DNA of 55,565 bases from Actinomycetes bacterium (GTDB lineage: Bacteria > Actinomycetota > Acidimicrobiia > Acidimicrobiales > Bog-793): contig JAJZBI010000026.1 of assembly GCA_021798985.1 (NCBI GenBank), positions 1 to 55,565 of the forward strand, given 5' to 3'. Position 1 is the first letter of the stretch. Every line of letters begins with the position of its first letter. Below the pieces are notes generated by a model. The model did not search any database, had not been told where the DNA came from, and saw nothing but the letters and a program-made list of their open reading frames with translations. The position numbers and the translations under genes are program-made. This document shows positions 1-55,565 of this stretch, piece by piece.

Positions 1-2
1 TC

Positions 3-98
3 CAAGAGGGCAGCGCCCCGCACAAGGACGCCACGGTGTCGGTCACCTTGCCGCCGCGCTCTTATGTCCTCATGGAGGCGCGCATCGCCGGCGCGTAG
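3..98 (+). CDS. C-terminal end of a probable glycosidase (partial)
   Basis: An open frame enters from the left edge and ends at TAG 96-98, giving about 31 residues that finish VTLPPRSYVLMEAR-IAGA. A closing beta-strand of the form 'VTLPPRSxVxLE' is typical of the C-terminal all-beta domain of glycoside hydrolases such as GH51 arabinofuranosidases. Its position directly upstream of an arabinose importer and araBAD fits an alpha-L-arabinofuranosidase, but that identity rests on context. Only the tail is visible, so no catalytic residue can be checked. Confidence 0.5.
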   Translation, partial: QEGSAPHKDATVSVTLPPRSYVLMEARIAGA

Positions 99-163
99 GC
101 CAGCGCGCCACTTGGACGCCGGCGCCGCCGGCGAAGGGGGCGCCGAAGCGATCTCAACACCAA

Positions 164-193
164 CCGCCCGGCCAACGGTGCACGGCCGGGCGG
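164..193 (+). terminator. Perfect 10-bp intercistronic hairpin
   Basis: CCGCCCGGCC (164-173) pairs perfectly with GGCCGGGCGG (184-193) around a 10-nt loop. There is no T-tract. It sits between the partial glycosidase gene and the binding-protein gene. It may act as a partial terminator or as an RNA end that protects the downstream message. Confidence 0.55.
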
Positions 194-231
194 CTTACCA
201 CCACCAACAACAAGAACAGGGGGAGCACCGA

Positions 232-1626
232 ATGCAAATCAGCAAGAATCCGAACCACCGGCGGCGCCGGCTCGGGATCTCGGGGGCCGCCGTCGGCCTG
301 GCGAGTCTCGGCATGATGGCGACCGCGGTCTCAGGTGCAGCTTCCGCGTCGAGCACGCGGGCGAACAAAGCGGCCCACAAGACCGTGGCCCGTGCCGCCA
401 ACGGCTGCGCGAAGGGCGCCGTGCCGATCACCTTCTGGGCCTGGGTGCCCGGGATGAACCGCCTCGTCAAGCAGTACAACACGAGCCAGTCCAAGGTCTG
501 CGTCACGCTGGACGACGTGGGCGCTGGCAACCCCGAGTACGTCAAGCTTGCTGAGGCCCTGAAGTCGGGCAACGGCGCTCCTGACGTCGCCGAGGTCGAG
601 TACGACGAGCTGCCGTCCTTCGAGGTGACCCACAACGTCGTCAACATCGCGAAGTACGGGGCGAACAAGTACAAGAAGTACTTCGACCCGTGGGCGTGGA
701 AGGAAGTCAGCCAGGGATCGGCGGTCTACGCGATGCCCGGCGACGCCGGCCCGATGGGCTTCTACTACAACACGAAGCTCTTTGCGAAGTACCACCTGAC
801 GATCCCGCACACCTGGGCCCAGTTCGCTGCGGACGCCGCCAAGCTCCACAAGGAGAACCCGAAGGCGTACCTGACCAACTTCTCGGCCACGGACCTGCAG
901 TGGGTCCTCAGCCTGATGAGCCAGGACAACGCGTTCCCGTTCAAGTACACGGGCGGCAGCAACGTGACGATCGACTTCACCGGCAAGAAGCAGATGGCTT
1001 TCGCCAACTTCTGGCAGAAGATGCTCGGCGCTCACGAGCTGAACGGCATTCCGGACGTGACGGCGCAGGCCTTCGGCGCGATGGACCGCGGTGTCGACCT
1101 CAGCTGGCTGAGCTCGGCGTGGGGCCCGTCGTACTTCGCACCCGACGCCAAGCAGTCCGTCGGTGACTGGCGCACCTCGGCGATGCCGCAGTGGAAGGCC
1201 GGCCAGCATGTGGCGGCGAACTGGGGCGGCTCGTCGTACCCGGTGTTCTCGACGAGCAAGCACCCGGCGCAGGCCGCGGCCTTCTCGGAGTGGCTGAACG
1301 GCACGAGCGCGGCGTGGAAGACCGAGGTGACGGCGCCGTCGTCGCTCTTCCCGACCTTCAAGCCCGAGCTCAACAGCCCCGCCTTCGCCAACATCACGGT
1401 GCCGGTCTCGGGCCCGTCGCACCCGAACGCAGTGTTCGGTGAGGCCGGCAAGAACGCGGCCGCCGTGTCATGGCCGCCGTTCATGACCGAGGCGCTGACG
1501 CTGTCGGGGACGACGTTCGCTGGCGTCTTGAATGGCAAGGAGAGCCTGCCGCAGGCCTTCAAGACCTTCCAGGGCCAGCTCGTCAAGTACGCCAAGCAGG
1601 AAGGCTTCACCGTCCACACGAACTAG
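232..1626 (+). CDS. Sugar ABC transporter substrate-binding protein (CUT1, probable arabinose/arabinoside)
   Basis: A 464-aa extracellular solute-binding protein of the SBP_bac_1 type. The ATG at 232 is chosen because AGGGGGAG lies 8 nt upstream; upstream in-frame starts would add a non-signal-like extension. The N-terminus has an RRRR stretch, a hydrophobic core (about residues 14-34) and an A-x-A site near residue 38, so it is exported. There is no lipobox cysteine, which is odd for a Gram-positive binding protein. The mature part opens with ITFWAWVPG and contains Asp/Trp/Gly-rich ligand-cleft segments typical of oligosaccharide binders. It is followed by two permease genes and araB, so arabinose or arabino-oligosaccharides are the likely ligand (context inference). 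Confidence 0.88.
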   Translation: MQISKNPNHRRRRLGISGAAVGLASLGMMATAVSGAASASSTRANKAAHKTVARAANGCAKGAVPITFWAWVPGMNRLVKQYNTSQSKVCVTLDDVGAGNPEYVKLAEALKSGNGAPDVAEVEYDELPSFEVTHNVVNIAKYGANKYKKYFDPWAWKEVSQGSAVYAMPGDAGPMGFYYNTKLFAKYHLTIPHTWAQFAADAAKLHKENPKAYLTNFSATDLQWVLSLMSQDNAFPFKYTGGSNVTIDFTGKKQMAFANFWQKMLGAHELNGIPDVTAQAFGAMDRGVDLSWLSSAWGPSYFAPDAKQSVGDWRTSAMPQWKAGQHVAANWGGSSYPVFSTSKHPAQAAAFSEWLNGTSAAWKTEVTAPSSLFPTFKPELNSPAFANITVPVSGPSHPNAVFGEAGKNAAAVSWPPFMTEALTLSGTTFAGVLNGKESLPQAFKTFQGQLVKYAKQEGFTVHTN

Positions 1627-1654
1627 ACCGGACGGTCGAGCAAGGATCCCCCCC

Positions 1655-1692
1655 GGGGGGCGGGGCAGCGGGCGACCGCTGCCCCGCCCCCC
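1655..1692 (+). terminator. 17-bp perfect hairpin with GCGA loop
   Basis: GGGGGGCGGGGCAGCGG (1655-1671) is exactly complementary to 1676-1692, closing on the GNRA-type tetraloop GCGA (1672-1675). It is not followed by a T-run. It lies between the binding-protein gene and the permeases. Such hairpins commonly stabilise the binding-protein message or attenuate read-through, giving more binding protein than permease (known of the operon type; inferred here). Confidence 0.75.
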
Positions 1693-1733
1693 AAATCAGC
1701 GTCGAGGCCAGTGCCAAGCAAGGAGGAGCGGCC

Positions 1734-1775
1734 ATGACGGGCCTGCAACCGACACACCAGCGAGCGCGACCGTGA
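1734..1775 (+). CDS. Putative 13-codon leader peptide coupled to the permease
   Basis: The ATG at 1734 has the best Shine-Dalgarno in the neighbourhood (AAGGAGG, 1720-1726, spacer 7). It opens a frame of only 13 codons (MTGLQPTHQRARP) that ends at TGA 1773-1775. That TGA overlaps the GTG (1772-1774) of the permease frame as GTGA. The arrangement looks like translational coupling, where ribosomes loaded on the short ORF re-initiate on the permease. The alternative is a one-base indel (real or sequencing error), with 1734 being the true permease start. Confidence 0.5.
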   Translation: MTGLQPTHQRARP

Positions 1776-2743
1776 GCGTCACCGGCACGCTGCGGACCGT
1801 GCGGGGAAGAGCGCTCGGCGCGACGGACGCGGGGCGTCCGCTCGAGCCGGGGCGCTCGCATGCCAACTGGGTGCACCAACGCGACCGGCGCGGCGCCTGG
1901 TTCGTCGTGCCCTTCGTGATCGCGTTCATCCTCTTCACGCTGGTGCCGGTCGGCTACTCGATCTACACGAGCCTGTACAACACCCGCCTGATCGGTGGCA
2001 CGGTCTTCTCCGGGTTCCAGAACTACACGGCCACCTTCCAGGCCGGGGACTTCTGGTCGGGGTTCATCCGCGTGATCATCTTCGGGGCGATCCAGATCCC
2101 GATCATGCTGGCGATCGCCTTCTTCTTCGCCACGATGTTCGACCTCGGCATCGCCAAGTGGGGCGGCGCGTTCCGCACCATCTTCTTCATCCCCTTCGCC
2201 GTGCCGGCGGTCGTCGCCTCGGTGATGTGGTCGTTCCTTCTCGAGCCGCAGTTCGGCCCCTTCACCCACTTCGCGAGTGTGCTCGGCTTCCAGGGCACGA
2301 ACTTCCTCGGGACGAACCTCATCTTCCCCACCTTGATCTTGATCGTGATCTGGGAGTGGACGGGCTACAACATGGTCATCCTCTTCACGGCGCTGAAGGC
2401 GGTGCCGCGGGAGGTCATCGAAGCAGCCGTGCTCGACGGCGCCTCGCTCGCCAAGGTGGTGCTGCGCGTCAAGCTGCCGCTCGTGCGCCCCGCCATCGTC
2501 GTGCTGGTCTTCTTGAACGCCATCGGGGCGCTCCAGCTGTTCACCGAGCCGCTGATCTTGCAGGCCTACGCGCCGCAGTCGATCTCCAACAACTGGACGC
2601 CGACGCTGTATCTCTACAACACGGCCATCGGCGGCCAGCAGTACAACCTGGCCGCGGCGGGAGCCGTGATCTTCGGTCTGGTCATCGTCGTCTTGTCGCT
2701 GGTTTCGCTGATCAGCCGGCGCCGGAGGGGTGAGTTCGCATGA
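1772..2743 (+). CDS. Sugar ABC transporter permease, CUT1 (MalF/UgpA type)
   Basis: A 323-aa inner-membrane permease. After a polar N-terminus of about 40 residues comes the first helix (WFVVPFVIAFILFTLVPVG), and about six helices follow in total. The EAA loop that contacts the ATPase is visible as EAAVLDGASLAKVVLRVKLP. The GTG at 1772 is the only plausible start in frame; it lacks its own strong ribosome binding site and overlaps the stop of the short leader ORF. The end overlaps the next permease start as ATGA. No ATPase gene is nearby, so a shared MsiK-type ATPase encoded elsewhere is expected. Confidence 0.87.
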   Translation: MSVTGTLRTVRGRALGATDAGRPLEPGRSHANWVHQRDRRGAWFVVPFVIAFILFTLVPVGYSIYTSLYNTRLIGGTVFSGFQNYTATFQAGDFWSGFIRVIIFGAIQIPIMLAIAFFFATMFDLGIAKWGGAFRTIFFIPFAVPAVVASVMWSFLLEPQFGPFTHFASVLGFQGTNFLGTNLIFPTLILIVIWEWTGYNMVILFTALKAVPREVIEAAVLDGASLAKVVLRVKLPLVRPAIVVLVFLNAIGALQLFTEPLILQAYAPQSISNNWTPTLYLYNTAIGGQQYNLAAAGAVIFGLVIVVLSLVSLISRRRRGEFA

Positions 2744-3705
2744 GCGTGATCAACCCAGGGGTGAGCGCGCCCAGCACCACCAAGGCGGCAGAGCGGGCGC
2801 GCCGTCGCGAGGAGCGCCAGCGCGAGGCAGAGCAGACGATCCGTATCTTTGGCATCCGCCGCCGTACCGTCGCCATCGTCACCGCGCTGTGCGTCCTCTT
2901 TGCGCTCTTCACGCTCGTGCCGATCGCGTGGATGCTCATCAATTCCACCAAGAACCAGGCGAACATCTTCGAGTCCTTCGGCTTTTGGTTCTCGCGCCCC
3001 TTCGTGCTCGTGCACAACTTCAAGATGTTGTTCGAAAACGTCGACGGGGACGGCACCTACATCCAGTGGCTCGGCAACACGGCGCTGTACGCGGGCCTCG
3101 GGGGGATCGGTGCCACGGCGCTGTCCGCGCTCGGAGGCTACGGCTTCGCGCACTTCAAGTTCCGCGGCTCCAAGCTCGCGTTCTCGCTCGTGCTCGCCGC
3201 GCTCTTGGTTCCGATCGCAGCGATCACCCTGCCGCTGTATTTCGTCTACGCCAAGGTCGGGCTGATCAACAACATCTGGGGCATGATCCTACCGAGCATG
3301 GTGAGCCCGGTGGGCGTGCTCTTGATGCGCGTGTACGTGCGCGGATCGGTGCCAAGAGAGCTGATCGACGCGGCGCGCCTCGACGGCGCCAGCGAGTCGC
3401 GGATCTTCTTCCGCCTTGCCGTGCCCTTGATGGTGCCCGGGCTCACGACGGTGTTGTTGTTGAGCGTCGTCGGCATCTGGAACAACTACTTCCTGCCGCT
3501 CGTCATCTTCTCCAAGAACAGCCTGTACCCCCTCACCGAGGGGCTCGGCCTGTGGGCTTCGCACGCCTCGACGAGCGGTGACCAGAACATCTACCCGCTG
3601 CTCGTCATCGGCGGCGTCGTCACGATCATCCCCTCGATCGCGCTGTTCTTGATCTTGCAGCGCTACTGGCGAGGAGGGGCCCTCCTTGGCAGCTTCGCCA
3701 ACTGA
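2740..3705 (+). CDS. Sugar ABC transporter permease, CUT1 (MalG/UgpE type)
   Basis: A 321-aa partner permease starting within the preceding stop (ATGA overlap), so the two are translated as a coupled pair. A charged cytoplasmic N-terminus (RARRREERQREAEQ) precedes the first helix at about residue 45. The EAA-type loop reads DAARLDGASESRIFFRLAVP. The C-terminus ends in a helix followed by QRYWRGGALLGS, a typical MalG-family ending. Together with the upstream genes it forms an importer that lacks only its ATPase. Confidence 0.88.
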   Translation: MSVINPGVSAPSTTKAAERARRREERQREAEQTIRIFGIRRRTVAIVTALCVLFALFTLVPIAWMLINSTKNQANIFESFGFWFSRPFVLVHNFKMLFENVDGDGTYIQWLGNTALYAGLGGIGATALSALGGYGFAHFKFRGSKLAFSLVLAALLVPIAAITLPLYFVYAKVGLINNIWGMILPSMVSPVGVLLMRVYVRGSVPRELIDAARLDGASESRIFFRLAVPLMVPGLTTVLLLSVVGIWNNYFLPLVIFSKNSLYPLTEGLGLWASHASTSGDQNIYPLLVIGGVVTIIPSIALFLILQRYWRGGALLGSFAN

Positions 3706-3706
3706 G

Positions 3707-3764
3707 CACGGCACGATCAGCCGTGGGCTGTGCGCTGGTGCGGGCGTCGCGCGCTCACTAGCGT
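3707..3764 (+). promoter_or_regulatory. Hairpin and candidate -10 box before araB
   Basis: CACGGC (3707-3712) pairs with GCCGTG (3720-3725) just after the permease stop. About 34 nt further on is TAGCGT (3759-3764), which fits the TAnnnT -10 pattern. Together they suggest that araB can be expressed from its own promoter as well as by read-through. No clear -35 box is seen. Confidence 0.35.
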
Positions 3765-3789
3765 CAGCCGGTGAGCAAAGGAGGTGCCG

Positions 3790-5463
3790 ATGAGCCCGGC
3801 CAGTGGTGGAGCTGACGCGCCACTCAGCATCGGCGTGGACTACGGCACCGAGTCCGGCCGCGTCCTCATCCTCGACCTCGCCTCGGGCAACGAGCTCGGC
3901 GTCGCGACCGTGCCGTATCGCCACGGGGTGATCGACCACGAGCTGCCCTCGAACGGCGCGGCATTGCCGCCGGACTGGGCCTTGCAGCATCCTTCGGACT
4001 ACCTTGAGGTCCTGACCGAGGGGATCCCCGCCGCGCTCTCGGCCTCGGGCGTGAACCCGAGCCGGGTGATCGGCATCGGGCTCGACTTCACCTCCTGCAC
4101 CGTGCTGCCGGCTCGCAGCGACGGCACCCCGCTGTGCCTCGACGAGCGCTTCTCCTTCCGCCCGCACGCGTGGACCAAGCTGTGGAAGCACCACGCCGCC
4201 CAGCACGTGGCCGACCGGCTGAACGAGGTGGCGATCGAGCGCAACGAGGCGTTCCTTGCCCGCTACGGCGGCCGCATCTCCTCGGAGTGGTACTTCCCCA
4301 AGCTGATCCAGGTCTTTCTCGAAGACCGCGAGGTCTACGACGCGACGGACGCCTTCGTCGAGGCAACCGACTGGGTGGTCTGGCAGCTCACCGGATCCCT
4401 TTCTCGCAGCGCCTGCGCAGCGGGATACAAGGCCCTGTGGTCCGCCACCGACGGCCTGCCTTCGGCACAGTACTTCGCCCAGGCGGTCCCCGGCTTCGAC
4501 GACCCGGCCGCCAAGCTCGGGCGGAGCTTCATGCAGCTCGGCGAGCGCGCCGGATCGCTGCAGCCGGCGCTGGCCGAGCGACTGGGCCTGCCGGCGGGGA
4601 TCGCCGTCGCGGTCGGCAACGTGGACTCGTTCGTCTCGGTGCCCGGCTGTGGCGTCGGTGAGCCCGGGGTGTTCGTCACCGTCGTCGGCACCTCGATCTG
4701 CGACATGGTGGTGCATGCCGACGAGGTGCTCCTCGAGGGCATCACCGGCGTGGTCCGCGACGGGATCGTGCCCGGGCTGTACGGCTACGAGGCAGGCCAG
4801 CCGGCCGTCGGCGACATGTTCGCGTGGTACGTCGATCGGCTCCTTGGCGGCACGGGCGCGCGTTACGGCGAGCTCGAGGCGGCCGCGGCGTCCTTGTCCC
4901 CTGGCGAGAGCGGGCTCGTCGCCCTCGATTGGTGGAACGGGAACCGCAGCGTCCTCGGCGACGCGGACCTCGCCGGGGCGGTGGTCGGGTTCAGCCTGCA
5001 GACGACGCCGGGCGAGCTGTACCGGGCCCTGCTCGAGTCGGTCGCCTACGGGGCGCGCACGATCATCGAGAACTTCGAATCGGGCGGGATGGCGCTCGAG
5101 CGCGTCGTCGCCTGCGGCGGCATCGCGGAGAAGAGCGAGCTGATGATGCAGCTTTTCGCGGACGTGAGCGGGCTCGAGGTCGAGGTCGCGGGCTCGACCC
5201 AGGTGCCCGCGCGCGGCTCGGCGCTGTTCGGCGCCGTGGCGGCAGGGCGCGACGCCGGCGGCTTTGCCGATATCGCCACGGCCGCCGCTGCGCTCGCGCT
5301 CCCTGCGGCGCGGACCTACAAGCCCAACGCCGAGGCCAAGGCGGTCTACGACCGGGTCTTCGCGCTCTACCGGTCCCTGCATGACACCTTGGGCAGGCGC
5401 GACGTCCAGGTGATGCACGAGTTGAAGGCGCTGCGGAGATCCCAGCGAGCAGCGGGGGCCTAG
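3790..5463 (+). CDS. araB: L-ribulokinase
   Basis: A 557-aa FGGY-family kinase that phosphorylates L-ribulose to L-ribulose 5-phosphate. The N-terminal phosphate-binding motif IGVDYGTESGR and the segments GLDFTSCTVLP, TDWVVWQLTG and GYEAGQPAVGD are characteristic of AraB rather than xylulokinase or glycerol kinase. The length matches the family (about 560). The start is ATG 3790, because AAAGGAGG ends 5-6 nt before it; a GTG two codons upstream lies inside that ribosome binding site. The stop overlaps the regulator start by 1 nt. Confidence 0.93.
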   Translation: MSPASGGADAPLSIGVDYGTESGRVLILDLASGNELGVATVPYRHGVIDHELPSNGAALPPDWALQHPSDYLEVLTEGIPAALSASGVNPSRVIGIGLDFTSCTVLPARSDGTPLCLDERFSFRPHAWTKLWKHHAAQHVADRLNEVAIERNEAFLARYGGRISSEWYFPKLIQVFLEDREVYDATDAFVEATDWVVWQLTGSLSRSACAAGYKALWSATDGLPSAQYFAQAVPGFDDPAAKLGRSFMQLGERAGSLQPALAERLGLPAGIAVAVGNVDSFVSVPGCGVGEPGVFVTVVGTSICDMVVHADEVLLEGITGVVRDGIVPGLYGYEAGQPAVGDMFAWYVDRLLGGTGARYGELEAAAASLSPGESGLVALDWWNGNRSVLGDADLAGAVVGFSLQTTPGELYRALLESVAYGARTIIENFESGGMALERVVACGGIAEKSELMMQLFADVSGLEVEVAGSTQVPARGSALFGAVAAGRDAGGFADIATAAAALALPAARTYKPNAEAKAVYDRVFALYRSLHDTLGRRDVQVMHELKALRRSQRAAGA

Positions 5464-6491
5464 TGCCCGAGCTCGCGTCGCCGCCGCGCTCGCCGGCGAT
5501 GACCGACGTCGCCCGGGTCGCGGGGGTCTCGCACCAGACCGTCTCGCGGGTGCTGAACGGGCACCCGAGCGTGCGCCCGGCCACCCGAGCGCGGGTGTTG
5601 GCGGCGATCGAGGAGCTCGGTTACCGCCCGAATCTCGCGGCGCGCGCGCTCGTCACCGGGCGGTCGCGCACCTTGGGCCTCGTGACCTTGGAGACCACGC
5701 TCTTCGGCCCGGTGACGACCCTGTACGGCATCGAGCGGGCGGCGCGCGAGGCGGGCTATTTCGTGAGCGTCGTCAGCCTCGGCACCGCCATCGACCCCGG
5801 CTCGCTCGAAGACGCGCTGGCGCGCCTTCGCGCCCAGCGCGTCGCCGGCGTGATCTTGATCGCTCCGCTCACCTCGTCCTTGCTCGCCCTGCCGAGCTTG
5901 CCGATCGACCTGCCGGTCGTGGTCGTCGAGGGCGACCCCGACGGCGCGTTCGCCACCGCCACGGTCGACCAGCGCGCCGGGGCGCGGGCGGCCACCGAGC
6001 ACCTGATCGGCCTCGGGCACCGAGTGATCGCGCACGTCGCCGGGCCGCCGGAGTGGCTCGAGGCGCACCAGCGCGAGGCGGGGTGGCGCGCTGGCCTCGC
6101 GGATGCCGGCCTCGCCGGCGACGTGGTGCTCGTCGGGGACTGGACGGCGCGCTCTGGCTATCAGGCGGGGCTCGCCCTTGCGGAGATGACCGAGGTCACC
6201 GCCGTCTTCGTGGCGAACGACCACATGGCCCTCGGCGTCTTGCGGGCCTTGCACGAGCGGGGGCGGGCTGTCCCCGAGGAGATCAGCGTCGTCGGCTTCG
6301 ACGACATCGGCGAGGCCGAGTACTTCACCCCGTCGCTGACCACCGTCCACCAAGACTTCGACGAGCTCGGCCGCCGCAGCCTGGACCTGCTGCTGTGCCA
6401 GCTCGACTCGAGCAACTCGGTCGTCGAGCGCCTCGTGATCGCGCCCCGGCTGATCGAGCGCCGCAGCACGGCGGCGCGCGAGGGACCGTAG
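5463..6491 (+). CDS. LacI-family transcriptional regulator of arabinose genes
   Basis: A 342-aa one-component repressor. The N-terminal HTH reads MTDVARVAGVSHQTVSRVLNG, followed by the hinge helix (RPNLAARALVTGRS) and a periplasmic-binding-like sensor domain containing SVVGFDDIGEAEYFTPSLTTV. It sits inside the arabinose operon, between araB and araA, and overlaps araB by 1 nt. GTG 5463 is used as start; ATG 5499 would still keep the whole HTH. A LacI-type palindrome 35 nt downstream, just before araA, is its likely operator, so autoregulation with araAD is expected. Sugar or sugar-phosphate effector specificity is inferred from context. Confidence 0.88.
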   Translation: MPELASPPRSPAMTDVARVAGVSHQTVSRVLNGHPSVRPATRARVLAAIEELGYRPNLAARALVTGRSRTLGLVTLETTLFGPVTTLYGIERAAREAGYFVSVVSLGTAIDPGSLEDALARLRAQRVAGVILIAPLTSSLLALPSLPIDLPVVVVEGDPDGAFATATVDQRAGARAATEHLIGLGHRVIAHVAGPPEWLEAHQREAGWRAGLADAGLAGDVVLVGDWTARSGYQAGLALAEMTEVTAVFVANDHMALGVLRALHERGRAVPEEISVVGFDDIGEAEYFTPSLTTVHQDFDELGRRSLDLLLCQLDSSNSVVERLVIAPRLIERRSTAAREGP

Positions 6492-6525
6492 GAGGTGGCG
6501 GCCGCGGCGCCCTCGCGGCGACATC

Positions 6526-6539
6526 TGTTAACGCTAACA
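6526..6539. promoter_or_regulatory. LacI-type operator before araA
   Basis: TGTTAACGCTAACA has perfect TGTTA/TAACA half-sites around a central CG, the classic shape of LacI/GalR-family operators. It lies 39 nt before the araA ATG and 35 nt after the regulator gene. The flanking composition is much more GC-rich, so the site stands out. Confidence 0.78.
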
Positions 6540-6577
6540 TGCAACGGCGCCGCCCGGCGCCAAGGAAGGTGAGCCCC

Positions 6578-7975
6578 ATGACCACTGCCCGGCCCCGCAT
6601 CGGGATCCTCGGAATCATGCAAGAGCTCTACGACGACATGATCCCGAGGATCACCGAGCACCAGGACGCGTTCGCCCGCGAGCTCGTGGGGCGCTGCTCG
6701 GAGGTGGCCGAGGTCGTCTACTCGCGCCCGGCCCGCAACCAAAAGGACATCGAGGAGATCGTCCGCGAGCTCAATGCCGGCGGGCTCGACGGGATCATGA
6801 TCGTCATGCTCACCTACGGTCCCGCCCTTCGGACCGTGCGCGCCCTCATGGAGTCCCCGCTTCCCGTCCTGCTCGCCAACATCCAGCCCGAGCCCGTCGT
6901 CACGGCCGAGTGGGACATGGCGGACCTCACCTACAACCAGGGCATCCACGGCGCCCAGGATCAGTCGAACGCCATGTTGCGCGCCGGGCTCGCCTATTCG
7001 GTGCTCACCGAGGAGTGGCGCTCGCCGGCCTTCCTGCGCCGCTTTGAGGACTGGGCGCGGGCGGCCCAGACCGTCACCACGCTGAAGCGGACGCGCATCG
7101 CCCTGTTCGGCTACCCGATGAACGGCATGGAGGACGTGCTCTACGACCCGACGGCGCTCGTGCGCAAGATCGGCCCGATGGTTGTGCACGAGAACCTCGG
7201 CGATCTGCACGTGGCGATGGGCGAGGTCGCCGAGCGCGAGGTCGAGGAGCTGATGCGCCTGCACCACGAGCGCTTCGCGGTCGACGAGCACCTGAGCGCC
7301 GAGTCCCACGCCTATGCGTGCCGCATGGAGATCGCCGTGCGCAAGATGCTCGAGGCCGGCGACTACCACGGCTTCTCGTTCCACTTTGAGCCCGTCGGGC
7401 GCGACGGCCGCTTCGAGCAGCTCCCCCTGCTCACCGCGTCGGATCTGATGGCCGACGGCTACGGCTTTGGCGCCGAGGGCGACACGAACGCCGCCGCGCT
7501 CGTCTGTGCCAGCCACACCCTGGCCGGGGACGCGCACTTCTCGGAGATGTATGCGATGGACTACGAGCTCGACTCAGTGCTCATCTCCCACATGGGCGAG
7601 GGCAACTGGAAGGTCGCCCGGCGCGACCGACCGGTGCGCCTGATCGACCGCCCGCTCGGCATCGGTGGCCTCTCCAACCCGCCGACCGCCGTCTTCTCGG
7701 CCGAGCCCGGCCCGGCGACGACCGCCACGCTCATCCCCCTCGACGGCGAGATCTACCGCCTGGCGGTGGCGCGCGGCGAGGTGCTCGACACCCCGGTGCT
7801 CCCCAAGCTGGAGATGCCCTACTTCCACTTCCGCCCGGACTCGGGGATGCGCGCCTTCCTCGACGGCTGGCTGCGCAACGGCGGGACGCACCACTTCTGC
7901 ATGAACCTCGGCGACCAGGTGGAGCGCTGGCGGCTCGTCGCCGAGCTGCTCGACATCGACTTCGTCGAGCTGTAG
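6578..7975 (+). CDS. araA: L-arabinose isomerase (divergent AraA family)
   Basis: A 465-aa isomerase converting L-arabinose to L-ribulose. The start ATG 6578 is preceded by AAGGAAGG. Catalytic and metal ligands known in AraA map to visible motifs: Glu in GYGFGAEGDTN, Glu/Asp in AMDYELDSVLISHMGEGN with its His, and the C-terminal His in GGTHHFCMNLGD. The protein is about 35 residues shorter than enterobacterial AraA and its sequence is clearly divergent, but araB upstream and araD 8 nt downstream fix the pathway. Mn2+ dependence is a family property. Confidence 0.88.
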   Translation: MTTARPRIGILGIMQELYDDMIPRITEHQDAFARELVGRCSEVAEVVYSRPARNQKDIEEIVRELNAGGLDGIMIVMLTYGPALRTVRALMESPLPVLLANIQPEPVVTAEWDMADLTYNQGIHGAQDQSNAMLRAGLAYSVLTEEWRSPAFLRRFEDWARAAQTVTTLKRTRIALFGYPMNGMEDVLYDPTALVRKIGPMVVHENLGDLHVAMGEVAEREVEELMRLHHERFAVDEHLSAESHAYACRMEIAVRKMLEAGDYHGFSFHFEPVGRDGRFEQLPLLTASDLMADGYGFGAEGDTNAAALVCASHTLAGDAHFSEMYAMDYELDSVLISHMGEGNWKVARRDRPVRLIDRPLGIGGLSNPPTAVFSAEPGPATTATLIPLDGEIYRLAVARGEVLDTPVLPKLEMPYFHFRPDSGMRAFLDGWLRNGGTHHFCMNLGDQVERWRLVAELLDIDFVEL

Positions 7976-7983
7976 GGGCGACG

Positions 7984-8676
7984 GTGCTCGAACAGCTCCG
8001 CGAGGAGGTGCTGGCGGCGAACCTGGCGCTGCCGCGCCTCGGGCTGGTGACCTTGACCTGGGGGAACGTGAGCGGCCGTGACCGCGAGCGCGACCTCGTG
8101 GTCATCAAGCCGACCGGCGTCCCCTACGAGCAGCTGCGCGCCGAGGACCTCGTCGTCATCGATCTGGACGCTCGGGTCGTCGAGGGGGAGCTGCGGCCCT
8201 CGAGTGACACGCCGACCCACGTCGCCCTCTACCGGGCCCATGAGGAGATCGGCGGAGTCGTGCACACGCACTCGACCTATGCCACCGCCTTTGCACAAGC
8301 GGAGCGGGCGATCCCGCTGTATGGCACGACGCACGCCGACTTCGCCCCCTCGCCGGTCCCCGTCGCCCGCCACCTGCGAGCAGAGGAGGTGGAGCGCGCC
8401 TATGAGCAGGCGACCGGCGACATCTTGCTCGAGGCGATCGGCGCTGCGGGTATCGCCAAGGTCCCCGCCGTGCTCGCGCCCGGACATGGCCCCTTTGTGT
8501 GGGGATCGAGCGCGACCGACGCCGTCGAGAAGGCCGCCACCTTGGAGGAGGTCGCCAAGATGGCGCTGTTCACCCGGCTCGTCGACCCGGGCGCCACTCC
8601 GCTCGACCCGGTGGTGCGCGACAAGCACTTCAACCGCAAGCACGGGCCGGGCGCCTACTACGGCCAGGCGCACTGA
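7984..8676 (+). CDS. araD: L-ribulose-5-phosphate 4-epimerase
   Basis: A 230-aa class II aldolase/adducin-fold enzyme that converts L-ribulose 5-phosphate to D-xylulose 5-phosphate, feeding the pentose phosphate pathway. Visible motifs are GNVSGRD and KPTGVPYEQL (phosphate binding), PSSDTPTHVALY, the zinc ligands in VVHTHSTYA, and the third zinc His in LAPGHGPFVWG. The GTG start lies 8 nt after the araA stop, so the two are co-translated. The length equals the family norm (about 230). It closes the arabinose operon; a bidirectional hairpin follows. Confidence 0.92.
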   Translation: MLEQLREEVLAANLALPRLGLVTLTWGNVSGRDRERDLVVIKPTGVPYEQLRAEDLVVIDLDARVVEGELRPSSDTPTHVALYRAHEEIGGVVHTHSTYATAFAQAERAIPLYGTTHADFAPSPVPVARHLRAEEVERAYEQATGDILLEAIGAAGIAKVPAVLAPGHGPFVWGSSATDAVEKAATLEEVAKMALFTRLVDPGATPLDPVVRDKHFNRKHGPGAYYGQAH

Positions 8677-8721
8677 GCCGCCGTCGTGGCGAGCCGGCCG
8701 CGTGGTCTGACGAGCGCTCCC

Positions 8722-8754
8722 CGGCCCCGCCTGCCTGTCCGGGCGGCGGGGCCG
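8722..8754. terminator. Bidirectional terminator-like hairpin
   Basis: CGGCCCCGCC (8722-8731) pairs perfectly with GGCGGGGCCG (8745-8754) across a 13-nt loop. It lies in the 89-nt gap between the convergent araD and GNAT genes, where a terminator for both directions is expected. There is no T-tract, as is common in high-GC actinobacteria. Confidence 0.6.
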
Positions 8755-8765
8755 AGTTGCGCGGG

Positions 8766-9332
8766 TCAGCCGGCCGGCCAGACGACGCGCCGCTTCGTCG
8801 GCTGCCCGCAGAGGTTCTCCGCGTCGCCACCGGGCGGCGAGAGCGGCTCGCGGTCGGCGAAGGTGCCGCCCGCGGCGCGGTAGAAGGCGATCGCCGCGGT
8901 GTTCGCCTCGAGCACCCACAGGTAGTACCCCGAGCCGGGGCGCTCGGCGGCGACGAGGCGCGCCACCTCGACGAGCAGCACCGTGCCGACGCCGCTGCGG
9001 CGGGCGTCGTGGCGCACGTGCAAGTTGTCGACCAGCGCGCCGAGCCGGGGGTCGGCGTCGAGCTCGACGTGCACGAAGCCGACCGCCTCACCGTCGCGCT
9101 CGGCGACGAGGGTGCGGGCGCATGGTCCAGGCGCGGCCAGTCGGCTGTGCCACAGCACCCGGCGGTCGGTGGCGAGGCGCTCGTCCAAGAACGTGTCGGA
9201 GTACGAGCCGCGGTAGTTGCGCTGCCAGCTGTCGGTGTGCAGCGCTGCGATCCAGTCCGCGTCGGCGCGCGACGCCGGCCGCAGCGTTACCGTGCCGGCC
9301 GCGCGCCCGTCGTTGATGGTTGGCTCAGCCAC
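8766..9332 (-). CDS. GNAT-family N-acetyltransferase
   Basis: A 188-aa acetyl-CoA-dependent acyltransferase of unknown substrate. Residues about 15-50 (RPASRADADWIAALHTDSWQ) are the usual GNAT entry. The acetyl-CoA motif A is visible as VRHDARRSGVGTVLL, and motif B as NTAAIAFYRAAGG. It starts with GTG overlapping the stop of the aldo/keto reductase gene by 8 nt, so both are one transcript. The C-terminal 25 residues are a variable tail. Confidence 0.82.
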   Translation of the reverse strand: MAEPTINDGRAAGTVTLRPASRADADWIAALHTDSWQRNYRGSYSDTFLDERLATDRRVLWHSRLAAPGPCARTLVAERDGEAVGFVHVELDADPRLGALVDNLHVRHDARRSGVGTVLLVEVARLVAAERPGSGYYLWVLEANTAAIAFYRAAGGTFADREPLSPPGGDAENLCGQPTKRRVVWPAG

Positions 9333-10353
9333 GGCGCGATCGGGCCCACAGGTCGATCCCGCCCTCTTTGGCGTGGGCGTCGATGGCCGATAGCTCGTCG
9401 GCGCTCAGCTCGAGGCGCCCGAGCGCGGCGAGGTTCGCCTCGAGCTGCTCGAGGCTGCTCACGCCGATCAGCGCCGAGGTGATGCGGGGGTCCCGCAGCA
9501 CCCAGGCCAGTGCCAGCTGGGCGAGCGACTGGCCACGGGCGGCCGCGATCTCGTTGAGCGCCCGCACGTGCGCGAGGTTCTCCTCGCTCAGCCACTCGGC
9601 GTGGAACGAGCCCTTGCGCGCCGCACGGGCGTCGTCAGGGACGCCGCTCAGGTAGCGGTCGGTGAGCATCCCCTGGGCGAGGGGCGAGAAGGCGATGCAG
9701 CCGACGCCCTCGTCCTCGAGCACGTCGACCAGCCCGTCCTCGATCCAGCGGTTGAGCATGGAATAGGAGGGCTGGTGGATGAGCAGCGGCGTGCCGAGGC
9801 GGCGCAGGATCGCCGCCGCCTCTCGGGTGCGCTCGGGAGAGTAGGAGGAGATGCCGGCGTACAGCGCCTTGCCCTGGCGCACGGCGTGGTCGAGCGCCCC
9901 CATCGTCTCCTCGAGCGGCGTGCTCTCGTCGAAGCGGTGCGAGTAGAAGATGTCGACGTAGTCGAGGCCCATGCGCGCCAGGCTCTGGTCGAGGCTGGCG
10001 AGCAGGTACTTGCGCGAGCCGCCGCCCTGGCCGTAGGGGCCGGGCCACATGTCATAGCCCGCCTTGGTCGAGATGACGAGCTCGTCACGATAGGGGCGGA
10101 GGTCCTCGGCGAAGATCCGGCCGAAGGTCGACTCCGCCGAGCCGTAGGGCGGCCCGTAGTTGTTCGCCAAGTCGAAGTGGGTGACCCCGAGGTCAAAGGC
10201 CCGCCGCAGGATCGCCCGGGAGGGCTCGAGGGGCCGCGCCGTGCCGAAGTTCTGCCATAGCCCGAGGGAGATCACGGGCAGGTCGAGGCCGCTGCGACCG
10301 CAGCGGCGGTACTGCATCGCGTCGTAGCGGCGCTCGGCGGCGACATAGACCAT
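9325..10353 (-). CDS. Aldo/keto reductase, YghZ/GPR type (L-glyceraldehyde 3-phosphate reductase-like)
   Basis: A 342-aa NADPH-dependent (alpha/beta)8-barrel reductase. The start is the ATG at 10353 because GAGGAG precedes it; an upstream extension in the same frame has no similarity to the family. The segments QYRRCGRSGL, YSHRFDESTPLEETMGALDH, QGKALYAGISSY and PLLIHQPSYSMLNRW match E. coli YghZ closely. YghZ reduces L-glyceraldehyde 3-phosphate and methylglyoxal-type aldehydes, so a detoxification role beside the pentose operon is plausible. It is co-transcribed with the downstream GNAT gene. Confidence 0.86.
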   Translation of the reverse strand: MVYVAAERRYDAMQYRRCGRSGLDLPVISLGLWQNFGTARPLEPSRAILRRAFDLGVTHFDLANNYGPPYGSAESTFGRIFAEDLRPYRDELVISTKAGYDMWPGPYGQGGGSRKYLLASLDQSLARMGLDYVDIFYSHRFDESTPLEETMGALDHAVRQGKALYAGISSYSPERTREAAAILRRLGTPLLIHQPSYSMLNRWIEDGLVDVLEDEGVGCIAFSPLAQGMLTDRYLSGVPDDARAARKGSFHAEWLSEENLAHVRALNEIAAARGQSLAQLALAWVLRDPRITSALIGVSSLEQLEANLAALGRLELSADELSAIDAHAKEGGIDLWARSRRG

Positions 10354-10498
10354 GGGGGCTCCTCGCTCTCGTCTCGCCCGGCGGCGCACCGGGCTCCCCG
10401 GTGGCGCGCCGGGGTCGTGGGCGCGAGGATCCACCCGCCAGGGCCGGTCAGGGCAAGCGGGGCGCGCTACCGTCGCCACCGGGAGGTGGGAGGAGCAC

Positions 10499-11386
10499 AT
10501 GGCCATTGACGAGCGCCACGCCGAGGTCGCCCTCGCCGTGCAGGCGACCCTTGGGGAGGGCCCGGTCTGGGACGACCGCCGGAACGAGCTGTTCTTCGTC
10601 GACATCGTGGCGGGACGGGTGCACCGCTTTTGTCCCGAACGCGGCGAGCACGGCTCGTTCGCGGTCGGCCCGAGCGTCGGCGCGCTCGCCCTGCGCGAGG
10701 ACGGCGGGCTGGTGCTCGCCGCCCACGACGGCTTCTTTCTGGTGGAGGCGGACGGCACGGGGCTGGCGCCGCTGAGCGCGTTCCGCTCCGACGCCGAGCT
10801 CGTGCGCTTCAACGACGGCAAGGCCGACCCGCACGGGCGCTTCGTCGCCGGGACCATGGACTGGGACGGAGAGCGCCCGCTCGGCTCGCTCTACCTCCTC
10901 GAGCCCGGCGGGGCCGTCTCGGTGCTCCTCGAAGGCGTGACGATCTCGAACGGCCTCGCTTGGAGCGAGCGCGGCGACGTCGTCTACTACATCGACACCC
11001 CCCGGCGCAGCGTCGATGCCTTCGACTTCGACGCCGCCTCGGGCGCCTTCGCCAACCGCCGGGTGGTGGCGAGCTTCGAGGGGCCCGGCTCGCCCGACGG
11101 CATGACCATCGATGACGAGGGCTGCTTGTGGGTGGCGCTGTGGGGAGGATCTCGCGTCGAGCGCATCGACCCCCGCAGCGGCGAGCACCTCGCGGTCGTG
11201 CACGTCGCCGCCTCGCAGGTGACGAGCGCGGCCTTCGGCGGCCCCCGTCGCGACGTCTTGTACCTCACCACGGCACGCCGCGGCCTCGACGAGGCGAGCC
11301 TCGCCGGCCAACCGCACGCCGGAGACCTCTTCGCCGTCGAGGCCGGCGTGGCCGGCCCGGTGGCGCATCGCTTCGCCGCCTCCTAG
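10499..11386 (+). CDS. SMP-30/gluconolactonase-family sugar lactonase
   Basis: A 295-aa six-bladed beta-propeller lactonase. The start ATG 10499 follows GGGAGGTGGGAGGAG. The divalent-metal ligands of the family are seen: Glu in TLGEGPVWD, Asn in RFNDGKADPHGRF, Asn in ISNGLAWS, and Asp in GSPDGMTIDDEG. It probably hydrolyses an aldonolactone; the neighbouring arabinose genes make L-arabinolactone one possibility, but those genes form a phosphorylative route that needs no lactonase. A TACCGT box (10470-10475) is a candidate promoter. It is the first gene of a compact five-gene operon. Confidence 0.85.
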   Translation: MAIDERHAEVALAVQATLGEGPVWDDRRNELFFVDIVAGRVHRFCPERGEHGSFAVGPSVGALALREDGGLVLAAHDGFFLVEADGTGLAPLSAFRSDAELVRFNDGKADPHGRFVAGTMDWDGERPLGSLYLLEPGGAVSVLLEGVTISNGLAWSERGDVVYYIDTPRRSVDAFDFDAASGAFANRRVVASFEGPGSPDGMTIDDEGCLWVALWGGSRVERIDPRSGEHLAVVHVAASQVTSAAFGGPRRDVLYLTTARRGLDEASLAGQPHAGDLFAVEAGVAGPVAHRFAAS

Positions 11387-11395
11387 GGGGACTGC

Positions 11396-12055
11396 ATGGT
11401 CAAGGTCTTTCTCCTCGATGATCACGAGGTCGTGCGCGCCGGTCTGCGCCAGCTCCTCGCGGACGCAGCCGACGACATCGAGGTCGTGGGGGAGGCGGCC
11501 ACCGGTGAGGCGGCCGTGGCGGCGATCGAGTCGCTCGCGCCTGACGTCGCGGTGCTGGACGTCCGCCTCGAGGGCGGCCGAGGGATGGACGGGGTGGAGG
11601 TGTGTCGCCAGATCCGGGCGCGCCGGCCCGAGGTGGCGTGCTTGATGCTCACCTCCTTCTCTGACGACGAGGCGCTCTTGTCGGCGGTGATGGCCGGGGC
11701 CTCGGGCTTCCTGCTGAAAAACGCCAAGGGCGGCGAGCTCGCCGAGGCGATCCGCCAGCTCGCGGCGGGTGGGTCGCTGCTCGACCCGGGCCTCACCCGC
11801 CGCCTGCTCGACCGCATCCGCGAGGGCTCGGCGGGCGACCCGCTGCAGCGCCTCACCGACCAGGAGCGCCGCGTCCTCGACTTCCTCGCCGAGGGCAAGA
11901 CCAACCGCCAGATCGCGACCGAGCTGCACCTCGCCGAGAAGACCGTGAAGAACTACGTCTCGAGCGTGCTCGCCAAGCTCGGGATGCGCCGCCGGACCGA
12001 GGCGGCGGTGTTCGCGGCGCGCCTTGGCGCTCGCGAGGGCCAGCGACCAGGCTAG
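11396..12055 (+). CDS. NarL/FixJ response regulator, DevR/DosR-like
   Basis: A 219-aa two-domain regulator. The receiver has the acidic pocket DDH (8-10), phosphoacceptor Asp55 in VAVLDVRLEG, and the conserved Thr and Lys in MLTSFSD and LLKNAKG. The C-terminal LuxR-type HTH reads LTDQERRVLDFLAEGKTNRQ and LAEKTVKNYVSSVLAKLGM. This is strikingly like mycobacterial DevR/DosR, including the MVKVFLxDDHEVVR start and the RRTEAAVFAA tail. DevR controls hypoxia/NO dormancy genes. No histidine kinase gene is adjacent, so its partner must be elsewhere. It is 9 nt after the lactonase and 2 nt before the membrane-protein gene. Confidence 0.88.
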   Translation: MVKVFLLDDHEVVRAGLRQLLADAADDIEVVGEAATGEAAVAAIESLAPDVAVLDVRLEGGRGMDGVEVCRQIRARRPEVACLMLTSFSDDEALLSAVMAGASGFLLKNAKGGELAEAIRQLAAGGSLLDPGLTRRLLDRIREGSAGDPLQRLTDQERRVLDFLAEGKTNRQIATELHLAEKTVKNYVSSVLAKLGMRRRTEAAVFAARLGAREGQRPG

Positions 12056-12057
12056 GC

Positions 12058-13224
12058 GTGCGCGAGGTCGCCTTGGCGGCCGGCATCGTCGTGGTGCTGG
12101 CGAACTGGGCCAGCATGATCGCGACGATCGTCCTGCCGCGGGGCCGGACGAGGGCCCAGCGCCTCACGTGGTCGCTCACCTGGGCGGTGCACCGCGTGGC
12201 CGTGGCGGTCTCCCGCCTGTCGGCAGACTACGCGCGCCGCGACGCGCTGCTGGCGGCGGTGGCGCCCGCGGCGGTCGTCGTGCAGCTCGTCAGCTTTCTC
12301 GGCCTCTTCATCGTGGGCTACGCGCTGATGCTCCTGCCCTGGAGCCAACAGCTCGGCGCGGCCTTCGACCAGGCGGGCGCGGGGGCGGTGACCTTGGGCC
12401 TGGCGCGCGCCGCCGGGCACACCAACGACGCCATCGTCGTCCTCGCGGCGGCGAGCGGAGCGATCACCGTCGCCCTGCAGATCGGCTACCTGCCGGTGCT
12501 CTACCAGTCCTTCGCGCGGCGCGAGACGCTGGTCGCCTTGATGGAGAGCCGCGCCGGCGTTCCGGCCTGGGGCCCCGAGGTGCTGATCCGCCACCAGCTC
12601 GTGCACACGACCGACGCCCTCGGCGACTTCTACAAGGCCTGGGAGCTGTGGGCGGCCGACGTCGCCGAGAGCCACAGCACCCACCCGGTCCTCCTGCTCT
12701 TCCGCTCCCCGGTCGCCGGCTACAGCTGGCTGCTCTCGCTGCTCGCCGTGCTCGACGCGGCGGCGATCCAGCTCGCGGTGAACCCGGCGAGCGCGCCCTC
12801 CGAGGCCCGGCTCTGCCTGCGCATGGGCTTCTCGGCGCTGCGCCGCATCGCCCAGACGCTCAACATCGCCTACAACGACGACCCCCGCCCCGACGACCCG
12901 ATCGCCCTCAGCCCAGCCGAGTTCGCCGACGCCCTCGGCCAGCTCGAGCGGATCGGCTTCCCCCTCGAGCGGACCGCCGCCGAGGCGTGGCCGCACTTTG
13001 CGGGCTGGCGCGTGAACTACGAGCAGATCGCGTACCGCCTCGCCGACGCCATCGTCGCCCCGCAGGCGCCGTGGTCGGGCATGCGCCGGCACCTTCGTGT
13101 CGAGACGGTGCTGCCCCGGCGCCCGCCGCACCGCAGCCCGGACGGCGCCGTCGTCGCCGACGACGCGGCCCGCGCCGGGTCGTGGCCACCGCCGAGTTCG
13201 CGCGAGATCGCCTCGAAGGGCTAA
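12058..13224 (+). CDS. Conserved membrane protein, ion-channel-like
   Basis: A 388-aa protein starting at GTG 12058. Hydrophobic segments lie at about 4-24, 73-98 and 138-160, with the intervening TLGLARAAGHTNDA resembling a re-entrant pore loop, as in two-TM potassium-channel folds; the canonical TVGYG filter is absent. The C-terminal about 220 residues are soluble and predicted cytoplasmic (WELWAADVAESHSTHP; HFAGWRVNYEQIAYRLADAI). I recognise this as a conserved actinobacterial family but do not know a demonstrated function. It is translationally close to the DevR-like regulator upstream. Confidence 0.55.
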   Translation: MREVALAAGIVVVLANWASMIATIVLPRGRTRAQRLTWSLTWAVHRVAVAVSRLSADYARRDALLAAVAPAAVVVQLVSFLGLFIVGYALMLLPWSQQLGAAFDQAGAGAVTLGLARAAGHTNDAIVVLAAASGAITVALQIGYLPVLYQSFARRETLVALMESRAGVPAWGPEVLIRHQLVHTTDALGDFYKAWELWAADVAESHSTHPVLLLFRSPVAGYSWLLSLLAVLDAAAIQLAVNPASAPSEARLCLRMGFSALRRIAQTLNIAYNDDPRPDDPIALSPAEFADALGQLERIGFPLERTAAEAWPHFAGWRVNYEQIAYRLADAIVAPQAPWSGMRRHLRVETVLPRRPPHRSPDGAVVADDAARAGSWPPPSSREIASKG

Positions 13225-13249
13225 GGCGCTCAGTAGCCTTTGCGCCACG

Positions 13250-13978
13250 ATGACTGATTCCACTGCTCTCGCGCGCGTCCCCGAGCGCGTCCTCGTCGTC
13301 ACGGCACACCCCGATGACGTCGACTTCTCCTCGTCCGGCACCATCGCCACCTTGGTGGCGGCAGGCAGCGCCGTTACCTACTGCATCGTCACCGACGGCA
13401 CGGCCGGCGGCTTCGACCGCACGATCGAGCGCTCGGCGATGGCCGAGATCCGCCGCGCCGAGCAGCGTGCCGCCGCCGCGGTGGTCGGCGTCGGCGAGGT
13501 GCGCTTTTTAGGCGGCACCGACGGCGAGGTGGTGGCGGACCTCGCGCTGCGCCGCGCCATCTCTCGCCAGATCCGCGAGCTGCGTCCCGAGCTCGTCGTG
13601 ACCTCGAGCCCCGAGCGCAACTACGACCGGATGCCAGCCAGCCACCCCGACCACCGCGCGGTGGGGGAGGCGACGCTGTGCGCCGTCTACCCCGACGCCC
13701 GCAACCCCTTCGCCTTCCCCGAGCTCCTCGACGAGGGTCTCGAGCCCCACGTCGTCCATGAGGTGTGGCTGGCCGGCTACCCCGCTCCCGACCACGCCGT
13801 GGACATCACCGACGTCCTCGACAAGAAGCTGGCCGCCATCGGCGCGCACGCCAGCCAGCTGCCCGACCGCGACCAGGCCGAGCGCTTCGTGCGCGAATGG
13901 ACCGCGGCCGAGGCCGAGCGGGCGGGGCTCGGGCCGGGGCGGCACGCCGAGGCCTTCAAGATCGTGCGGATCGGCTAG
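13250..13978 (+). CDS. PIG-L/LmbE-family zinc deacetylase
   Basis: A 242-aa N-deacetylase of the LmbE fold. Zinc ligands and catalytic Asp are seen in VVTAHPDDVDF, the third ligand in ASHPDHRAVGEA. In actinobacteria this family includes MshB (mycothiol biosynthesis) and Mca, but the short length and missing C-terminal features favour an uncharacterised GlcNAc-type deacetylase. The start ATG 13250 has no Shine-Dalgarno, while TAGCCT lies about 11 nt upstream, so a very short leader or leaderless message is possible. Confidence 0.83.
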   Translation: MTDSTALARVPERVLVVTAHPDDVDFSSSGTIATLVAAGSAVTYCIVTDGTAGGFDRTIERSAMAEIRRAEQRAAAAVVGVGEVRFLGGTDGEVVADLALRRAISRQIRELRPELVVTSSPERNYDRMPASHPDHRAVGEATLCAVYPDARNPFAFPELLDEGLEPHVVHEVWLAGYPAPDHAVDITDVLDKKLAAIGAHASQLPDRDQAERFVREWTAAEAERAGLGPGRHAEAFKIVRIG

Positions 13979-13986
13979 GCGAAGGC

Positions 13987-14595
13987 GTGCACGGCGACGA
14001 GCTGCGCTTTGGCAGTGAGGTCTTCGTCACGCTCTTTGTGATCATGGACCCGCTCGGGACCGTGCCGATCTTCTTGTCGTTGACGGCGACGCGCAGCCAC
14101 GCCGCGCGACGCCGTCTCGCCTGGCAAGCCGTCGCCGTCGCGGGCGGGGTGATCGGCGCCTTTGCGGTCTTCGGCCAGCAGCTGCTCTCCTCGCTCGGCA
14201 TCAGCCTCCCGGCCCTGCAGGGATCCGGCGGGCTGCTCTTGTTGCTCGTCGCGCTCGAGCTGTTGACCGGCCGCAACGAGCAGCCGAGCGGGATGGACGA
14301 CGTGAACGTGGCCCTGGTCCCGCTCGGCACGCCGCTGATCGCCGGGCCCGGGGCGATCGTCGCCACGATCGTCTTCGTCCGCCAGGCCCATGGGGCGGCC
14401 GACGCCCTGGCGATCGTGGTGGCGATGGCCGCCGTGCTCGCCGTCCTCTACGTGGCGCTGAGGTTCTCGCTCGTGGTGTGGCGACTGTTGCGGCCGAGCG
14501 GGATCCAGCTGCTGACGCGGATCTTCGGCCTCCTGCTCTCGGCGATCGCCGTCCAGCTCGTCGCCGAGGCCGTGCGCGGCTTCGTCAAAGGCTGA
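13987..14595 (+). CDS. MarC-family (UPF0056) membrane protein
   Basis: A 202-aa integral membrane protein with about six helices. Family hallmarks are the opening LFVIMDPLGTVPIFLSLT and the second-half repeat VPLGTPLIAGPGAIVATIV. GTG 13987 is chosen as start, 8 nt after the deacetylase stop. The transported substrate of the MarC family is not established. The 3' end overlaps the convergent DUF1707 gene by 11 nt. Confidence 0.85.
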   Translation: MHGDELRFGSEVFVTLFVIMDPLGTVPIFLSLTATRSHAARRRLAWQAVAVAGGVIGAFAVFGQQLLSSLGISLPALQGSGGLLLLLVALELLTGRNEQPSGMDDVNVALVPLGTPLIAGPGAIVATIVFVRQAHGAADALAIVVAMAAVLAVLYVALRFSLVVWRLLRPSGIQLLTRIFGLLLSAIAVQLVAEAVRGFVKG

Positions 14596-15052
14596 CCGAG
14601 CGGTCGCTGCGGGCCAGGCCGCGGCGATGGCGCGACCAGAGCACCACCATCACGGCGGCGAACACCAAGACGCCGACGTGGGGGTGCCAGACGTGGAAGA
14701 AAAAGGGCCCCTGGGCGAGCCCGGCGAGAAAGAGCACGCCGAGCACCAAGGCGACGAGGCGGAACGGGTGGGGTCGGTGGCGCGCCACCTCGGCGAGCGT
14801 GGGGCGCTCCTCGCCCTCGAGGGGCGGCAGGTCGGCGAGGAGCCCGGCGAGATCGCCGCGGGTCTTTGCGGCCATGGCGGTCGAGACGCGCTCGTTGAAC
14901 TCGGCATCGTCGAGACGGCCGTCGGCGAAATGGCGCGAGAGCACCTCGGCGATCTCGTGGCGCTCGGCATCTGAGACGCGCAGCTCGGCGTTCGGCACAA
15001 CGCCGCGCCGCCTGGCGGCGGCGAAGGCGGCGGGATCGAAGGGTCGGGACAT
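14585..15052 (-). CDS. DUF1707 membrane protein
   Basis: A 155-aa protein. Residues about 22-75 form the DUF1707 domain (LRVSDAERHEIAEVLSRHFADGRLD then EFNERVSTAMAAKTRGDLAGLLADLP), which actinobacteria attach to small envelope proteins. Two hydrophobic segments follow (VALVLGVLFLAGLA and VGVLVFAAVMVVLW) with a basic C-terminus. It lies 30 nt downstream of the PspC gene on the same strand, so the two form an operon divergent from the PspC-kinase. A role in envelope-stress sensing is inferred from this partnership. Confidence 0.8.
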   Translation of the reverse strand: MSRPFDPAAFAAARRRGVVPNAELRVSDAERHEIAEVLSRHFADGRLDDAEFNERVSTAMAAKTRGDLAGLLADLPPLEGEERPTLAEVARHRPHPFRLVALVLGVLFLAGLAQGPFFFHVWHPHVGVLVFAAVMVVLWSRHRRGLARSDRSVSL

Positions 15053-15082
15053 GCGTGGCTTCTCCTTGTCGAACTCGGCGGC

Positions 15083-15352
15083 TCAGGCGAGACGGCTCGC
15101 CTCGAGCAGGTCCTCGGCGATGCTGGTCTGGCGGTGCTCCTCGGGGAGGAGCAGCCAGGCGGCGAGGTAGAGGGGGACGCCGAGGCCGCCTGCGAGGGCG
15201 GCCGCGACGAAGCCGATCCGCACCAGCTGGGCGTCGGCGCCCAGCCAGGCGGCCACGCCGCCGGCGACCCCGGCGAGCATGCGGTCGCTCGCTGAGCGAC
15301 GAAGCGGTGAGGCGGTGGGGCCTTGGTCCTGGCGAGCTTGCATGCCAGCCAT
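15083..15352 (-). CDS. Small PspC-domain membrane protein
   Basis: An 89-aa protein that is almost only a PspC domain: LRRSASDRMLAGVAGGVAAW, then VRIGFVAAALAGGLGVPLYL and the second helix end WLLLPEE. PspC proteins sense or transmit phage-shock-type membrane stress. The divergently encoded histidine kinase carries a very similar PspC domain (LRRSAEDRLLGGVAGGVSAR), so the two may dimerise or compete for the same signal (inference). It is transcribed with the DUF1707 gene. Confidence 0.85.
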   Translation of the reverse strand: MAGMQARQDQGPTASPLRRSASDRMLAGVAGGVAAWLGADAQLVRIGFVAAALAGGLGVPLYLAAWLLLPEEHRQTSIAEDLLEASRLA

Positions 15353-15448
15353 CTTCTGGCCGAGTGCGGGCGATCGCTATCGGGAGCTTCCCTGGACTTT
15401 CCCTGAGGGGGCGCCGTGCTTGCCTGAGCCGCCTCGGGGTGATCCCTG

Positions 15449-16876
15449 ATGGCTCGGGCGAGCGCGAGGTGGGATCATCGACGCATCGAGCACAACTGGC
15501 ACGCGCAACGCCGCGCTGAGCGCCGGGGCGGCTGGCATCCCCACCCCCACGGCGACTGGCCCGAAGGGCCAGGGCCACGACCGTACCGTTGGCGGGTGCC
15601 GCGCCGCAGCGTCGCATTGCGCCGCAGCGCCGAGGACCGCCTCCTCGGTGGAGTGGCGGGCGGCGTTTCGGCCCGCATCGGCGTCGAGGTGACGGTGCTG
15701 CGCATCGGCCTCGTGCTCTTCGGCCTCGTCTCGAGTGGCCTCGTCTTTGCCGGGTACGTGCTGGCGTGGCTCTTGGTCGCCCGGGAGGGCGAGGACGAGC
15801 CCATCGCCAAGCGGGCGATCGGCGACCGGCGCGGCATCATGGTGGGCGTCGCCTTGATCCCGGCGCTGATCGTCGCCCTCGTGGTCGCCGCCGTGCTCGG
15901 GGCGGGCTGGCTCGGCTCGGGCGCCTGGGCGCTCTTTGTCGCTGTCGCCGGCCTCGTCCTCGTCTACCGCAACGCCGCCGAGGACGAGCGCGCGGCGATG
16001 CGCCGGGTCGCCGAACCGCTCTGGCGCCTCTCCTCGAACCGCAAGGGCTCCTGGTTCGTCTTCACGCGCCGCGTCGTGGCCGGTGCCGCGCTGATGCTGA
16101 TCGGGCTCGCCTTCTTGCTCTCGGGGCACCGCGCCAACCTGGTCCGCGCCTTTCTCGGCGTCGTCATGATCATCGCCGGCCTCGTGGTCGTCTTCGGGCC
16201 CTGGTGGCTGAGCGTCGGCCACGAGCTCGTCGACGAGCGCCAGGCGCGCGCCCGGGCCGAAGAGCGCGCGGACCTTGCCGCGCGCGTGCACGACTCAGTG
16301 CTGCAGACCCTCGCGCTCATCCAGCGCCGTGCCGACCAGCCCCAACAGGTGATCCAGCTGGCTCGCGCCCAAGAGCGCGAGCTGCGCGCCGTGCTGTTCT
16401 CCGACCCCGGTGCCGACGCGGCGCGCGACGAGAGCTTCGCGGCGGCGCTCCGCCGGATCCAACAGGAGGTCGAGGCCGCCCACGGGGTGCCGATCGAGGT
16501 CGTGGCGGTCGGGGACGTGCCGCTCGACGGGCCCTTCGCCGAGCGGCTGACGGCGCTGCTCGCGGCCGGACGCGAGGCGACCGTGAACGCCGCCAAGTGG
16601 TCGGGAGCGCCGGTGATCTCGCTGTTCGGTGAGGCAGAGCCCGAGTGCGCCTCGCTGTTCGTGCGCGACCGCGGCGGTGGCTTCGACCTCGCTCAGGTGG
16701 CCGACGATCGCAAGGGGCTGAGCGAGTCGGTCCGCGGCCGAATGAGCCGTTGCGGCGGGACGGCGGAGATCCGGACGGCTCTGGGGGAGGGCACCGAGGT
16801 CCGCCTGAGCGTGCGCCTCGATGAGGACCACCGTCGCCGGGATGGCCCCGTGAGCGCGCCCCGAACGGCCCCGTGA
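15449..16876 (+). CDS. PspC-domain sensor histidine kinase
   Basis: A 475-aa membrane kinase. A His/Arg-rich N-terminus is followed by a PspC domain (about residues 55-112), two pairs of further transmembrane segments (about 129-173 and 207-250), and an HPK7/NarX-like dimerisation region with the phospho-acceptor His281 in ARVHDSVLQTLALIQ. The ATPase lobe shows the N-box (GREATVNAAKWS), G1 (VRDRGGGFD) and G2 (ALGEGTEVRL). The stop overlaps the regulator gene start as GTGA. It belongs to the actinobacterial PspC-kinase family that controls envelope-stress genes, probably including the divergent PspC/DUF1707 pair. Confidence 0.88.
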   Translation: MARASARWDHRRIEHNWHAQRRAERRGGWHPHPHGDWPEGPGPRPYRWRVPRRSVALRRSAEDRLLGGVAGGVSARIGVEVTVLRIGLVLFGLVSSGLVFAGYVLAWLLVAREGEDEPIAKRAIGDRRGIMVGVALIPALIVALVVAAVLGAGWLGSGAWALFVAVAGLVLVYRNAAEDERAAMRRVAEPLWRLSSNRKGSWFVFTRRVVAGAALMLIGLAFLLSGHRANLVRAFLGVVMIIAGLVVVFGPWWLSVGHELVDERQARARAEERADLAARVHDSVLQTLALIQRRADQPQQVIQLARAQERELRAVLFSDPGADAARDESFAAALRRIQQEVEAAHGVPIEVVAVGDVPLDGPFAERLTALLAAGREATVNAAKWSGAPVISLFGEAEPECASLFVRDRGGGFDLAQVADDRKGLSESVRGRMSRCGGTAEIRTALGEGTEVRLSVRLDEDHRRRDGPVSAPRTAP

Positions 16877-17523
16877 GCGCGCGTCGCGTCGTGCTCGTCG
16901 ACGACCACGAGCTCTTTCGCGCCGGGGTGCGCGCCGAGCTCGGCGGCCGCTGCGAGATCCTCGGGGAGGCGGGCGACGTCGACGAGGCGGTCGAGCTGAT
17001 CTGCGACCGCCAGCCCGACGTGGTGCTCTTGGACGTCCACCTGCCGAGCGGCTCGGGCGAGGCGGTCATTGCCGCAGTGCACGAGCGCGCCCCGCAGGTC
17101 CGCTTCCTCGCCCTGTCGGTCTCCGACGCCCCCGAGGACGTGATCGGGATCATCCGCTCGGGCGCACGGGGCTACGTCACCAAGACGATCGCCCCCGGTG
17201 AGCTCGCTGACGCGCTCGAGCGCATCGCCGAGGGCGACGCCGTCTTCTCGCCGCGTCTTGCGGGCTTCGTCCTCGACGCCTTTTCTGCCGGCTCGGGCGG
17301 CGTCGCGTTGGCGTCCGGCGACCCCGAGCTCGACCAGCTGACGGTGCGCGAGCGTGAGGTGCTGCGGCTGATCGCGCGCGGCTACACCTACAAAGAGCTC
17401 GCCCGCGAGCTGACCATCTCGGTGAAGACGGTCGAGACCCACGTCTCCTCGGTGCTGCGCAAGCTGCAGCTCTCCAACCGCCATCAGCTCACGCGCTGGG
17501 CGACCGAGCGCCGCCTGTCTTGA
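16873..17523 (+). CDS. LuxR-type response regulator, partner of the PspC kinase
   Basis: A 216-aa regulator coupled to the kinase by a 4-nt overlap. The receiver has DDHELFRAG, phosphoacceptor Asp54 in VVLLDVHLPSG, and the Lys of GYVTKTIAPGEL. The output HTH reads LTVREREVLRLIARGYTYKELA followed by ISVKTVETHVSSVLRKLQLSNR. It is expected to bind in the 96-nt space between the kinase gene and the PspC gene (inference); no obvious repeat is visible there. Confidence 0.88.
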   Translation: MSARRVVLVDDHELFRAGVRAELGGRCEILGEAGDVDEAVELICDRQPDVVLLDVHLPSGSGEAVIAAVHERAPQVRFLALSVSDAPEDVIGIIRSGARGYVTKTIAPGELADALERIAEGDAVFSPRLAGFVLDAFSAGSGGVALASGDPELDQLTVREREVLRLIARGYTYKELARELTISVKTVETHVSSVLRKLQLSNRHQLTRWATERRLS

Positions 17524-17585
17524 GCCAGCCTCCCGCTGGGAGCGGTCTCCGCCCCCGCCGCCGAGCGGCCCTGTGTCTTGGAAGC

Positions 17586-19622
17586 TCAGCGGCTCCCGGC
17601 GCTGCGAAGCGCGGCGAAGCGCTCGGCACGAAGCGCCGCCTCCTCCTCGTCGGGGAGCGGGGTGAGCACCTTCCCGGTGCAGCGCTCAAGCAGCCAGTCG
17701 GCGAGCGCGGGGTTGCGGGCGAGGATCGGGCCGTGCAGGTAGGTGCCGACCAGGCGGCCCGAGCGGGCCCCGTCGGTGCCGTCGCCGTTGCCGATCCCGC
17801 TGCGCACGATCCCGAGCGGCTCGACCCCAGCGCCGCGCTCGGTGCGCCCGGCGTGGTTCTCAAAACCCGTCAGCTGGCCGAGCGCCCCCTCGGCGGCTTC
17901 CAGCGCGAGCTCGCCGACGGCCCGCGGCGCCCCGCCAGGGCGGGTCGTCACCTCCAACAGGCCGACGCCGGCGAGCGGCCGGCCGTCGGCGTCGGGGAAG
18001 GACTCGCCGAGGATCTGGTAGCCGGCGCAGATCGCGAGCACGCTCGCTCCAGCAGCGACGGCGCTGCGCAAGGGGCTGTCGCGCAAGACGGCGGCCGCGT
18101 GGGCCTGCGGGCCGTCCTCGCCGCCGCCAAGGAGGTAGCAGTCGACCTGGGCGGGGAGGGCCTCGTCGCTCCGGGCGGCGAGCAGCTCGACGGGGATGCC
18201 TCGCCAGCGCGCCCGATTGGCGAGCACGAGACCGTTGCCGCCGTCGCCGTAGGTGGCGAGCAGGTCGGGATGGACGACGACGATCCTGAGCATGCTCTCG
18301 TGGCCAATGCGCCGAGGCGGGGTGCCTGGGCTGGGCGGTGCGCAGACCCAGGGCCCTGGCTCCGGGCTCGGCGGGACGAGGGGGCGCTTTCCTGCCCGGC
18401 CGCCCGCCTTGGCCAGTGCCCGGCGGAGATCCTGGAACGCCGTGTAGTTGCCGATGTAGGTCGCCGCCTCGCCGAGTGAGGCGATGGCCGCCACCGGGTC
18501 GTCGGCGACGCGGTGGCCGACGCCGGCGTGGCGCAGGCGGACCGCGAGGTCGAGGCGCCGCTCGCCCGTGGCGACGACGAGGCGCCCGGCGAGCAGTTCG
18601 AAGGGCACGTCCCACAGCCAGCTCGGGTCCCGCCCGTCGGCGATGCGGGCGTTGATGCCGATCACCACCGGCCCGTCGTCGGCGTGCACGAGCTCGAGGA
18701 GCTCGGTCCAGCCCGCTGGGTTCTTCGCGAGCAACAGGCGGGCGGGGACGCCGCCGATCTCGGCGCGGGCGAATCGGCCGGCGACCTCGGACACGCCGGC
18801 CATCGCCTCGAGCGCGGCGCGCGGGGCGACGCCGAGCTCGCACGCCGCGACGAGGGCGAGGGCGGCGTTGGCTCGGTTGAAGCGCCCGGGCAGCGCCAGC
18901 TTGAGCGCAAGGCGCTCGTCGCGAAAGCAGAGCTCGTCGCCGTCGAGTTCGGCAGCGCACTCGGGGCGGGCGAAGCCGCAGGTGCACGCCCAGCGCTCGG
19001 CCGACCACGAAAGGCGCGTCCCGCAGTTCGGGCAGTGGTGGGCGTCGTCGCGCCACTGGCCGCCGGCGCCGACGAAGCGCGCCCGCGCGCTCGCGGCGGC
19101 GGCCCAAGTGACGAGGGGGTCATCGGCGTTGGCGACGACCGTGCCGTCGTAGGTCGCAAGGAGGTCGCGCCAGCGCCGGGCGACCATGCGGACCTCGCTC
19201 ACCCGGTCCAGCTGGTCCCGCGAGAGGTTCAAGAGCACGATGACCGCCGGGCGGAGCGCCCGCTCGACCTCGGCCAGGTAAGCCTCGTCGACCTCGAGGA
19301 CGGCGTGGGAGGCGCGTGGGGCATCGGCCAGCGCAGCGACGATGCCGGCGGGCAGGTTCGCCCCCGCCGCCGAGGTCGCCACCGCCCCGAGCGTGGAGAG
19401 CGCCTCGGCGAGTAGGCGGGTCGTCGTGGTCTTGCCATTCGTGCCGCTGACGAGCGCGCTCGTGCGCCCGGCGCCGAGGGCAGCGAGCAGGCCGGGCTCG
19501 AGTGCGAGGCCGACGCGCCCTCCGACGGTCGAGCCGCCACCGAGGCCGGCGAGGCGCGAGCTCGCCGACACGAGCCGCACCGCCCCCGCCGCCGCCTTGG
19601 TCCAAAGCGCCGGGTGTGCCAT
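17586..19622 (-). CDS. Fused MurT-GatD: lipid II isoglutaminyl synthase in one chain
   Basis: A 678-aa protein combining both halves of the enzyme that amidates D-Glu of lipid II. Residues 1 to about 406 are MurT: Mur-ligase P-loop SGTNGKTTTT (59-68), a zinc ribbon with Cys197, Cys200, Cys213 and Cys215, and the DUF1727 region (RDPSWLWDVPFELL). A Pro-rich linker (about 407-443) leads to GatD from Met444, with nucleophile Cys532 in LAICAGYQILGESF and His630 in VGTYLHGPI. There is no stop between the halves, whereas MurT and GatD are normally separate polypeptides. An internal ATG (18293) could also yield free GatD, though its ribosome binding site is weak. A -10 box 7 nt before the ATG suggests a leaderless message. 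Confidence 0.88.
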   Translation of the reverse strand: MAHPALWTKAAAGAVRLVSASSRLAGLGGGSTVGGRVGLALEPGLLAALGAGRTSALVSGTNGKTTTTRLLAEALSTLGAVATSAAGANLPAGIVAALADAPRASHAVLEVDEAYLAEVERALRPAVIVLLNLSRDQLDRVSEVRMVARRWRDLLATYDGTVVANADDPLVTWAAAASARARFVGAGGQWRDDAHHCPNCGTRLSWSAERWACTCGFARPECAAELDGDELCFRDERLALKLALPGRFNRANAALALVAACELGVAPRAALEAMAGVSEVAGRFARAEIGGVPARLLLAKNPAGWTELLELVHADDGPVVIGINARIADGRDPSWLWDVPFELLAGRLVVATGERRLDLAVRLRHAGVGHRVADDPVAAIASLGEAATYIGNYTAFQDLRRALAKAGGRAGKRPLVPPSPEPGPWVCAPPSPGTPPRRIGHESMLRIVVVHPDLLATYGDGGNGLVLANRARWRGIPVELLAARSDEALPAQVDCYLLGGGEDGPQAHAAAVLRDSPLRSAVAAGASVLAICAGYQILGESFPDADGRPLAGVGLLEVTTRPGGAPRAVGELALEAAEGALGQLTGFENHAGRTERGAGVEPLGIVRSGIGNGDGTDGARSGRLVGTYLHGPILARNPALADWLLERCTGKVLTPLPDEEEAALRAERFAALRSAGSR

Positions 19623-19629
19623 TGCGGGC

Positions 19630-19635
19630 AACCTA
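19630..19635 (-). promoter_or_regulatory. -10 box of murT-gatD (leaderless)
   Basis: On the minus strand TAGGTT is followed by 7 nt and then the ATG of murT-gatD. This places the expected transcription start at or next to the A of ATG. No Shine-Dalgarno is present between them. The same geometry recurs before pdxS, ppc and galM in this window. Confidence 0.55.
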
Positions 19636-19706
19636 TCCGAGCCACGCCGGCGCCCCGTGCCGACGCCGTTAGGGTGCCCTGACCTGCGCATGCGAGGAGG
19701 TGGCCG

Positions 19707-20054
19707 ATGGCTGAGCGCGAGGGTGTGGTCGAGCTGGCCCCCCAGGAGGCGGTGGCGCTCCTCGCCGAGGGCGCCGTCCTGCTTGATGTGCGCGAGGCGG
19801 ACGAATGGCGGGTCGGCCACGTCCCCGGCGCGCTGCACATCCCCCTCGGCGAGCTCGCCGCCCGGCTCGAGGAGCTGCCAGATGACGTGTTGCTGGTTGC
19901 CGTCTGCCGCAGCGGCGGGCGCTCGGCGCTCGCCGCTGCGGCGCTGTCGGGCGCGGGATGGCCGTGCCACAACCTGAGCGGCGGTATGTGCTCGTGGCAG
20001 GCCGCGGGCCTCGCCGTCCTCGACGCTTCCGAGCAGCCTGGTCGCGTGCTGTGA
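19707..20054 (+). CDS. Single-domain rhodanese (sulfurtransferase)
   Basis: A 115-aa rhodanese-fold protein: VLLDVREADEWRVGHVPGALHIPLGEL, then the active-site loop with nucleophilic Cys in VAVCRSGGRSA, and GGMCSWQAAGL near the end. Such GlpE/PspE-like proteins move sulfane sulfur to thiols or cyanide; the physiological acceptor here is unknown. The ATG 19707 is preceded by GAGGAGG. It is divergent from murT-gatD with an 84-nt spacer. Confidence 0.87.
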   Translation: MAEREGVVELAPQEAVALLAEGAVLLDVREADEWRVGHVPGALHIPLGELAARLEELPDDVLLVAVCRSGGRSALAAAALSGAGWPCHNLSGGMCSWQAAGLAVLDASEQPGRVL

Positions 20055-20123
20055 GGCCGAGCGGGCTGGGCGTGCCGCCCCGACTAGCCTGAGCCCGAGG
20101 GCCGGCGACAGGAGGCGAGAGAG

Positions 20124-21644
20124 CTGTCGAGCGAACCGAAAGGCCACCATGCCGGCGCGCTGAGCGAGCTGGCCCTGTCGGACCTCGCGAGCGCCGCGCT
20201 GGAGGCCGCGCGGCGCGCGGGGGCCGGGCTCGCCGAGCTGCGTGCCGAGCGCATCGTCAACCAGGCCGTGGCGCTGCGCGACGGCGAGCTCGAGGGCAGC
20301 GCCGACGACGTCGAGCTCGGCCTGTCGGTGCGCGTCGTCCACGACGGTGCCATCGGCTTCGCCGGCTCGGTCGAGCTCAGCCCGGCAGCCGCCGCGGCGT
20401 GTGCCACCCAGGCCATCGAGATCGCCCGCCTCACCCGCCAGGCCGGTTCGGGCGGCGTCGAGCTCGCTGACGAGCCCGCCTACGGCGAGGTGCACTGGGA
20501 GGGCCCCTATCGCCGCGACCCCACGAGCGTCCCGCTCGCCGAGCGGGTGGCGCTGCTCGGCGAGTGGAGCCGGGGGCTGCTCGCGGCCGACGTGGTCGAC
20601 CACGTCACGGCGTCGCTGCACACCGTCGCCGAGGAGAAGTACCTGGCAACGACGACAGGAACCGTCGCCCTGCAACGACGCGTGCGGATTCACCCGACGC
20701 TCGAGGCGCTGGCGGTCGCGCCGGACGGCAGCTTTGAGACGATGCGCACGCTCGCCCCGCCGACGGCACGGGGCTATGAGTACCTCGAGGGAGAGGGCTG
20801 GGACTTCCCCGGCGAGCTCGCCGAGCTGCCCGAGCACCTCGCCGCCAAGCTGGCGGCGCCGAGCGTTGAGCCCGGCCGCTACGACCTCGTGATCGACCCG
20901 ACCAACCTCTGGCTCACGATCCACGAGTCGATCGGCCATGCCACCGAGCTCGACCGGGCGCTTGGCTACGAGGCCGCGTACGCCGGCACCTCCTTTGCCA
21001 CCTTCGACCAGCTCAACACCTTGGTCTACGGCTCGCCACTGATGCAGGTGAGCGGCGACCGCACGGCCGAGTACGGTCTGGCGACCATCGGCTGGGACGA
21101 CGAGGGCGTCGCCGCCCAGCGCTTCGACCTCGTGCGCGACGGGCTGCTCGTCGGCTACCAGCTCGATCGGCGCATCGCCGCCGAGGCGCGCCTCGGCCGT
21201 TCGAACGGCTGCGCGTTCGCCTGCTCGCCGCTCATGATCCCGATCCAACGGATGGCCAACGTCTCCCTCGCGCCGGCCGGCGCGCCAGGGCCGAGCACCG
21301 AGGAGCTGATCAGCGGCGTGGAGCGGGGAATCTACGTGGTCGGTGACAAGAGCTGGTCGATCGACATGCAGCGGCACAACTTCCAGTTCACCGGCCAGCG
21401 CTTCTACCGCATCGAGCACGGGCGCCTCGCCGGGCAGGTGAAAGACGTCGCCTACCAGTCGCGCACGACGGACTTTTGGGGCGCGATGAACGGTGTCGGG
21501 GGAACCGACACCTACCTGCTCGCCGGCGCGATGAACTGCGGCAAGGGCCAGCCCGGCCAGATCGCCCCGGTGAGCCACGGCTGCCCGAGCGCTCGCTTTG
21601 CGAACATCTCGGTCCTCAACGCGCGGCGGGAGTCGGGCCGGTGA
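20124..21644 (+). CDS. tldD: TldD-family metalloprotease with a probable CTG start
   Basis: A 506-aa TldD homologue. The zinc HExxxH motif is visible in IHESIGHATELDRALGYEAAYAG, and the C-terminal ligand Cys in GAMNCGKGQPGQIAPVSHGCPSARF. TldD pairs with PmbA/TldE (next gene, GTGA overlap) to degrade unfolded peptides or trim modified peptides. The first ATG/GTG in frame (GTG 20268) would remove about 48 residues that clearly belong to the family (AARRAGAGLAELRAERIVNQ). No ATG, GTG or TTG lies further upstream in frame. CTG 20124 sits 8 nt after AGGAGG (20110-20115), so CTG initiation is the best reading. A TAGCCT box lies further upstream. Confidence 0.82.
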   Translation: MSSEPKGHHAGALSELALSDLASAALEAARRAGAGLAELRAERIVNQAVALRDGELEGSADDVELGLSVRVVHDGAIGFAGSVELSPAAAAACATQAIEIARLTRQAGSGGVELADEPAYGEVHWEGPYRRDPTSVPLAERVALLGEWSRGLLAADVVDHVTASLHTVAEEKYLATTTGTVALQRRVRIHPTLEALAVAPDGSFETMRTLAPPTARGYEYLEGEGWDFPGELAELPEHLAAKLAAPSVEPGRYDLVIDPTNLWLTIHESIGHATELDRALGYEAAYAGTSFATFDQLNTLVYGSPLMQVSGDRTAEYGLATIGWDDEGVAAQRFDLVRDGLLVGYQLDRRIAAEARLGRSNGCAFACSPLMIPIQRMANVSLAPAGAPGPSTEELISGVERGIYVVGDKSWSIDMQRHNFQFTGQRFYRIEHGRLAGQVKDVAYQSRTTDFWGAMNGVGGTDTYLLAGAMNCGKGQPGQIAPVSHGCPSARFANISVLNARRESGR

Positions 21645-23038
21645 GCCTGCGCCCAGGTCCCCTCCTACCTGCGGCGCAGGTCGTCGAGCGCGCCCTTCGG
21701 TCCGCGTCGGGGGAGTGCATCGTGATCGTCGAGGAGGCCTCGAGCGCCGAGGTGCGCTTTGCCAACAACACGACGACGACCAACGGCACCCGCCGTGAGC
21801 GCCGCGTCACGGCGATCGCCGTCGGCGCCGACGGGCGCCGCAGCGGGACCGCCAGCGAGAGCGGTGCCGTGGACGTGGCCGAGCTCGTCGCCCGGGCCGA
21901 GCGCGAGGCGCGCGAGGCGCCTGTTTCCGAGGACGCCGCACCGCTCGTTTCCCCACCAAAGGCCGGTGCAGGCGACGACCTCTCGCTCGGCCCGGAGCTC
22001 GTCGAGCTCTCGGCGCTCGGTGGCCTGCTGCCGGGGCTGCGAGACGCCTTTGGCCGCGGGCGCGCCGAGGGGCACCGCGTCGCCGGCTTTGCCACCCATG
22101 AGATCACGACGACCTACCTCGCCACGAGCAGCGGGCTGCGGCGGCGCCACGTCCAGCCCTCGGGGACGGTGGAGCTCGTTGCCCGCGACGGCGACGGCTC
22201 CCGCTCGGCGTGGGTCGGCCAGGGCCTCGAGCACTTCGGCGACTGCTCGATCGCCGAGCTGGAGCAGCGCCTGCTCGAGCGGCTTGGCTGGGCACGGCGC
22301 CGCGTCGAGCTGCCGGCGGGGCGCTATGAGACGATCCTTCCCCCCGACGCGGTCGCCGACTTGATGATCGTCCTCTCCCAGGCGGCGAGCGGCCGAGAGG
22401 CCGAGGACGGCGGCAGCGTCTTCTCGGCCCCCGGCGGCGGGACCCGCCTTGGCGAGCAGGTGAGCCCGCTACCCTTCTCGATGCTGAGCGACCCCGCCCG
22501 ACCGGGTCTTTCGTGCTGCCCGTTCCTCGTGACCGACTCTTCGGGGCCCGACGTTTCGGTCTTCGACAACGGCGCCGCGCTCGGGCCGACCTCCTGGATC
22601 GATGCGGGGCGCCTTTCGCGCCTGCGCTACCACCGCGCCGGCGCGAGCCGTGCTGGAGTCGCCTTCACACCCCCGGTCGACAACCTCGCCCTCGAGCTGC
22701 CCGGCGCGACGGCCTCGCTCGCCGACCTCGTCGCCAGGACGCGGCGGGGCCTGCTGCTCACCTGCTTGTGGTACATCCGGGAGGTCGACCAGTCGACCCT
22801 GCTGCTCACCGGCCTCACCCGTGACGGCGTCTATCTCGTCGAGGACGGCGAGGTCGTCGGCGCGGTGAACAACTTCCGCTTCAACGAGAGCCCGCTCGAC
22901 CTCCTTGCGCGCGCGACGGCGGCCACGCCGACCGAGCGGGCGCTCTCGCGGGAGTGGGGGGAGTGGATGCGCCTCACGGCGATGCCTGCGCTGCAGGTTC
23001 CCGACTTCAACATGAGCTCGGTGAGCCCGGCGAGCTGA
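21641..23038 (+). CDS. pmbA: PmbA/TldE-family protease partner
   Basis: A 465-aa PmbA/TldE homologue that forms a heteromer with TldD; this subunit lacks the zinc HExxxH motif, as expected. Recognisable parts are VRFANNTTTTNGTRRERRVTA, the central GFATHEITTTYLATSSGLRR, and the C-terminal CLWYIREVDQSTLLLTGLTRDGVYL followed by NNFRFNESPLDLL. The GTG start overlaps the tldD stop by 4 nt, so the two are translationally coupled. No RiPP precursor-like small gene is next to the pair, which argues for a housekeeping role. Confidence 0.86.
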   Translation: MSLRPGPLLPAAQVVERALRSASGECIVIVEEASSAEVRFANNTTTTNGTRRERRVTAIAVGADGRRSGTASESGAVDVAELVARAEREAREAPVSEDAAPLVSPPKAGAGDDLSLGPELVELSALGGLLPGLRDAFGRGRAEGHRVAGFATHEITTTYLATSSGLRRRHVQPSGTVELVARDGDGSRSAWVGQGLEHFGDCSIAELEQRLLERLGWARRRVELPAGRYETILPPDAVADLMIVLSQAASGREAEDGGSVFSAPGGGTRLGEQVSPLPFSMLSDPARPGLSCCPFLVTDSSGPDVSVFDNGAALGPTSWIDAGRLSRLRYHRAGASRAGVAFTPPVDNLALELPGATASLADLVARTRRGLLLTCLWYIREVDQSTLLLTGLTRDGVYLVEDGEVVGAVNNFRFNESPLDLLARATAATPTERALSREWGEWMRLTAMPALQVPDFNMSSVSPAS

Positions 23039-23203
23039 TCGCTCCTCGGGCTGGTTGGTGCTCTGTCGTTGCCCTGATCTGACAAGTCGCTCTCGCGTGC
23101 GGGTACCGTGGCGCTTGGGGTCAGCTCCGGCCCAGGGCCGCTGGCGGACTCGTCGCACCGCTTGTCATGACCTTCATCGCTCGGGGCGGTCGGCGGTGCT
23201 CCC

Positions 23204-23830
23204 CTATGCAGACTCGATCGCGATCGTCACGGTCCCCGATGCCTGGAGCTGAACGTTCGCCGCCACGAGACAGCTCTGGGATGGCGCGGGCAGGGGAGCG
23301 TTGAGCGTGCCCGGGAGATGGATGGTCGACTGGCCCGACTTGCTACCGACGCCCCCGCTCTTCTCGCTGCAGACCAGGTTCCACGAGACAGTCCCGCTCT
23401 GCGGCGGCGTCGCCGAGACCGCGATCGCGATGCGATGTGGTGCGTTGGCGGTTCCTGACGCCTGGGCGATCGCGTAGTCACCCGCAGCGTGACCTTGGGC
23501 AATGACCCGCAGGTCGCCGTTCGCAGGCGCCGATGCCTTCTTCACGGTCAGATCGGCGCCGAGGAGCGCCAGCGCCTTGGCCTGCGCTGCTTCATCGGAC
23601 CGCAGCTTGTCCACCCAGCCTGAAACCTGCGCGCTCGTGCCGATCCGCGAGAACGCCTTGAGATCGGCGACTACGGCACCTTCCCGGGCTGTCAGCTGGG
23701 TGACGTCTCCAGCGGTACGGGCGGGCAGCGATCCCTTCGTCACGCGCTCGACGGAAGCTCCTGCGACGCCCGCCACGATCATTGCGGCGACGATGCCTGG
23801 CACAGTTCCCAGGCGGACCAACCCCTTCAT
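23204..23830 (-). CDS. Secreted protein of unknown function
   Basis: A 208-aa protein. The ATG at 23830 is chosen because GGAGGAGGT lies 5 nt upstream. A signal peptide or anchor is seen at residues about 8-30 (TVPGIVAAMIVAGVAGASV). The middle contains a helical stretch (VVADLKAFSRI, DEAAQAKALALLGADL), and the C-terminal half is beta-rich with two cysteines (LVCSEK and SQSCLVAAN) that could form a disulphide. I do not recognise the family. It stands alone between the tldD-pmbA operon and a non-coding stretch. Confidence 0.7.
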   Translation of the reverse strand: MKGLVRLGTVPGIVAAMIVAGVAGASVERVTKGSLPARTAGDVTQLTAREGAVVADLKAFSRIGTSAQVSGWVDKLRSDEAAQAKALALLGADLTVKKASAPANGDLRVIAQGHAAGDYAIAQASGTANAPHRIAIAVSATPPQSGTVSWNLVCSEKSGGVGSKSGQSTIHLPGTLNAPLPAPSQSCLVAANVQLQASGTVTIAIESA

Positions 23831-24730
23831 CGAGACCTCCTCCACCTACCGCGCGCCTTGCCAGCCCCCAGTGTGCACCTGCGACACCCCGACAAGCAGT
23901 GCCGTCCTCGGATTGCGGCGCGCCGAGAGGATGGGTGGGCGATGGCCGTCTCTCCGAGCAAGCCCCACGATTTGCAGCTGCACGGCCACCGAATCAGGAA
24001 CGAGCTCCGCGACCAACAGGGCACGTTCTTCCAGAGCGACGCCGTGGTCGGCTCCGCGGCTGTTTCGGGAGCGGCGTCGCTCCCCGAGCGAGTGGGTGCG
24101 CCTGAGTGGGTCGGTGCCCCGGGTTGCATACCGTGCAGGCCGCCGCGATCGCCAGCAAGTGACCGCGGCCGCTCGAGCGCCCCGGCCGCTCGCCTCCTGC
24201 CACCAGGGCGTCGGCTCGGAGCCGGTGCCTTTGCGCCTGATGGTGTCCGAAGGGGCAATTCGTGGTCCCAGTCATGCCGGGTCGCCCGGATTCGAAGGCG
24301 GCGCCAATGACCCGCGCAAGATCGCCAAGCATGCGTCCGCCGCATGCATTGCATCGTGGCCGGCACCGCATCGGGGCGGCCGAGCTGCCTCGCATCGGCC
24401 GGCGGCCGGCTCGCTCCCTCCGATATCCATGCGACGGGGAGCTCGACTGGGGCGCTCGATCGGTTCCGCCGCGCTCCGCCGGCGATTGCGCCGAGGTCAG
24501 CTCGGAGCCGGTGTCTTGACGAGAGCGGACCTCGGCGTCGCCGGTCTGTTCGGGGAGCTGGACGGCGAGGTTCGCGCACCGGCGGACCAGGCTCGGACGA
24601 TGCTGGTCAACGCATCGTTCGACGCCAGCAAGCTGAGCCCGCTGCGCCCAGGCTCATGACGGCGTGGCCCGGCGTGCCCGCGAGAGCAGGGGAGCTGCGA
24701 CAGGAGGTCCGCGTCGGGCATGCTGGTGCG
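23831..24730. other. About 0.9 kb without a recognisable gene
   Basis: The open frames here have no ribosome binding site and no protein-like composition. The 14-mer GCTCGGAGCCGGTG occurs at 24214-24227 and again at 24500-24513. The last 150 nt contain an open stretch that reads LTRADLGVAGLFGELDGEV on the plus strand and looks more protein-like than the rest, but I cannot place it. The stretch may be a decayed gene or a long 5' region of the pyruvate kinase gene. Confidence 0.5.
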
Positions 24731-26254
24731 ATGGAGTACGCCCCCCGCGCCGAACCGATCCTTGCCCCTGGTCACTTCACCACCCCGTATCTGCGCGAGG
24801 TGGCTGCACGGGCGAGCGTCCGCAGCCCGCGCCGGCGCACCCGACTCGTAGCGACGATCGGCCCGGCCTCGGACTCGGTCGAGGTGCTCGCGGCGATGGC
24901 CGAGGCCGGTATGGACGTGGCGCGCGTCCCGCTCGCGCACGGCAGCGTCGATGACGCGATCGAGCGCGTCCGGCGCATCCGAAAGGCCGCGCCTCAGGTC
25001 GGGGTACTCGCCGACCTCCCCGGTCCGAAGATCCGAACCACAGGGTTTCCCGATGGCGGCGTGGTGCTCGCGGCCGGCGACGAGATCGACATCCTCCCCG
25101 GCTCGCTTTGTCCAGAGAGCTCCGCGGCTCGCGTCGGCGTGGCGCTCGACGAGGTCGCCGCCGGCCTGCAAGAGGGCGACCACGTTGCCTTCGGCGACGG
25201 AGGCGTGTCGGTGCGCGTGATCGAGCGCACCGGTGACGGGGTGCGGGCCCGGGTCTCGAGCGGTGGTCGCCTGCAGGGGCGGCCCGGGGTGACGGTGCCG
25301 ACGAGCCGGGTCCAGCTGCGGACCCCGACCCAAGACGATCTCGAGCGGCTCGAGGCACTGGTCGCCGAGGGGATCGACATGGCGGCCGTTTCCTTCGTCC
25401 GCTCGGCAGCGGACATGATGGCGGTGCGCGCCGCGCTCGGCCGGGCACCGACGATGCTGTGCGCCAAGATCGAGACGCCCGAGGGCATCGCCGATCTCGA
25501 CGAGATCCTCACCGTCAGCGACTCGGTGATGGTGGCCCGCGGCGACCTCGGCGTGCGGGTGCCGCTCGAGGACGTGCCGCACCACCAAAAGAACATCATC
25601 CGGGCGGGTGTCCGCTTCGGCCGACCGGTGATCACCGCCACCCAGATGCTCGAGTCGATGGTCTCCTCGCCGGTCCCGACCCGTGCGGAGGTCACCGACG
25701 TGGCCAACGCGGTCCTGGACGGCACGAGTGCGGTGATGCTCTCCGCCGAGACGGCGGTCGGCGTGGACCCGGTCAACGTCGTGGCGACGATGGCGCGCAT
25801 CGTGACGCGCACCGAGCGCGACTTCGACTACGTGCGCTGGGGCGCCGGGCTCGGTCTCCAGGAAGTGTCGGGGCCGCCCTCTTCCGCGCTGGGCATCACG
25901 GCCGCCATCACCGGCGCGGCCTGGCGGGCCGCAGTCGAGCAGAACGCCGCCGCGCTGATCGCCTGCACCCGCACGGGGCGCACCGCGCGGGTGATCTCGC
26001 GCTTTCGCCCGGCGATGCCGATCATCGCCGCCACCCCCTCGATCGAGACGGCCCGCCAGCTCTCGGTGAGTTGGGGCGTCGACGCGCTGTTGGTACGGGA
26101 GTCGACGAGCACCGACGACATCGTCTGGCACAGCGTCCAGGCGGCCGTCGAGGCCGGCTACGCCAAGCCCGGTGACGTGGTCGTCGTCCTCGCTGGCTCG
26201 CCGACCGAGCCGGACCCGGTGACCGACACCATCCGCATCGTCCGGGTGACCTGA
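24731..26254 (+). CDS. pyk: Pyruvate kinase, divergent subfamily
   Basis: A 507-aa pyruvate kinase: barrel start LVATIGPASDS, catalytic Lys in AKIETPEGIADLDEIL, metal ligands in MVARGDLGV, ITATQMLESM, and the C-terminal domain ending in VVVVLAGSPTEPDPVTD. Two active-site loops are unusual. The RLNFSHG-type motif is RVPLAHG (65-71), losing the Asn and Ser that hold K+. The GPE motif is GPK (Lys100), the residue found in K+-independent enzymes. ATG 24731 is used; ATG 24656 is an in-frame alternative, and an AGGAGGT lies between the two. It may be a paralogue rather than the main glycolytic enzyme. Confidence 0.83.
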   Translation: MEYAPRAEPILAPGHFTTPYLREVAARASVRSPRRRTRLVATIGPASDSVEVLAAMAEAGMDVARVPLAHGSVDDAIERVRRIRKAAPQVGVLADLPGPKIRTTGFPDGGVVLAAGDEIDILPGSLCPESSAARVGVALDEVAAGLQEGDHVAFGDGGVSVRVIERTGDGVRARVSSGGRLQGRPGVTVPTSRVQLRTPTQDDLERLEALVAEGIDMAAVSFVRSAADMMAVRAALGRAPTMLCAKIETPEGIADLDEILTVSDSVMVARGDLGVRVPLEDVPHHQKNIIRAGVRFGRPVITATQMLESMVSSPVPTRAEVTDVANAVLDGTSAVMLSAETAVGVDPVNVVATMARIVTRTERDFDYVRWGAGLGLQEVSGPPSSALGITAAITGAAWRAAVEQNAAALIACTRTGRTARVISRFRPAMPIIAATPSIETARQLSVSWGVDALLVRESTSTDDIVWHSVQAAVEAGYAKPGDVVVVLAGSPTEPDPVTDTIRIVRVT

Positions 26255-26298
26255 GCCATCGCACCGCTGAGGGGCGTCCGAGCCGGAGGCAGGCGCAT

Positions 26299-27480
26299 AT
26301 GGTGAGTTTCCGTCGACGGTCCGAGGAGGACCGGGCCGAGCCGGCCCGTGTCGTCAGCGCGCCACCGCCCACGAACCCGATCGAGCTCGGGATGGCGCTG
26401 CACTCGGCGCGCGAGCGCCGCGGCCTCACCCTCGAGCAGGTTCGTGACGCGATCGAGGTGCCGAGCGTCGACCTCGACGCGCTCGAGCGCGGCCAGCTCG
26501 AGCTCTTCCACCTCCAGCAGTCCGCAGTCGTCGCCCTGTGGCGCTATGCCGAGTTCCTCGAGCTCGAGCCGGACCGGCTCCTGCCGGTCCTCCAGGGCCA
26601 CTGGCCCCATCGCGCGCTCTCGGTCAACGCCTTCCGGCCCGACCTCGGCGTGGCGGCGACCCCCGTCGCGCGCCTCGCGGCCGCTGCCCGGCTGCTCGAG
26701 CCGCTGCTGCAGTCCACGCACCGCAACGGCACCGCGCTCGGGCTCTCCTCAGCGACCCAGGCCGAGCTCGCGACGAGGCGGGCAGCGGAGACCTTCGCCG
26801 CCTCCGTCCTCATCCCCGCGGCGGCGCTTGCGACTGGCGAGCCACGCCCCAGCGGAACGCTCAGACCTGGCGCTCGGCCCGAGCGGCGGCGCGCGCTTGT
26901 GGAGCCGACGCCGTCCCGAGGCGGTGGGGCGCCGGCGCCAGGTCCTGCGCCCCAGGGCGGCGAGCGGTCGGCCGCCGAGCCGCCGTTGCCGGACGCGGGC
27001 CAGGAGGTCGCTGCGCCCACCCGCGAGGTCCCTGACCGAGTTTTGGCGGGAGACGACGTTGCCGACCCCGAGCGTGGCCCGAGCGCCTCGCACGCCGCGC
27101 CTGCGCGCCTCGGCGACGGGCTCGATGCTCCGCTCACGAGCGTCGCCATCCCGGCGGTGCTTCTCGGCGAAGCACCGCTGGCGCCCGAGCGGGGCGATCT
27201 CGAGCTGACCGGAGGGATCCCGGCGCTCGGCGTGGACGACGAGGTGTCCGCGGTTGCTGACGTGGCAGCCGTGGTGCGCGCCGCTCGCGCTGCCACGGGC
27301 GTGCCGGCGCCCCAGACCGGCGCCGAGGTGGGGGAGCCACTGGTCGCCCCGGGGGGACTCGGGCAGGCGATGCAGCGATCCCTGCGCTACGCGGGCCGCC
27401 TGCGCCACGTCATCGCCGAGCGCTTCGGCATGGACGAGGTCCCGCCGCTTCCAGGCGCGGGGGCGGGCAACGCCTCGTGA
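26299..27480 (+). CDS. RodZ-like HTH protein with disordered C-terminus
   Basis: A 393-aa protein. Residues about 30-95 form an XRE/RodZ-type HTH (ELGMALHSARERRGLTLEQV, then ALERGQLELFHLQQ). The region from about 175 to 300 is Pro/Ala/Arg-rich and probably disordered; the last 40 residues are basic (MQRSLRYAGRLRHVIAERFG). No transmembrane segment is evident, unlike true RodZ. It lies 44 nt after the pyruvate kinase gene and 78 nt before the WXG100 gene on the same strand. Whether it binds DNA or is a cytoskeletal adaptor cannot be told. Confidence 0.6.
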   Translation: MVSFRRRSEEDRAEPARVVSAPPPTNPIELGMALHSARERRGLTLEQVRDAIEVPSVDLDALERGQLELFHLQQSAVVALWRYAEFLELEPDRLLPVLQGHWPHRALSVNAFRPDLGVAATPVARLAAAARLLEPLLQSTHRNGTALGLSSATQAELATRRAAETFAASVLIPAAALATGEPRPSGTLRPGARPERRRALVEPTPSRGGGAPAPGPAPQGGERSAAEPPLPDAGQEVAAPTREVPDRVLAGDDVADPERGPSASHAAPARLGDGLDAPLTSVAIPAVLLGEAPLAPERGDLELTGGIPALGVDDEVSAVADVAAVVRAARAATGVPAPQTGAEVGEPLVAPGGLGQAMQRSLRYAGRLRHVIAERFGMDEVPPLPGAGAGNAS

Positions 27481-27558
27481 GCCGCACGGCTCGACGCGCT
27501 GGCGCGGGGATGCGAACATCGAGCGGGCGCCGGGGGCTGCGCCAGTGAGGAAGGGACG

Positions 27559-27882
27559 ATGACCGACCGCAGCGACTTCAGTGCCAGCTCCGGCGAGACG
27601 ATCGGGGTGCGGCCCGAGAACCTCCGCGCCGTGGCGGTGGAGGTGCAGCAAGGGGCGGCCGCGATCGAGCTGGTCGTCACCGAGCTGCAGCGCAAGATCG
27701 CCCCCCTCGTGGCCGACTGGTCGGGCACGGCCCGGGTGTCCTTCGAGGAGCTGTGGGCGCAGTGGAACTCGGGCGCCGAGAACGTGCGCGCCGCGCTGAT
27801 CGCGATCGCGGAGCTGCTCACCAAGGCTGGCCTCGCCTACGCCGAGGCCGAGCGCTCGATCGCCGCGGCCTTCCAGTTGTGA
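27559..27882 (+). CDS. WXG100 (ESAT-6-like) protein
   Basis: A 107-aa protein with the size and pattern of the WXG100 family: two helices separated by the turn Trp54-Ser-Gly56 (VADWSGTARVSFEELW). A C-terminal YxxxE-type signal (Tyr94 to Glu98, in AYAEAERS) resembles the YxxxD/E export signal of type VII substrates. The start ATG 27559 follows GAGGAAGGGACG. No EccC ATPase, second WXG100 gene or other ESX component lies in the window, so it is an orphan. Its neighbours are the RodZ-like protein and a dehydrogenase 31 nt downstream. Confidence 0.8.
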   Translation: MTDRSDFSASSGETIGVRPENLRAVAVEVQQGAAAIELVVTELQRKIAPLVADWSGTARVSFEELWAQWNSGAENVRAALIAIAELLTKAGLAYAEAERSIAAAFQL

Positions 27883-27913
27883 GGGCGCGCCGCCTGCACG
27901 CCCGGGCGATCGC

Positions 27914-28900
27914 ATGACGAGCGCGCTGCCCCGCGTGGTCCTCACGCGCCCGGTTCCCCCGGCTGCCTTCTCGCGCCTTTGCGAGGTGACGGCGCCCGAG
28001 GTCTGGACGGAGTCGGCGACGATCCCGCCCGCCGAGCTGCGCCGGCGGGCCGCCGACGCCGTCGGGCTGCTCGTGGTTTCGGGTGAGCGCGTGGACGAGG
28101 AGCTCTTGGCGGCCGCACCGGCGCTGCGGGTCGTCTCAACGATGAGCGTCGGCTACGACCATGTCGACGTGCCCGCGTTGACCGCCCGGGGCCTCCCGCT
28201 CGGCAACACGCCGGGTGTGCTCACCGAGGCCACGGCGGATCTCGCCTTTGCGCTCTTGTTGGCGGTCGCGCGCCGCCTGGTCGAGGCGCGCGATGCTGTC
28301 CTGACGGGACGCTGGGGGGGATGGGACCCCGAGTTCCTGCTCGGCCGGGAGCTCGCCGGCTCGACCCTTGGCATCGTCGGCCTCGGGCGCATCGGGGCCG
28401 CCGTCGCCCGGCGGGCGCTCGCCTTTGGCATGGAGGTGCTCGCCAGCACCTCCAGGACCACCGAGCTCGCGGGCATCGAGGTCGTCGACCTGCCCCACCT
28501 GCTCGAGCGCAGCGAGTTCGTCTCCCTGCACGTCGCGCTCAGCCCCGCGACGCGCCACTTGATCGGCGCGCGCGAGCTGGCGGCGATGCGGCGGGACGCG
28601 ATCTTGATCAACACCGCCCGAGGCGGGGTAGTCGACCAGGCGGCACTCGTCGCCGCGCTGCGCGACGGGACGATCGCCGCCGCCGGCCTGGACGTCGCCG
28701 AGGTCGAGCCGGTTCCTCCCGGCGATGAGCTGCTCAAGCTCGAGAACTGCCTCGTGCTGCCGCACATCGGCTCGGCGACCCGGGCGACTCGGGAGAAGAT
28801 GGCCGAGCTCGCCGTGGCGAACCTGATCGCCGGGGTGAACGGCGAGCCCCTCGCCCACTGCGTGAACGCTGCCGAGCTGGCCGCTCTGCGGTCCGTTTGA
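27914..28900 (+). CDS. D-2-hydroxyacid dehydrogenase (glyoxylate/hydroxypyruvate reductase-like)
   Basis: A 328-aa NAD(P)-dependent D-isomer-specific dehydrogenase. The Rossmann motif is GIVGLGRIGAAVARRA; the catalytic triad is Arg in INTARGGVVDQ, Glu in GLDVAEVEP and His in VLPHIGSAT. The substrate-binding VSTMSVGYDHVDV and the overall pattern match the GRHPR subgroup. It could reduce glyoxylate or hydroxypyruvate, giving glycerate for the glycerate kinase encoded further downstream (separate operon; inference). Confidence 0.87.
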   Translation: MTSALPRVVLTRPVPPAAFSRLCEVTAPEVWTESATIPPAELRRRAADAVGLLVVSGERVDEELLAAAPALRVVSTMSVGYDHVDVPALTARGLPLGNTPGVLTEATADLAFALLLAVARRLVEARDAVLTGRWGGWDPEFLLGRELAGSTLGIVGLGRIGAAVARRALAFGMEVLASTSRTTELAGIEVVDLPHLLERSEFVSLHVALSPATRHLIGARELAAMRRDAILINTARGGVVDQAALVAALRDGTIAAAGLDVAEVEPVPPGDELLKLENCLVLPHIGSATRATREKMAELAVANLIAGVNGEPLAHCVNAAELAALRSV

Positions 28901-28960
28901 GCAAGCAGCGACGCCGCACGACCTTCGAGCTCCCACCCGCCCGCCGAGTGCCTTGGCGCG

Positions 28961-30229
28961 CTAGGTCGCCTCGGCCAGCTCCGGCATGCCCGCCGGGCTC
29001 CCCACGGGCAACCAGCGGGCGAGGCGCTCGGCGGAGAACAACTCGTCGGTGATCATCGCTGCCGCGCCGCGCAGGCCCGCCTCGTCACCGAGCGGGGAGA
29101 GCGCGATCTGCAGGTGCCGCGTGGCAAGGGGCAGCGACCGGCGGTAGACGCTCTCGCGCACCGCGGCGAGCAGCACGTCGCCCGCCGTCGCGACGCCGCC
29201 GCCGATCAGCACGAGGCGGGGGTTGTAGAAGTTGACGATGGTCGCCAGCACTTCGCCGACGAGGCGTCCCGTACGGACCAAGAGCGCGAGCGCCACCGGG
29301 TCGCCGTGCTGGGCTGCCTTGGATATGTCCTCCCCGGTGACGTCGTCTCCTCGATTGAGCACGGCGGCGAGGTAGGCACTCTCGCCGGACTGGGCGGCGA
29401 CGGTGCCGTCGCGGGCGAGTGCGGCGCCGCCGGCCAAGGCCTCGAGGCAGCCGTGGTTGCCGCAGCGGCAGACGATGTCGGACTCTGCCTCGACGGCCAC
29501 GTGACCGACGTCACCGGCGCAGCCCTGGGCACCGCGGTAGAGGCGGCCGCCGCAGATGATGCCCGCACCGATCCCGGTGCCGATCTTGAGGTAGACGACG
29601 TGGTCTTCGCCTCGCGCGAGGCCGCTACGCAGTTCGCCGAGCGCCATCAAGTTGACGTCGTTGTCGATGAACACGGGGGCGGAAAAGCGCGCGGCGAGCA
29701 GGTCGCGCAGCGGATACGCGTGCCAGCCCGGCATGATCGGTGGGGACACGGAGCGGCCGGTCGAGAACTCGACTGGGCCCGGCACGCCGACGCCGACGCC
29801 CCACGGGGCGCGCTGTGGGCCGCTCGCCTGGAGGAGCGAGTCGAACAGCTGGGCGAGCCGGCCGAGCTCGGCCTCCGGCCCCTTGGCGATGTCGAAGCGC
29901 TCTTCGTGGTGGGCGAGGAGCCGGCCCGTGAGATCGGTCACCCCGGCGGACAGACTTGTGGCACCGAGCTCAGCGACGAGCAGGACGCCAGCGTCAGCAC
30001 GGAACTCGATCGAGCGCGGAGCCCGCCCGCCCGTCGAGGGCGCGAGCGCGCCTTCACCGATGAGCCCAGCGACTTGCAGCCGCTCCAGCTGCTGAGAGAT
30101 GACGGCCCGGCCGAGACCGCTCCGGCGCGCCAGCTCTGGGCGCGTCCGGGCGGCCCCGGCGCGCACGAGATCGAGCACGGTCACCAGGTTCTCGACGTCT
30201 CCGCCCTCTGCGCCGTCGAGCAGGTCCAT
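28961..30229 (-). CDS. ROK-family transcriptional repressor
   Basis: A 422-aa NagC/XylR-type repressor. An N-terminal winged HTH (RPELARRSGLGRAVISQQLERL, about 29-50) is fused to an actin-like ROK domain with GIGAGIICGGRLYRGAQGCAG, the zinc cluster CRCGNHGC and LVLIGGGV. ROK repressors bind free sugars as inducers. The gene is divergent from the sugar operon at 30384-38181, with nested inverted repeats between them, so it very likely controls that operon and itself. ATG 30229 is preceded by GGAGG. Confidence 0.9.
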   Translation of the reverse strand: MDLLDGAEGGDVENLVTVLDLVRAGAARTRPELARRSGLGRAVISQQLERLQVAGLIGEGALAPSTGGRAPRSIEFRADAGVLLVAELGATSLSAGVTDLTGRLLAHHEERFDIAKGPEAELGRLAQLFDSLLQASGPQRAPWGVGVGVPGPVEFSTGRSVSPPIMPGWHAYPLRDLLAARFSAPVFIDNDVNLMALGELRSGLARGEDHVVYLKIGTGIGAGIICGGRLYRGAQGCAGDVGHVAVEAESDIVCRCGNHGCLEALAGGAALARDGTVAAQSGESAYLAAVLNRGDDVTGEDISKAAQHGDPVALALLVRTGRLVGEVLATIVNFYNPRLVLIGGGVATAGDVLLAAVRESVYRRSLPLATRHLQIALSPLGDEAGLRGAAAMITDELFSAERLARWLPVGSPAGMPELAEAT

Positions 30230-30265
30230 CGTGCCACTGCCTCCTCGTCGTCTTCAGTCTGACGA

Positions 30266-30304
30266 TCAACAACTTCTGTCGTCAACGATTGACTTTTGTT
30301 GATT
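30266..30304. promoter_or_regulatory. Candidate ROK operator: nested inverted repeats
   Basis: The outer arms ATCAACAA (30266-30273) and TTGTTGAT (30297-30304) are perfect inverted repeats. Inside lies a second perfect palindrome, GTCAA-CGA-TTGAC (30282-30294). This A/T-rich block stands out in a GC-rich window and sits in the divergent promoter region of the ROK repressor and its operon. ROK operators are typically long, A/T-armed palindromes, so repressor binding is likely. Confidence 0.75.
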
Positions 30305-30318
30305 ACAAGCATAAGGTC
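30290..30318 (+). promoter_or_regulatory. Candidate promoter of the seven-gene sugar operon
   Basis: TTGACT (30290-30295) and TAAGGT (30313-30318) are separated by 17 nt, a sigma-70-like arrangement pointing towards the operon. The -35 box is part of the inner palindrome, so repressor binding would occlude RNA polymerase. On the opposite strand the overlapping TTGACG could serve the repressor gene. Confidence 0.55.
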
Positions 30319-30383
30319 GGGAACGCGCGGCGGATCGAGCCTAGGGCTCGGTCGGATTGGACGAGTCGCGCCGGGAGGCAGCG

Positions 30384-31463
30384 GTGACGGTCTCGCTTCG
30401 GAGCGCCGTCGTGGGCGCAGGGTTCATCGGCACCGTGCACGCCCGCGCCATCCGGGCGGCCGGTGGCGAGGTCAGCGTGGTCGCCGACCCCGATGCGCGA
30501 CGCGCCCGTGCCCTCGCAGCAGCTGCCGGGGGGAGCCGGCGCTCAGCCAGCCCCGAAGCGGCGATCGCGGCCGGAGACGTCGACATCGTGCACATCTGCA
30601 CCCCCAATGCCAGCCATGCGCCGCTCGTTGAAGCGGCGCTCGCCGCCGGAAAGCACGTGGTCTGCGAGAAGCCGCTGGCAACGAGCTCCGCCGCCGCGGC
30701 GCGCCTCGAACAGCTCGCGAGCAAGGCGGGAGTGGCTGCCGCGGTGCCCTTCGTCTACCGCTTCTACCCGATGGTCCGAGAGGCACGGGCGCGCGTGCTG
30801 GCGGGGGAGGCGGGCCGTCTCAGCGTGATTCATGGCTCATACCTGCAGGACTGGCTGGCGCGCCCACAAGACAGTGACTGGCGGGTGGACGCCGCGCTCG
30901 GCGGCAGGTCACGCGCCTTCGCCGACATCGGTGTCCACTGGGTCGACCTCGTCGAGTTCGTGAGCGGCCAGCGCATCACGCGCCTGTGTGCGCAGCTGCT
31001 CACAGCCTTCTCCTCTCGGGCGGGCGATGCTCTGGTGCACACCGAGGATGCCGCAACGCTGCAGTTCGCCACCGACGGCGGCGCCATCGGATCGCTCGTG
31101 CTCAGTCAGGTTGCCAACGGGCGTAAGAACCGGCTGCTCCTTTCCCTTGACGGCTCGGAGTCGAGCGTCGTCTTCGATCACGAGCAGCCCGACGTCCTCT
31201 GGCTCGGAGGCCGCGAGCGCTCCGTCACGATCGCTCGTGCCCCCGAGCAGCTCAGCCCTCAGGCGCGACGCTACGTGCAGCTCCCTGCCGGACACCCTCA
31301 GGGCTACCAGGACTGCTTCAACGCCTTCATGGCGGACTATCACGCGACGATCGACGGCGCCGACGTCGAGGGACTGCCCGGGTTCTCCGACGGGCGGCGA
31401 GCGGCGGAGATCACCGAGGCCGTGCTTGCCTCAGCGGCGCGCGGCGAGTGGGTGGAGCTGTGA
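30384..31463 (+). CDS. Gfo/Idh/MocA-family sugar dehydrogenase (1 of 3)
   Basis: A 359-aa NAD(P)-dependent oxidoreductase. GTG 30384 is the likely start because GGGAGG lies 5 nt before it; TTG 30357 lacks a ribosome binding site. The Rossmann motif is VVGAGFIGTVHARAI, the catalytic Lys is in VVCEKPLATS, and the substrate-site segment is HGSYLQDWLARPQDSDW followed by ADIGVHWVDL with its catalytic Asp/His. The QDW type is common among sugar dehydrogenases acting on C1 or C3 of hexose-like substrates. It is the first gene of a seven-gene operon and overlaps the permease gene by 4 nt. Confidence 0.86.
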   Translation: MTVSLRSAVVGAGFIGTVHARAIRAAGGEVSVVADPDARRARALAAAAGGSRRSASPEAAIAAGDVDIVHICTPNASHAPLVEAALAAGKHVVCEKPLATSSAAAARLEQLASKAGVAAAVPFVYRFYPMVREARARVLAGEAGRLSVIHGSYLQDWLARPQDSDWRVDAALGGRSRAFADIGVHWVDLVEFVSGQRITRLCAQLLTAFSSRAGDALVHTEDAATLQFATDGGAIGSLVLSQVANGRKNRLLLSLDGSESSVVFDHEQPDVLWLGGRERSVTIARAPEQLSPQARRYVQLPAGHPQGYQDCFNAFMADYHATIDGADVEGLPGFSDGRRAAEITEAVLASAARGEWVEL

Positions 31464-32473
31464 GCGGGGCGCCAGCGACCGTGCCACTCACCGAGCGCCC
31501 TTCACCCGCAGGTGAGGGCCGGAGACGACTCGGGGCGGCGGCGCGGGGCCGCCTATGGGCGTACGGCATCTGGGCCGTGCTCGCGCTCCTCGTCCTCGTC
31601 CTGGTGGCCGTCTCGCCGAGCTTTCGGACGAGCACGAACCTCACGAACATCCTCGAGCAGAACTCGATGCTTGGGATCGTCGCTCTCGGGATGCTCGTGA
31701 TGATGGTGAGCGGGGGCTTCGACCTCTCGGTCGGCGCCGTCGGCGCGACCTCGGCGGTGGTCGGCGCCTATCTCTCTGCTCACGGTGGGCTGTGGGCGGC
31801 GATCCCCGGCGCCCTCGCAGTGGGATTGCTCGTCGGTCTGGCGAACGGCCTGTTGATCGCTCGCGCTCGGATCAACGCCTTCGTCACCACCTTCGCCATG
31901 GCGAGCGTCGTGACCGGGATCATGTTCGTCGCGACCTCAGCCTCCCCGATCAATGCCAATGCCGGATGGCTGGTCACCTTGGCGCTCGACCGGATCGGCG
32001 GGATCCCCTATGCCTTCATCGCCTACGTCCTTGTCGCGCTGCTCACCGGCTTCGCCCTCTCGCGCACCAAGTGGGGCCACTACGTCTACGCGGTCGGCGG
32101 CAACCGCGAGGCGAGCTTCCTCTCGGGCGTCCCCGTCGTGCCGACCCAGCTCGCTGCCTTCATCTACGGCGGACTTTGCGCCGCGATCGGCGGCTTGATC
32201 CTGCTTGGCCAGAGCGATATCGGCCAGCCCTCCTCGGCGACCGACTGGCCGCTGACAGCGATCGCCATCTGCGTGATCGGTGGCGTCTCGTTGATGGGAG
32301 GCGAGGGGCGGCTGCACGGCACGATCGCCGCCACCTTCGTGCTCGGGGTGATCTCGAACGGCCTCAACCTCTTGAACGTCTCGCCGTACATCCAGCCGAC
32401 GGTCACGGGCGCGGTGATCTTGATCGCCGTGGCGCTCGACCGCGTCAGCCGGCGCCGGCAGGCCGCGGGATAG
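31460..32473 (+). CDS. Sugar ABC transporter permease, CUT2 (RbsC type)
   Basis: A 337-aa permease with a polar N-terminus of about 33 residues and about eight or more helices. Family motifs are NILEQNSMLGIVALGMLVMM, GGFDLSVGAVGATSA and the C-terminal VIGGVSLMGGEGRLHGTI. GTG 31460 overlaps the dehydrogenase stop (GTGA); GTG 31448 is an alternative. CUT2 systems use one permease gene as a homodimer, consistent with only one here. CUT2 importers carry monosaccharides, cyclitols or autoinducer-like sugars. Confidence 0.88.
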   Translation: MSGAPATVPLTERPSPAGEGRRRLGAAARGRLWAYGIWAVLALLVLVLVAVSPSFRTSTNLTNILEQNSMLGIVALGMLVMMVSGGFDLSVGAVGATSAVVGAYLSAHGGLWAAIPGALAVGLLVGLANGLLIARARINAFVTTFAMASVVTGIMFVATSASPINANAGWLVTLALDRIGGIPYAFIAYVLVALLTGFALSRTKWGHYVYAVGGNREASFLSGVPVVPTQLAAFIYGGLCAAIGGLILLGQSDIGQPSSATDWPLTAIAICVIGGVSLMGGEGRLHGTIAATFVLGVISNGLNLLNVSPYIQPTVTGAVILIAVALDRVSRRRQAAG

Positions 32474-32504
32474 CGGGATGGCCGCGCGCTCGCCGACACG
32501 AGCT

Positions 32505-32548
32505 CCGGCACCTGGTGCCGGTTCATCTGCCCCGGCACCGGCCGGGGC
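32505..32548 (+). terminator. Two consecutive intercistronic hairpins
   Basis: CCGGCAC/GTGCCGG (32505-32511 and 32515-32521) is followed by GCCCCGGC/GCCGGGGC (32529-32536 and 32541-32548, loop ACCG). Both lie in the 96-nt gap between permease and binding-protein genes. No T-tract follows. As with the arabinose operon, they may stabilise the binding-protein part of the message. Confidence 0.55.
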
Positions 32549-32569
32549 CCGTCAAAAGGGGGAATCCCC

Positions 32570-33613
32570 ATGCCAAGAACCAGGCGGCCGCGGATAGCCA
32601 GGCGCCTCCTCCTCGCCGGCTTCGCCGGCACTCTCGTCGCCGGGCTCGCGCTGAGCTCACCGTCGTCTGCCACGAGTGCCACGGCGCACAACGGCTCGGC
32701 CAAGCACTTCGTCCTCGGCTCGGTCGATGACGACATGACCAACCCGTTCCTCGCCGTCCTCGCCCAAGGCGAGCAGCAGCAGGCGGCCAAGCTCGGCATG
32801 TCGATCAAGGTGCTGTCGGGGAACGCCAACGGCACGATCTCGATGTCCCAGCAGATCGCCGCCGTCCAGCAGTTCATCACCCAACACGTCGACGCGATCT
32901 TGATGACCGCGTCGGACTCCAAGGGCATCATCCCCATCGTCAAGCAGGCCAACAAGGCTGGCATCCCGGTGATCGCCGTCAACACGCCGGTCGGCACCGT
33001 GACCGGTCCGCACAGCGTCAACACCGGCGGCGCGAAGGTTGTGACCTTCGTCGGCGCGGACAACACCGCGTACGGCGTCGCCGAAGGCAAGCTCGTCGTG
33101 CAGGCCTTGAAGGGCAAGGGCAACGTGGCGATGATCCACGGCACGCTAGGGACTGAGCCGGACACGCTGCGCTTCGCCGGCATGAAGTCGGTCTTTGCCA
33201 AGTACCCCGGGATCCACGTGGTGACGACGCTGTCGGACAACTGGCAGAACAGCCAGAACATCACCGCGGTGCAGGACCTGATGTCGAAGTATCACGGCAC
33301 CCAGCTCAATGCGGTCGTGGCGACGGGTCCCGAGATGTACGCGGGTGCGCAGTACGCCCGCAGCCACGGCAACACGACCTGGAAGTTCATCGCCGGGGAC
33401 TACTCAAAGGAAGTCCGTAAGGCGATCCAGTCCGGAGCGCTCTATGGGACCGTCGATCAGGATCCGGCCGAGCAGGGTCGCCTCGGCGTGCAGTACGCCT
33501 ATGACTGGCTGACGGGCCACAAGTCCGCGGTTCCGCGGCCGATCAGCTACACGACGCTGCCGCTCATCACGGCGAAGAACGTCAACAGCGTCGTGGCGAC
33601 CTGGAGCTCGTAG
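32570..33613 (+). CDS. Sugar-binding protein of the CUT2 importer
   Basis: A 347-aa periplasmic-binding-protein-like (RbsB type) receptor. A basic start (PRTRRPRIARR) and hydrophobic core (about 12-33) form a Sec signal peptide; there is no lipobox Cys. The mature fold shows LGSVDDDMTNPFLAVLAQGEQQ, the hinge VDAILMTASDSKGIIPIV, VNTPVGTV and the C-terminal GTVDQDPAEQGRLG. AAAAGGGGGAAT precedes the ATG. The ligand is unknown; it is predicted to be the substrate of the three linked dehydrogenases. Confidence 0.87.
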   Translation: MPRTRRPRIARRLLLAGFAGTLVAGLALSSPSSATSATAHNGSAKHFVLGSVDDDMTNPFLAVLAQGEQQQAAKLGMSIKVLSGNANGTISMSQQIAAVQQFITQHVDAILMTASDSKGIIPIVKQANKAGIPVIAVNTPVGTVTGPHSVNTGGAKVVTFVGADNTAYGVAEGKLVVQALKGKGNVAMIHGTLGTEPDTLRFAGMKSVFAKYPGIHVVTTLSDNWQNSQNITAVQDLMSKYHGTQLNAVVATGPEMYAGAQYARSHGNTTWKFIAGDYSKEVRKAIQSGALYGTVDQDPAEQGRLGVQYAYDWLTGHKSAVPRPISYTTLPLITAKNVNSVVATWSS

Positions 33614-33649
33614 TTGCGCGCTCGACGAGCTGCGCGGCGGGAGGTGCCG

Positions 33650-35275
33650 GTGCGGCCGCCATCTCCCGCCGGCGGCGCGCCGGCAGACGGCACCTCGCCT
33701 TCGCGCGCGACGCCGCGGCTCTCGTTGCATCACGTCGCGAAGTCGTTCGGTGCGGTGCAGGTGCTGCACGGCATCGAGCTCGAGATCCAGCCCGGCGAGA
33801 TCCACGGGCTCGTCGGTCAGAACGGCGCCGGCAAGAGCACGCTGGCCCGGATTCTCGCCGGCGGCTATCCCGACCATGGGGGGAGCGTGGAGATCGACGG
33901 CGCCGAGGCACGGCTCTCCTCGCCGCGCGAGGCGCGAAGAGCGGGCGTCGCCGTGATCTACCAGGAGTTCAGCCTCGTTCCGCAGCTGAGCGTCGCCGAG
34001 AACATCCTCCTTGGAGAAGAACCGCGCGGTGCTCGCTACGACAGGGCCCGCGTGCTCGCCGAGGCCGAGCATCGTCTTTCGGAGATCGGGATGGCCGACG
34101 ACCTCTCCCTCGGGTCGATCGTCTCGACGCTGAGCGCCGCGGCCCAGCAGCGTGTCGAGATCGCGAAGGCGCTCACCCGCAAGGCGAAGGTGGTGGTGCT
34201 CGACGAGCCGACGGCGCGCCTCGCCGGGCCCGAGCGCGAGCAGCTCTTCGCACTGATGCGCCGGGTCGCTGGCCTGGGAGCCGGGCTCGTGTTCATCTCT
34301 CACGTCCTCGATGAGGTGATGGCGGTGACCTCGCAGGTCACCGTCCTGCGCGACGGCCAGGTCGTCGCGAGCGGGCCGACGTCGGGCTTCGACGTCGCTT
34401 CACTCGCTGCCGCGCTCGTCGGGCGGAGCCTCGGCGAAGAGGCGGCCGCCGGCACCGCGAAAGAGCTCGCCGGGGCGGCGCCATTGCTGCGGGCTCGCGC
34501 CCTGAGCGGGGGCCGCCAGGTACGCGACGTGTCGATCGAGGTACGTCCGGGCGAGATCCTCGGGATGGCTGGCCTGGTCGGCTCCGGTCGTTCGACCGTT
34601 GCCCGAATGCTCGTCGGCGCCCTCCAGCCGAGCGCCGGGACGATCGAGATCAACGGCGAGGCTGTGCGCCTTTCTGACCCGCGCCACGCACTGCGCCACA
34701 AGGTGGCGCTCGTTCCCGAAGACCGCCGCACCCAGGGGCTCGTGAGCACCGCTTCGTCGGCGGACAACCTGCTCTTGATGTCACTCGCCGCCAGTCGATC
34801 CCGTCTCGGTCTCGTCCATCCCGGCGCCTTGCGACGGCGGGCTCGCCAGGCGGTCGCCGACTTCGACGTCCGCCCCGCTGATGATCGCCGACAGGTCGCC
34901 ACGCTGTCCGGCGGCAATCAACAAAAGGTGCTCTTCGCCCGCGCCGCGCTCGCCCGCCCGGACGTCCTCATCGTCGATCAGCCGACCGCCGGCGTCGATG
35001 TCGGTACGAAGGCTGAGATCCACCAGCTCCTCCGCGACCTGGCGGGGGAGGGCAAAGGGGTGCTCGTCATCTCCGATGACGTGGACGAGCTCGTCGGCCT
35101 CGCCCATCGGATCGTCGTGATGCGTCGCGGCCGACTCGTCGCCGAGCCCGCCTTGCCGATCGCCGCCCAGCGCCTTGTCGAGCTGATGGTGACTGGGAAT
35201 GGCGAAGCGCGGGTCGAAAGCGCCGCGTCCGCACCGGAACCGGCGGCCGAAGTCCTCGAGAGGAGACCACGATGA
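33650..35275 (+). CDS. Sugar ABC transporter ATPase with two nucleotide-binding domains (RbsA type)
   Basis: A 541-aa protein with tandem ATPase domains. The first has Walker A GQNGAGKST, the degenerate signature LSAAAQQRVEIAKAL and Walker B VVVLDEPTARL. The second has the family-typical degenerate Walker A GLVGSGRST, the signature LSGGNQQKVLFARAAL and Walker B VLIVDQPTAGVD. GTG 33650 is preferred since GGGAGG lies 6 nt upstream; TTG 33614 and GTG 33644 are possible. The end overlaps the isomerase gene as ATGA. Confidence 0.88.
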   Translation: MRPPSPAGGAPADGTSPSRATPRLSLHHVAKSFGAVQVLHGIELEIQPGEIHGLVGQNGAGKSTLARILAGGYPDHGGSVEIDGAEARLSSPREARRAGVAVIYQEFSLVPQLSVAENILLGEEPRGARYDRARVLAEAEHRLSEIGMADDLSLGSIVSTLSAAAQQRVEIAKALTRKAKVVVLDEPTARLAGPEREQLFALMRRVAGLGAGLVFISHVLDEVMAVTSQVTVLRDGQVVASGPTSGFDVASLAAALVGRSLGEEAAAGTAKELAGAAPLLRARALSGGRQVRDVSIEVRPGEILGMAGLVGSGRSTVARMLVGALQPSAGTIEINGEAVRLSDPRHALRHKVALVPEDRRTQGLVSTASSADNLLLMSLAASRSRLGLVHPGALRRRARQAVADFDVRPADDRRQVATLSGGNQQKVLFARAALARPDVLIVDQPTAGVDVGTKAEIHQLLRDLAGEGKGVLVISDDVDELVGLAHRIVVMRRGRLVAEPALPIAAQRLVELMVTGNGEARVESAASAPEPAAEVLERRPR

Positions 35276-36216
35276 AGCTCGGACTGCTCACGGCCTGCTT
35301 GCCGAATCTGAAGCTGGCCGACGTCGCGCAATTCGCTGCATCACTCGGCATTGAGGCACTCGAGGTCGCCGCCTGGCCCGCCACGGGCGATCGCCCCTTC
35401 ACCGCGAGCCACCTCGACGTCGAGCGCCTGAGCCCGGGTCGCTCCGACGACCTCGTCGGGGAACTCGCGACGCTCGGTCTCAGCGTCTCGGCGCTCGCCT
35501 ACTACGACAACAACCTCGCACCAGACCTCGAGGAGCGCCGGCGGATCCACGAGCACCTCCACGCCTGCATCGACGCGGCCGCATTGATGGGCTGCGGGAT
35601 CGTCGGGACTTTCGTCGGACGGGATCCTGCCAAGTCCGTCGCCGAGAACCTGCGCGAGGCGAAGCGCGAGTTCGCCCCCCTCGTGTCACACGCGAACGAC
35701 GCGGGCGTGCGCCTCGCGATCGAGAACTGCGTCATGGAGGGCTGGCACCCCGACGGCTATCCCGGCAATCTCGCCTACTCCCCCGAGCTGTGGGAGTGGA
35801 TGTTCTCCCTCGGGCTGTACCTCAACTTCGATCCGTCCCACCTGTGCTGGATGGGGATCGACCCGGCCGAGGCCGTGCGCCCCTATGTGGACCAGGTGAT
35901 CCATGCCCAGGCCAAGGACATCGAGCTGTTTCCCGAGCGGCGTAACCGCTATGGCTATCCCGGGCGCGCCGTGCAGCGCCCCGACCCTTGGGACACCGGC
36001 TGGTGGCGTTATCGCATCCCCGGTCTCGGCCAGGTGGACTGGCGGCGGGTCCTCGACGTGCTCTACGAGGGCGGCTTCGAGGGCACGGTGTCGATCGAGC
36101 ACGAGGACCCCGTCTGGGGCGGGACGACGGAGAGGGTCCAGGCCGGCGTCGCGATGGCGACGCGGACCTTGCGCTCGGTCATGGCGCCGGTCGCCACGTG
36201 GCGACCACATGGCTGA
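35272..36216 (+). CDS. AP-endonuclease-2-fold sugar isomerase/lyase (IolE/LgdB-like)
   Basis: A 314-aa TIM-barrel protein of the xylose-isomerase-like superfamily. Candidate metal ligands are Glu in LAIENCVMEGWH, Asp and His in LNFDPSHLCWMGID, His in QVIHAQAKDIEL and Glu in VSIEHEDPVWGG. The opening KLGLLTACLPNLKLADVAQFA is typical of the subgroup found beside Gfo/Idh/MocA dehydrogenases. Relatives isomerise ketosugars, dehydrate keto-inositol or beta-eliminate 3-keto-glycosides (as LgdB does for 3-keto-levoglucosan). Which of these applies cannot be decided from sequence. It is coupled to the genes on both sides by overlaps. Confidence 0.82.
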   Translation: MKLGLLTACLPNLKLADVAQFAASLGIEALEVAAWPATGDRPFTASHLDVERLSPGRSDDLVGELATLGLSVSALAYYDNNLAPDLEERRRIHEHLHACIDAAALMGCGIVGTFVGRDPAKSVAENLREAKREFAPLVSHANDAGVRLAIENCVMEGWHPDGYPGNLAYSPELWEWMFSLGLYLNFDPSHLCWMGIDPAEAVRPYVDQVIHAQAKDIELFPERRNRYGYPGRAVQRPDPWDTGWWRYRIPGLGQVDWRRVLDVLYEGGFEGTVSIEHEDPVWGGTTERVQAGVAMATRTLRSVMAPVATWRPHG

Positions 36217-37210
36217 GCGCCCGCTGCGCGTCGGGGTGCTCGGCGGAGGCACGATGGCGGCGTTGCACCTCGCCACGCTCCTCGAAGCGCCCGGGGTGCG
36301 GGTCGTCGGCCTGGCGGCGCCCGAGATCGACCGCTCGCTGGCGAAGATCATGGCGACGCGCGAGATCGAGGAGATGGCGACCGAGGCGCTCCTGGCACCT
36401 GGCGCGCTCGATGCGGTGGTGATCGCCACCCCGACCGATCGCCACAGCGAGCTCGCCTCGCTGGCGGTCCTGGCTGGCGCGGCGGTGTTCTGCGAGAAGC
36501 CGGTGACGCGCACCCTCGCCGAGGCCGAGCACTTGGCGGCGCTCGCCGCGCGATTTCGGGCAAAGGTTGCGGTCGGCCATGTCCTGCGCTACTTCCCCGA
36601 GTACGAGGCGGCGCGTCGCCAGGTCGCGACCGGCCGGATCGGAACGGTCGGGATCTGCCGCCTGCTGCGGGCCAATACCAGCCCGGTCGCACGCCGGCCG
36701 TGGTACGGCGAGCGCGCCCGCAGCGGGGGAGTGCTGCTCGATCTCGCCATCCACGACCTCGACTGGTGCCGTTGGGCGCTCGGGCCGATCCGGCGCGTCT
36801 TCGCCCGCGCGAGCGGACCCGAAGAGCAGCGAGTCGTGGCCGTACTGGCGCGTCACACCTCGGGGGCGATCTCCTACCTGGACGCAAGCTGGCGCGCCGG
36901 GCACTTTGACAGTCGCCTCGAGGTCTGCGGGACCGAGGGCATCTATTGCGCCGAGCACTCTGGAGACGCGGGGTTCTGCTTGGTCCCAGTGCACGCCGAG
37001 GCTGCCTCCTACCTGCCCAGCGAAGCTGATGGCTCAGCGGGCGTCGATGACCCTTATCGCCGCGAGCTCACCGAGGCGCTGGCCTGGTTCGCGGGCGGCC
37101 CGGCGCCTCGCGCCGTGCTCGAGGATGGGATCGAGGCGCTGCGCCTCGCACTCGCTGCCGAGGAGAGCATCGCATTCGGCCAGCCCGTCGAGCTGGAGGA
37201 CCCGCGATGA
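36209..37210 (+). CDS. Gfo/Idh/MocA-family dehydrogenase (2 of 3)
   Basis: A 333-aa oxidoreductase overlapping the isomerase gene by 8 nt. Rossmann motif VGVLGGGTMAALHLATLL, catalytic Lys in VFCEKPVTRTL, and the catalytic region GGVLLDLAIHDLDWCRWALG with an Asp-x3-His-Asp arrangement typical of inositol-2-dehydrogenase-like members. The sequence is clearly different from the first and third copies, so these are not recent duplicates; each probably performs a separate redox step. The stop overlaps the next gene (ATGA). Confidence 0.85.
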   Translation: MAERPLRVGVLGGGTMAALHLATLLEAPGVRVVGLAAPEIDRSLAKIMATREIEEMATEALLAPGALDAVVIATPTDRHSELASLAVLAGAAVFCEKPVTRTLAEAEHLAALAARFRAKVAVGHVLRYFPEYEAARRQVATGRIGTVGICRLLRANTSPVARRPWYGERARSGGVLLDLAIHDLDWCRWALGPIRRVFARASGPEEQRVVAVLARHTSGAISYLDASWRAGHFDSRLEVCGTEGIYCAEHSGDAGFCLVPVHAEAASYLPSEADGSAGVDDPYRRELTEALAWFAGGPAPRAVLEDGIEALRLALAAEESIAFGQPVELEDPR

Positions 37211-38181
37211 TGCGCGTCGGCCTCCTTGGTTGTGCACACGTGCACGCCGCCCACTACGTCGCTGCGTTGCGCGCCGGCGACATTGGGGCGCGCGCCGTCG
37301 CCCTGTATGACCCTGACTCGGAGCAGGCGGCAGCCTTTGCCGCCGCGCACGGCCTCGAGCGGGCAACTGACGCCGCCTCGCTGTGCGGCGCCGTCGACGC
37401 CGTCATCGTCGTGAGCGAGCACTCCCGCTACGTGGAGATGGTGCAGAGCGCGGCCCGGGCCGGGCTGCCCGTCCTTTGCGAGAAGCCCTTCGGCGCGAGC
37501 CTCGGTGACCTGCGCACCCTGCTCGCCACCGATGTCTGGTGCTCGGTCGCCTTCCCGATGCGCTATGCGCCACCGCTCGTGCGGGCCAAGGCGATGATCG
37601 AGCAGGGGGGCCTCGGCGAGCTCGTCGCGATGAGCGGCACCAACCGCGGCAGCTACCCGGGTGGCTTCTTCGGTGACCGGGCACGATCCGGGGGAGGCGC
37701 ACTGATCGACCACGTCGTCCACGTGGCGGACGCGCTCTACGTACTGAGCGGCCTCGAATACGAGACCGTCTACGCCGAAGCGGGGCGATTCCGCAATGTG
37801 GGCGACGTCGAAGACGTCGCGCAGGTGCTGGCGACGACGACCAGCGGTGCCTTTGCGAGTATCGACTCGAGCTGGTCGCGCCCCGCGGCGATGCCCGGCG
37901 GTCTCGACTTCCAGATGACGTTGTGGTTTGAGCGCGCCACGCTGCACCTCGACGGGATGGCGCGGCGCGGGCTCGTCGTCGCGGCCGACGGCAGCATCGA
38001 CTACGAGGAGTACGGGCGGGGGGTGAACGAGGCGATGCTTTCGGCCTGGGTTCGTGCGATCGAGAGCGGCGCCGCGCCGCCGATCCCTGCGCTTGACGGG
38101 GCGAGAGCCACCGAGCTCGCCCTTGGCGCGCTGCGCTCGGCCGAGACGGGCAGGGTGGTCGACCTCGCGGCGCTGCGCTGA
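37207..38181 (+). CDS. Gfo/Idh/MocA-family dehydrogenase (3 of 3)
   Basis: A 324-aa oxidoreductase closing the operon. The N-terminal nucleotide motif is atypical (VGLLGCAHVHAAHYVAAL, with Cys-Ala-His where Gly-x-Gly is usual), a variant seen in some Gfo family members. The catalytic Lys is in VLCEKPFGASL and the substrate site is GGGALIDHVVHVADALYVLSG. In 3-keto-sugar pathways one such enzyme oxidises the substrate and another reduces the released 3-keto sugar; this copy could take the second role (inference). Confidence 0.83.
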   Translation: MMRVGLLGCAHVHAAHYVAALRAGDIGARAVALYDPDSEQAAAFAAAHGLERATDAASLCGAVDAVIVVSEHSRYVEMVQSAARAGLPVLCEKPFGASLGDLRTLLATDVWCSVAFPMRYAPPLVRAKAMIEQGGLGELVAMSGTNRGSYPGGFFGDRARSGGGALIDHVVHVADALYVLSGLEYETVYAEAGRFRNVGDVEDVAQVLATTTSGAFASIDSSWSRPAAMPGGLDFQMTLWFERATLHLDGMARRGLVVAADGSIDYEEYGRGVNEAMLSAWVRAIESGAAPPIPALDGARATELALGALRSAETGRVVDLAALR

Positions 38182-38259
38182 GGCGCGGGCGCGCGGCCTT
38201 GCCGAGCGCCATCGCCAGACGAACGACACCGCCGGGCACCGTGGCGGCTCCGTCGGCGG

Positions 38260-38265
38260 TAGATT
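38260..38265 (+). promoter_or_regulatory. -10 box of pdxST (leaderless)
   Basis: TAGATT ends 6 nt before the pdxS ATG (38272), so transcription should start at the ATG itself. The 6-nt spacer has no Shine-Dalgarno sequence. No good -35 is visible. Confidence 0.6.
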
Positions 38266-38271
38266 TGGATC

Positions 38272-39183
38272 ATGACCAGCACTTCTGAGGCGAGCGGGGC
38301 AGCGGCAGGTGAGCGGGGCACCGTGCGAGTCAAGCGCGGCCTTGCCGAGATGCTGCGCGGCGGCGTCATCATGGACGTTGTCACCGCCGAGCAGGCCAAG
38401 ATTGCCGAAGATGCCGGCGCGGTCTCCGTGATGGCGCTCGAGCGCGTGCCCGCCGACATCCGCCGCGAGGGCGGTGTGGCGCGCATGAGCGATCCCGCCC
38501 TGATCAGCGCCATTCAGGAGGCGGTCACCATCCCGGTGATGGCCAAGGTGCGGATCGGGCATTTCGCCGAGGCCCAGATCCTCCAGGTCCTCGAGGTCGA
38601 CTACATCGACGAGAGCGAGGTCCTCACGCCCGCCGACGAGGCGCACCACATCGACAAGTGGGCGTTCTCGGTGCCCTTCGTCTGCGGCGCCACCAACCTC
38701 GGCGAGGCCCTCCGGCGCATCTCGGAGGGTGCGGCGATGATCCGCTCCAAGGGCGAGGCGGGGACCGGCAACGTCGTGGAGGCGGTGCGCCACCTGCGCT
38801 CCATCCTCGGTGACATCAAGAAGATCCAGACCGCGGATGCCGCCGAGCGCTATGGCTGGGCGAAGCAGCTGCAAGCGCCGATCGATCTCGTCGAGGAGGT
38901 GGCCCGCACCGGCCGCCTGCCCGTCCCGCTGTTCTGCGCCGGCGGCATCGCCACGCCCGCCGACGCGGCGCTCGTGATGCAGCTCGGCGCCGAAGCGGTC
39001 TTCGTCGGATCGGGCATCTTCAAGAGCGAGGACCCATCCCGGCGCGCCCGGGCGATCGTCGAGGCGACGGCGCACTACCAAGATGCCGAGATCGTCGCCA
39101 AGGTCTCCCGGGGCCTCGGTGCGGCGATGCCCGGCGAGGAGATCGCGACCTTGGACGTCAAGCTCGCTGAACGCGGCTGGTGA
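38272..39183 (+). CDS. pdxS: Pyridoxal 5'-phosphate synthase, synthase subunit
   Basis: A 303-aa TIM-barrel subunit that makes PLP from ribose 5-phosphate, glyceraldehyde 3-phosphate and ammonia. Highly conserved segments are [27 protein letters not shown], the first catalytic Lys in [12 protein letters not shown], the second in [17 protein letters not shown], and [14 protein letters not shown]. The length matches the family. Ammonia comes from PdxT, encoded by the next gene with a GTGA overlap. Confidence 0.97.
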
Positions 39184-39797
39184 CGGCCTCGCCACTCGTC
39201 GGTGTCCTTGCCCTGCAGGGCGACGTCGCCGAGCACAGCGCGGTGCTGGACGCCCTTGGAGCCACGGTGCGCGCCGTGCGCCGCCCGGAGCACCTCGAGG
39301 GCCTGCAGGGGCTCGTCCTGCCCGGCGGCGAATCAACGACACTGTCGCTGCTGCTCGAGTCCTCCGGGCTCTTCGAGCCGCTCGGCGAGCGCCTGGCAGC
39401 GGGGCTGCCGGTGCTCGGCACCTGTGCCGGGATGATCTTGTTGTCGCGCCAGGTGCTCAACGGCCGACCGGACCAAAAGAGCTTTGGCGCCATCGACATC
39501 GTCACGCGGCGCAACGCCTTCGGACGACAGGTCGAGTCCTTTGAGTCGACGCTCGAGGTGACCGGCCTTTCCGAGCCGATGCACGCGGTCTTCATCCGCG
39601 CCCCGTTCGTCGAGTCGGTGGGCGAGGGCGTTGAGGTGCTGGCGGCAGTGCGTCGCAGTGATGGCTCGCCCCGGCCGGTCGTCTGCCGTCAGGACAACGT
39701 GCTCGTCGCCGCCTTCCATCCCGAGCTGTCGGGCGACGATCGCCTGCACCGCTTGCTGCTCGCGCGTGCCGGAGGGCGATCCGCCTCAGCGGCGTGA
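39180..39797 (+). CDS. pdxT: Pyridoxal 5'-phosphate synthase, glutaminase subunit
   Basis: A 205-aa class I glutamine amidotransferase that feeds ammonia to PdxS. The start pattern [33 protein letters not shown], nucleophile Cys in [12 protein letters not shown], and the His-x-Glu pair in [13 protein letters not shown] are all present. The GTG start overlaps the pdxS stop by 4 nt, ensuring coupled translation of the two subunits. Confidence 0.96.
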
Positions 39798-39875
39798 GCC
39801 CTGTCGCCCTGCGTGCGTAGTCCTGGCGCCGGCGCGCGAGGCCGCCTGATGCAGTCGGAGGGCGCCGTGGGCCGG

Positions 39876-40175
39876 TCAGGCGTCCGTCGGCGCCACCGGG
39901 GCGCGCCGTCGCATCTCGGCCTCGTACTCGGGAAAGTAGCGGCCGATGACCTCGAGACCGAAGCGACGGAGGATTGACGAGGCGGGCTCGCGCTCGAGCA
40001 GGAACTCGAAGGAGCACTCGACCAGGCGGTCCTCGTCGGGTTCCGGCCAGCCGAGCCGCGTGGCGAGACCGTCGGGAACCTCGACGTGATGGGTGCTCGG
40101 CTCACCGTCGCCGACGAACTCGACCCGAAAGCCGTGCGTAGCGGTGCGCACGACCGAGATCGCCGCCGCGCTCAT
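39876..40175 (-). CDS. Conserved small protein of unknown function
   Basis: A 99-aa protein (start ATG 40175) with FRVEFVGDGEPSTHHVEVPD, WPEPDEDRLVECSFEFLLERE and the C-terminal FGLEVIGRYFPEYEAEMRRR. The pattern looks like a genuine conserved actinobacterial small protein, but I do not know a function. Its ATG overlaps the TGA of the upstream cupin-like gene (ATGA), so the two belonged to one operon. It contains no signal peptide or membrane segment. Confidence 0.72.
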   Translation of the reverse strand: MSAAAISVVRTATHGFRVEFVGDGEPSTHHVEVPDGLATRLGWPEPDEDRLVECSFEFLLEREPASSILRRFGLEVIGRYFPEYEAEMRRRAPVAPTDA

Positions 40176-40438
40176 GAGAGATGGGTCTCTGCGCAGCGAA
40201 CGCCGCTCGGCCCGACCGTGGCCGAATGCTCGACACCGGCCTCGATTTCCAGGCGGTCACCGGACGACAGCGGTGTGTCGCCGTGCTCGAGGTGCAAGAC
40301 GATCGAGCTCTCGAGGCGGCACAGGAGCTTGCGATAGGGGTGCGCGTGACGACGCTAGGTGTCGCCCGGCGAGTTCGACCACTCTGAGACGGCCCAGCCC
40401 CTGGCCCGCATCTCGGTGAGGAAATCGCCCGGGTTCAT
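40172..40438 (-). pseudogene. Cupin-like gene interrupted by an in-frame TAG
   Basis: Starting at ATG 40438 the frame reads MNPGDFLTEMRARGWAVSEW and SNSPGDT, then TAG at codon 28 (40357-40355), then continues for 60 codons (HAHPYRKLLCRLESSIVL, HLEHGDTPLSSGDRLEIEAG, VEHSATVGPSGVRCAETHLS) to TGA 40172. The two parts together match a small actinobacterial cupin, where the TAG position is normally Tyr (GDTY...H), so one TAC/TAT to TAG change explains it. The ATGA overlap with the next gene supports the frame as real. Metal-type His residues survive. It could be a fresh pseudogene, a strain-level nonsense allele, read-through, or a sequencing error. Confidence 0.72.
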
Positions 40439-40718
40439 GGCCCGACCCTATCGCCGTCCCGAGATTGGACCCCCGCGTGCGGGCGGGGCCACGAGTGGGT
40501 ACGCCGCCCCACGCCACCGCATCCTTGAGCACCAGGATCAAAGACACGTGTACCGCAATTATCTGAGGTCGTGGTGATCCGGTCCGCAGACCTGCTCCAA
40601 CGTGGGCTGAGCCGACGCGGGAGTAGCCGGTCGGGCCCGGTCGCCGTGCCAGCCACCGCCGTCTGGCGGTCGCCCGGTGCGTCGCCTCGTGCCCCCCGGA
40701 ACCGCCAGGAGGAAGGGC
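40439..40718. other. 280-nt spacer, nothing recognisable
   Basis: The stretch lies between the divergent or convergent ends of the cupin-like gene and the LLM gene. It is somewhat less GC-rich around 40530-40575. I see no convincing open frame, tRNA-like fold or long repeat. Confidence 0.4.
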
Positions 40719-41591
40719 TCAGCGCCCGGCGATCACCGGAATGATCCGCTCGCCGATGAGCTCGAGGCCCCGGAGGGTCGCGACGTCCTTCACGCTACCG
40801 TGTGCCACCCCAAATCCCATCTCGGCGAGGCGGCCGAGCTGGTCGATCGCCTCCTCGACGCGCTCGCCCTGTTCGCCCACGTCGAAGTTGAACAGCGCCG
40901 TCTTTTCGATCTCGTCGTAGTCGCGGCCCACCTCCTCGCAATGGCGCCGCAGCACCTCGAGCTTGTGGGCCAGATCGGGCCCAGGAAAGAGGTTGCATGC
41001 CTGCGCATACTTCGCGACGAGGCGGAGCGTCTTTTTCTCCCCGGATCCGCCGATCAGGATCGGGGGGTGCGGCCGGCTGAGCGCCTGGGGCGAGTTGAGC
41101 GTCTCGGCGAGGCGGTAGTGGCGGCCCGCGTAGGTGTTGACCTCCCCGCTCCACATCTGCAGGCAGATCTGCAGCGCCTCCTCGAGGCGCTCGTAGCGCT
41201 CGGCGAGCGGGGGGAAGTCGAGGCCGAGGCCGGTCGCCTCCTCTTCGTTCCACGCCGCACCAATGCCGAGCATGGCGCGGCCGCCGCTGAGCACGTCAAG
41301 GGTCGTGAGCGCCTTGGCGAGAAGGCCGGGTTGCCGGTAGACGACCCCGGTGACGAGGGTCAGCAGCTTGACGCGGCTCGTGCAGGCCGCCAGATAGCCA
41401 AGGGTCGTGTAGGCCTCGAGCATCTCGTGCTCCTTCGGGCCGACCACGGCGATCTGGAAGAAGTGGTCCATCACGCTGACGCGGTCGAAGCCCGCCGCCT
41501 CGGCCGCGCCGGCGATCCGGGCGAGGTCGGGGCCGAGCTCGGCAGCGCCGCCGGGAAAGGTGAAGTTGGAGATGTGCAGGCCGAGTTTCAC
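40719..41591 (-). CDS. LLM-class (F420-type) flavin-dependent oxidoreductase
   Basis: A 290-aa luciferase-like monooxygenase-fold oxidoreductase. The start is GTG 41591 because GGGAGG precedes it; GTG 41621 would add ten residues over the ribosome binding site. Motifs: LGLHISNFTFPGG, FDRVSVMDHFFQ, TSRVKLLTLVTGVVYRQPGLLAKALTTLD (written in parts, as in F420 enzymes), LGIGAAWNEEEATGLG and HPPILIGGSGEKKTLRLVA. This pattern is typical of the F420-dependent actinobacterial branch. The substrate is unknown. Confidence 0.85.
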   Translation of the reverse strand: MKLGLHISNFTFPGGAAELGPDLARIAGAAEAAGFDRVSVMDHFFQIAVVGPKEHEMLEAYTTLGYLAACTSRVKLLTLVTGVVYRQPGLLAKALTTLDVLSGGRAMLGIGAAWNEEEATGLGLDFPPLAERYERLEEALQICLQMWSGEVNTYAGRHYRLAETLNSPQALSRPHPPILIGGSGEKKTLRLVAKYAQACNLFPGPDLAHKLEVLRRHCEEVGRDYDEIEKTALFNFDVGEQGERVEEAIDQLGRLAEMGFGVAHGSVKDVATLRGLELIGERIIPVIAGR

Positions 41592-41645
41592 GTCGCCTCC
41601 CGTCTTGGTCCCAGGCGGCACGAGTGCGTGCGAGCCGACCGCACG

Positions 41646-42671
41646 CTAGCGAGGCTGGAGCTCACCCTCGGCGGCGAGCAGCTCGGCGAGCACGGCACCG
41701 ACGAGCTCGGCCGGTCGTTCGAGTGCCGCCTCGGTGCCAAAGCGCTCGACGAGCGAGACCACACGGACCGGCCGCGAGAACTCGATCGGCGCCGAGGCGT
41801 CGACGACCCCGACGATCACGAGCGCCGGGACCCCCTCGGGGGCCCGCGCCACGACCCCACCGACGACCTTGCCGACGAGCGAGGTGCGATCGAGGCACCC
41901 TTCGCCGGTGATGACGAGGTCGGCCCGTCGTAGGTGCTCGTCGAGTCCGACGAGCTCGGCGACGAGGTCGAAGCCTGAGGCGATGCGGCCGCCCAGACAG
42001 GCGAGCCCGCCGGCGAGCCCGCCGGCGGCTCCCGCGCCGGCGAGCGCGGTCACGTCGACGCCAAAGCGCTCCCGGTAGCTGGCGGCGAGCTCGACGAGGC
42101 GGGCGCTGAGGCGCACGACGGCGGCCGGATCGGCCCCTTTCTGTGGCCCAAAGACCGCTGCGGCGTCGAGGAAGGGGGTGGTCACGTCAGCGGCCACGAG
42201 CAGGTCGACGCCGGACAGGTCGCGCCCTGCCAGCGCGTCGATGGCCCCCTTGCCGCCGTCGGTCGTTGCTGAGCCACCGCAGCCGACGAGGACGCGGCGG
42301 CACCCGGCATCGAGCGCCGCGGCGATCAGCTCGCCGGTGCCCGCGGTGGTCGCGGCCTCGGGGTCATTGCGCCCGGCACCGCCGGCGAGCACGAGGCCCG
42401 AGGCGGCGGCCGACTCGATGACCGCGAGGGGTCCGGCGGGACTCTCCACGAGGTGCCAGCGCGCCTCGACGGGCGTGTTGAGCGGGCCGGTGACGACGCA
42501 GCGCTGCTCGTGACCGCCGAAGATCTCGGCGAGGCCCTCGCCCCCATCGGCCATCGGCACGACGTCGACCTGCCAGCCGGCGGCCTCGCCGGCCGCCAGG
42601 AGGGCTGCCGATAGCTCCGCCGCGCTCGCCGTGCCCTTGTACTTGTCCATCGCCGCCACGATGCGCGCCAT
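41646..42671 (-). CDS. Glycerate 2-kinase (GarK/GlxK family)
   Basis: A 341-aa glycerate kinase of the type I family: VAAMDKYKGTASAAELS, VPMADGGEGLAEI, CGGSATTDGGKGAIDALAG, the Asp/Gly-rich GPQKGADPAAV and VITGEGCLDRTSLVGKVVGGV. ATG 42671 follows GAGGGGG; an upstream in-frame ATG lies inside the divergent ppc promoter. It phosphorylates glycerate to a phosphoglycerate for lower glycolysis, which fits beside ppc (anaplerosis) although the two are divergently transcribed. Confidence 0.9.
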   Translation of the reverse strand: MARIVAAMDKYKGTASAAELSAALLAAGEAAGWQVDVVPMADGGEGLAEIFGGHEQRCVVTGPLNTPVEARWHLVESPAGPLAVIESAAASGLVLAGGAGRNDPEAATTAGTGELIAAALDAGCRRVLVGCGGSATTDGGKGAIDALAGRDLSGVDLLVAADVTTPFLDAAAVFGPQKGADPAAVVRLSARLVELAASYRERFGVDVTALAGAGAAGGLAGGLACLGGRIASGFDLVAELVGLDEHLRRADLVITGEGCLDRTSLVGKVVGGVVARAPEGVPALVIVGVVDASAPIEFSRPVRVVSLVERFGTEAALERPAELVGAVLAELLAAEGELQPR

Positions 42672-42722
42672 GCGATCGGTTCCCCCTCGTGCTCGCGAGA
42701 TCGAGTGCTGCGCCCTGCAACC

Positions 42723-42728
42723 TACGAT
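42723..42728 (+). promoter_or_regulatory. -10 box of ppc (leaderless)
   Basis: TACGAT is followed by 7 nt and then ATG 42736. It overlaps the alternative ATG at 42727, which therefore cannot be within the transcript if this box is used. The same TACGAT plus 7 nt arrangement precedes galM. Confidence 0.6.
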
Positions 42729-42735
42729 GCCTGGC

Positions 42736-45552
42736 ATGGACCCCGCCGCTGAGGAGCTCGACGCGCCAGTCCCCGTGCTCGACCCCGTCCTTTCCTACGA
42801 GTCGGTCGCGACCGAGGAGCACCATGCGAGCCTGCGCCGCGACGTCCGTCTCGTCGGGCGGCTGCTTGGTGAGGCGATCGCTCGTCAGGAGGGCCAGGCC
42901 CTCCTCGATCTCGTGGAGGAGGTCCGCGCCGCCTCCAAGGCCGAGCGGCTCGGCGGCGGCGAGGGCGAGGCCACGCGTGCGCTGAAGGCGATCCTGAAGG
43001 ACCTTGACCCGGCCACGGCACTCCGCCTCGCCCGCGCCTTCGCGGCGTACTTCCAGCTCGCGAACGTGACCGAGCAGGTGCACCGGACCGCCGCCCTCCA
43101 GCGCGAGCGCCGCCACGAGCGAACCTGGCTGCACGGCACCATCGACCGGATCGCCACGCGGCGCCTTCCGGCCGAGGTACTGGCCGAGACGCTCGGGCGC
43201 CTCGAGCTCCGCCCGGTCTTCACGGCGCATCCCACCGAGTCCGCCCGCCGTTCGGTGCTATCCAAGGTGGTCCACGTCGCCGGGTTGCTCGCGGCGCTCG
43301 ACGCCGAGCCCTCGCCGAGTGAGCAGCGACGCCTCGAGCACCGCCTACGAGAGCTCGTCGAGCTGCTCTGGCAGACGAGCGAGCTGCGCTCGCGCCGCCC
43401 GCGCCCGGTGGATGAGGCACAGAACGTCCTGTACTACCTGAGCGAGCTCTTCAAGGCGCCCGTGGCAACCGTGCTCGAGGAGGTCGACGAGGAGCTCGCA
43501 CGCATCGGCATCGAGCTCCCCTTCGGCGTCTCGCCGCTGCGCTTTGGCTCTTGGGTCGGTGGCGACCGCGACGGCAATCCCTCGGTGACCCCCGAGGTGA
43601 CGGCCGAGGTACTGGTGCTCCAGCACGACATGGCGCTGCGCCGCCTGATCGCCTGGGTCGACGACCTGATCCAGACGCTCTCGAACTCGACGGCGATCAC
43701 CGCGATCTCGACGGAGCTGCGCGACAGCCTGGCCGCCGACGCCGAGGCGCTCCCCGAGACCCAGGTGCGCTACGAGCGCCTGGATGCCGAGGAGCCCTAC
43801 CGGCTGAAGGGCTCGTTCATCCGCCAGCGGCTGGTCAACACCCAGGCGCGCCTGCGCCAAGGGACCGGCCACCAGCCGGGGCGGGACTACGCCCGGGTCG
43901 AGGAGCTGCTCGAGGACCTCGGCGTCATCTACCAGTCGCTGCTCGCCAACAACGGTGAGCTCGTGGCCCGCGGACCGGTGCGACGCCTCTCCCGGCTGGT
44001 CGCGACGATCGGCCTGCACGCGGCCACCTTGGACGTGCGCGAGCACGCACAGAAGCACCAAGAGGTGCTGGCGGCGCTCTACGATCGTCTCGGCGAGCTC
44101 GAGCGCCCCTACGCCGAGCTCAGCCCAGCCGAGCGCCATCGCCTGCTCAGCGCCGAGCTCGGCTCGGGTCGGCCCCTGTCCTCGCCGCACACGACCCTCG
44201 AGGGCACTCCGGCGGTCACCCTCGGCACGTTCCGCTCGATTGCCGCAGCGCTCGACCGCTTCGGCGACGGGGTCATCGAGACCTACATCATCTCGATGAC
44301 CCACGGCAGCGACGACGTGCTGGCGGCCGCCGTGCTCGCCCGTGAGGCCGGGCTCATCGACGTCCGCTCGGGCTTCGCCCGGATCGGCATCGCCCCGCTG
44401 CTCGAGTCGGTGCTGGAGCTGAAGTCCGCCGGGACCATCCTCGAAGACCTGTTGAGCGAGCCCGCCTACCGCGCCCTCGTCGCGGCGCGCGGCGACGTGC
44501 AGGAGGTGATGCTCGGCTACTCGGACTCCAACAAGGACGCCGGCGTGACGACGTCGCAGTGGGAGATCCACAAGGCCCAGCGCCAGCTGCGCGAGGTGGC
44601 GCGGCGCCACGGCGTCCGCCTGCGCCTCTTCCACGGCCGCGGGGGGACGGTAGGCCGCGGCGGAGGGCCCTCGGGCGAGGCGATCCTCGCCCAGCCCTTT
44701 GGCACCGTGGACGCCTTCTTGAAGGTCACCGAACAAGGTGAGGTGATCTCGGACAAGTACGGGCTGGCGTCGCTTGCCCGCGAGAACCTCGAGGTGTCGC
44801 TCGCGGCCGTCATCGAGTCGAGCCTGCTGCACCAGGCCGCCCGTCAGGGCGAACCGACCCTCGGGCGCTGGGCCGACACGATGGAGCTCATCTCGTCTGC
44901 GGCCGAGACCGCCTACCGCGACTTCGTGGGCCAATCCAGCCTGCCCGGCTACTACTTCAGCTCCACGCCCGTCGAAGAGCTCGGCGATCTCAACTTGGGC
45001 TCGCGCCCGAGCCACCGCCCGGGGGCGGGCGCGGACGTCTCCTCGCTGCGCGCCATCCCCTGGGTGTTCGGCTGGACCCAGTCGCGCCAGATCGTGCCCG
45101 GCTGGTTCGGAGTCGGTGCGGGCATCGAGGCGGCGCGCGCGGACGGCCGCGACGAGGTGCTCGCCGAGATGTACGAGCGCTGGCCCTTCTTCCGCACCTT
45201 CATCGCCAACGTCGAGATGACCTTGTTGAAGACCGATCTGGCGATCGCTCGCCATTACGTCGAGACGCTGTCGGACCCGTCCCAGCGCGGGATCCTCCAG
45301 GCGGTCGAGACCGAGCACGACGCTGCGCTCGCGGCCGTGCTCCGCCTGACCGGCGAGCGGTCTCTGCTCGAGCAGCGACCGCTGCTCAAGCGCACGCTCG
45401 AGGTGCGCGACGACTACCTGCGTCCGATGCACGTGCTGCAAGTCGAGCTGCTGGCCCGCCGCCGGGCACAACAAGAGGTCGATCCGGAGCTGCAGCGGGC
45501 GCTGCTGCTCACGGTGAATGGGATCGCCACCGGCCTGCGCAACACCGGCTGA
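42736..45552 (+). CDS. ppc: Phosphoenolpyruvate carboxylase
   Basis: A 938-aa enzyme making oxaloacetate from PEP and bicarbonate. Catalytic His lies in FTAHPTESARRS, the PEP/glycine loop is seen as FHGRGGTVGRGGGPS, the Lys region as GYSDSNKDAGVTTSQW, and the conserved C-terminus is RNTG, the hallmark end of PEPC. The length is in the usual 880-960 range. ATG 42736 is chosen from the position of the -10 box; ATG 42727, three codons upstream, is the alternative. Confidence 0.96.
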   Translation: MDPAAEELDAPVPVLDPVLSYESVATEEHHASLRRDVRLVGRLLGEAIARQEGQALLDLVEEVRAASKAERLGGGEGEATRALKAILKDLDPATALRLARAFAAYFQLANVTEQVHRTAALQRERRHERTWLHGTIDRIATRRLPAEVLAETLGRLELRPVFTAHPTESARRSVLSKVVHVAGLLAALDAEPSPSEQRRLEHRLRELVELLWQTSELRSRRPRPVDEAQNVLYYLSELFKAPVATVLEEVDEELARIGIELPFGVSPLRFGSWVGGDRDGNPSVTPEVTAEVLVLQHDMALRRLIAWVDDLIQTLSNSTAITAISTELRDSLAADAEALPETQVRYERLDAEEPYRLKGSFIRQRLVNTQARLRQGTGHQPGRDYARVEELLEDLGVIYQSLLANNGELVARGPVRRLSRLVATIGLHAATLDVREHAQKHQEVLAALYDRLGELERPYAELSPAERHRLLSAELGSGRPLSSPHTTLEGTPAVTLGTFRSIAAALDRFGDGVIETYIISMTHGSDDVLAAAVLAREAGLIDVRSGFARIGIAPLLESVLELKSAGTILEDLLSEPAYRALVAARGDVQEVMLGYSDSNKDAGVTTSQWEIHKAQRQLREVARRHGVRLRLFHGRGGTVGRGGGPSGEAILAQPFGTVDAFLKVTEQGEVISDKYGLASLARENLEVSLAAVIESSLLHQAARQGEPTLGRWADTMELISSAAETAYRDFVGQSSLPGYYFSSTPVEELGDLNLGSRPSHRPGAGADVSSLRAIPWVFGWTQSRQIVPGWFGVGAGIEAARADGRDEVLAEMYERWPFFRTFIANVEMTLLKTDLAIARHYVETLSDPSQRGILQAVETEHDAALAAVLRLTGERSLLEQRPLLKRTLEVRDDYLRPMHVLQVELLARRRAQQEVDPELQRALLLTVNGIATGLRNTG

Positions 45553-45649
45553 GCGGCAGGGGAGCGCTCGCCGGGACGTTCGCCTCTAGCAGGGCGGCGG
45601 CCACCTCTCTAGCGTGAGCCGCGCGGCGCACCGGCGGCTCGCCAGATGA

Positions 45650-45671
45650 GCGCGCTGCTTGTGCAGCGCGC
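45650..45671 (+). terminator. 9-bp perfect hairpin after ppc
   Basis: GCGCGCTGC (45650-45658) pairs perfectly with GCAGCGCGC (45663-45671), loop TTGT. It lies about 100 nt after the ppc stop and 46 nt before the isochorismatase-fold gene. A TAGCGT box at 45610-45615 could be a promoter for that gene, in which case the hairpin would be in its leader. Confidence 0.5.
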
Positions 45672-45716
45672 CCCCGCGGCGGACGGCGCGTGGTGCCGCG
45701 ACGGGAGGTGGGTGCG

Positions 45717-46268
45717 ATGCGAAGCGCCCTCGTCGTGATCGACATGGTGAACGACTTCGTCGATGGGGTGCTGGCCAATCCGGCGGCCGCGACGATCATC
45801 GGGCCGATCGAGCGGCTCTGCGCCCGGGCGCGTGCGGCGTCGGACTGGGAGGTGGTCTACGCGAGCGACGCGCATCGCCGAGATGACCGCGAGCTCACGG
45901 TCTTCCCGCCGCACGCCATGGCTGGCACGCAAGGCGCCGAGGTCGTCGCCGCGCTCGCCCCCCAGCGCAATGACCTCGTCGTCCCCAAGCGCTCGTACTC
46001 CGCTTTCACGCTGACCGACCTCGATGCCCGGCTGCGCGCGCTGGACGTTGGGCGCCTGTTGCTCGTCGGCCAGCACACCGACTGCTGTGTCCGCCACACG
46101 AGCTACGACGCGTTCTGCCTCGGATATGAGCTTGCCGTCTCCCCCGGGGCGACCACCGTCTACGCGCCCGGCTCGCCTGAGCCGCTGGCGGCGCGCCAGC
46201 ACGCCGCGCTCGAGTACCTGCGCACCTACTACGGCGCGCTCCTCGAGGTGCCGGCCGAGCTCGGCTGA
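45717..46268 (+). CDS. Isochorismatase-fold cysteine hydrolase (nicotinamidase-like)
   Basis: A 183-aa hydrolase. The catalytic Asp is in LVVIDMVNDFVDG, the Lys in LVVPKRSYSAFTLTDL, and the nucleophilic Cys in GQHTDCCVRHTSYDAF. The DAH segment (YASDAHRRDDRE) could supply metal ligands as in PncA. ATG 45717 follows GGGAGG by 8 nt. Nicotinamidase is the best guess among family activities but it is not certain. Confidence 0.82.
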   Translation: MRSALVVIDMVNDFVDGVLANPAAATIIGPIERLCARARAASDWEVVYASDAHRRDDRELTVFPPHAMAGTQGAEVVAALAPQRNDLVVPKRSYSAFTLTDLDARLRALDVGRLLLVGQHTDCCVRHTSYDAFCLGYELAVSPGATTVYAPGSPEPLAARQHAALEYLRTYYGALLEVPAELG

Positions 46269-46287
46269 GGCGCCCCGGCGCGGGCCC

Positions 46288-46794
46288 TCAGGCGTCCTTG
46301 GGTGCGGCGGTGACGAGGGGGTCGTGGGAAAAGGGGTAGGTGTGCGAGCGCCAGGCGTCCGGATCAGCGCTCAGACGGCGGATGCTGGCGGGCAGCTTGC
46401 CGCTTGCCACCTCGGCGAGGGTTGCGTGCTCGAGCACCGCCCGCAGGCTTGCCCGCACGGCGATCCAGACCTCTTGGAGGTGCGCCGCCGCGCCCTCGTA
46501 GGAGGCGGCCTCCGGGCGCTCGCCGCGCACCTGGGCGAGCGGGCCGTCGATCGCCCGGAAGACGTCCGCGAGGGTGATCTCCGAGGCGGCCCGTGCCAGG
46601 CGATACCCGCCCTCGGCGCCGCGCTGGCTGACGACGAGGCCGCTGCGGCGCAGCTCGGCGAGGATGCCCTCCAAGAACTTGGCGGGGATGTCCTGGCGCT
46701 GGGCGAGTGCGGCGCCCGAGACCGGGCCGCCACCGGCCGCGGCGAGGGCGAGGAGCGCCCGCACGGCGTAGTCGACCTTGGCGGAGATGTGCAC
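46288..46794 (-). CDS. Rrf2-family regulator without Fe-S cysteines
   Basis: A 168-aa winged-HTH protein: MHISAKVDYAVRALLALAAA, LAQRQDIPAKFLEGILAELRRSGLV, SQRGAEGGYRLARAASEITLADVFRAIDGP. The three cysteines that bind the cluster in IscR or NsrR are absent; the chain has no Cys at all, so it is a CymR-like non-redox member. It starts 6 nt after the guaB stop and is thus co-transcribed with guaB. Confidence 0.87.
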   Translation of the reverse strand: MHISAKVDYAVRALLALAAAGGGPVSGAALAQRQDIPAKFLEGILAELRRSGLVVSQRGAEGGYRLARAASEITLADVFRAIDGPLAQVRGERPEAASYEGAAAHLQEVWIAVRASLRAVLEHATLAEVASGKLPASIRRLSADPDAWRSHTYPFSHDPLVTAAPKDA

Positions 46795-46800
46795 CGATCG

Positions 46801-48291
46801 CTACAGGTCGCTCGCCCAGTAGTTGGGTGCGTCCACGACGCCCGTGAGGTCGTGGGGGTGGCTCTCTCGGGTCGAGGTCGGGCTCACGCGCACGAAGCAG
46901 GCCACCTCGTGCAGCTCGGCGATCGTGCGGGCGCCGCAGTAGCCCATCGCTTGGCGCAGCCCCCCGACGAGCTGGTGCACCACCTCACCGAGCGGGCCGC
47001 GGTAGGGGACGTTGCCCTCGACGCCCTCGGGGACGACCTTCTCGGGCTGGCCCACGCTCTCTTGCGCGTAGCGGTCCTTGGAGTACGAGCGCGCCGACAT
47101 CGCGCCGAGGCTGCCCATGCCGCGGTAGCGCTTCATCGGGCGGTTCCCGACCATCGTCAGCTCGCCGGGGCTCTCCTCGACGCCGGCGAGGAGGCTACCG
47201 AGCATGACCGCGTGCGCCCCCGCGCCGAGCGCTTTCGCGATGTCGCCCGAGAAGCGGATGCCGCCATCGGCGATGATGCCGACGCCGTGGGGGCGTGCCG
47301 CCTCGGCACAGGCCGTCACCGCGCTCCACTGCGGGTAGCCGACGCCGGTCACCACGCGGGTGGTGCAGATCGAACCAGGGCCGACGCCGACCTTGACGAC
47401 GTCGGCACCGGCCTCCGCGAGGGCGACGGTCCCCTCGGCGGTGACGACGTTGCCGCCGACGATCACACCCTGTCGCCAGTTCGCCCGCAGCTCGGCGATC
47501 GTCTCGAGGACCCGGCGCTGGTGGCCGTGGGCGACGTCGACGCACAGCACGTCGACCTCGGCGTCGATGAGCGCCTTCGCCCGCACGAGGGCCTCGTCGC
47601 CGACGCCGATGGCCGCGCCGACGCGCAGGCGCCCCTCGGCGTCCTTGGCGGCAAGCGGGAAGGCGGCCTGCTTGGCGAGGTCCTTCACCGTGATCAGGCC
47701 GTGCAGGTGCCCCTGGGCATCGACGATCGGGAGCTTTTCGACCTTGGCGGCGCGCAAGATCGCGCGGGCGCCTTCGAGGTCGGTGCCGACGGGCGCGGTG
47801 AGCAGGCCCTCGCTCGTCATGACGTCGCGGACCGGCACCGACGGATCGTCATGGAATCGCAGGTCGCGGTTGGTGACGATGCCGACGAGGCGATCCTGCT
47901 CGTCGACGACCGGCACCCCGGAGATGTGAAAGCTCGCCATCAAGGCGAGCGCCTCAGCGACGGGGCGGTCGGGGAGGACCTTCACCGGGTTGAGGACCAT
48001 GCCGGCCTCGGAGCGCTTGACCCGGTCCACCTCCTCGGCCTGGCGCTCGACGCTGATGTTGCGGTGGATGACGCCGAGGCCGCCGAGGCGGGCGAGGGCG
48101 ACCGCCAGGCGGGACTCGGTGACCGTGTCCATGGCCGCCGAGATCAGGGGGATGTTGAGCTCGAGGCGCTCGCAGAGCGCACTCGTCGTGTCCACCTCGG
48201 GAGGAAGGACCTCGGACGCCTGGGGCACGAGCAGGACGTCGTCGAACGTCAGCGCGACGGCGTCGTTGCCCTCGCCTCCGGCCAGCCGCAT
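46801..48291 (-). CDS. guaB: Inosine-5'-monophosphate dehydrogenase
   Basis: A 496-aa enzyme for the first committed step of GMP synthesis. It opens with [18 protein letters not shown], carries two CBS domains ([22 protein letters not shown] and the second around [20 protein letters not shown]), and has catalytic Cys in [33 protein letters not shown] and the flap [15 protein letters not shown] 48291 follows GGAGGG; TAGGCT (48340-48345, minus strand) is a candidate -10. Confidence 0.96.
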
Positions 48292-48392
48292 GGAAACCCT
48301 CCGTCTCTGCTCGGTCTCGGGCCGCCGCCCGGTCCGCCCAGCCTACCAACGATGGGTTTTCGATCCTCGTCCACAGCCCGCCCGGCGCGGTC

Positions 48393-49082
48393 TCAGCGCA
48401 GCCCGAGCACGACCGAGCAGACCGGCCACGGCTCCCAGCCTCGCATCGCGTAGAGCCGCTCGGCGGCCTGGTCCTGGACCCTTGGAGAGGCGTCGCTCGG
48501 CAGGCCGCTGTAGCCGATGCCCTGCCAGGTCTCGAGCGAGAACTGGTAGGCACCGTAGTAGCCGTTGCCCGTGTCGGCCCCGTAGTTGTTCCCCGACTCG
48601 CACTCCCGCAACGCCAGCCACACACCCCTCGGCGAGGAGTAGGGCACACGGCGCGCCGGGATGGCGTGGCGGCGGGCCGCCGCGAGTGGGCGAGCGGTGC
48701 GCCGCTCGAGGAGCCGAGCGCCACGGTGGGCTGGCGCTGCGCCGCTGCCCCTTCGGGCAACTTCGGCTCGCGCGTGGGCGACGAGGCGACGCCAGATGAC
48801 GGCGCGGCCCCCCGCGGGAAGCGTGAGGGTGGACAGCGCGACGGCCGGGGTCGCACCCTTCGGTGCAGCGGCGTGCTGGGAGAGTCCGGCCAGGACGTGG
48901 CCGGTGAAGCTCGTCGGGGCAGTGCTGCTGCCCGCAGTGAGGTGCAGGTGACCGGCGGCGCCGGTCGTTGAGGACAGGTGTGGCGCCGCCTCAGCGGCGG
49001 CAAATGGATGGTGGCCGAACAAGCCAGCCGTGGAAAGAGTCAGCGTGGTGCTCACGAGGGCGAGCAAAGGCTGCTTGCGCAT
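48393..49082 (-). CDS. Secreted Rpf-like transglycosylase
   Basis: A 229-aa exported cell-wall hydrolase. ATG 49082 follows AAGGAGG by 7 nt. A signal peptide (about 5-32, LLALVSTTLTLSTAGLF) is followed by a low-complexity, Ala/Arg-rich spacer. The C-terminal about 75 residues are an Rpf/transglycosylase-like domain: VWLALRECESGNNYGADTG with the catalytic Glu, NGYYGAYQFSLETWQGIGYS, and AAERLYAMRGWEPWPVCSVV. Rpf proteins cleave peptidoglycan during resuscitation and growth. The unusually long basic spacer may bind wall polymers (inference). Confidence 0.87.
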   Translation of the reverse strand: MRKQPLLALVSTTLTLSTAGLFGHHPFAAAEAAPHLSSTTGAAGHLHLTAGSSTAPTSFTGHVLAGLSQHAAAPKGATPAVALSTLTLPAGGRAVIWRRLVAHARAEVARRGSGAAPAHRGARLLERRTARPLAAARRHAIPARRVPYSSPRGVWLALRECESGNNYGADTGNGYYGAYQFSLETWQGIGYSGLPSDASPRVQDQAAERLYAMRGWEPWPVCSVVLGLR

Positions 49083-49671
49083 CGAGCGCCTCCTTGGAGT
49101 CGGGTGTCCCGGCAGGTGGTGCGATGCGGGCAGCCCGTCCTGGGTGAGCAGCACTACGTGCGCGGGCCGTGCGCGAACGGCGCTGCAGTGAAATGCGGAC
49201 GGGTGGCCCAACAGGTTTTGGCGGCTGGCGACTCCTTTGCTGCGCCGAGTGATGCGAGCCGGCAAGGGCGCGCACGACCGATTCCACCTGAAGCCCAGGT
49301 GAAAGGGCCAGGTCCGGGGCATCGTGCCTTCCGCACCCGCCAACGGCGACGTGTCTGTTGCGTCGTTGTGAACGATCGGTAACGGCATGATAGAGCCACT
49401 GCTTCAGAACCGTGCAAGTCGGCTGGTCATGGGCCCATTTGGGCAAGTTCGCCGCCAGAACTGCTACTTAGCGTGGCCCAGAAAGTGGGTTCTGTGGGTA
49501 CTCAATCACTCAGCGCGCGCATCGGGACGACCAAATACGACGCCCCTAGTCGAGATTCCTTGCCGAATGCGCATCTCGCCGAGCTGAGCGCGAGCAAATA
49601 CATTGCGACTTCGCGCATATGGCCGAAATACTGGTGATTGCTCCACATATACATGGCTCATGCAATAAAGA
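49083..49671. other. Non-coding region between the Rpf-like and CAP-like genes
   Basis: The first 350 nt form the upstream region of the Rpf-like gene. It contains the hairpin CACCTG-GGCTT-CAGGTG (about 49286-49302) but no c-di-AMP riboswitch core that I can recognise. From about 49560 to 49671 the sequence is markedly less GC-rich (ATACATTGCG, CATATACATGG), which may be the 3' region of the CAP-like gene. No credible open frame is seen. Confidence 0.45.
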
Positions 49672-50532
49672 TCAGCGGGCAGGGACGCGCTCGCGAGGCG
49701 GTAGGTGCGACAGCACGTCACGATTCCACGAGTAGGCCAGCGACGTGACGGTTCTGCTCGGTCGCACAATAATGAATCCGTAAGAAGTCCCGTTTCCACC
49801 GCGAACATCATTAAAAAACGCGGCCCCTGCCACGCAGATTGTGCATAATGTGCCAGTATCTTCTCCGAGCAGCACGCGCCGATGACCCCAGCAAGCTGGG
49901 GCAGACGGTCCGGTGCAATCAGAGTTTGGCGTGTTCCGCGGCCCTCCCCAACCATCGTCGTACACCCAGCCAAAGAGCGCGGCGGCGGCGTTTGGCTGAC
50001 CCCCGGCCCATGTCGCACCCATCGCCCGGGCTTGGATCGGACCGTAGCTCGCACGCGCCGTGGCATCGGCATCGCGCGCTGCGGCGCTCGCCGCGGCCCG
50101 GTCGAGCGGTGCGGTGAGGCCGACGAGTGGTGGAACAGAACGTGCGATGCGAGCGAGATTGACGAGGACGAACAGCTGCTCAGGCACCGAGAGCCGGGCG
50201 AAGCCCAAGGGGAGCACGAGCGGCGGCACCTGCTCGCGAGCGCGGCCGTGCTGAATCGCACCGAGTGCGAGCGCGAGGCAGCCGGGCGAGTCGTTGTAGC
50301 CAAGGTGCAGATGCGGGGCGCACGGCGACTGACAGGTCCATGGGCCGCCAGGATGCTTCGTGCACGACCCGGTCGACTGGAGCAAGGCGGGCGCCGCGAG
50401 GTTGTGCGTTGGATGGTGCAGCACCGCCACGCTCGCTGCGGTGACGCTTTGTGTGCTCATTATCGCGACAGCGGCGACGCCAGCCAAAAGGTGGCGTACC
50501 CGAGGACGCTGATCGACGAACGGGAAGCGCAT
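49672..50532 (-). CDS. Secreted CAP/SCP-like protein
   Basis: A 286-aa protein with a signal sequence (about 13-33, HLLAGVAAVAIMSTQSVTAA). A Cys-containing N-terminal segment (STGSCTKHPGGPWTCQSPCAPH) precedes a CAP-superfamily-like domain: LFVLVNLARIARSVPPLVGL, GATWAGGQPNAAAALFGWVYDDGWGG (in parts) and SAPACWGHRRVLL, a His-containing motif characteristic of bacterial CAP proteins. Codon use and GC content are lower than in its neighbours, so it may be acquired or fast evolving. The start ATG 50532 has only a weak ribosome binding site. Confidence 0.68.
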   Translation of the reverse strand: MRFPFVDQRPRVRHLLAGVAAVAIMSTQSVTAASVAVLHHPTHNLAAPALLQSTGSCTKHPGGPWTCQSPCAPHLHLGYNDSPGCLALALGAIQHGRAREQVPPLVLPLGFARLSVPEQLFVLVNLARIARSVPPLVGLTAPLDRAAASAAARDADATARASYGPIQARAMGATWAGGQPNAAAALFGWVYDDGWGGPRNTPNSDCTGPSAPACWGHRRVLLGEDTGTLCTICVAGAAFFNDVRGGNGTSYGFIIVRPSRTVTSLAYSWNRDVLSHLPPRERVPAR

Positions 50533-50922
50533 TGGAGGATCCTAAGCAAACGAGGCGAGCAGCCGCTCTCGGAACGCCTTCGAGCGATCGTCGCGGCGTC
50601 GCTCGCGCCGATGCGCGACGCATCCTGCAGCCGGCGTGGCGTCGCGTTCTGGCGCCGGACGAGCCGCCGAGGAATCGGCTGTTCCATTCGGTGAGCGAGT
50701 GGTCGCCGCTTCCGATCGAACAGATGGATCGAACAGATGGCGAGTGATTGGCCGGTGCGCCTCACGATGACAGATCCGACCCCACATGCCAAACCGCCGG
50801 GTGAGGAGCCGGAGCGTCGCGCCCCCGTCTGCCGGACTGCTTCTCGCGGACTCAGCGGTGAGGAGCCGGACGTCGACAGCGCGAGGGGGACTTCGCGTCC
50901 TGGCGTTCGAGTGGTGCTCGGG
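50533..50922. other. 390-nt non-coding region with short direct repeats
   Basis: No credible gene. It contains the 14-mer GGTGAGGAGCCGGA twice (50800-50813 and 50857-50870), in addition to the tandem repeat listed separately. It is the upstream region of the CAP-like gene and the 3' flank of surE. Confidence 0.5.
50714..50739. repeat. Perfect 13-bp tandem duplication
   Basis: GATCGAACAGATG occurs twice with no spacer (50714-50726 and 50727-50739). It lies about 180 nt upstream of the CAP-like gene. It may be a slippage product or paired binding sites. Confidence 0.8.
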
Positions 50923-51696
50923 TCAGCGCAGAAAGCGCCGCTCGAGCGCGTCGAGCGCGGCGACGAGCCGGTCCAGCGCGCCGCTGCGTTCGACCCGCAG
51001 GCCCGCGATCGGCGTCAGGGTCGCAAAGCCGCGCTCGGTGAGGATCTCGTCGGTCTCTGCCTCGCCATCAGACTGGCGGAGGAATTCCATCTCCAAATAG
51101 CTGCCAACGACGCGAGCGGCGGCGATGAGATTGGCGTCGCCGAGGGGCGCCAGGCGGACGCCTTGGATCTCGGCGAGCTCGCGGTCGGGAGTGTTGCAGT
51201 TCAGCACGACGCCGTCGCAGTAGAGCTTCTCGTCGATGAGCGCGGTGGTGAGCGCGACGGCGGGTGCGAAGACCGCCGGCCGACCGCCGCGGGTCTGGGC
51301 GCTGGCGGCGATGGCCGGCCAGCCGAGCTGGGCGGCGGTGAGCGCGGCACCGACGGTGCCCGAGTGCAGTACTGAACGCCCGACGTTGCGTCCGGCATTG
51401 ACGCCGGAGACGACGAGCTCGGGTGGCTCTCCGAAGGCTCCGGCGCAACCGGCAGTCACGCACAGGGACGGCAGCGCATCGAGGCCGAACGCGGGCGCTC
51501 CGCCCACCTGCGTGCGAACGCACGCGAAGCGGTCGACCACCTCCCGACGCTGTGGCCCCGTGCCGGTCCCGGCGCCACTCGCATCGGTGAGCGGCGCCAC
51601 CACGACGACGTCGTGGTGGGCGTCGATCAGGCCCGCGACCAGCGCCGCGATGCCAGGCGCCTCGACGCCGTCGTCGTTGGTCACGAGCACGCGCAT
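50923..51696 (-). CDS. surE: SurE-family 5'-nucleotidase/phosphatase
   Basis: A 257-aa SurE: RVLVTNDDGVEAPGI with the Asp-Asp metal ligands, the switch region DASGAGTGTG, VSGVNAGRNVGRSVLHSGTVGAA with Asn and Ser ligands. SurE dephosphorylates nucleoside monophosphates. ATG 51696 is preceded by GAGG. It is divergent from galM with a 57-nt gap. Confidence 0.88.
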   Translation of the reverse strand: MRVLVTNDDGVEAPGIAALVAGLIDAHHDVVVVAPLTDASGAGTGTGPQRREVVDRFACVRTQVGGAPAFGLDALPSLCVTAGCAGAFGEPPELVVSGVNAGRNVGRSVLHSGTVGAALTAAQLGWPAIAASAQTRGGRPAVFAPAVALTTALIDEKLYCDGVVLNCNTPDRELAEIQGVRLAPLGDANLIAAARVVGSYLEMEFLRQSDGEAETDEILTERGFATLTPIAGLRVERSGALDRLVAALDALERRFLR

Positions 51697-51740
51697 GTCG
51701 ACCTCGTCGGTGAGCGGAGCCGGCAGGGCGCCGGCGCACG

Positions 51741-51746
51741 TACGAT
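51741..51746 (+). promoter_or_regulatory. -10 box of galM (leaderless)
   Basis: TACGAT is separated from ATG 51754 by 7 nt. No Shine-Dalgarno lies between. The geometry is identical to that of ppc. Confidence 0.55.
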
Positions 51747-51753
51747 ACCGACT

Positions 51754-52689
51754 ATGTCCTCACGCTCTGGAGCGCAGTACGAGATCGCGCACGGCCGCCA
51801 GCGGCTCGTCGTCACCGAGGTCGGTGCGACGGTGCGAAGCTACGAGGTCGACGGTACCCCGGTGTTCTGGGGGTTCGACGAGGACGAGATGAGCACCGGG
51901 GGGCGTGGTCAGGTGCTCGCGCCCTGGCCCAACCGCATCGATGCCGGGCGCTACGAGTTCGCCGGGCTGGTTGCACATGCCGCGCTCGACGAGCCCGACC
52001 GCAACAACGCGATCCACGGCCTCGTGCGCTGGCGACCGTTCCGCCTGGTCGAGGCCGGCCCGGCATCGGTTCGTCTCGATCTCGTCCTGCGACCAGAGCC
52101 CGGCTATCCCTTCGACCTCGCCTTCCAGGTCGACTACGAGCTGGTCGATGACGGGCTCGTCGTCCGCAGCGAGGCCACCAACCTCGGCGACCGGCCTGCA
52201 CCGTTCGGCCTTGGCTTTCACGACTACCTCCATGCGGGCGCCGTTCGGGTCGACGGCGTCGAGGTTGACCTCGGGGCGAGCCGCCGACTCCAGCTGGACG
52301 CGCGCCTCCTGCCTGTCGGCGAGGAAGACGTCGCCGGTACGCCCTATGGTGCTGTGGCGGGCGTGGATGGACCGGCCCGCGTGGGCGAGCTTCGTCTCGA
52401 TGACTGCTTCACCGGGCTTCGTCGCGACGCGGATGGGGAGTGGCACGCCACGGTGCGGCGAGGCGAGGGCCCCCTCGATGAGATCGTCATCTGGGCGGAT
52501 CAAGCGTTCAAGTGGCTGATGGTGTTCACTGGCGACAGCCTTCCCGAATCCCACCGACGGGTCGCGCTCGCGATCGAGCCGATGACGTGTCCTCCCAACG
52601 CCTTCAACAGCGGCGAGGGCGTCATCGAGCTCAAGCCGGGTGAGCGCTTCGCGGCTGCGTGGGGGATTCGCCTCCCGGCGCTCGGCTAG
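51754..52689 (+). CDS. Aldose 1-epimerase (mutarotase family)
   Basis: A 311-aa galactose-mutarotase-fold enzyme. The opening YEIAHGRQRLVVTEVGATVR, the Arg in LAPWPNRIDAGRYEF, the two active-site His in NNAIHGLVRWRPF and LGFHDYLHAG, and the catalytic Glu in VALAIEPMTCPPNAFN are in family order. It interconverts alpha and beta anomers of free aldoses, which would help either sugar importer in this window; the substrate is not defined. Confidence 0.9.
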   Translation: MSSRSGAQYEIAHGRQRLVVTEVGATVRSYEVDGTPVFWGFDEDEMSTGGRGQVLAPWPNRIDAGRYEFAGLVAHAALDEPDRNNAIHGLVRWRPFRLVEAGPASVRLDLVLRPEPGYPFDLAFQVDYELVDDGLVVRSEATNLGDRPAPFGLGFHDYLHAGAVRVDGVEVDLGASRRLQLDARLLPVGEEDVAGTPYGAVAGVDGPARVGELRLDDCFTGLRRDADGEWHATVRRGEGPLDEIVIWADQAFKWLMVFTGDSLPESHRRVALAIEPMTCPPNAFNSGEGVIELKPGERFAAAWGIRLPALG

Positions 52690-53147
52690 CGCACCGGCGA
52701 GGGCGGCCGCCTCGACGCAAGGCGCCGCCGGCCACCGAGTCGTCCGCGCGCGGCCCGGGAGTCGCCTCCTCCTTGTGGGCGCGACCTGCATCGGACGATC
52801 GCGCGGTCGCGCGCTTGGTCGGAGGGGGTCGCGTTGATGTGGCAACACGACGACGAGGTCGCTGGCGCACCCCGGCCGGAGTCTGATCGCTGCCGGTAGG
52901 TCGCGATGGTCCCCCTGCCAACCCATGTCTCGGCGCGGCTGCTCGGGAGCGCAGCCGCGGCGTGCCCGGGACAGCGAGCCGCTGCTCCGGTATCGGCGCC
53001 GACGCGGTCAGCCCCATGTGGTCATTCGCTCGAGGCGATGTAGCCGAAAAGAGCGATCGGCCCGAGCGCAGTGACAACGCCTGCAGGTTGCCTGCACGAC
53101 GCCACCCTCGTTGTGCGTGTTGAGGTCGAGCGCGCTGCGACGGAGCC
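52690..53147. other. 458-nt region without a supported gene
   Basis: All open frames here lack ribosome binding sites and have Arg/Ser/Pro-rich, shadow-like translations. The stretch separates the convergent galM and small secreted-protein genes. I see no strong hairpin or repeat. Confidence 0.45.
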
Positions 53148-53522
53148 TTACACGCGAGTCGATGTCGTCGATGGCGTGCTCTTCGCCACGTGCGCGGCAA
53201 TCGACAGTGCGACGAGCCAGCGGGGCGCGCAGCGCGCCCGCACGATCGCTCCCTGTCCGGTCCGCAGGCGCACCAGCGGCACGCGGGCGTTCTCGAGGCG
53301 GACCGTAGTCGTCGAGGTGGTGAAGACGAGATAGCGCCGCGCGGCGCTGACGAACACCAACCGGTGTGCGGGCGCGTCGACCGAGAGAATCGAGCCGACC
53401 AGGGTGATGGTCCGCTGGCGCCCCGAGACCGAGGCGGCGGCTGGACCGTCGACTCCGGCAAAGCCAGCTCCAAGCATCGTCACGACGAAGAGCAGGCAAA
53501 CGGTGCGGTACCGAGGCCTCAT
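53148..53522 (-). CDS. Small secreted protein, DUF5666-like beta-barrel
   Basis: A 124-aa exported protein. ATG 53522 follows GAGGAAG; the 11-codon upstream extension has no function in sight. The signal peptide (TVCLLFVVTMLGAGFAGV) is followed by ITLVGSILSVDAPAHRLVF, TTSTTTVRLENARVPLVRL and RTGQGAIVRARC, the pattern of a small OB/DUF5666-type barrel. The Thr/Ser-rich C-terminus is short. Function unknown. Confidence 0.62.
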   Translation of the reverse strand: MRPRYRTVCLLFVVTMLGAGFAGVDGPAAASVSGRQRTITLVGSILSVDAPAHRLVFVSAARRYLVFTTSTTTVRLENARVPLVRLRTGQGAIVRARCAPRWLVALSIAAHVAKSTPSTTSTRV

Positions 53523-53670
53523 TTGCGGACTTCCTCTAGTGGACTGCCGCGTCATTGTACGAAAGCTGCTCTAGTGCACCTAGGGCCGTATTGCCCCAGA
53601 CATTGCCAGAAGTAGCCATTTTCTCGGTGCGCGTGGATGTCGAGGAAAATCAAGGGATCGATCGATGACT

Positions 53671-53766
53671 GACAAACCCTTGTGTTTGTGACGCAAAACC
53701 CTTGCGCTGCAACGAAGATCATTGGGACGCCAAAGGGGACCTCCGGCCCTATTGACCGGATGCCCC
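53671..53766 (+). ncRNA. Candidate structured leader RNA
   Basis: Three hairpins in succession lie upstream of the large secreted protein: ACAAAC/GTTTGT (53672-53677, 53684-53689), CGCAA/TTGCG (53692-53696, 53702-53706), and a two-part stem GGGG..TCCGG/CCGGA..CCCC (53735-53766). The strings GACGCAAAACC and GGGACGCCAAAG recall conserved parts of the c-di-GMP-I (GEMM) riboswitch, which often controls secreted proteins, but they do not fit its consensus in full. Confidence 0.3.
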
Positions 53767-53827
53767 ATTACTTCAGGGTTTCTCTCGGGGCACAACAACC
53801 AACCCGTGCAGATCTAGGGGGAATCCT

Positions 53828-55565
53828 ATGCATCGCCTGACAGGACGGCATCCGCGGGCGGCGCTTGCGGTGCTGATCGGTCTCGGCTCGCTCGTGACGG
53901 CGGTGGCTGCATCCGTCCCGGCGCCGGCAGCAGCGGTGTCGCCGCTGAGCTGGTCCACGGTGACCAACAACGCCGTGCCCGTTCCGGGCTCAGCGAAGCT
54001 GTTCAACAGCTACAGCCAGCCGTCGGTGAGCGCCAACGGAGTTGTGGTCTTCGGCGCTCGGACCAAGGGGCCTTCGTCTCCAGTACGCGGCATCTACATG
54101 CGCAACGCTGTTGGCGGCGGGCCGGTCACCACCGTGGCACAGAGCGGGGGAACAGTCCCTCAACCCAACAACACCGCGGCAACCTTCAACGACTTTCCGG
54201 CGTTTCCTCGGCTCGATGCTTCGGGATTAACGGTGGCGGTCCGTGGCCAGTCCACGCCCGTCTGGACCTACACGGTTGACGGGACCGACACAAAAACCGG
54301 GACGAGCGGCATCTATGCCACCGTCGGCGGTGCGCTCACCTCCGTCGCTACGACACTCGGCGCGGTCCCCGGCATGGAACAAGACGCGGTCCCTGGGGCT
54401 CCGCCCGGAACGAAGTTCGACCAGTTCCCGGGTGCCGCGGCGGTGACGGAGTCAGACATCGTCTTCAAGGGGAACTACACCGATGGTGGAGTCTCAAAGA
54501 CCGGGGACTATTACCGCAGCCTGACCCAGCCCGGGCCGATCATGCTGATCGCCAACAGCGCGACCCGCATCCCGAACCAACCAGAAGATGGCCAGGTGAC
54601 CTTCGGATCCACGGCGCCCCCGAGTGCGAGTGGCCATCGTGCGGTCTTTGTCGGTTGGGACAATGAAAATGCGCCCAGCCTTGGCGGGTTGTATCTCGCG
54701 GATCTCAACGAGCTGACGCCAACGATTCAGACGATCGTGGGGCTCGGCGATGCCGTGCCCGGCCAGCCAGACCAGCACTTCACCAATATCGGAGAAGGCG
54801 TCTCGTTTGACGGCCGCTACGTCGCGTTCTTCGCCTCGTGGGGGAGTGAGACTCAATCGGTGCCATTGACCTGCCCAGCAGATGGAAACGCCCAGCTCAT
54901 CGCCTACTGCCTGCAGGAGTATCCGAACGGCTACATCGCGACCGTTCCCGCGCACCAAGGGGTGTTCGTGGCCGACACCTTGACTGGTGACGTCGTGCCG
55001 GTGGCGACCACGGGGTCTCAGTTCAGCGACCTGCTCTACTGGGTGTTTTCGGGCCGCCCGCCGGGCACCGGCGGCGGCGATGAGGAAACGCTTGAGCCAC
55101 CGCGCTGGCGTTCTGCAGCCTTTGTGGCGGTGTCTGGCCTTCCTGGTGACGGATTTCAGGTGGCCTTCAAGGCGTCCACGACCAATGGGGTGACAGGGAT
55201 TTACCTCGAGCAGACATCGAGCGGCACGACGTCGCTCATCGACGCCGTCGACACGACGACTCCGGGCACTGTCCTCGACCCGAGCGCTCCCGCCGGGTCA
55301 TTCGTCACCGCGCTCGGGCTTGAACGGGACGGGTTCCGGGGGCGGTACCTCGCCATCACGGCGACCATGCTGGACCCAGCCACCCAGGAGAGCTGGGCGG
55401 GGATCTATCTGAGCCAGGTGCCGGAGGTGCTCGCTGGTGTTCCCCAGGTGATCACGGTCTCGTCGACCCCGCCCCAACCGGGCCAGGTCGGTGACACCTA
55501 TCAACCTGCGGCGACCTCGGACTCAGGGCTCGCGGTCGCAATCTCGATCGATCCCGCGACGACCA
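53828..55565 (+). CDS. Large secreted repeat protein (partial, runs off the edge)
   Basis: An open frame of 579 codons from ATG 53828 (AGGGGGAATCCT upstream) to the window end. It begins with a signal peptide (about 10-38, ALAVLIGLGSLVTAVAAS). The exported part has repeats of the type DAVPG..F..F..A....G..VAF.......GIY, for example GDAVPGQPDQHFTNIGEGVS followed by GRYVAFFASWG, and again around LPGDGFQVAFKAS and TNGVTGIYLEQ. At the edge STPPQPGQVGDTYQPAATS starts an Ig-like domain. The codons are less GC-biased than in neighbours. It is probably a surface or adhesin-like protein; function unknown. Confidence 0.8.
   Translation, partial: MHRLTGRHPRAALAVLIGLGSLVTAVAASVPAPAAAVSPLSWSTVTNNAVPVPGSAKLFNSYSQPSVSANGVVVFGARTKGPSSPVRGIYMRNAVGGGPVTTVAQSGGTVPQPNNTAATFNDFPAFPRLDASGLTVAVRGQSTPVWTYTVDGTDTKTGTSGIYATVGGALTSVATTLGAVPGMEQDAVPGAPPGTKFDQFPGAAAVTESDIVFKGNYTDGGVSKTGDYYRSLTQPGPIMLIANSATRIPNQPEDGQVTFGSTAPPSASGHRAVFVGWDNENAPSLGGLYLADLNELTPTIQTIVGLGDAVPGQPDQHFTNIGEGVSFDGRYVAFFASWGSETQSVPLTCPADGNAQLIAYCLQEYPNGYIATVPAHQGVFVADTLTGDVVPVATTGSQFSDLLYWVFSGRPPGTGGGDEETLEPPRWRSAAFVAVSGLPGDGFQVAFKASTTNGVTGIYLEQTSSGTTSLIDAVDTTTPGTVLDPSAPAGSFVTALGLERDGFRGRYLAITATMLDPATQESWAGIYLSQVPEVLAGVPQVITVSSTPPQPGQVGDTYQPAATSDSGLAVAISIDPATT

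Follow-up and report, generated by a model that had tools for sequence, protein, structure and literature searches.

Glycosides and anhydrosugars can be cleaved without hydrolysis, a process that, to our knowledge, has been elucidated for few substrates. Levoglucosan is a burnt-cellulose sugar. The pathway that degrades it, formed by LgdA, LgdB1, LgdB2/B3 and LgdC, has been described in Bacillus smithii and Paenarthrobacter (PMC7676230, PMC10066097), and O-glucosides are processed in Agrobacterium tumefaciens by the series GlycDH-AtOGE-AtHYD-Gfo (PMC10628242). The operon analyzed here lies in a contig of 55,565 nucleotides (JAJZBI010000026.1, the whole stretch of DNA that was analyzed, hereafter the window) from an Actinomycetes bacterium of the Acidimicrobiales. 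It shares with the levoglucosan pathway a CUT2-type import system, Gfo-type oxidase and reductase, AP_endonuc_2 enzymes and ROK control, and it shares a four-step logic with both the A. tumefaciens O-glucoside pathway and the PUE C-glucoside pathway (DgpA-DgpBC). By contrast with the former, it has neither LgdA nor LgdB1, its binding protein is different and it carries an additional pair of dehydrogenases, while it differs from the latter two in its first dehydrogenase and in the lack of OGE, CarBC/DgpBC and DUF6379.

Gene content and organization of the operon

The locus (28961-38181) comprises a divergent ROK gene followed by seven genes on the plus strand:

28961..30229, minus strand: ROK-family repressor, divergent, with HTH and ROK domain (PF00480, 200.9 bits; weak N-terminal MarR_2 HTH)
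30289..30315, plus strand: conserved promoter/operator element TTGACTTTTGTTGATTACAAGCATAAG, with a -35-like TTGACT, TTGT-N5-ACAA and a -10-like CATAAG
30384..31463, plus strand: GFO1, Gfo/Idh/MocA dehydrogenase, proposed 3-keto-glucose reductase (LgdC role), from Pfam, relatives and fold
31448..32473, plus strand: CUT2 ABC permease (PF02653), start possibly GTG 31460
32570..33613, plus strand: CUT2 sugar-binding protein, RbsB-like (PF13407; best PDB match 2ioy, 111.6 bits)
33614..35275, plus strand: CUT2 double ATPase (PF00005 twice), true start uncertain
35272..36216, plus strand: TIM, AP_endonuc_2-fold metal enzyme, proposed 2-hydroxy-3-keto-glucal hydratase and possibly also eliminase, from model and conserved residues
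36209..37210, plus strand: GFO2, first of a conserved Gfo/Idh/MocA pair, proposed front-end dehydrogenase, from Pfam and pair conservation
37207..38181, plus strand: GFO3, second of that pair, from Pfam and pair conservation

All eight genes lie where the original prediction had placed them, and Pfam assigns each one to the family that it had named (ROK, three Gfo/Idh/MocA, BPD_transp_2, Peripla_BP_4, double ABC_tran and AP_endonuc_2). The three dehydrogenases had also been rightly described as non-duplicate, with a pairwise identity of only about 29-34%. In the seven-gene unit, four of the six junctions are overlaps, of 4 or 16 nt between GFO1 and the permease (depending on the start chosen), 4 nt between the ATPase and TIM, 8 nt between TIM and GFO2 and 4 nt between GFO2 and GFO3; the permease and binding protein genes are separated by 96 bp, and those of the binding protein and the ATPase abut. 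The corrected starts are most likely GTG 30384 for GFO1, with GGAGG just upstream, and ATG 36209 for GFO2. On the same strand, pdxS is found 90 bp beyond the end of GFO3, and a search for a terminator found none. The grouping of these genes is more than chance, as the GFO1-TIM and GFO2-GFO3 pairs are each conserved elsewhere.

The GFO1-TIM pair and its regulator

Sequence comparison indicates that GFO1 and TIM belong together in an actinobacterial cassette. In the levoglucosan operons of a MAG (L051) and of Arachnia propionica (L055), the counterparts of GFO1 are 57-58% and those of TIM 64-67% identical to them, and GFO1, TIM and the ROK protein are orthologous to the proteins in the same slots of such operons (those of the reductase and the hydratase in the case of GFO1 and TIM). 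Among the LgdA-bearing operons, these two hold relatives of both GFO1 and TIM and another one, L131, holds a relative of GFO1. In the three of them, LgdA reaches 716-747 bits (NF052479 cut-off, 650) and LgdB1-like proteins are also present. As such close relatives co-occur with true LgdA and an LgdB1-like eliminase, GFO1 and TIM would fill the last two slots of the pathway, reduction and hydration; the back half of the LgdA-bearing operons, hydratase plus 3-keto-glucose reductase, is found in the window operon.

The regulator follows the same pattern, since the ROK protein is 49-61% identical to ROKs adjoining GFO1-TIM in other actinobacteria and 49-55% identical to relatives in operons with LgdA and an LgdB1-like eliminase. 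Additionally, the 27-bp promoter/operator element is common to the window and L051: a search for the exact pattern TTGACTTTTGTN5ACAAGCATAAG gave a single match in the window and one hit among 210 loci, the latter being the ROK intergenic region of that levoglucosan operon, and the expected number of occurrences of the pattern in shuffles is 0, even allowing three mismatches. A second promoter idea, based on a ATCAACAA/TTGTTGAT repeat, was rejected, as this repeat is not conserved in relatives.

TIM sits with its levoglucosan-operon relatives in an 11-member clade (98% support). The nearest fold to its structure model (pLDDT 93.7) is SCO6571 from Streptomyces coelicolor (2zds, Z 32.7), a protein of unassigned function that is about 25% identical to TIM and has no known reaction or matching operon. 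Among functionally assigned structures, the best match is AtHYD (8ro4; Z 31.4, rmsd 2.2, 278 aligned, 23% identity), the 2-hydroxy-3-keto-glucal hydratase of the A. tumefaciens O-glucoside pathway. The AtHYD-type fold comes with an acidic/His active site in which DPSH and the E/D/K/E positions are conserved (E151, D187, H190, K215 and E276). At the third metal-ligand position, TIM has Gln213, whereas a metal-liganding His stands there in AtHYD and in about 60% of relatives; Gln is found throughout the clade of TIM, levoglucosan-operon orthologs included, and His in most distant relatives. The match of the model to AtHYD speaks for the proposed hydration of 2-hydroxy-3-keto-glucal by TIM, and Gln213, though shared with those orthologs, against it. 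Distant relatives of TIM are present in DgpA/DgpB-like operons (L036, L080, L111), and in more distant loci GFO1-TIM stands beside DeoC-like aldolases, which makes for a non-uniform family.

The structures closest in fold to GFO1 are levoglucosan dehydrogenase (Z 44) and, in a tie with it, scyllo-inositol/L-glucose dehydrogenase (Z 43.1). A relative of GFO1 (47-50%) also occurs in Novosphingobium (L133) and Xanthomonas (L135), with GMC oxidases and CarBC-like or DUF1080 genes as neighbors; as these could oxidise and cleave, reduction would be left to GFO1. Operon L038 consists only of ROK, GFO1, TIM and a CUT2 importer, and relatives of this kind suggest that GFO1 may also oxidise.

The proposed front end: importer and GFO2-GFO3

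LgdA was found neither in the operon, where GFO1, GFO2 and GFO3 score 151.9, 54.6 and 36.6 bits against the NF052479 cut-off of 650, nor in the genome, which has no match at E 1e-150 and in which the best match to a true LgdA is GFO1 (33%). The LgdB1 eliminase is also absent from the operon, as TIM is its sole AP_endonuc_2 protein and belongs to another clade; the best matches to LgdB1 in the genome (about 32%) are on other contigs. None of the eight proteins has a Pfam match to a C-glycoside deglycosidase (DUF6379 small subunit and xylose-isomerase-like large subunit).

The binding protein is unrelated to the levoglucosan-operon type, with 23% identity over 155 residues, whereas those of two levoglucosan operons are 71% identical to each other. 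The best plasmid match of the window protein (42.5%) is on Agrobacterium pAt, where a ROK gene and an importer without assigned substrate lie next to it, and a search of 396 genomes from the phylum gave no match at E 1e-60. Relatives of this RbsB-like protein were also considered as a guide to the substrate, which led nowhere.

GFO2 and GFO3 are a co-evolving and probably old pair of dehydrogenases. Each falls in a clade of its own (support 98 and 100), and the two sets of distances agree (Mantel r 0.90, p 0.0003). Their genes usually share 4 nt, which is the exact overlap in the window and 12 further loci and fits translational coupling. When 396 genomes were scanned without selection, all complete strong GFO3 loci had GFO2 directly before them, and the pair ranges over Actinobacteria, Deinococcus and haloarchaea. 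Most GFO3 proteins have an uncommon AH[VL]H motif within their nucleotide-binding loop. Downstream of the pair in L159 there is a TIM barrel that shares 80% identity with a levoglucosan-operon one, and in Deinococcus (L149, L151), as in a second copy in the same genome as the window (L142), the pair is accompanied by ROK and CUT1 importers, without GFO1 or TIM. The presence of the pair elsewhere with CUT1 importers and no TIM counts against the pathway proposed below, as do the loci with DeoC-like aldolases and relatives like L038.

The original prediction had one dehydrogenase oxidising, another re-reducing and a third activity unexplained. The oxidise/re-reduce logic stands, but GFO2 and GFO3, being a conserved and co-evolving gene pair, are better read as one module, and three independent activities were given up for a pair plus one. 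Two distinct Gfo/Idh/MocA chains within a single crystal entry have a precedent in 8w9s, which contains RifT with an NADH-dehydrogenase partner chain and whose chain A is the best PDB sequence match of GFO2. That system belongs to antibiotic biosynthesis. GFO3 matches RifT itself only weakly (E 2e-4) and the similarity is otherwise superfamily-generic, so GFO2/GFO3 were rejected as RifS/RifT orthologs. A literature search for heteromeric Gfo/Idh/MocA pairs found nothing relevant, a weak result because the slashes in the name are not searchable.

Proposed pathway and alternative readings

The reading that we favor, with moderate confidence, is a substrate-inducible operon that imports a small sugar derivative and sets glucose or a related hexose free from it without hydrolysis. 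Its back half probably matches the levoglucosan pathway, with the transporter and the first dehydrogenase exchanged, the latter for GFO2-GFO3. In this model, which has precedents (PMC7676230, PMC10066097, PMC10628242), the ROK protein would keep the divergent promoter repressed as long as no sugar ligand is present, and the CUT2 importer would take up the sugar derivative. GFO2 and GFO3, as one heteromeric enzyme or two coupled dehydrogenases, would oxidise a secondary hydroxyl with NAD(P)+, most likely at C3. TIM, as a metal-dependent lyase/hydratase, would remove the C1 substituent if needed and hydrate the 2-hydroxy-3-keto-glycal to a 3-keto-hexose, which GFO1 would reduce to the free hexose, and a kinase encoded elsewhere would phosphorylate it. 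The lack of an LgdB1-type eliminase in the operon counts against the model: TIM would have to be bifunctional, LgdB2 being a precedent for one enzyme in both elimination and hydration (PMC7676230), or elimination would be unnecessary. What we infer comprises all the catalyzed reactions and their order, oxidation at C3, glucose as the product, a single TIM for elimination and hydration, the substrate and the role of GFO2/GFO3; homology and context support the step order and the chemistry. The levoglucosan-type logic of oxidation, elimination, hydration and re-reduction, already part of the original prediction, is borne out by the GFO1 and TIM relatives beside genuine LgdA and LgdB1 and by the AtHYD-like fold of TIM. 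The claim of an undescribed system as a whole is unsupported, because the back half, the regulator and the promoter element fit a known pathway type.

It is also conceivable, though rather unlikely, that GFO1 and TIM alone oxidise, eliminate, hydrate and re-reduce the imported sugar, with GFO1 recycling NAD, and that GFO2-GFO3 serve a second reaction, for instance epimerising or oxidising the freed sugar. The composition of L038 and the structural closeness of GFO1 to LgdA itself fit this idea, and the pair would be an independent unit given its presence without GFO1 or TIM in L149, L151 and L142. However, GFO1 and LgdA occur together in complete levoglucosan operons, which argues for a division of labour, and L159 joins GFO2-GFO3 directly to a hydratase-type TIM. 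Catabolism of inositol or another cyclitol, with three cyclitol dehydrogenases and TIM as inosose dehydratase or isomerase, is improbable: although the three dehydrogenases match the iolG model, TIM weakly matches iolE and the scyllo-inositol dehydrogenase fold ties with levoglucosan dehydrogenase for GFO1 (Z 43.1), the scores are far below the cut-offs (93-155 against 355 bits for iolG, 29.6 against 290 for iolE), IolB, IolC, IolD and IolJ are missing from the operon, and the nearest operons have LgdA and LgdB1, not iol genes. On these scores and the gene content, standard inositol or ribose catabolism, which the original prediction had argued against, was rejected. Slightly more doubtful still is a levoglucosan operon with the same substrate in which GFO2-GFO3 replaced LgdA and LgdB1; the orthologous GFO1, TIM and ROK and the common promoter element speak for it, but levoglucosan is disfavored as the substrate by the unrelated binding protein (23%, against 71% for the type that is well conserved between levoglucosan lineages) and by the absence of LgdA from the whole genome.

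Beyond the favored pathway of hexose release, we tentatively propose that GFO2-GFO3 might be an undescribed two-subunit, predictedly heteromeric, Gfo/Idh/MocA sugar oxidase, conserved in Actinobacteria, Deinococcus and haloarchaea and serving as a module that fits in front of a common hydratase-reductase back end. One cassette (ROK, GFO1, TIM) might then serve many substrates through an exchanged transporter and oxidase, be it LgdA, a zinc dehydrogenase, an SDR, a GMC oxidase or GFO2-GFO3. The analysis suggests that the last two steps of non-hydrolytic cleavage are a reusable cassette with exchangeable entry modules, which would make substrates predictable from the front end. It also singles out GFO2-GFO3, whose annotation is otherwise no more than "oxidoreductase", as a specific unit that can be tested in bacteria and archaea.

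Gene layout and putative control region

The eight genes are all there, each in the family given by the original prediction, with the transporter genes sitting between GFO1 and TIM. The probable start positions are 30384 for GFO1 and 36209 for GFO2; four of the six junctions overlap, and the permease and binding protein genes are separated by 96 bp. The three dehydrogenases had also been described as non-duplicate and, as their pairwise identity is about 29-34% over the aligned parts, they are indeed not recent duplicates. By inspection, the EKP lysine and D-x3-H motifs are kept in all three. The following features flank the operon:

30289-30315, ROK intergenic region, promoter/operator-like element: TTGACTTTTGTTGATTACAAGCATAAG
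38272-39797, same strand as the operon and 90 bp downstream, pdxS and pdxT (vitamin B6 synthesis)

The element looks like a -35/-10 pair enclosing a TTGT-N5-ACAA operator. Of 210 loci, a single one has the same 27-bp frame, different only at the centre; there it precedes the levoglucosan operon L051. Shuffled sequences never contain it. Looser TTGACTT-containing forms occupy the same place in L050, L053, L054, L055 and L038. No terminator was found before pdxS, and read-through into pdxS/pdxT is possible.

The GFO1-TIM cassette

GFO1 and TIM form one conserved cassette. A TIM scan of 396 genomes of the phylum showed GFO1 homologs directly upstream of TIM in most loci, and a scan over 84,980 species gave 80 loci. 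In the nearest actinobacterial ones GFO1 is 49-58% identical and, where they are complete, a ROK regulator (41-61%) lies on the opposite strand. Three related loci are levoglucosan operons, whose third dehydrogenase is a genuine LgdA (NCBI cut-off, 650 bits):

L051, Actinomycetes MAG, 716.5 bits
L055, Arachnia propionica, 731.2 bits
L131, Arthrobacter agilis plasmid, 746.8 bits

These LgdA proteins are ~70% identical to that of a further levoglucosan locus, L140, and an LgdB1-like TIM barrel is present in all three operons. As LgdA and LgdB1 take oxidation and elimination, reduction and hydration remain for GFO1 and TIM, which, by guilt by association, would fill the LgdC and LgdB2/B3 slots, respectively (PMC7676230, PMC10066097). 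A 333-residue TIM barrel replaces TIM in L131 and L140, the latter also having another reductase; thus, different families can fill each slot. The same association is repeated where GFO1 relatives (47-50% identical) are positioned where a reductase is needed, with a GMC oxidase and either a DUF6379/xylose-isomerase-like pair (L133, Novosphingobium) or DUF1080 (L135, Xanthomonas).

The hydratase slot was predicted from context before the fold of TIM was computed. The TIM model (57 sequences, pLDDT 93.7) best matches 2zds (Z 32.7), whose function is not known, followed by the 2-hydroxy-3-keto-glucal hydratase AtHYD (8ro4; Z 31.4, rmsd 2.2, 278 residues, 23% identity) and, more weakly, by Art22 (Z 29.5) and ketose 3-epimerases (Z 27). 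Although a shared fold proves no function, the AtHYD match agrees with this slot. All 57 sequences have E151, D187, H190, H211, K215 and E276. At position 213, the window and its whole close clade, levoglucosan-operon members included, have Gln, whereas His predominates elsewhere. The closest fold to the GFO1 model (pLDDT 84.2) is that of levoglucosan dehydrogenase (Z 44.0), level with scyllo-inositol/L-glucose dehydrogenase (Z 43.1).

Other relatives were also observed. L209 (Deinococcus gobiensis plasmid P2, 4529-12714) is a levoglucosan operon (LgdA, LgdB1, importer) with two extra GFO1-related Gfo genes. L036 (Enterococcus raffinosus megaplasmid, human faeces, 6326-11865) resembles the C-glycoside-cleaving dgp operon, with Gfo, TIM barrel, DUF6379, Gfo, a relative of TIM and a ROK kinase. 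L133 (N. resinovorum pSA2, 423-12152), a probable C- or O-glycoside pathway, also encodes a TonB receptor and a hydratase-like TIM barrel, adjoined by a gallate dioxygenase. Two Mycobacterium intracellulare plasmids, L132 and L136, carry GFO1 homologs with 49-51% identity that overlap a second Gfo gene; P450 and methyltransferase neighbours in L136 suggest perhaps biosynthesis rather than catabolism. More distant GFO1-TIM pairs in Chloroflexi and other groups (L094, L096, L100, L108, L115, L118, L124 and others) have a DeoC/LacD-type aldolase, often with ROK-type kinases and CUT2 importers, and probably represent another, uncharacterised route.

A different front end

By contrast with the cassette, first-step companion genes differ across the 11-member TIM clade (98% support):

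L051, L055: LgdA and LgdB1
L050, L054: LgdB1 and SDR
L053: zinc dehydrogenase
Window: GFO2-GFO3

None is seen in L038 and some short contigs. No LgdA was found by searching the source genome, and no LgdB1 in the operon. Whereas the binding proteins of L055 and L131 share 71% identity, that of the window is unrelated (23% to L055), so the imported compound is probably other than levoglucosan.

GFO2 and GFO3 belong to separate clades (support 98 and 100). Their homologs are adjacent, in the same order and with a 4-nt overlap, on plasmids of Deinococcus (L149, L151) and haloarchaea (L146-L148, L152), loci chosen because both genes matched and hence not an unbiased count. Such a count came from a GFO3-profile scan of 396 genomes, in which GFO2 lies immediately upstream in every strong locus with complete flanks (G192, G318, G432, G317, G414, G256, G466 and the second copy in the source genome); one further locus is interrupted by a contig end. 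Other scans gave two counter-examples: in L206 a different Gfo-type protein is encoded next door, and no GFO2 was found in L150. The distance matrices of both families agree (r 0.90, permutation p 0.0003), which locus relatedness may partly explain, and most GFO3 members have AH[VL]H at the position expected for the glycine-rich NAD loop. In L159 (G256:C150, 167-3303), the pair directly precedes a gene for a TIM barrel that shares 80% identity with the L140 one, after which the L159 contig ends. The simplest reading of these arrangements is one dehydrogenase module ahead of a hydratase, perhaps a heteromer. Pairs elsewhere stand beside CUT1 importers without TIM, so this role may not be general. 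The second pair of the source genome (L142, G000:C26:38001-55000, 6030-14430; 40% and 38% identity) comes with a separate ROK gene, genes for a binding protein and a permease of CUT1 type, and one for an M81/MlrC metallopeptidase.

Proposed route

After import, the substrate would be oxidised by GFO2/GFO3, TIM would carry out both elimination and hydration, as LgdB2 does (PMC7676230), and GFO1 would reduce the product, releasing glucose. One NAD(P)H would be made and one used, keeping the route redox-balanced if both enzymes use the same cofactor. Elsewhere the source genome encodes kinase-type ROK proteins that lack an HTH-length extension, making a candidate glucokinase among them plausible. 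While we infer the individual reactions of GFO2/GFO3, TIM and GFO1, the pathway class is fairly secure: the operon is a modular version of a pathway type already known, with a front end that differs.
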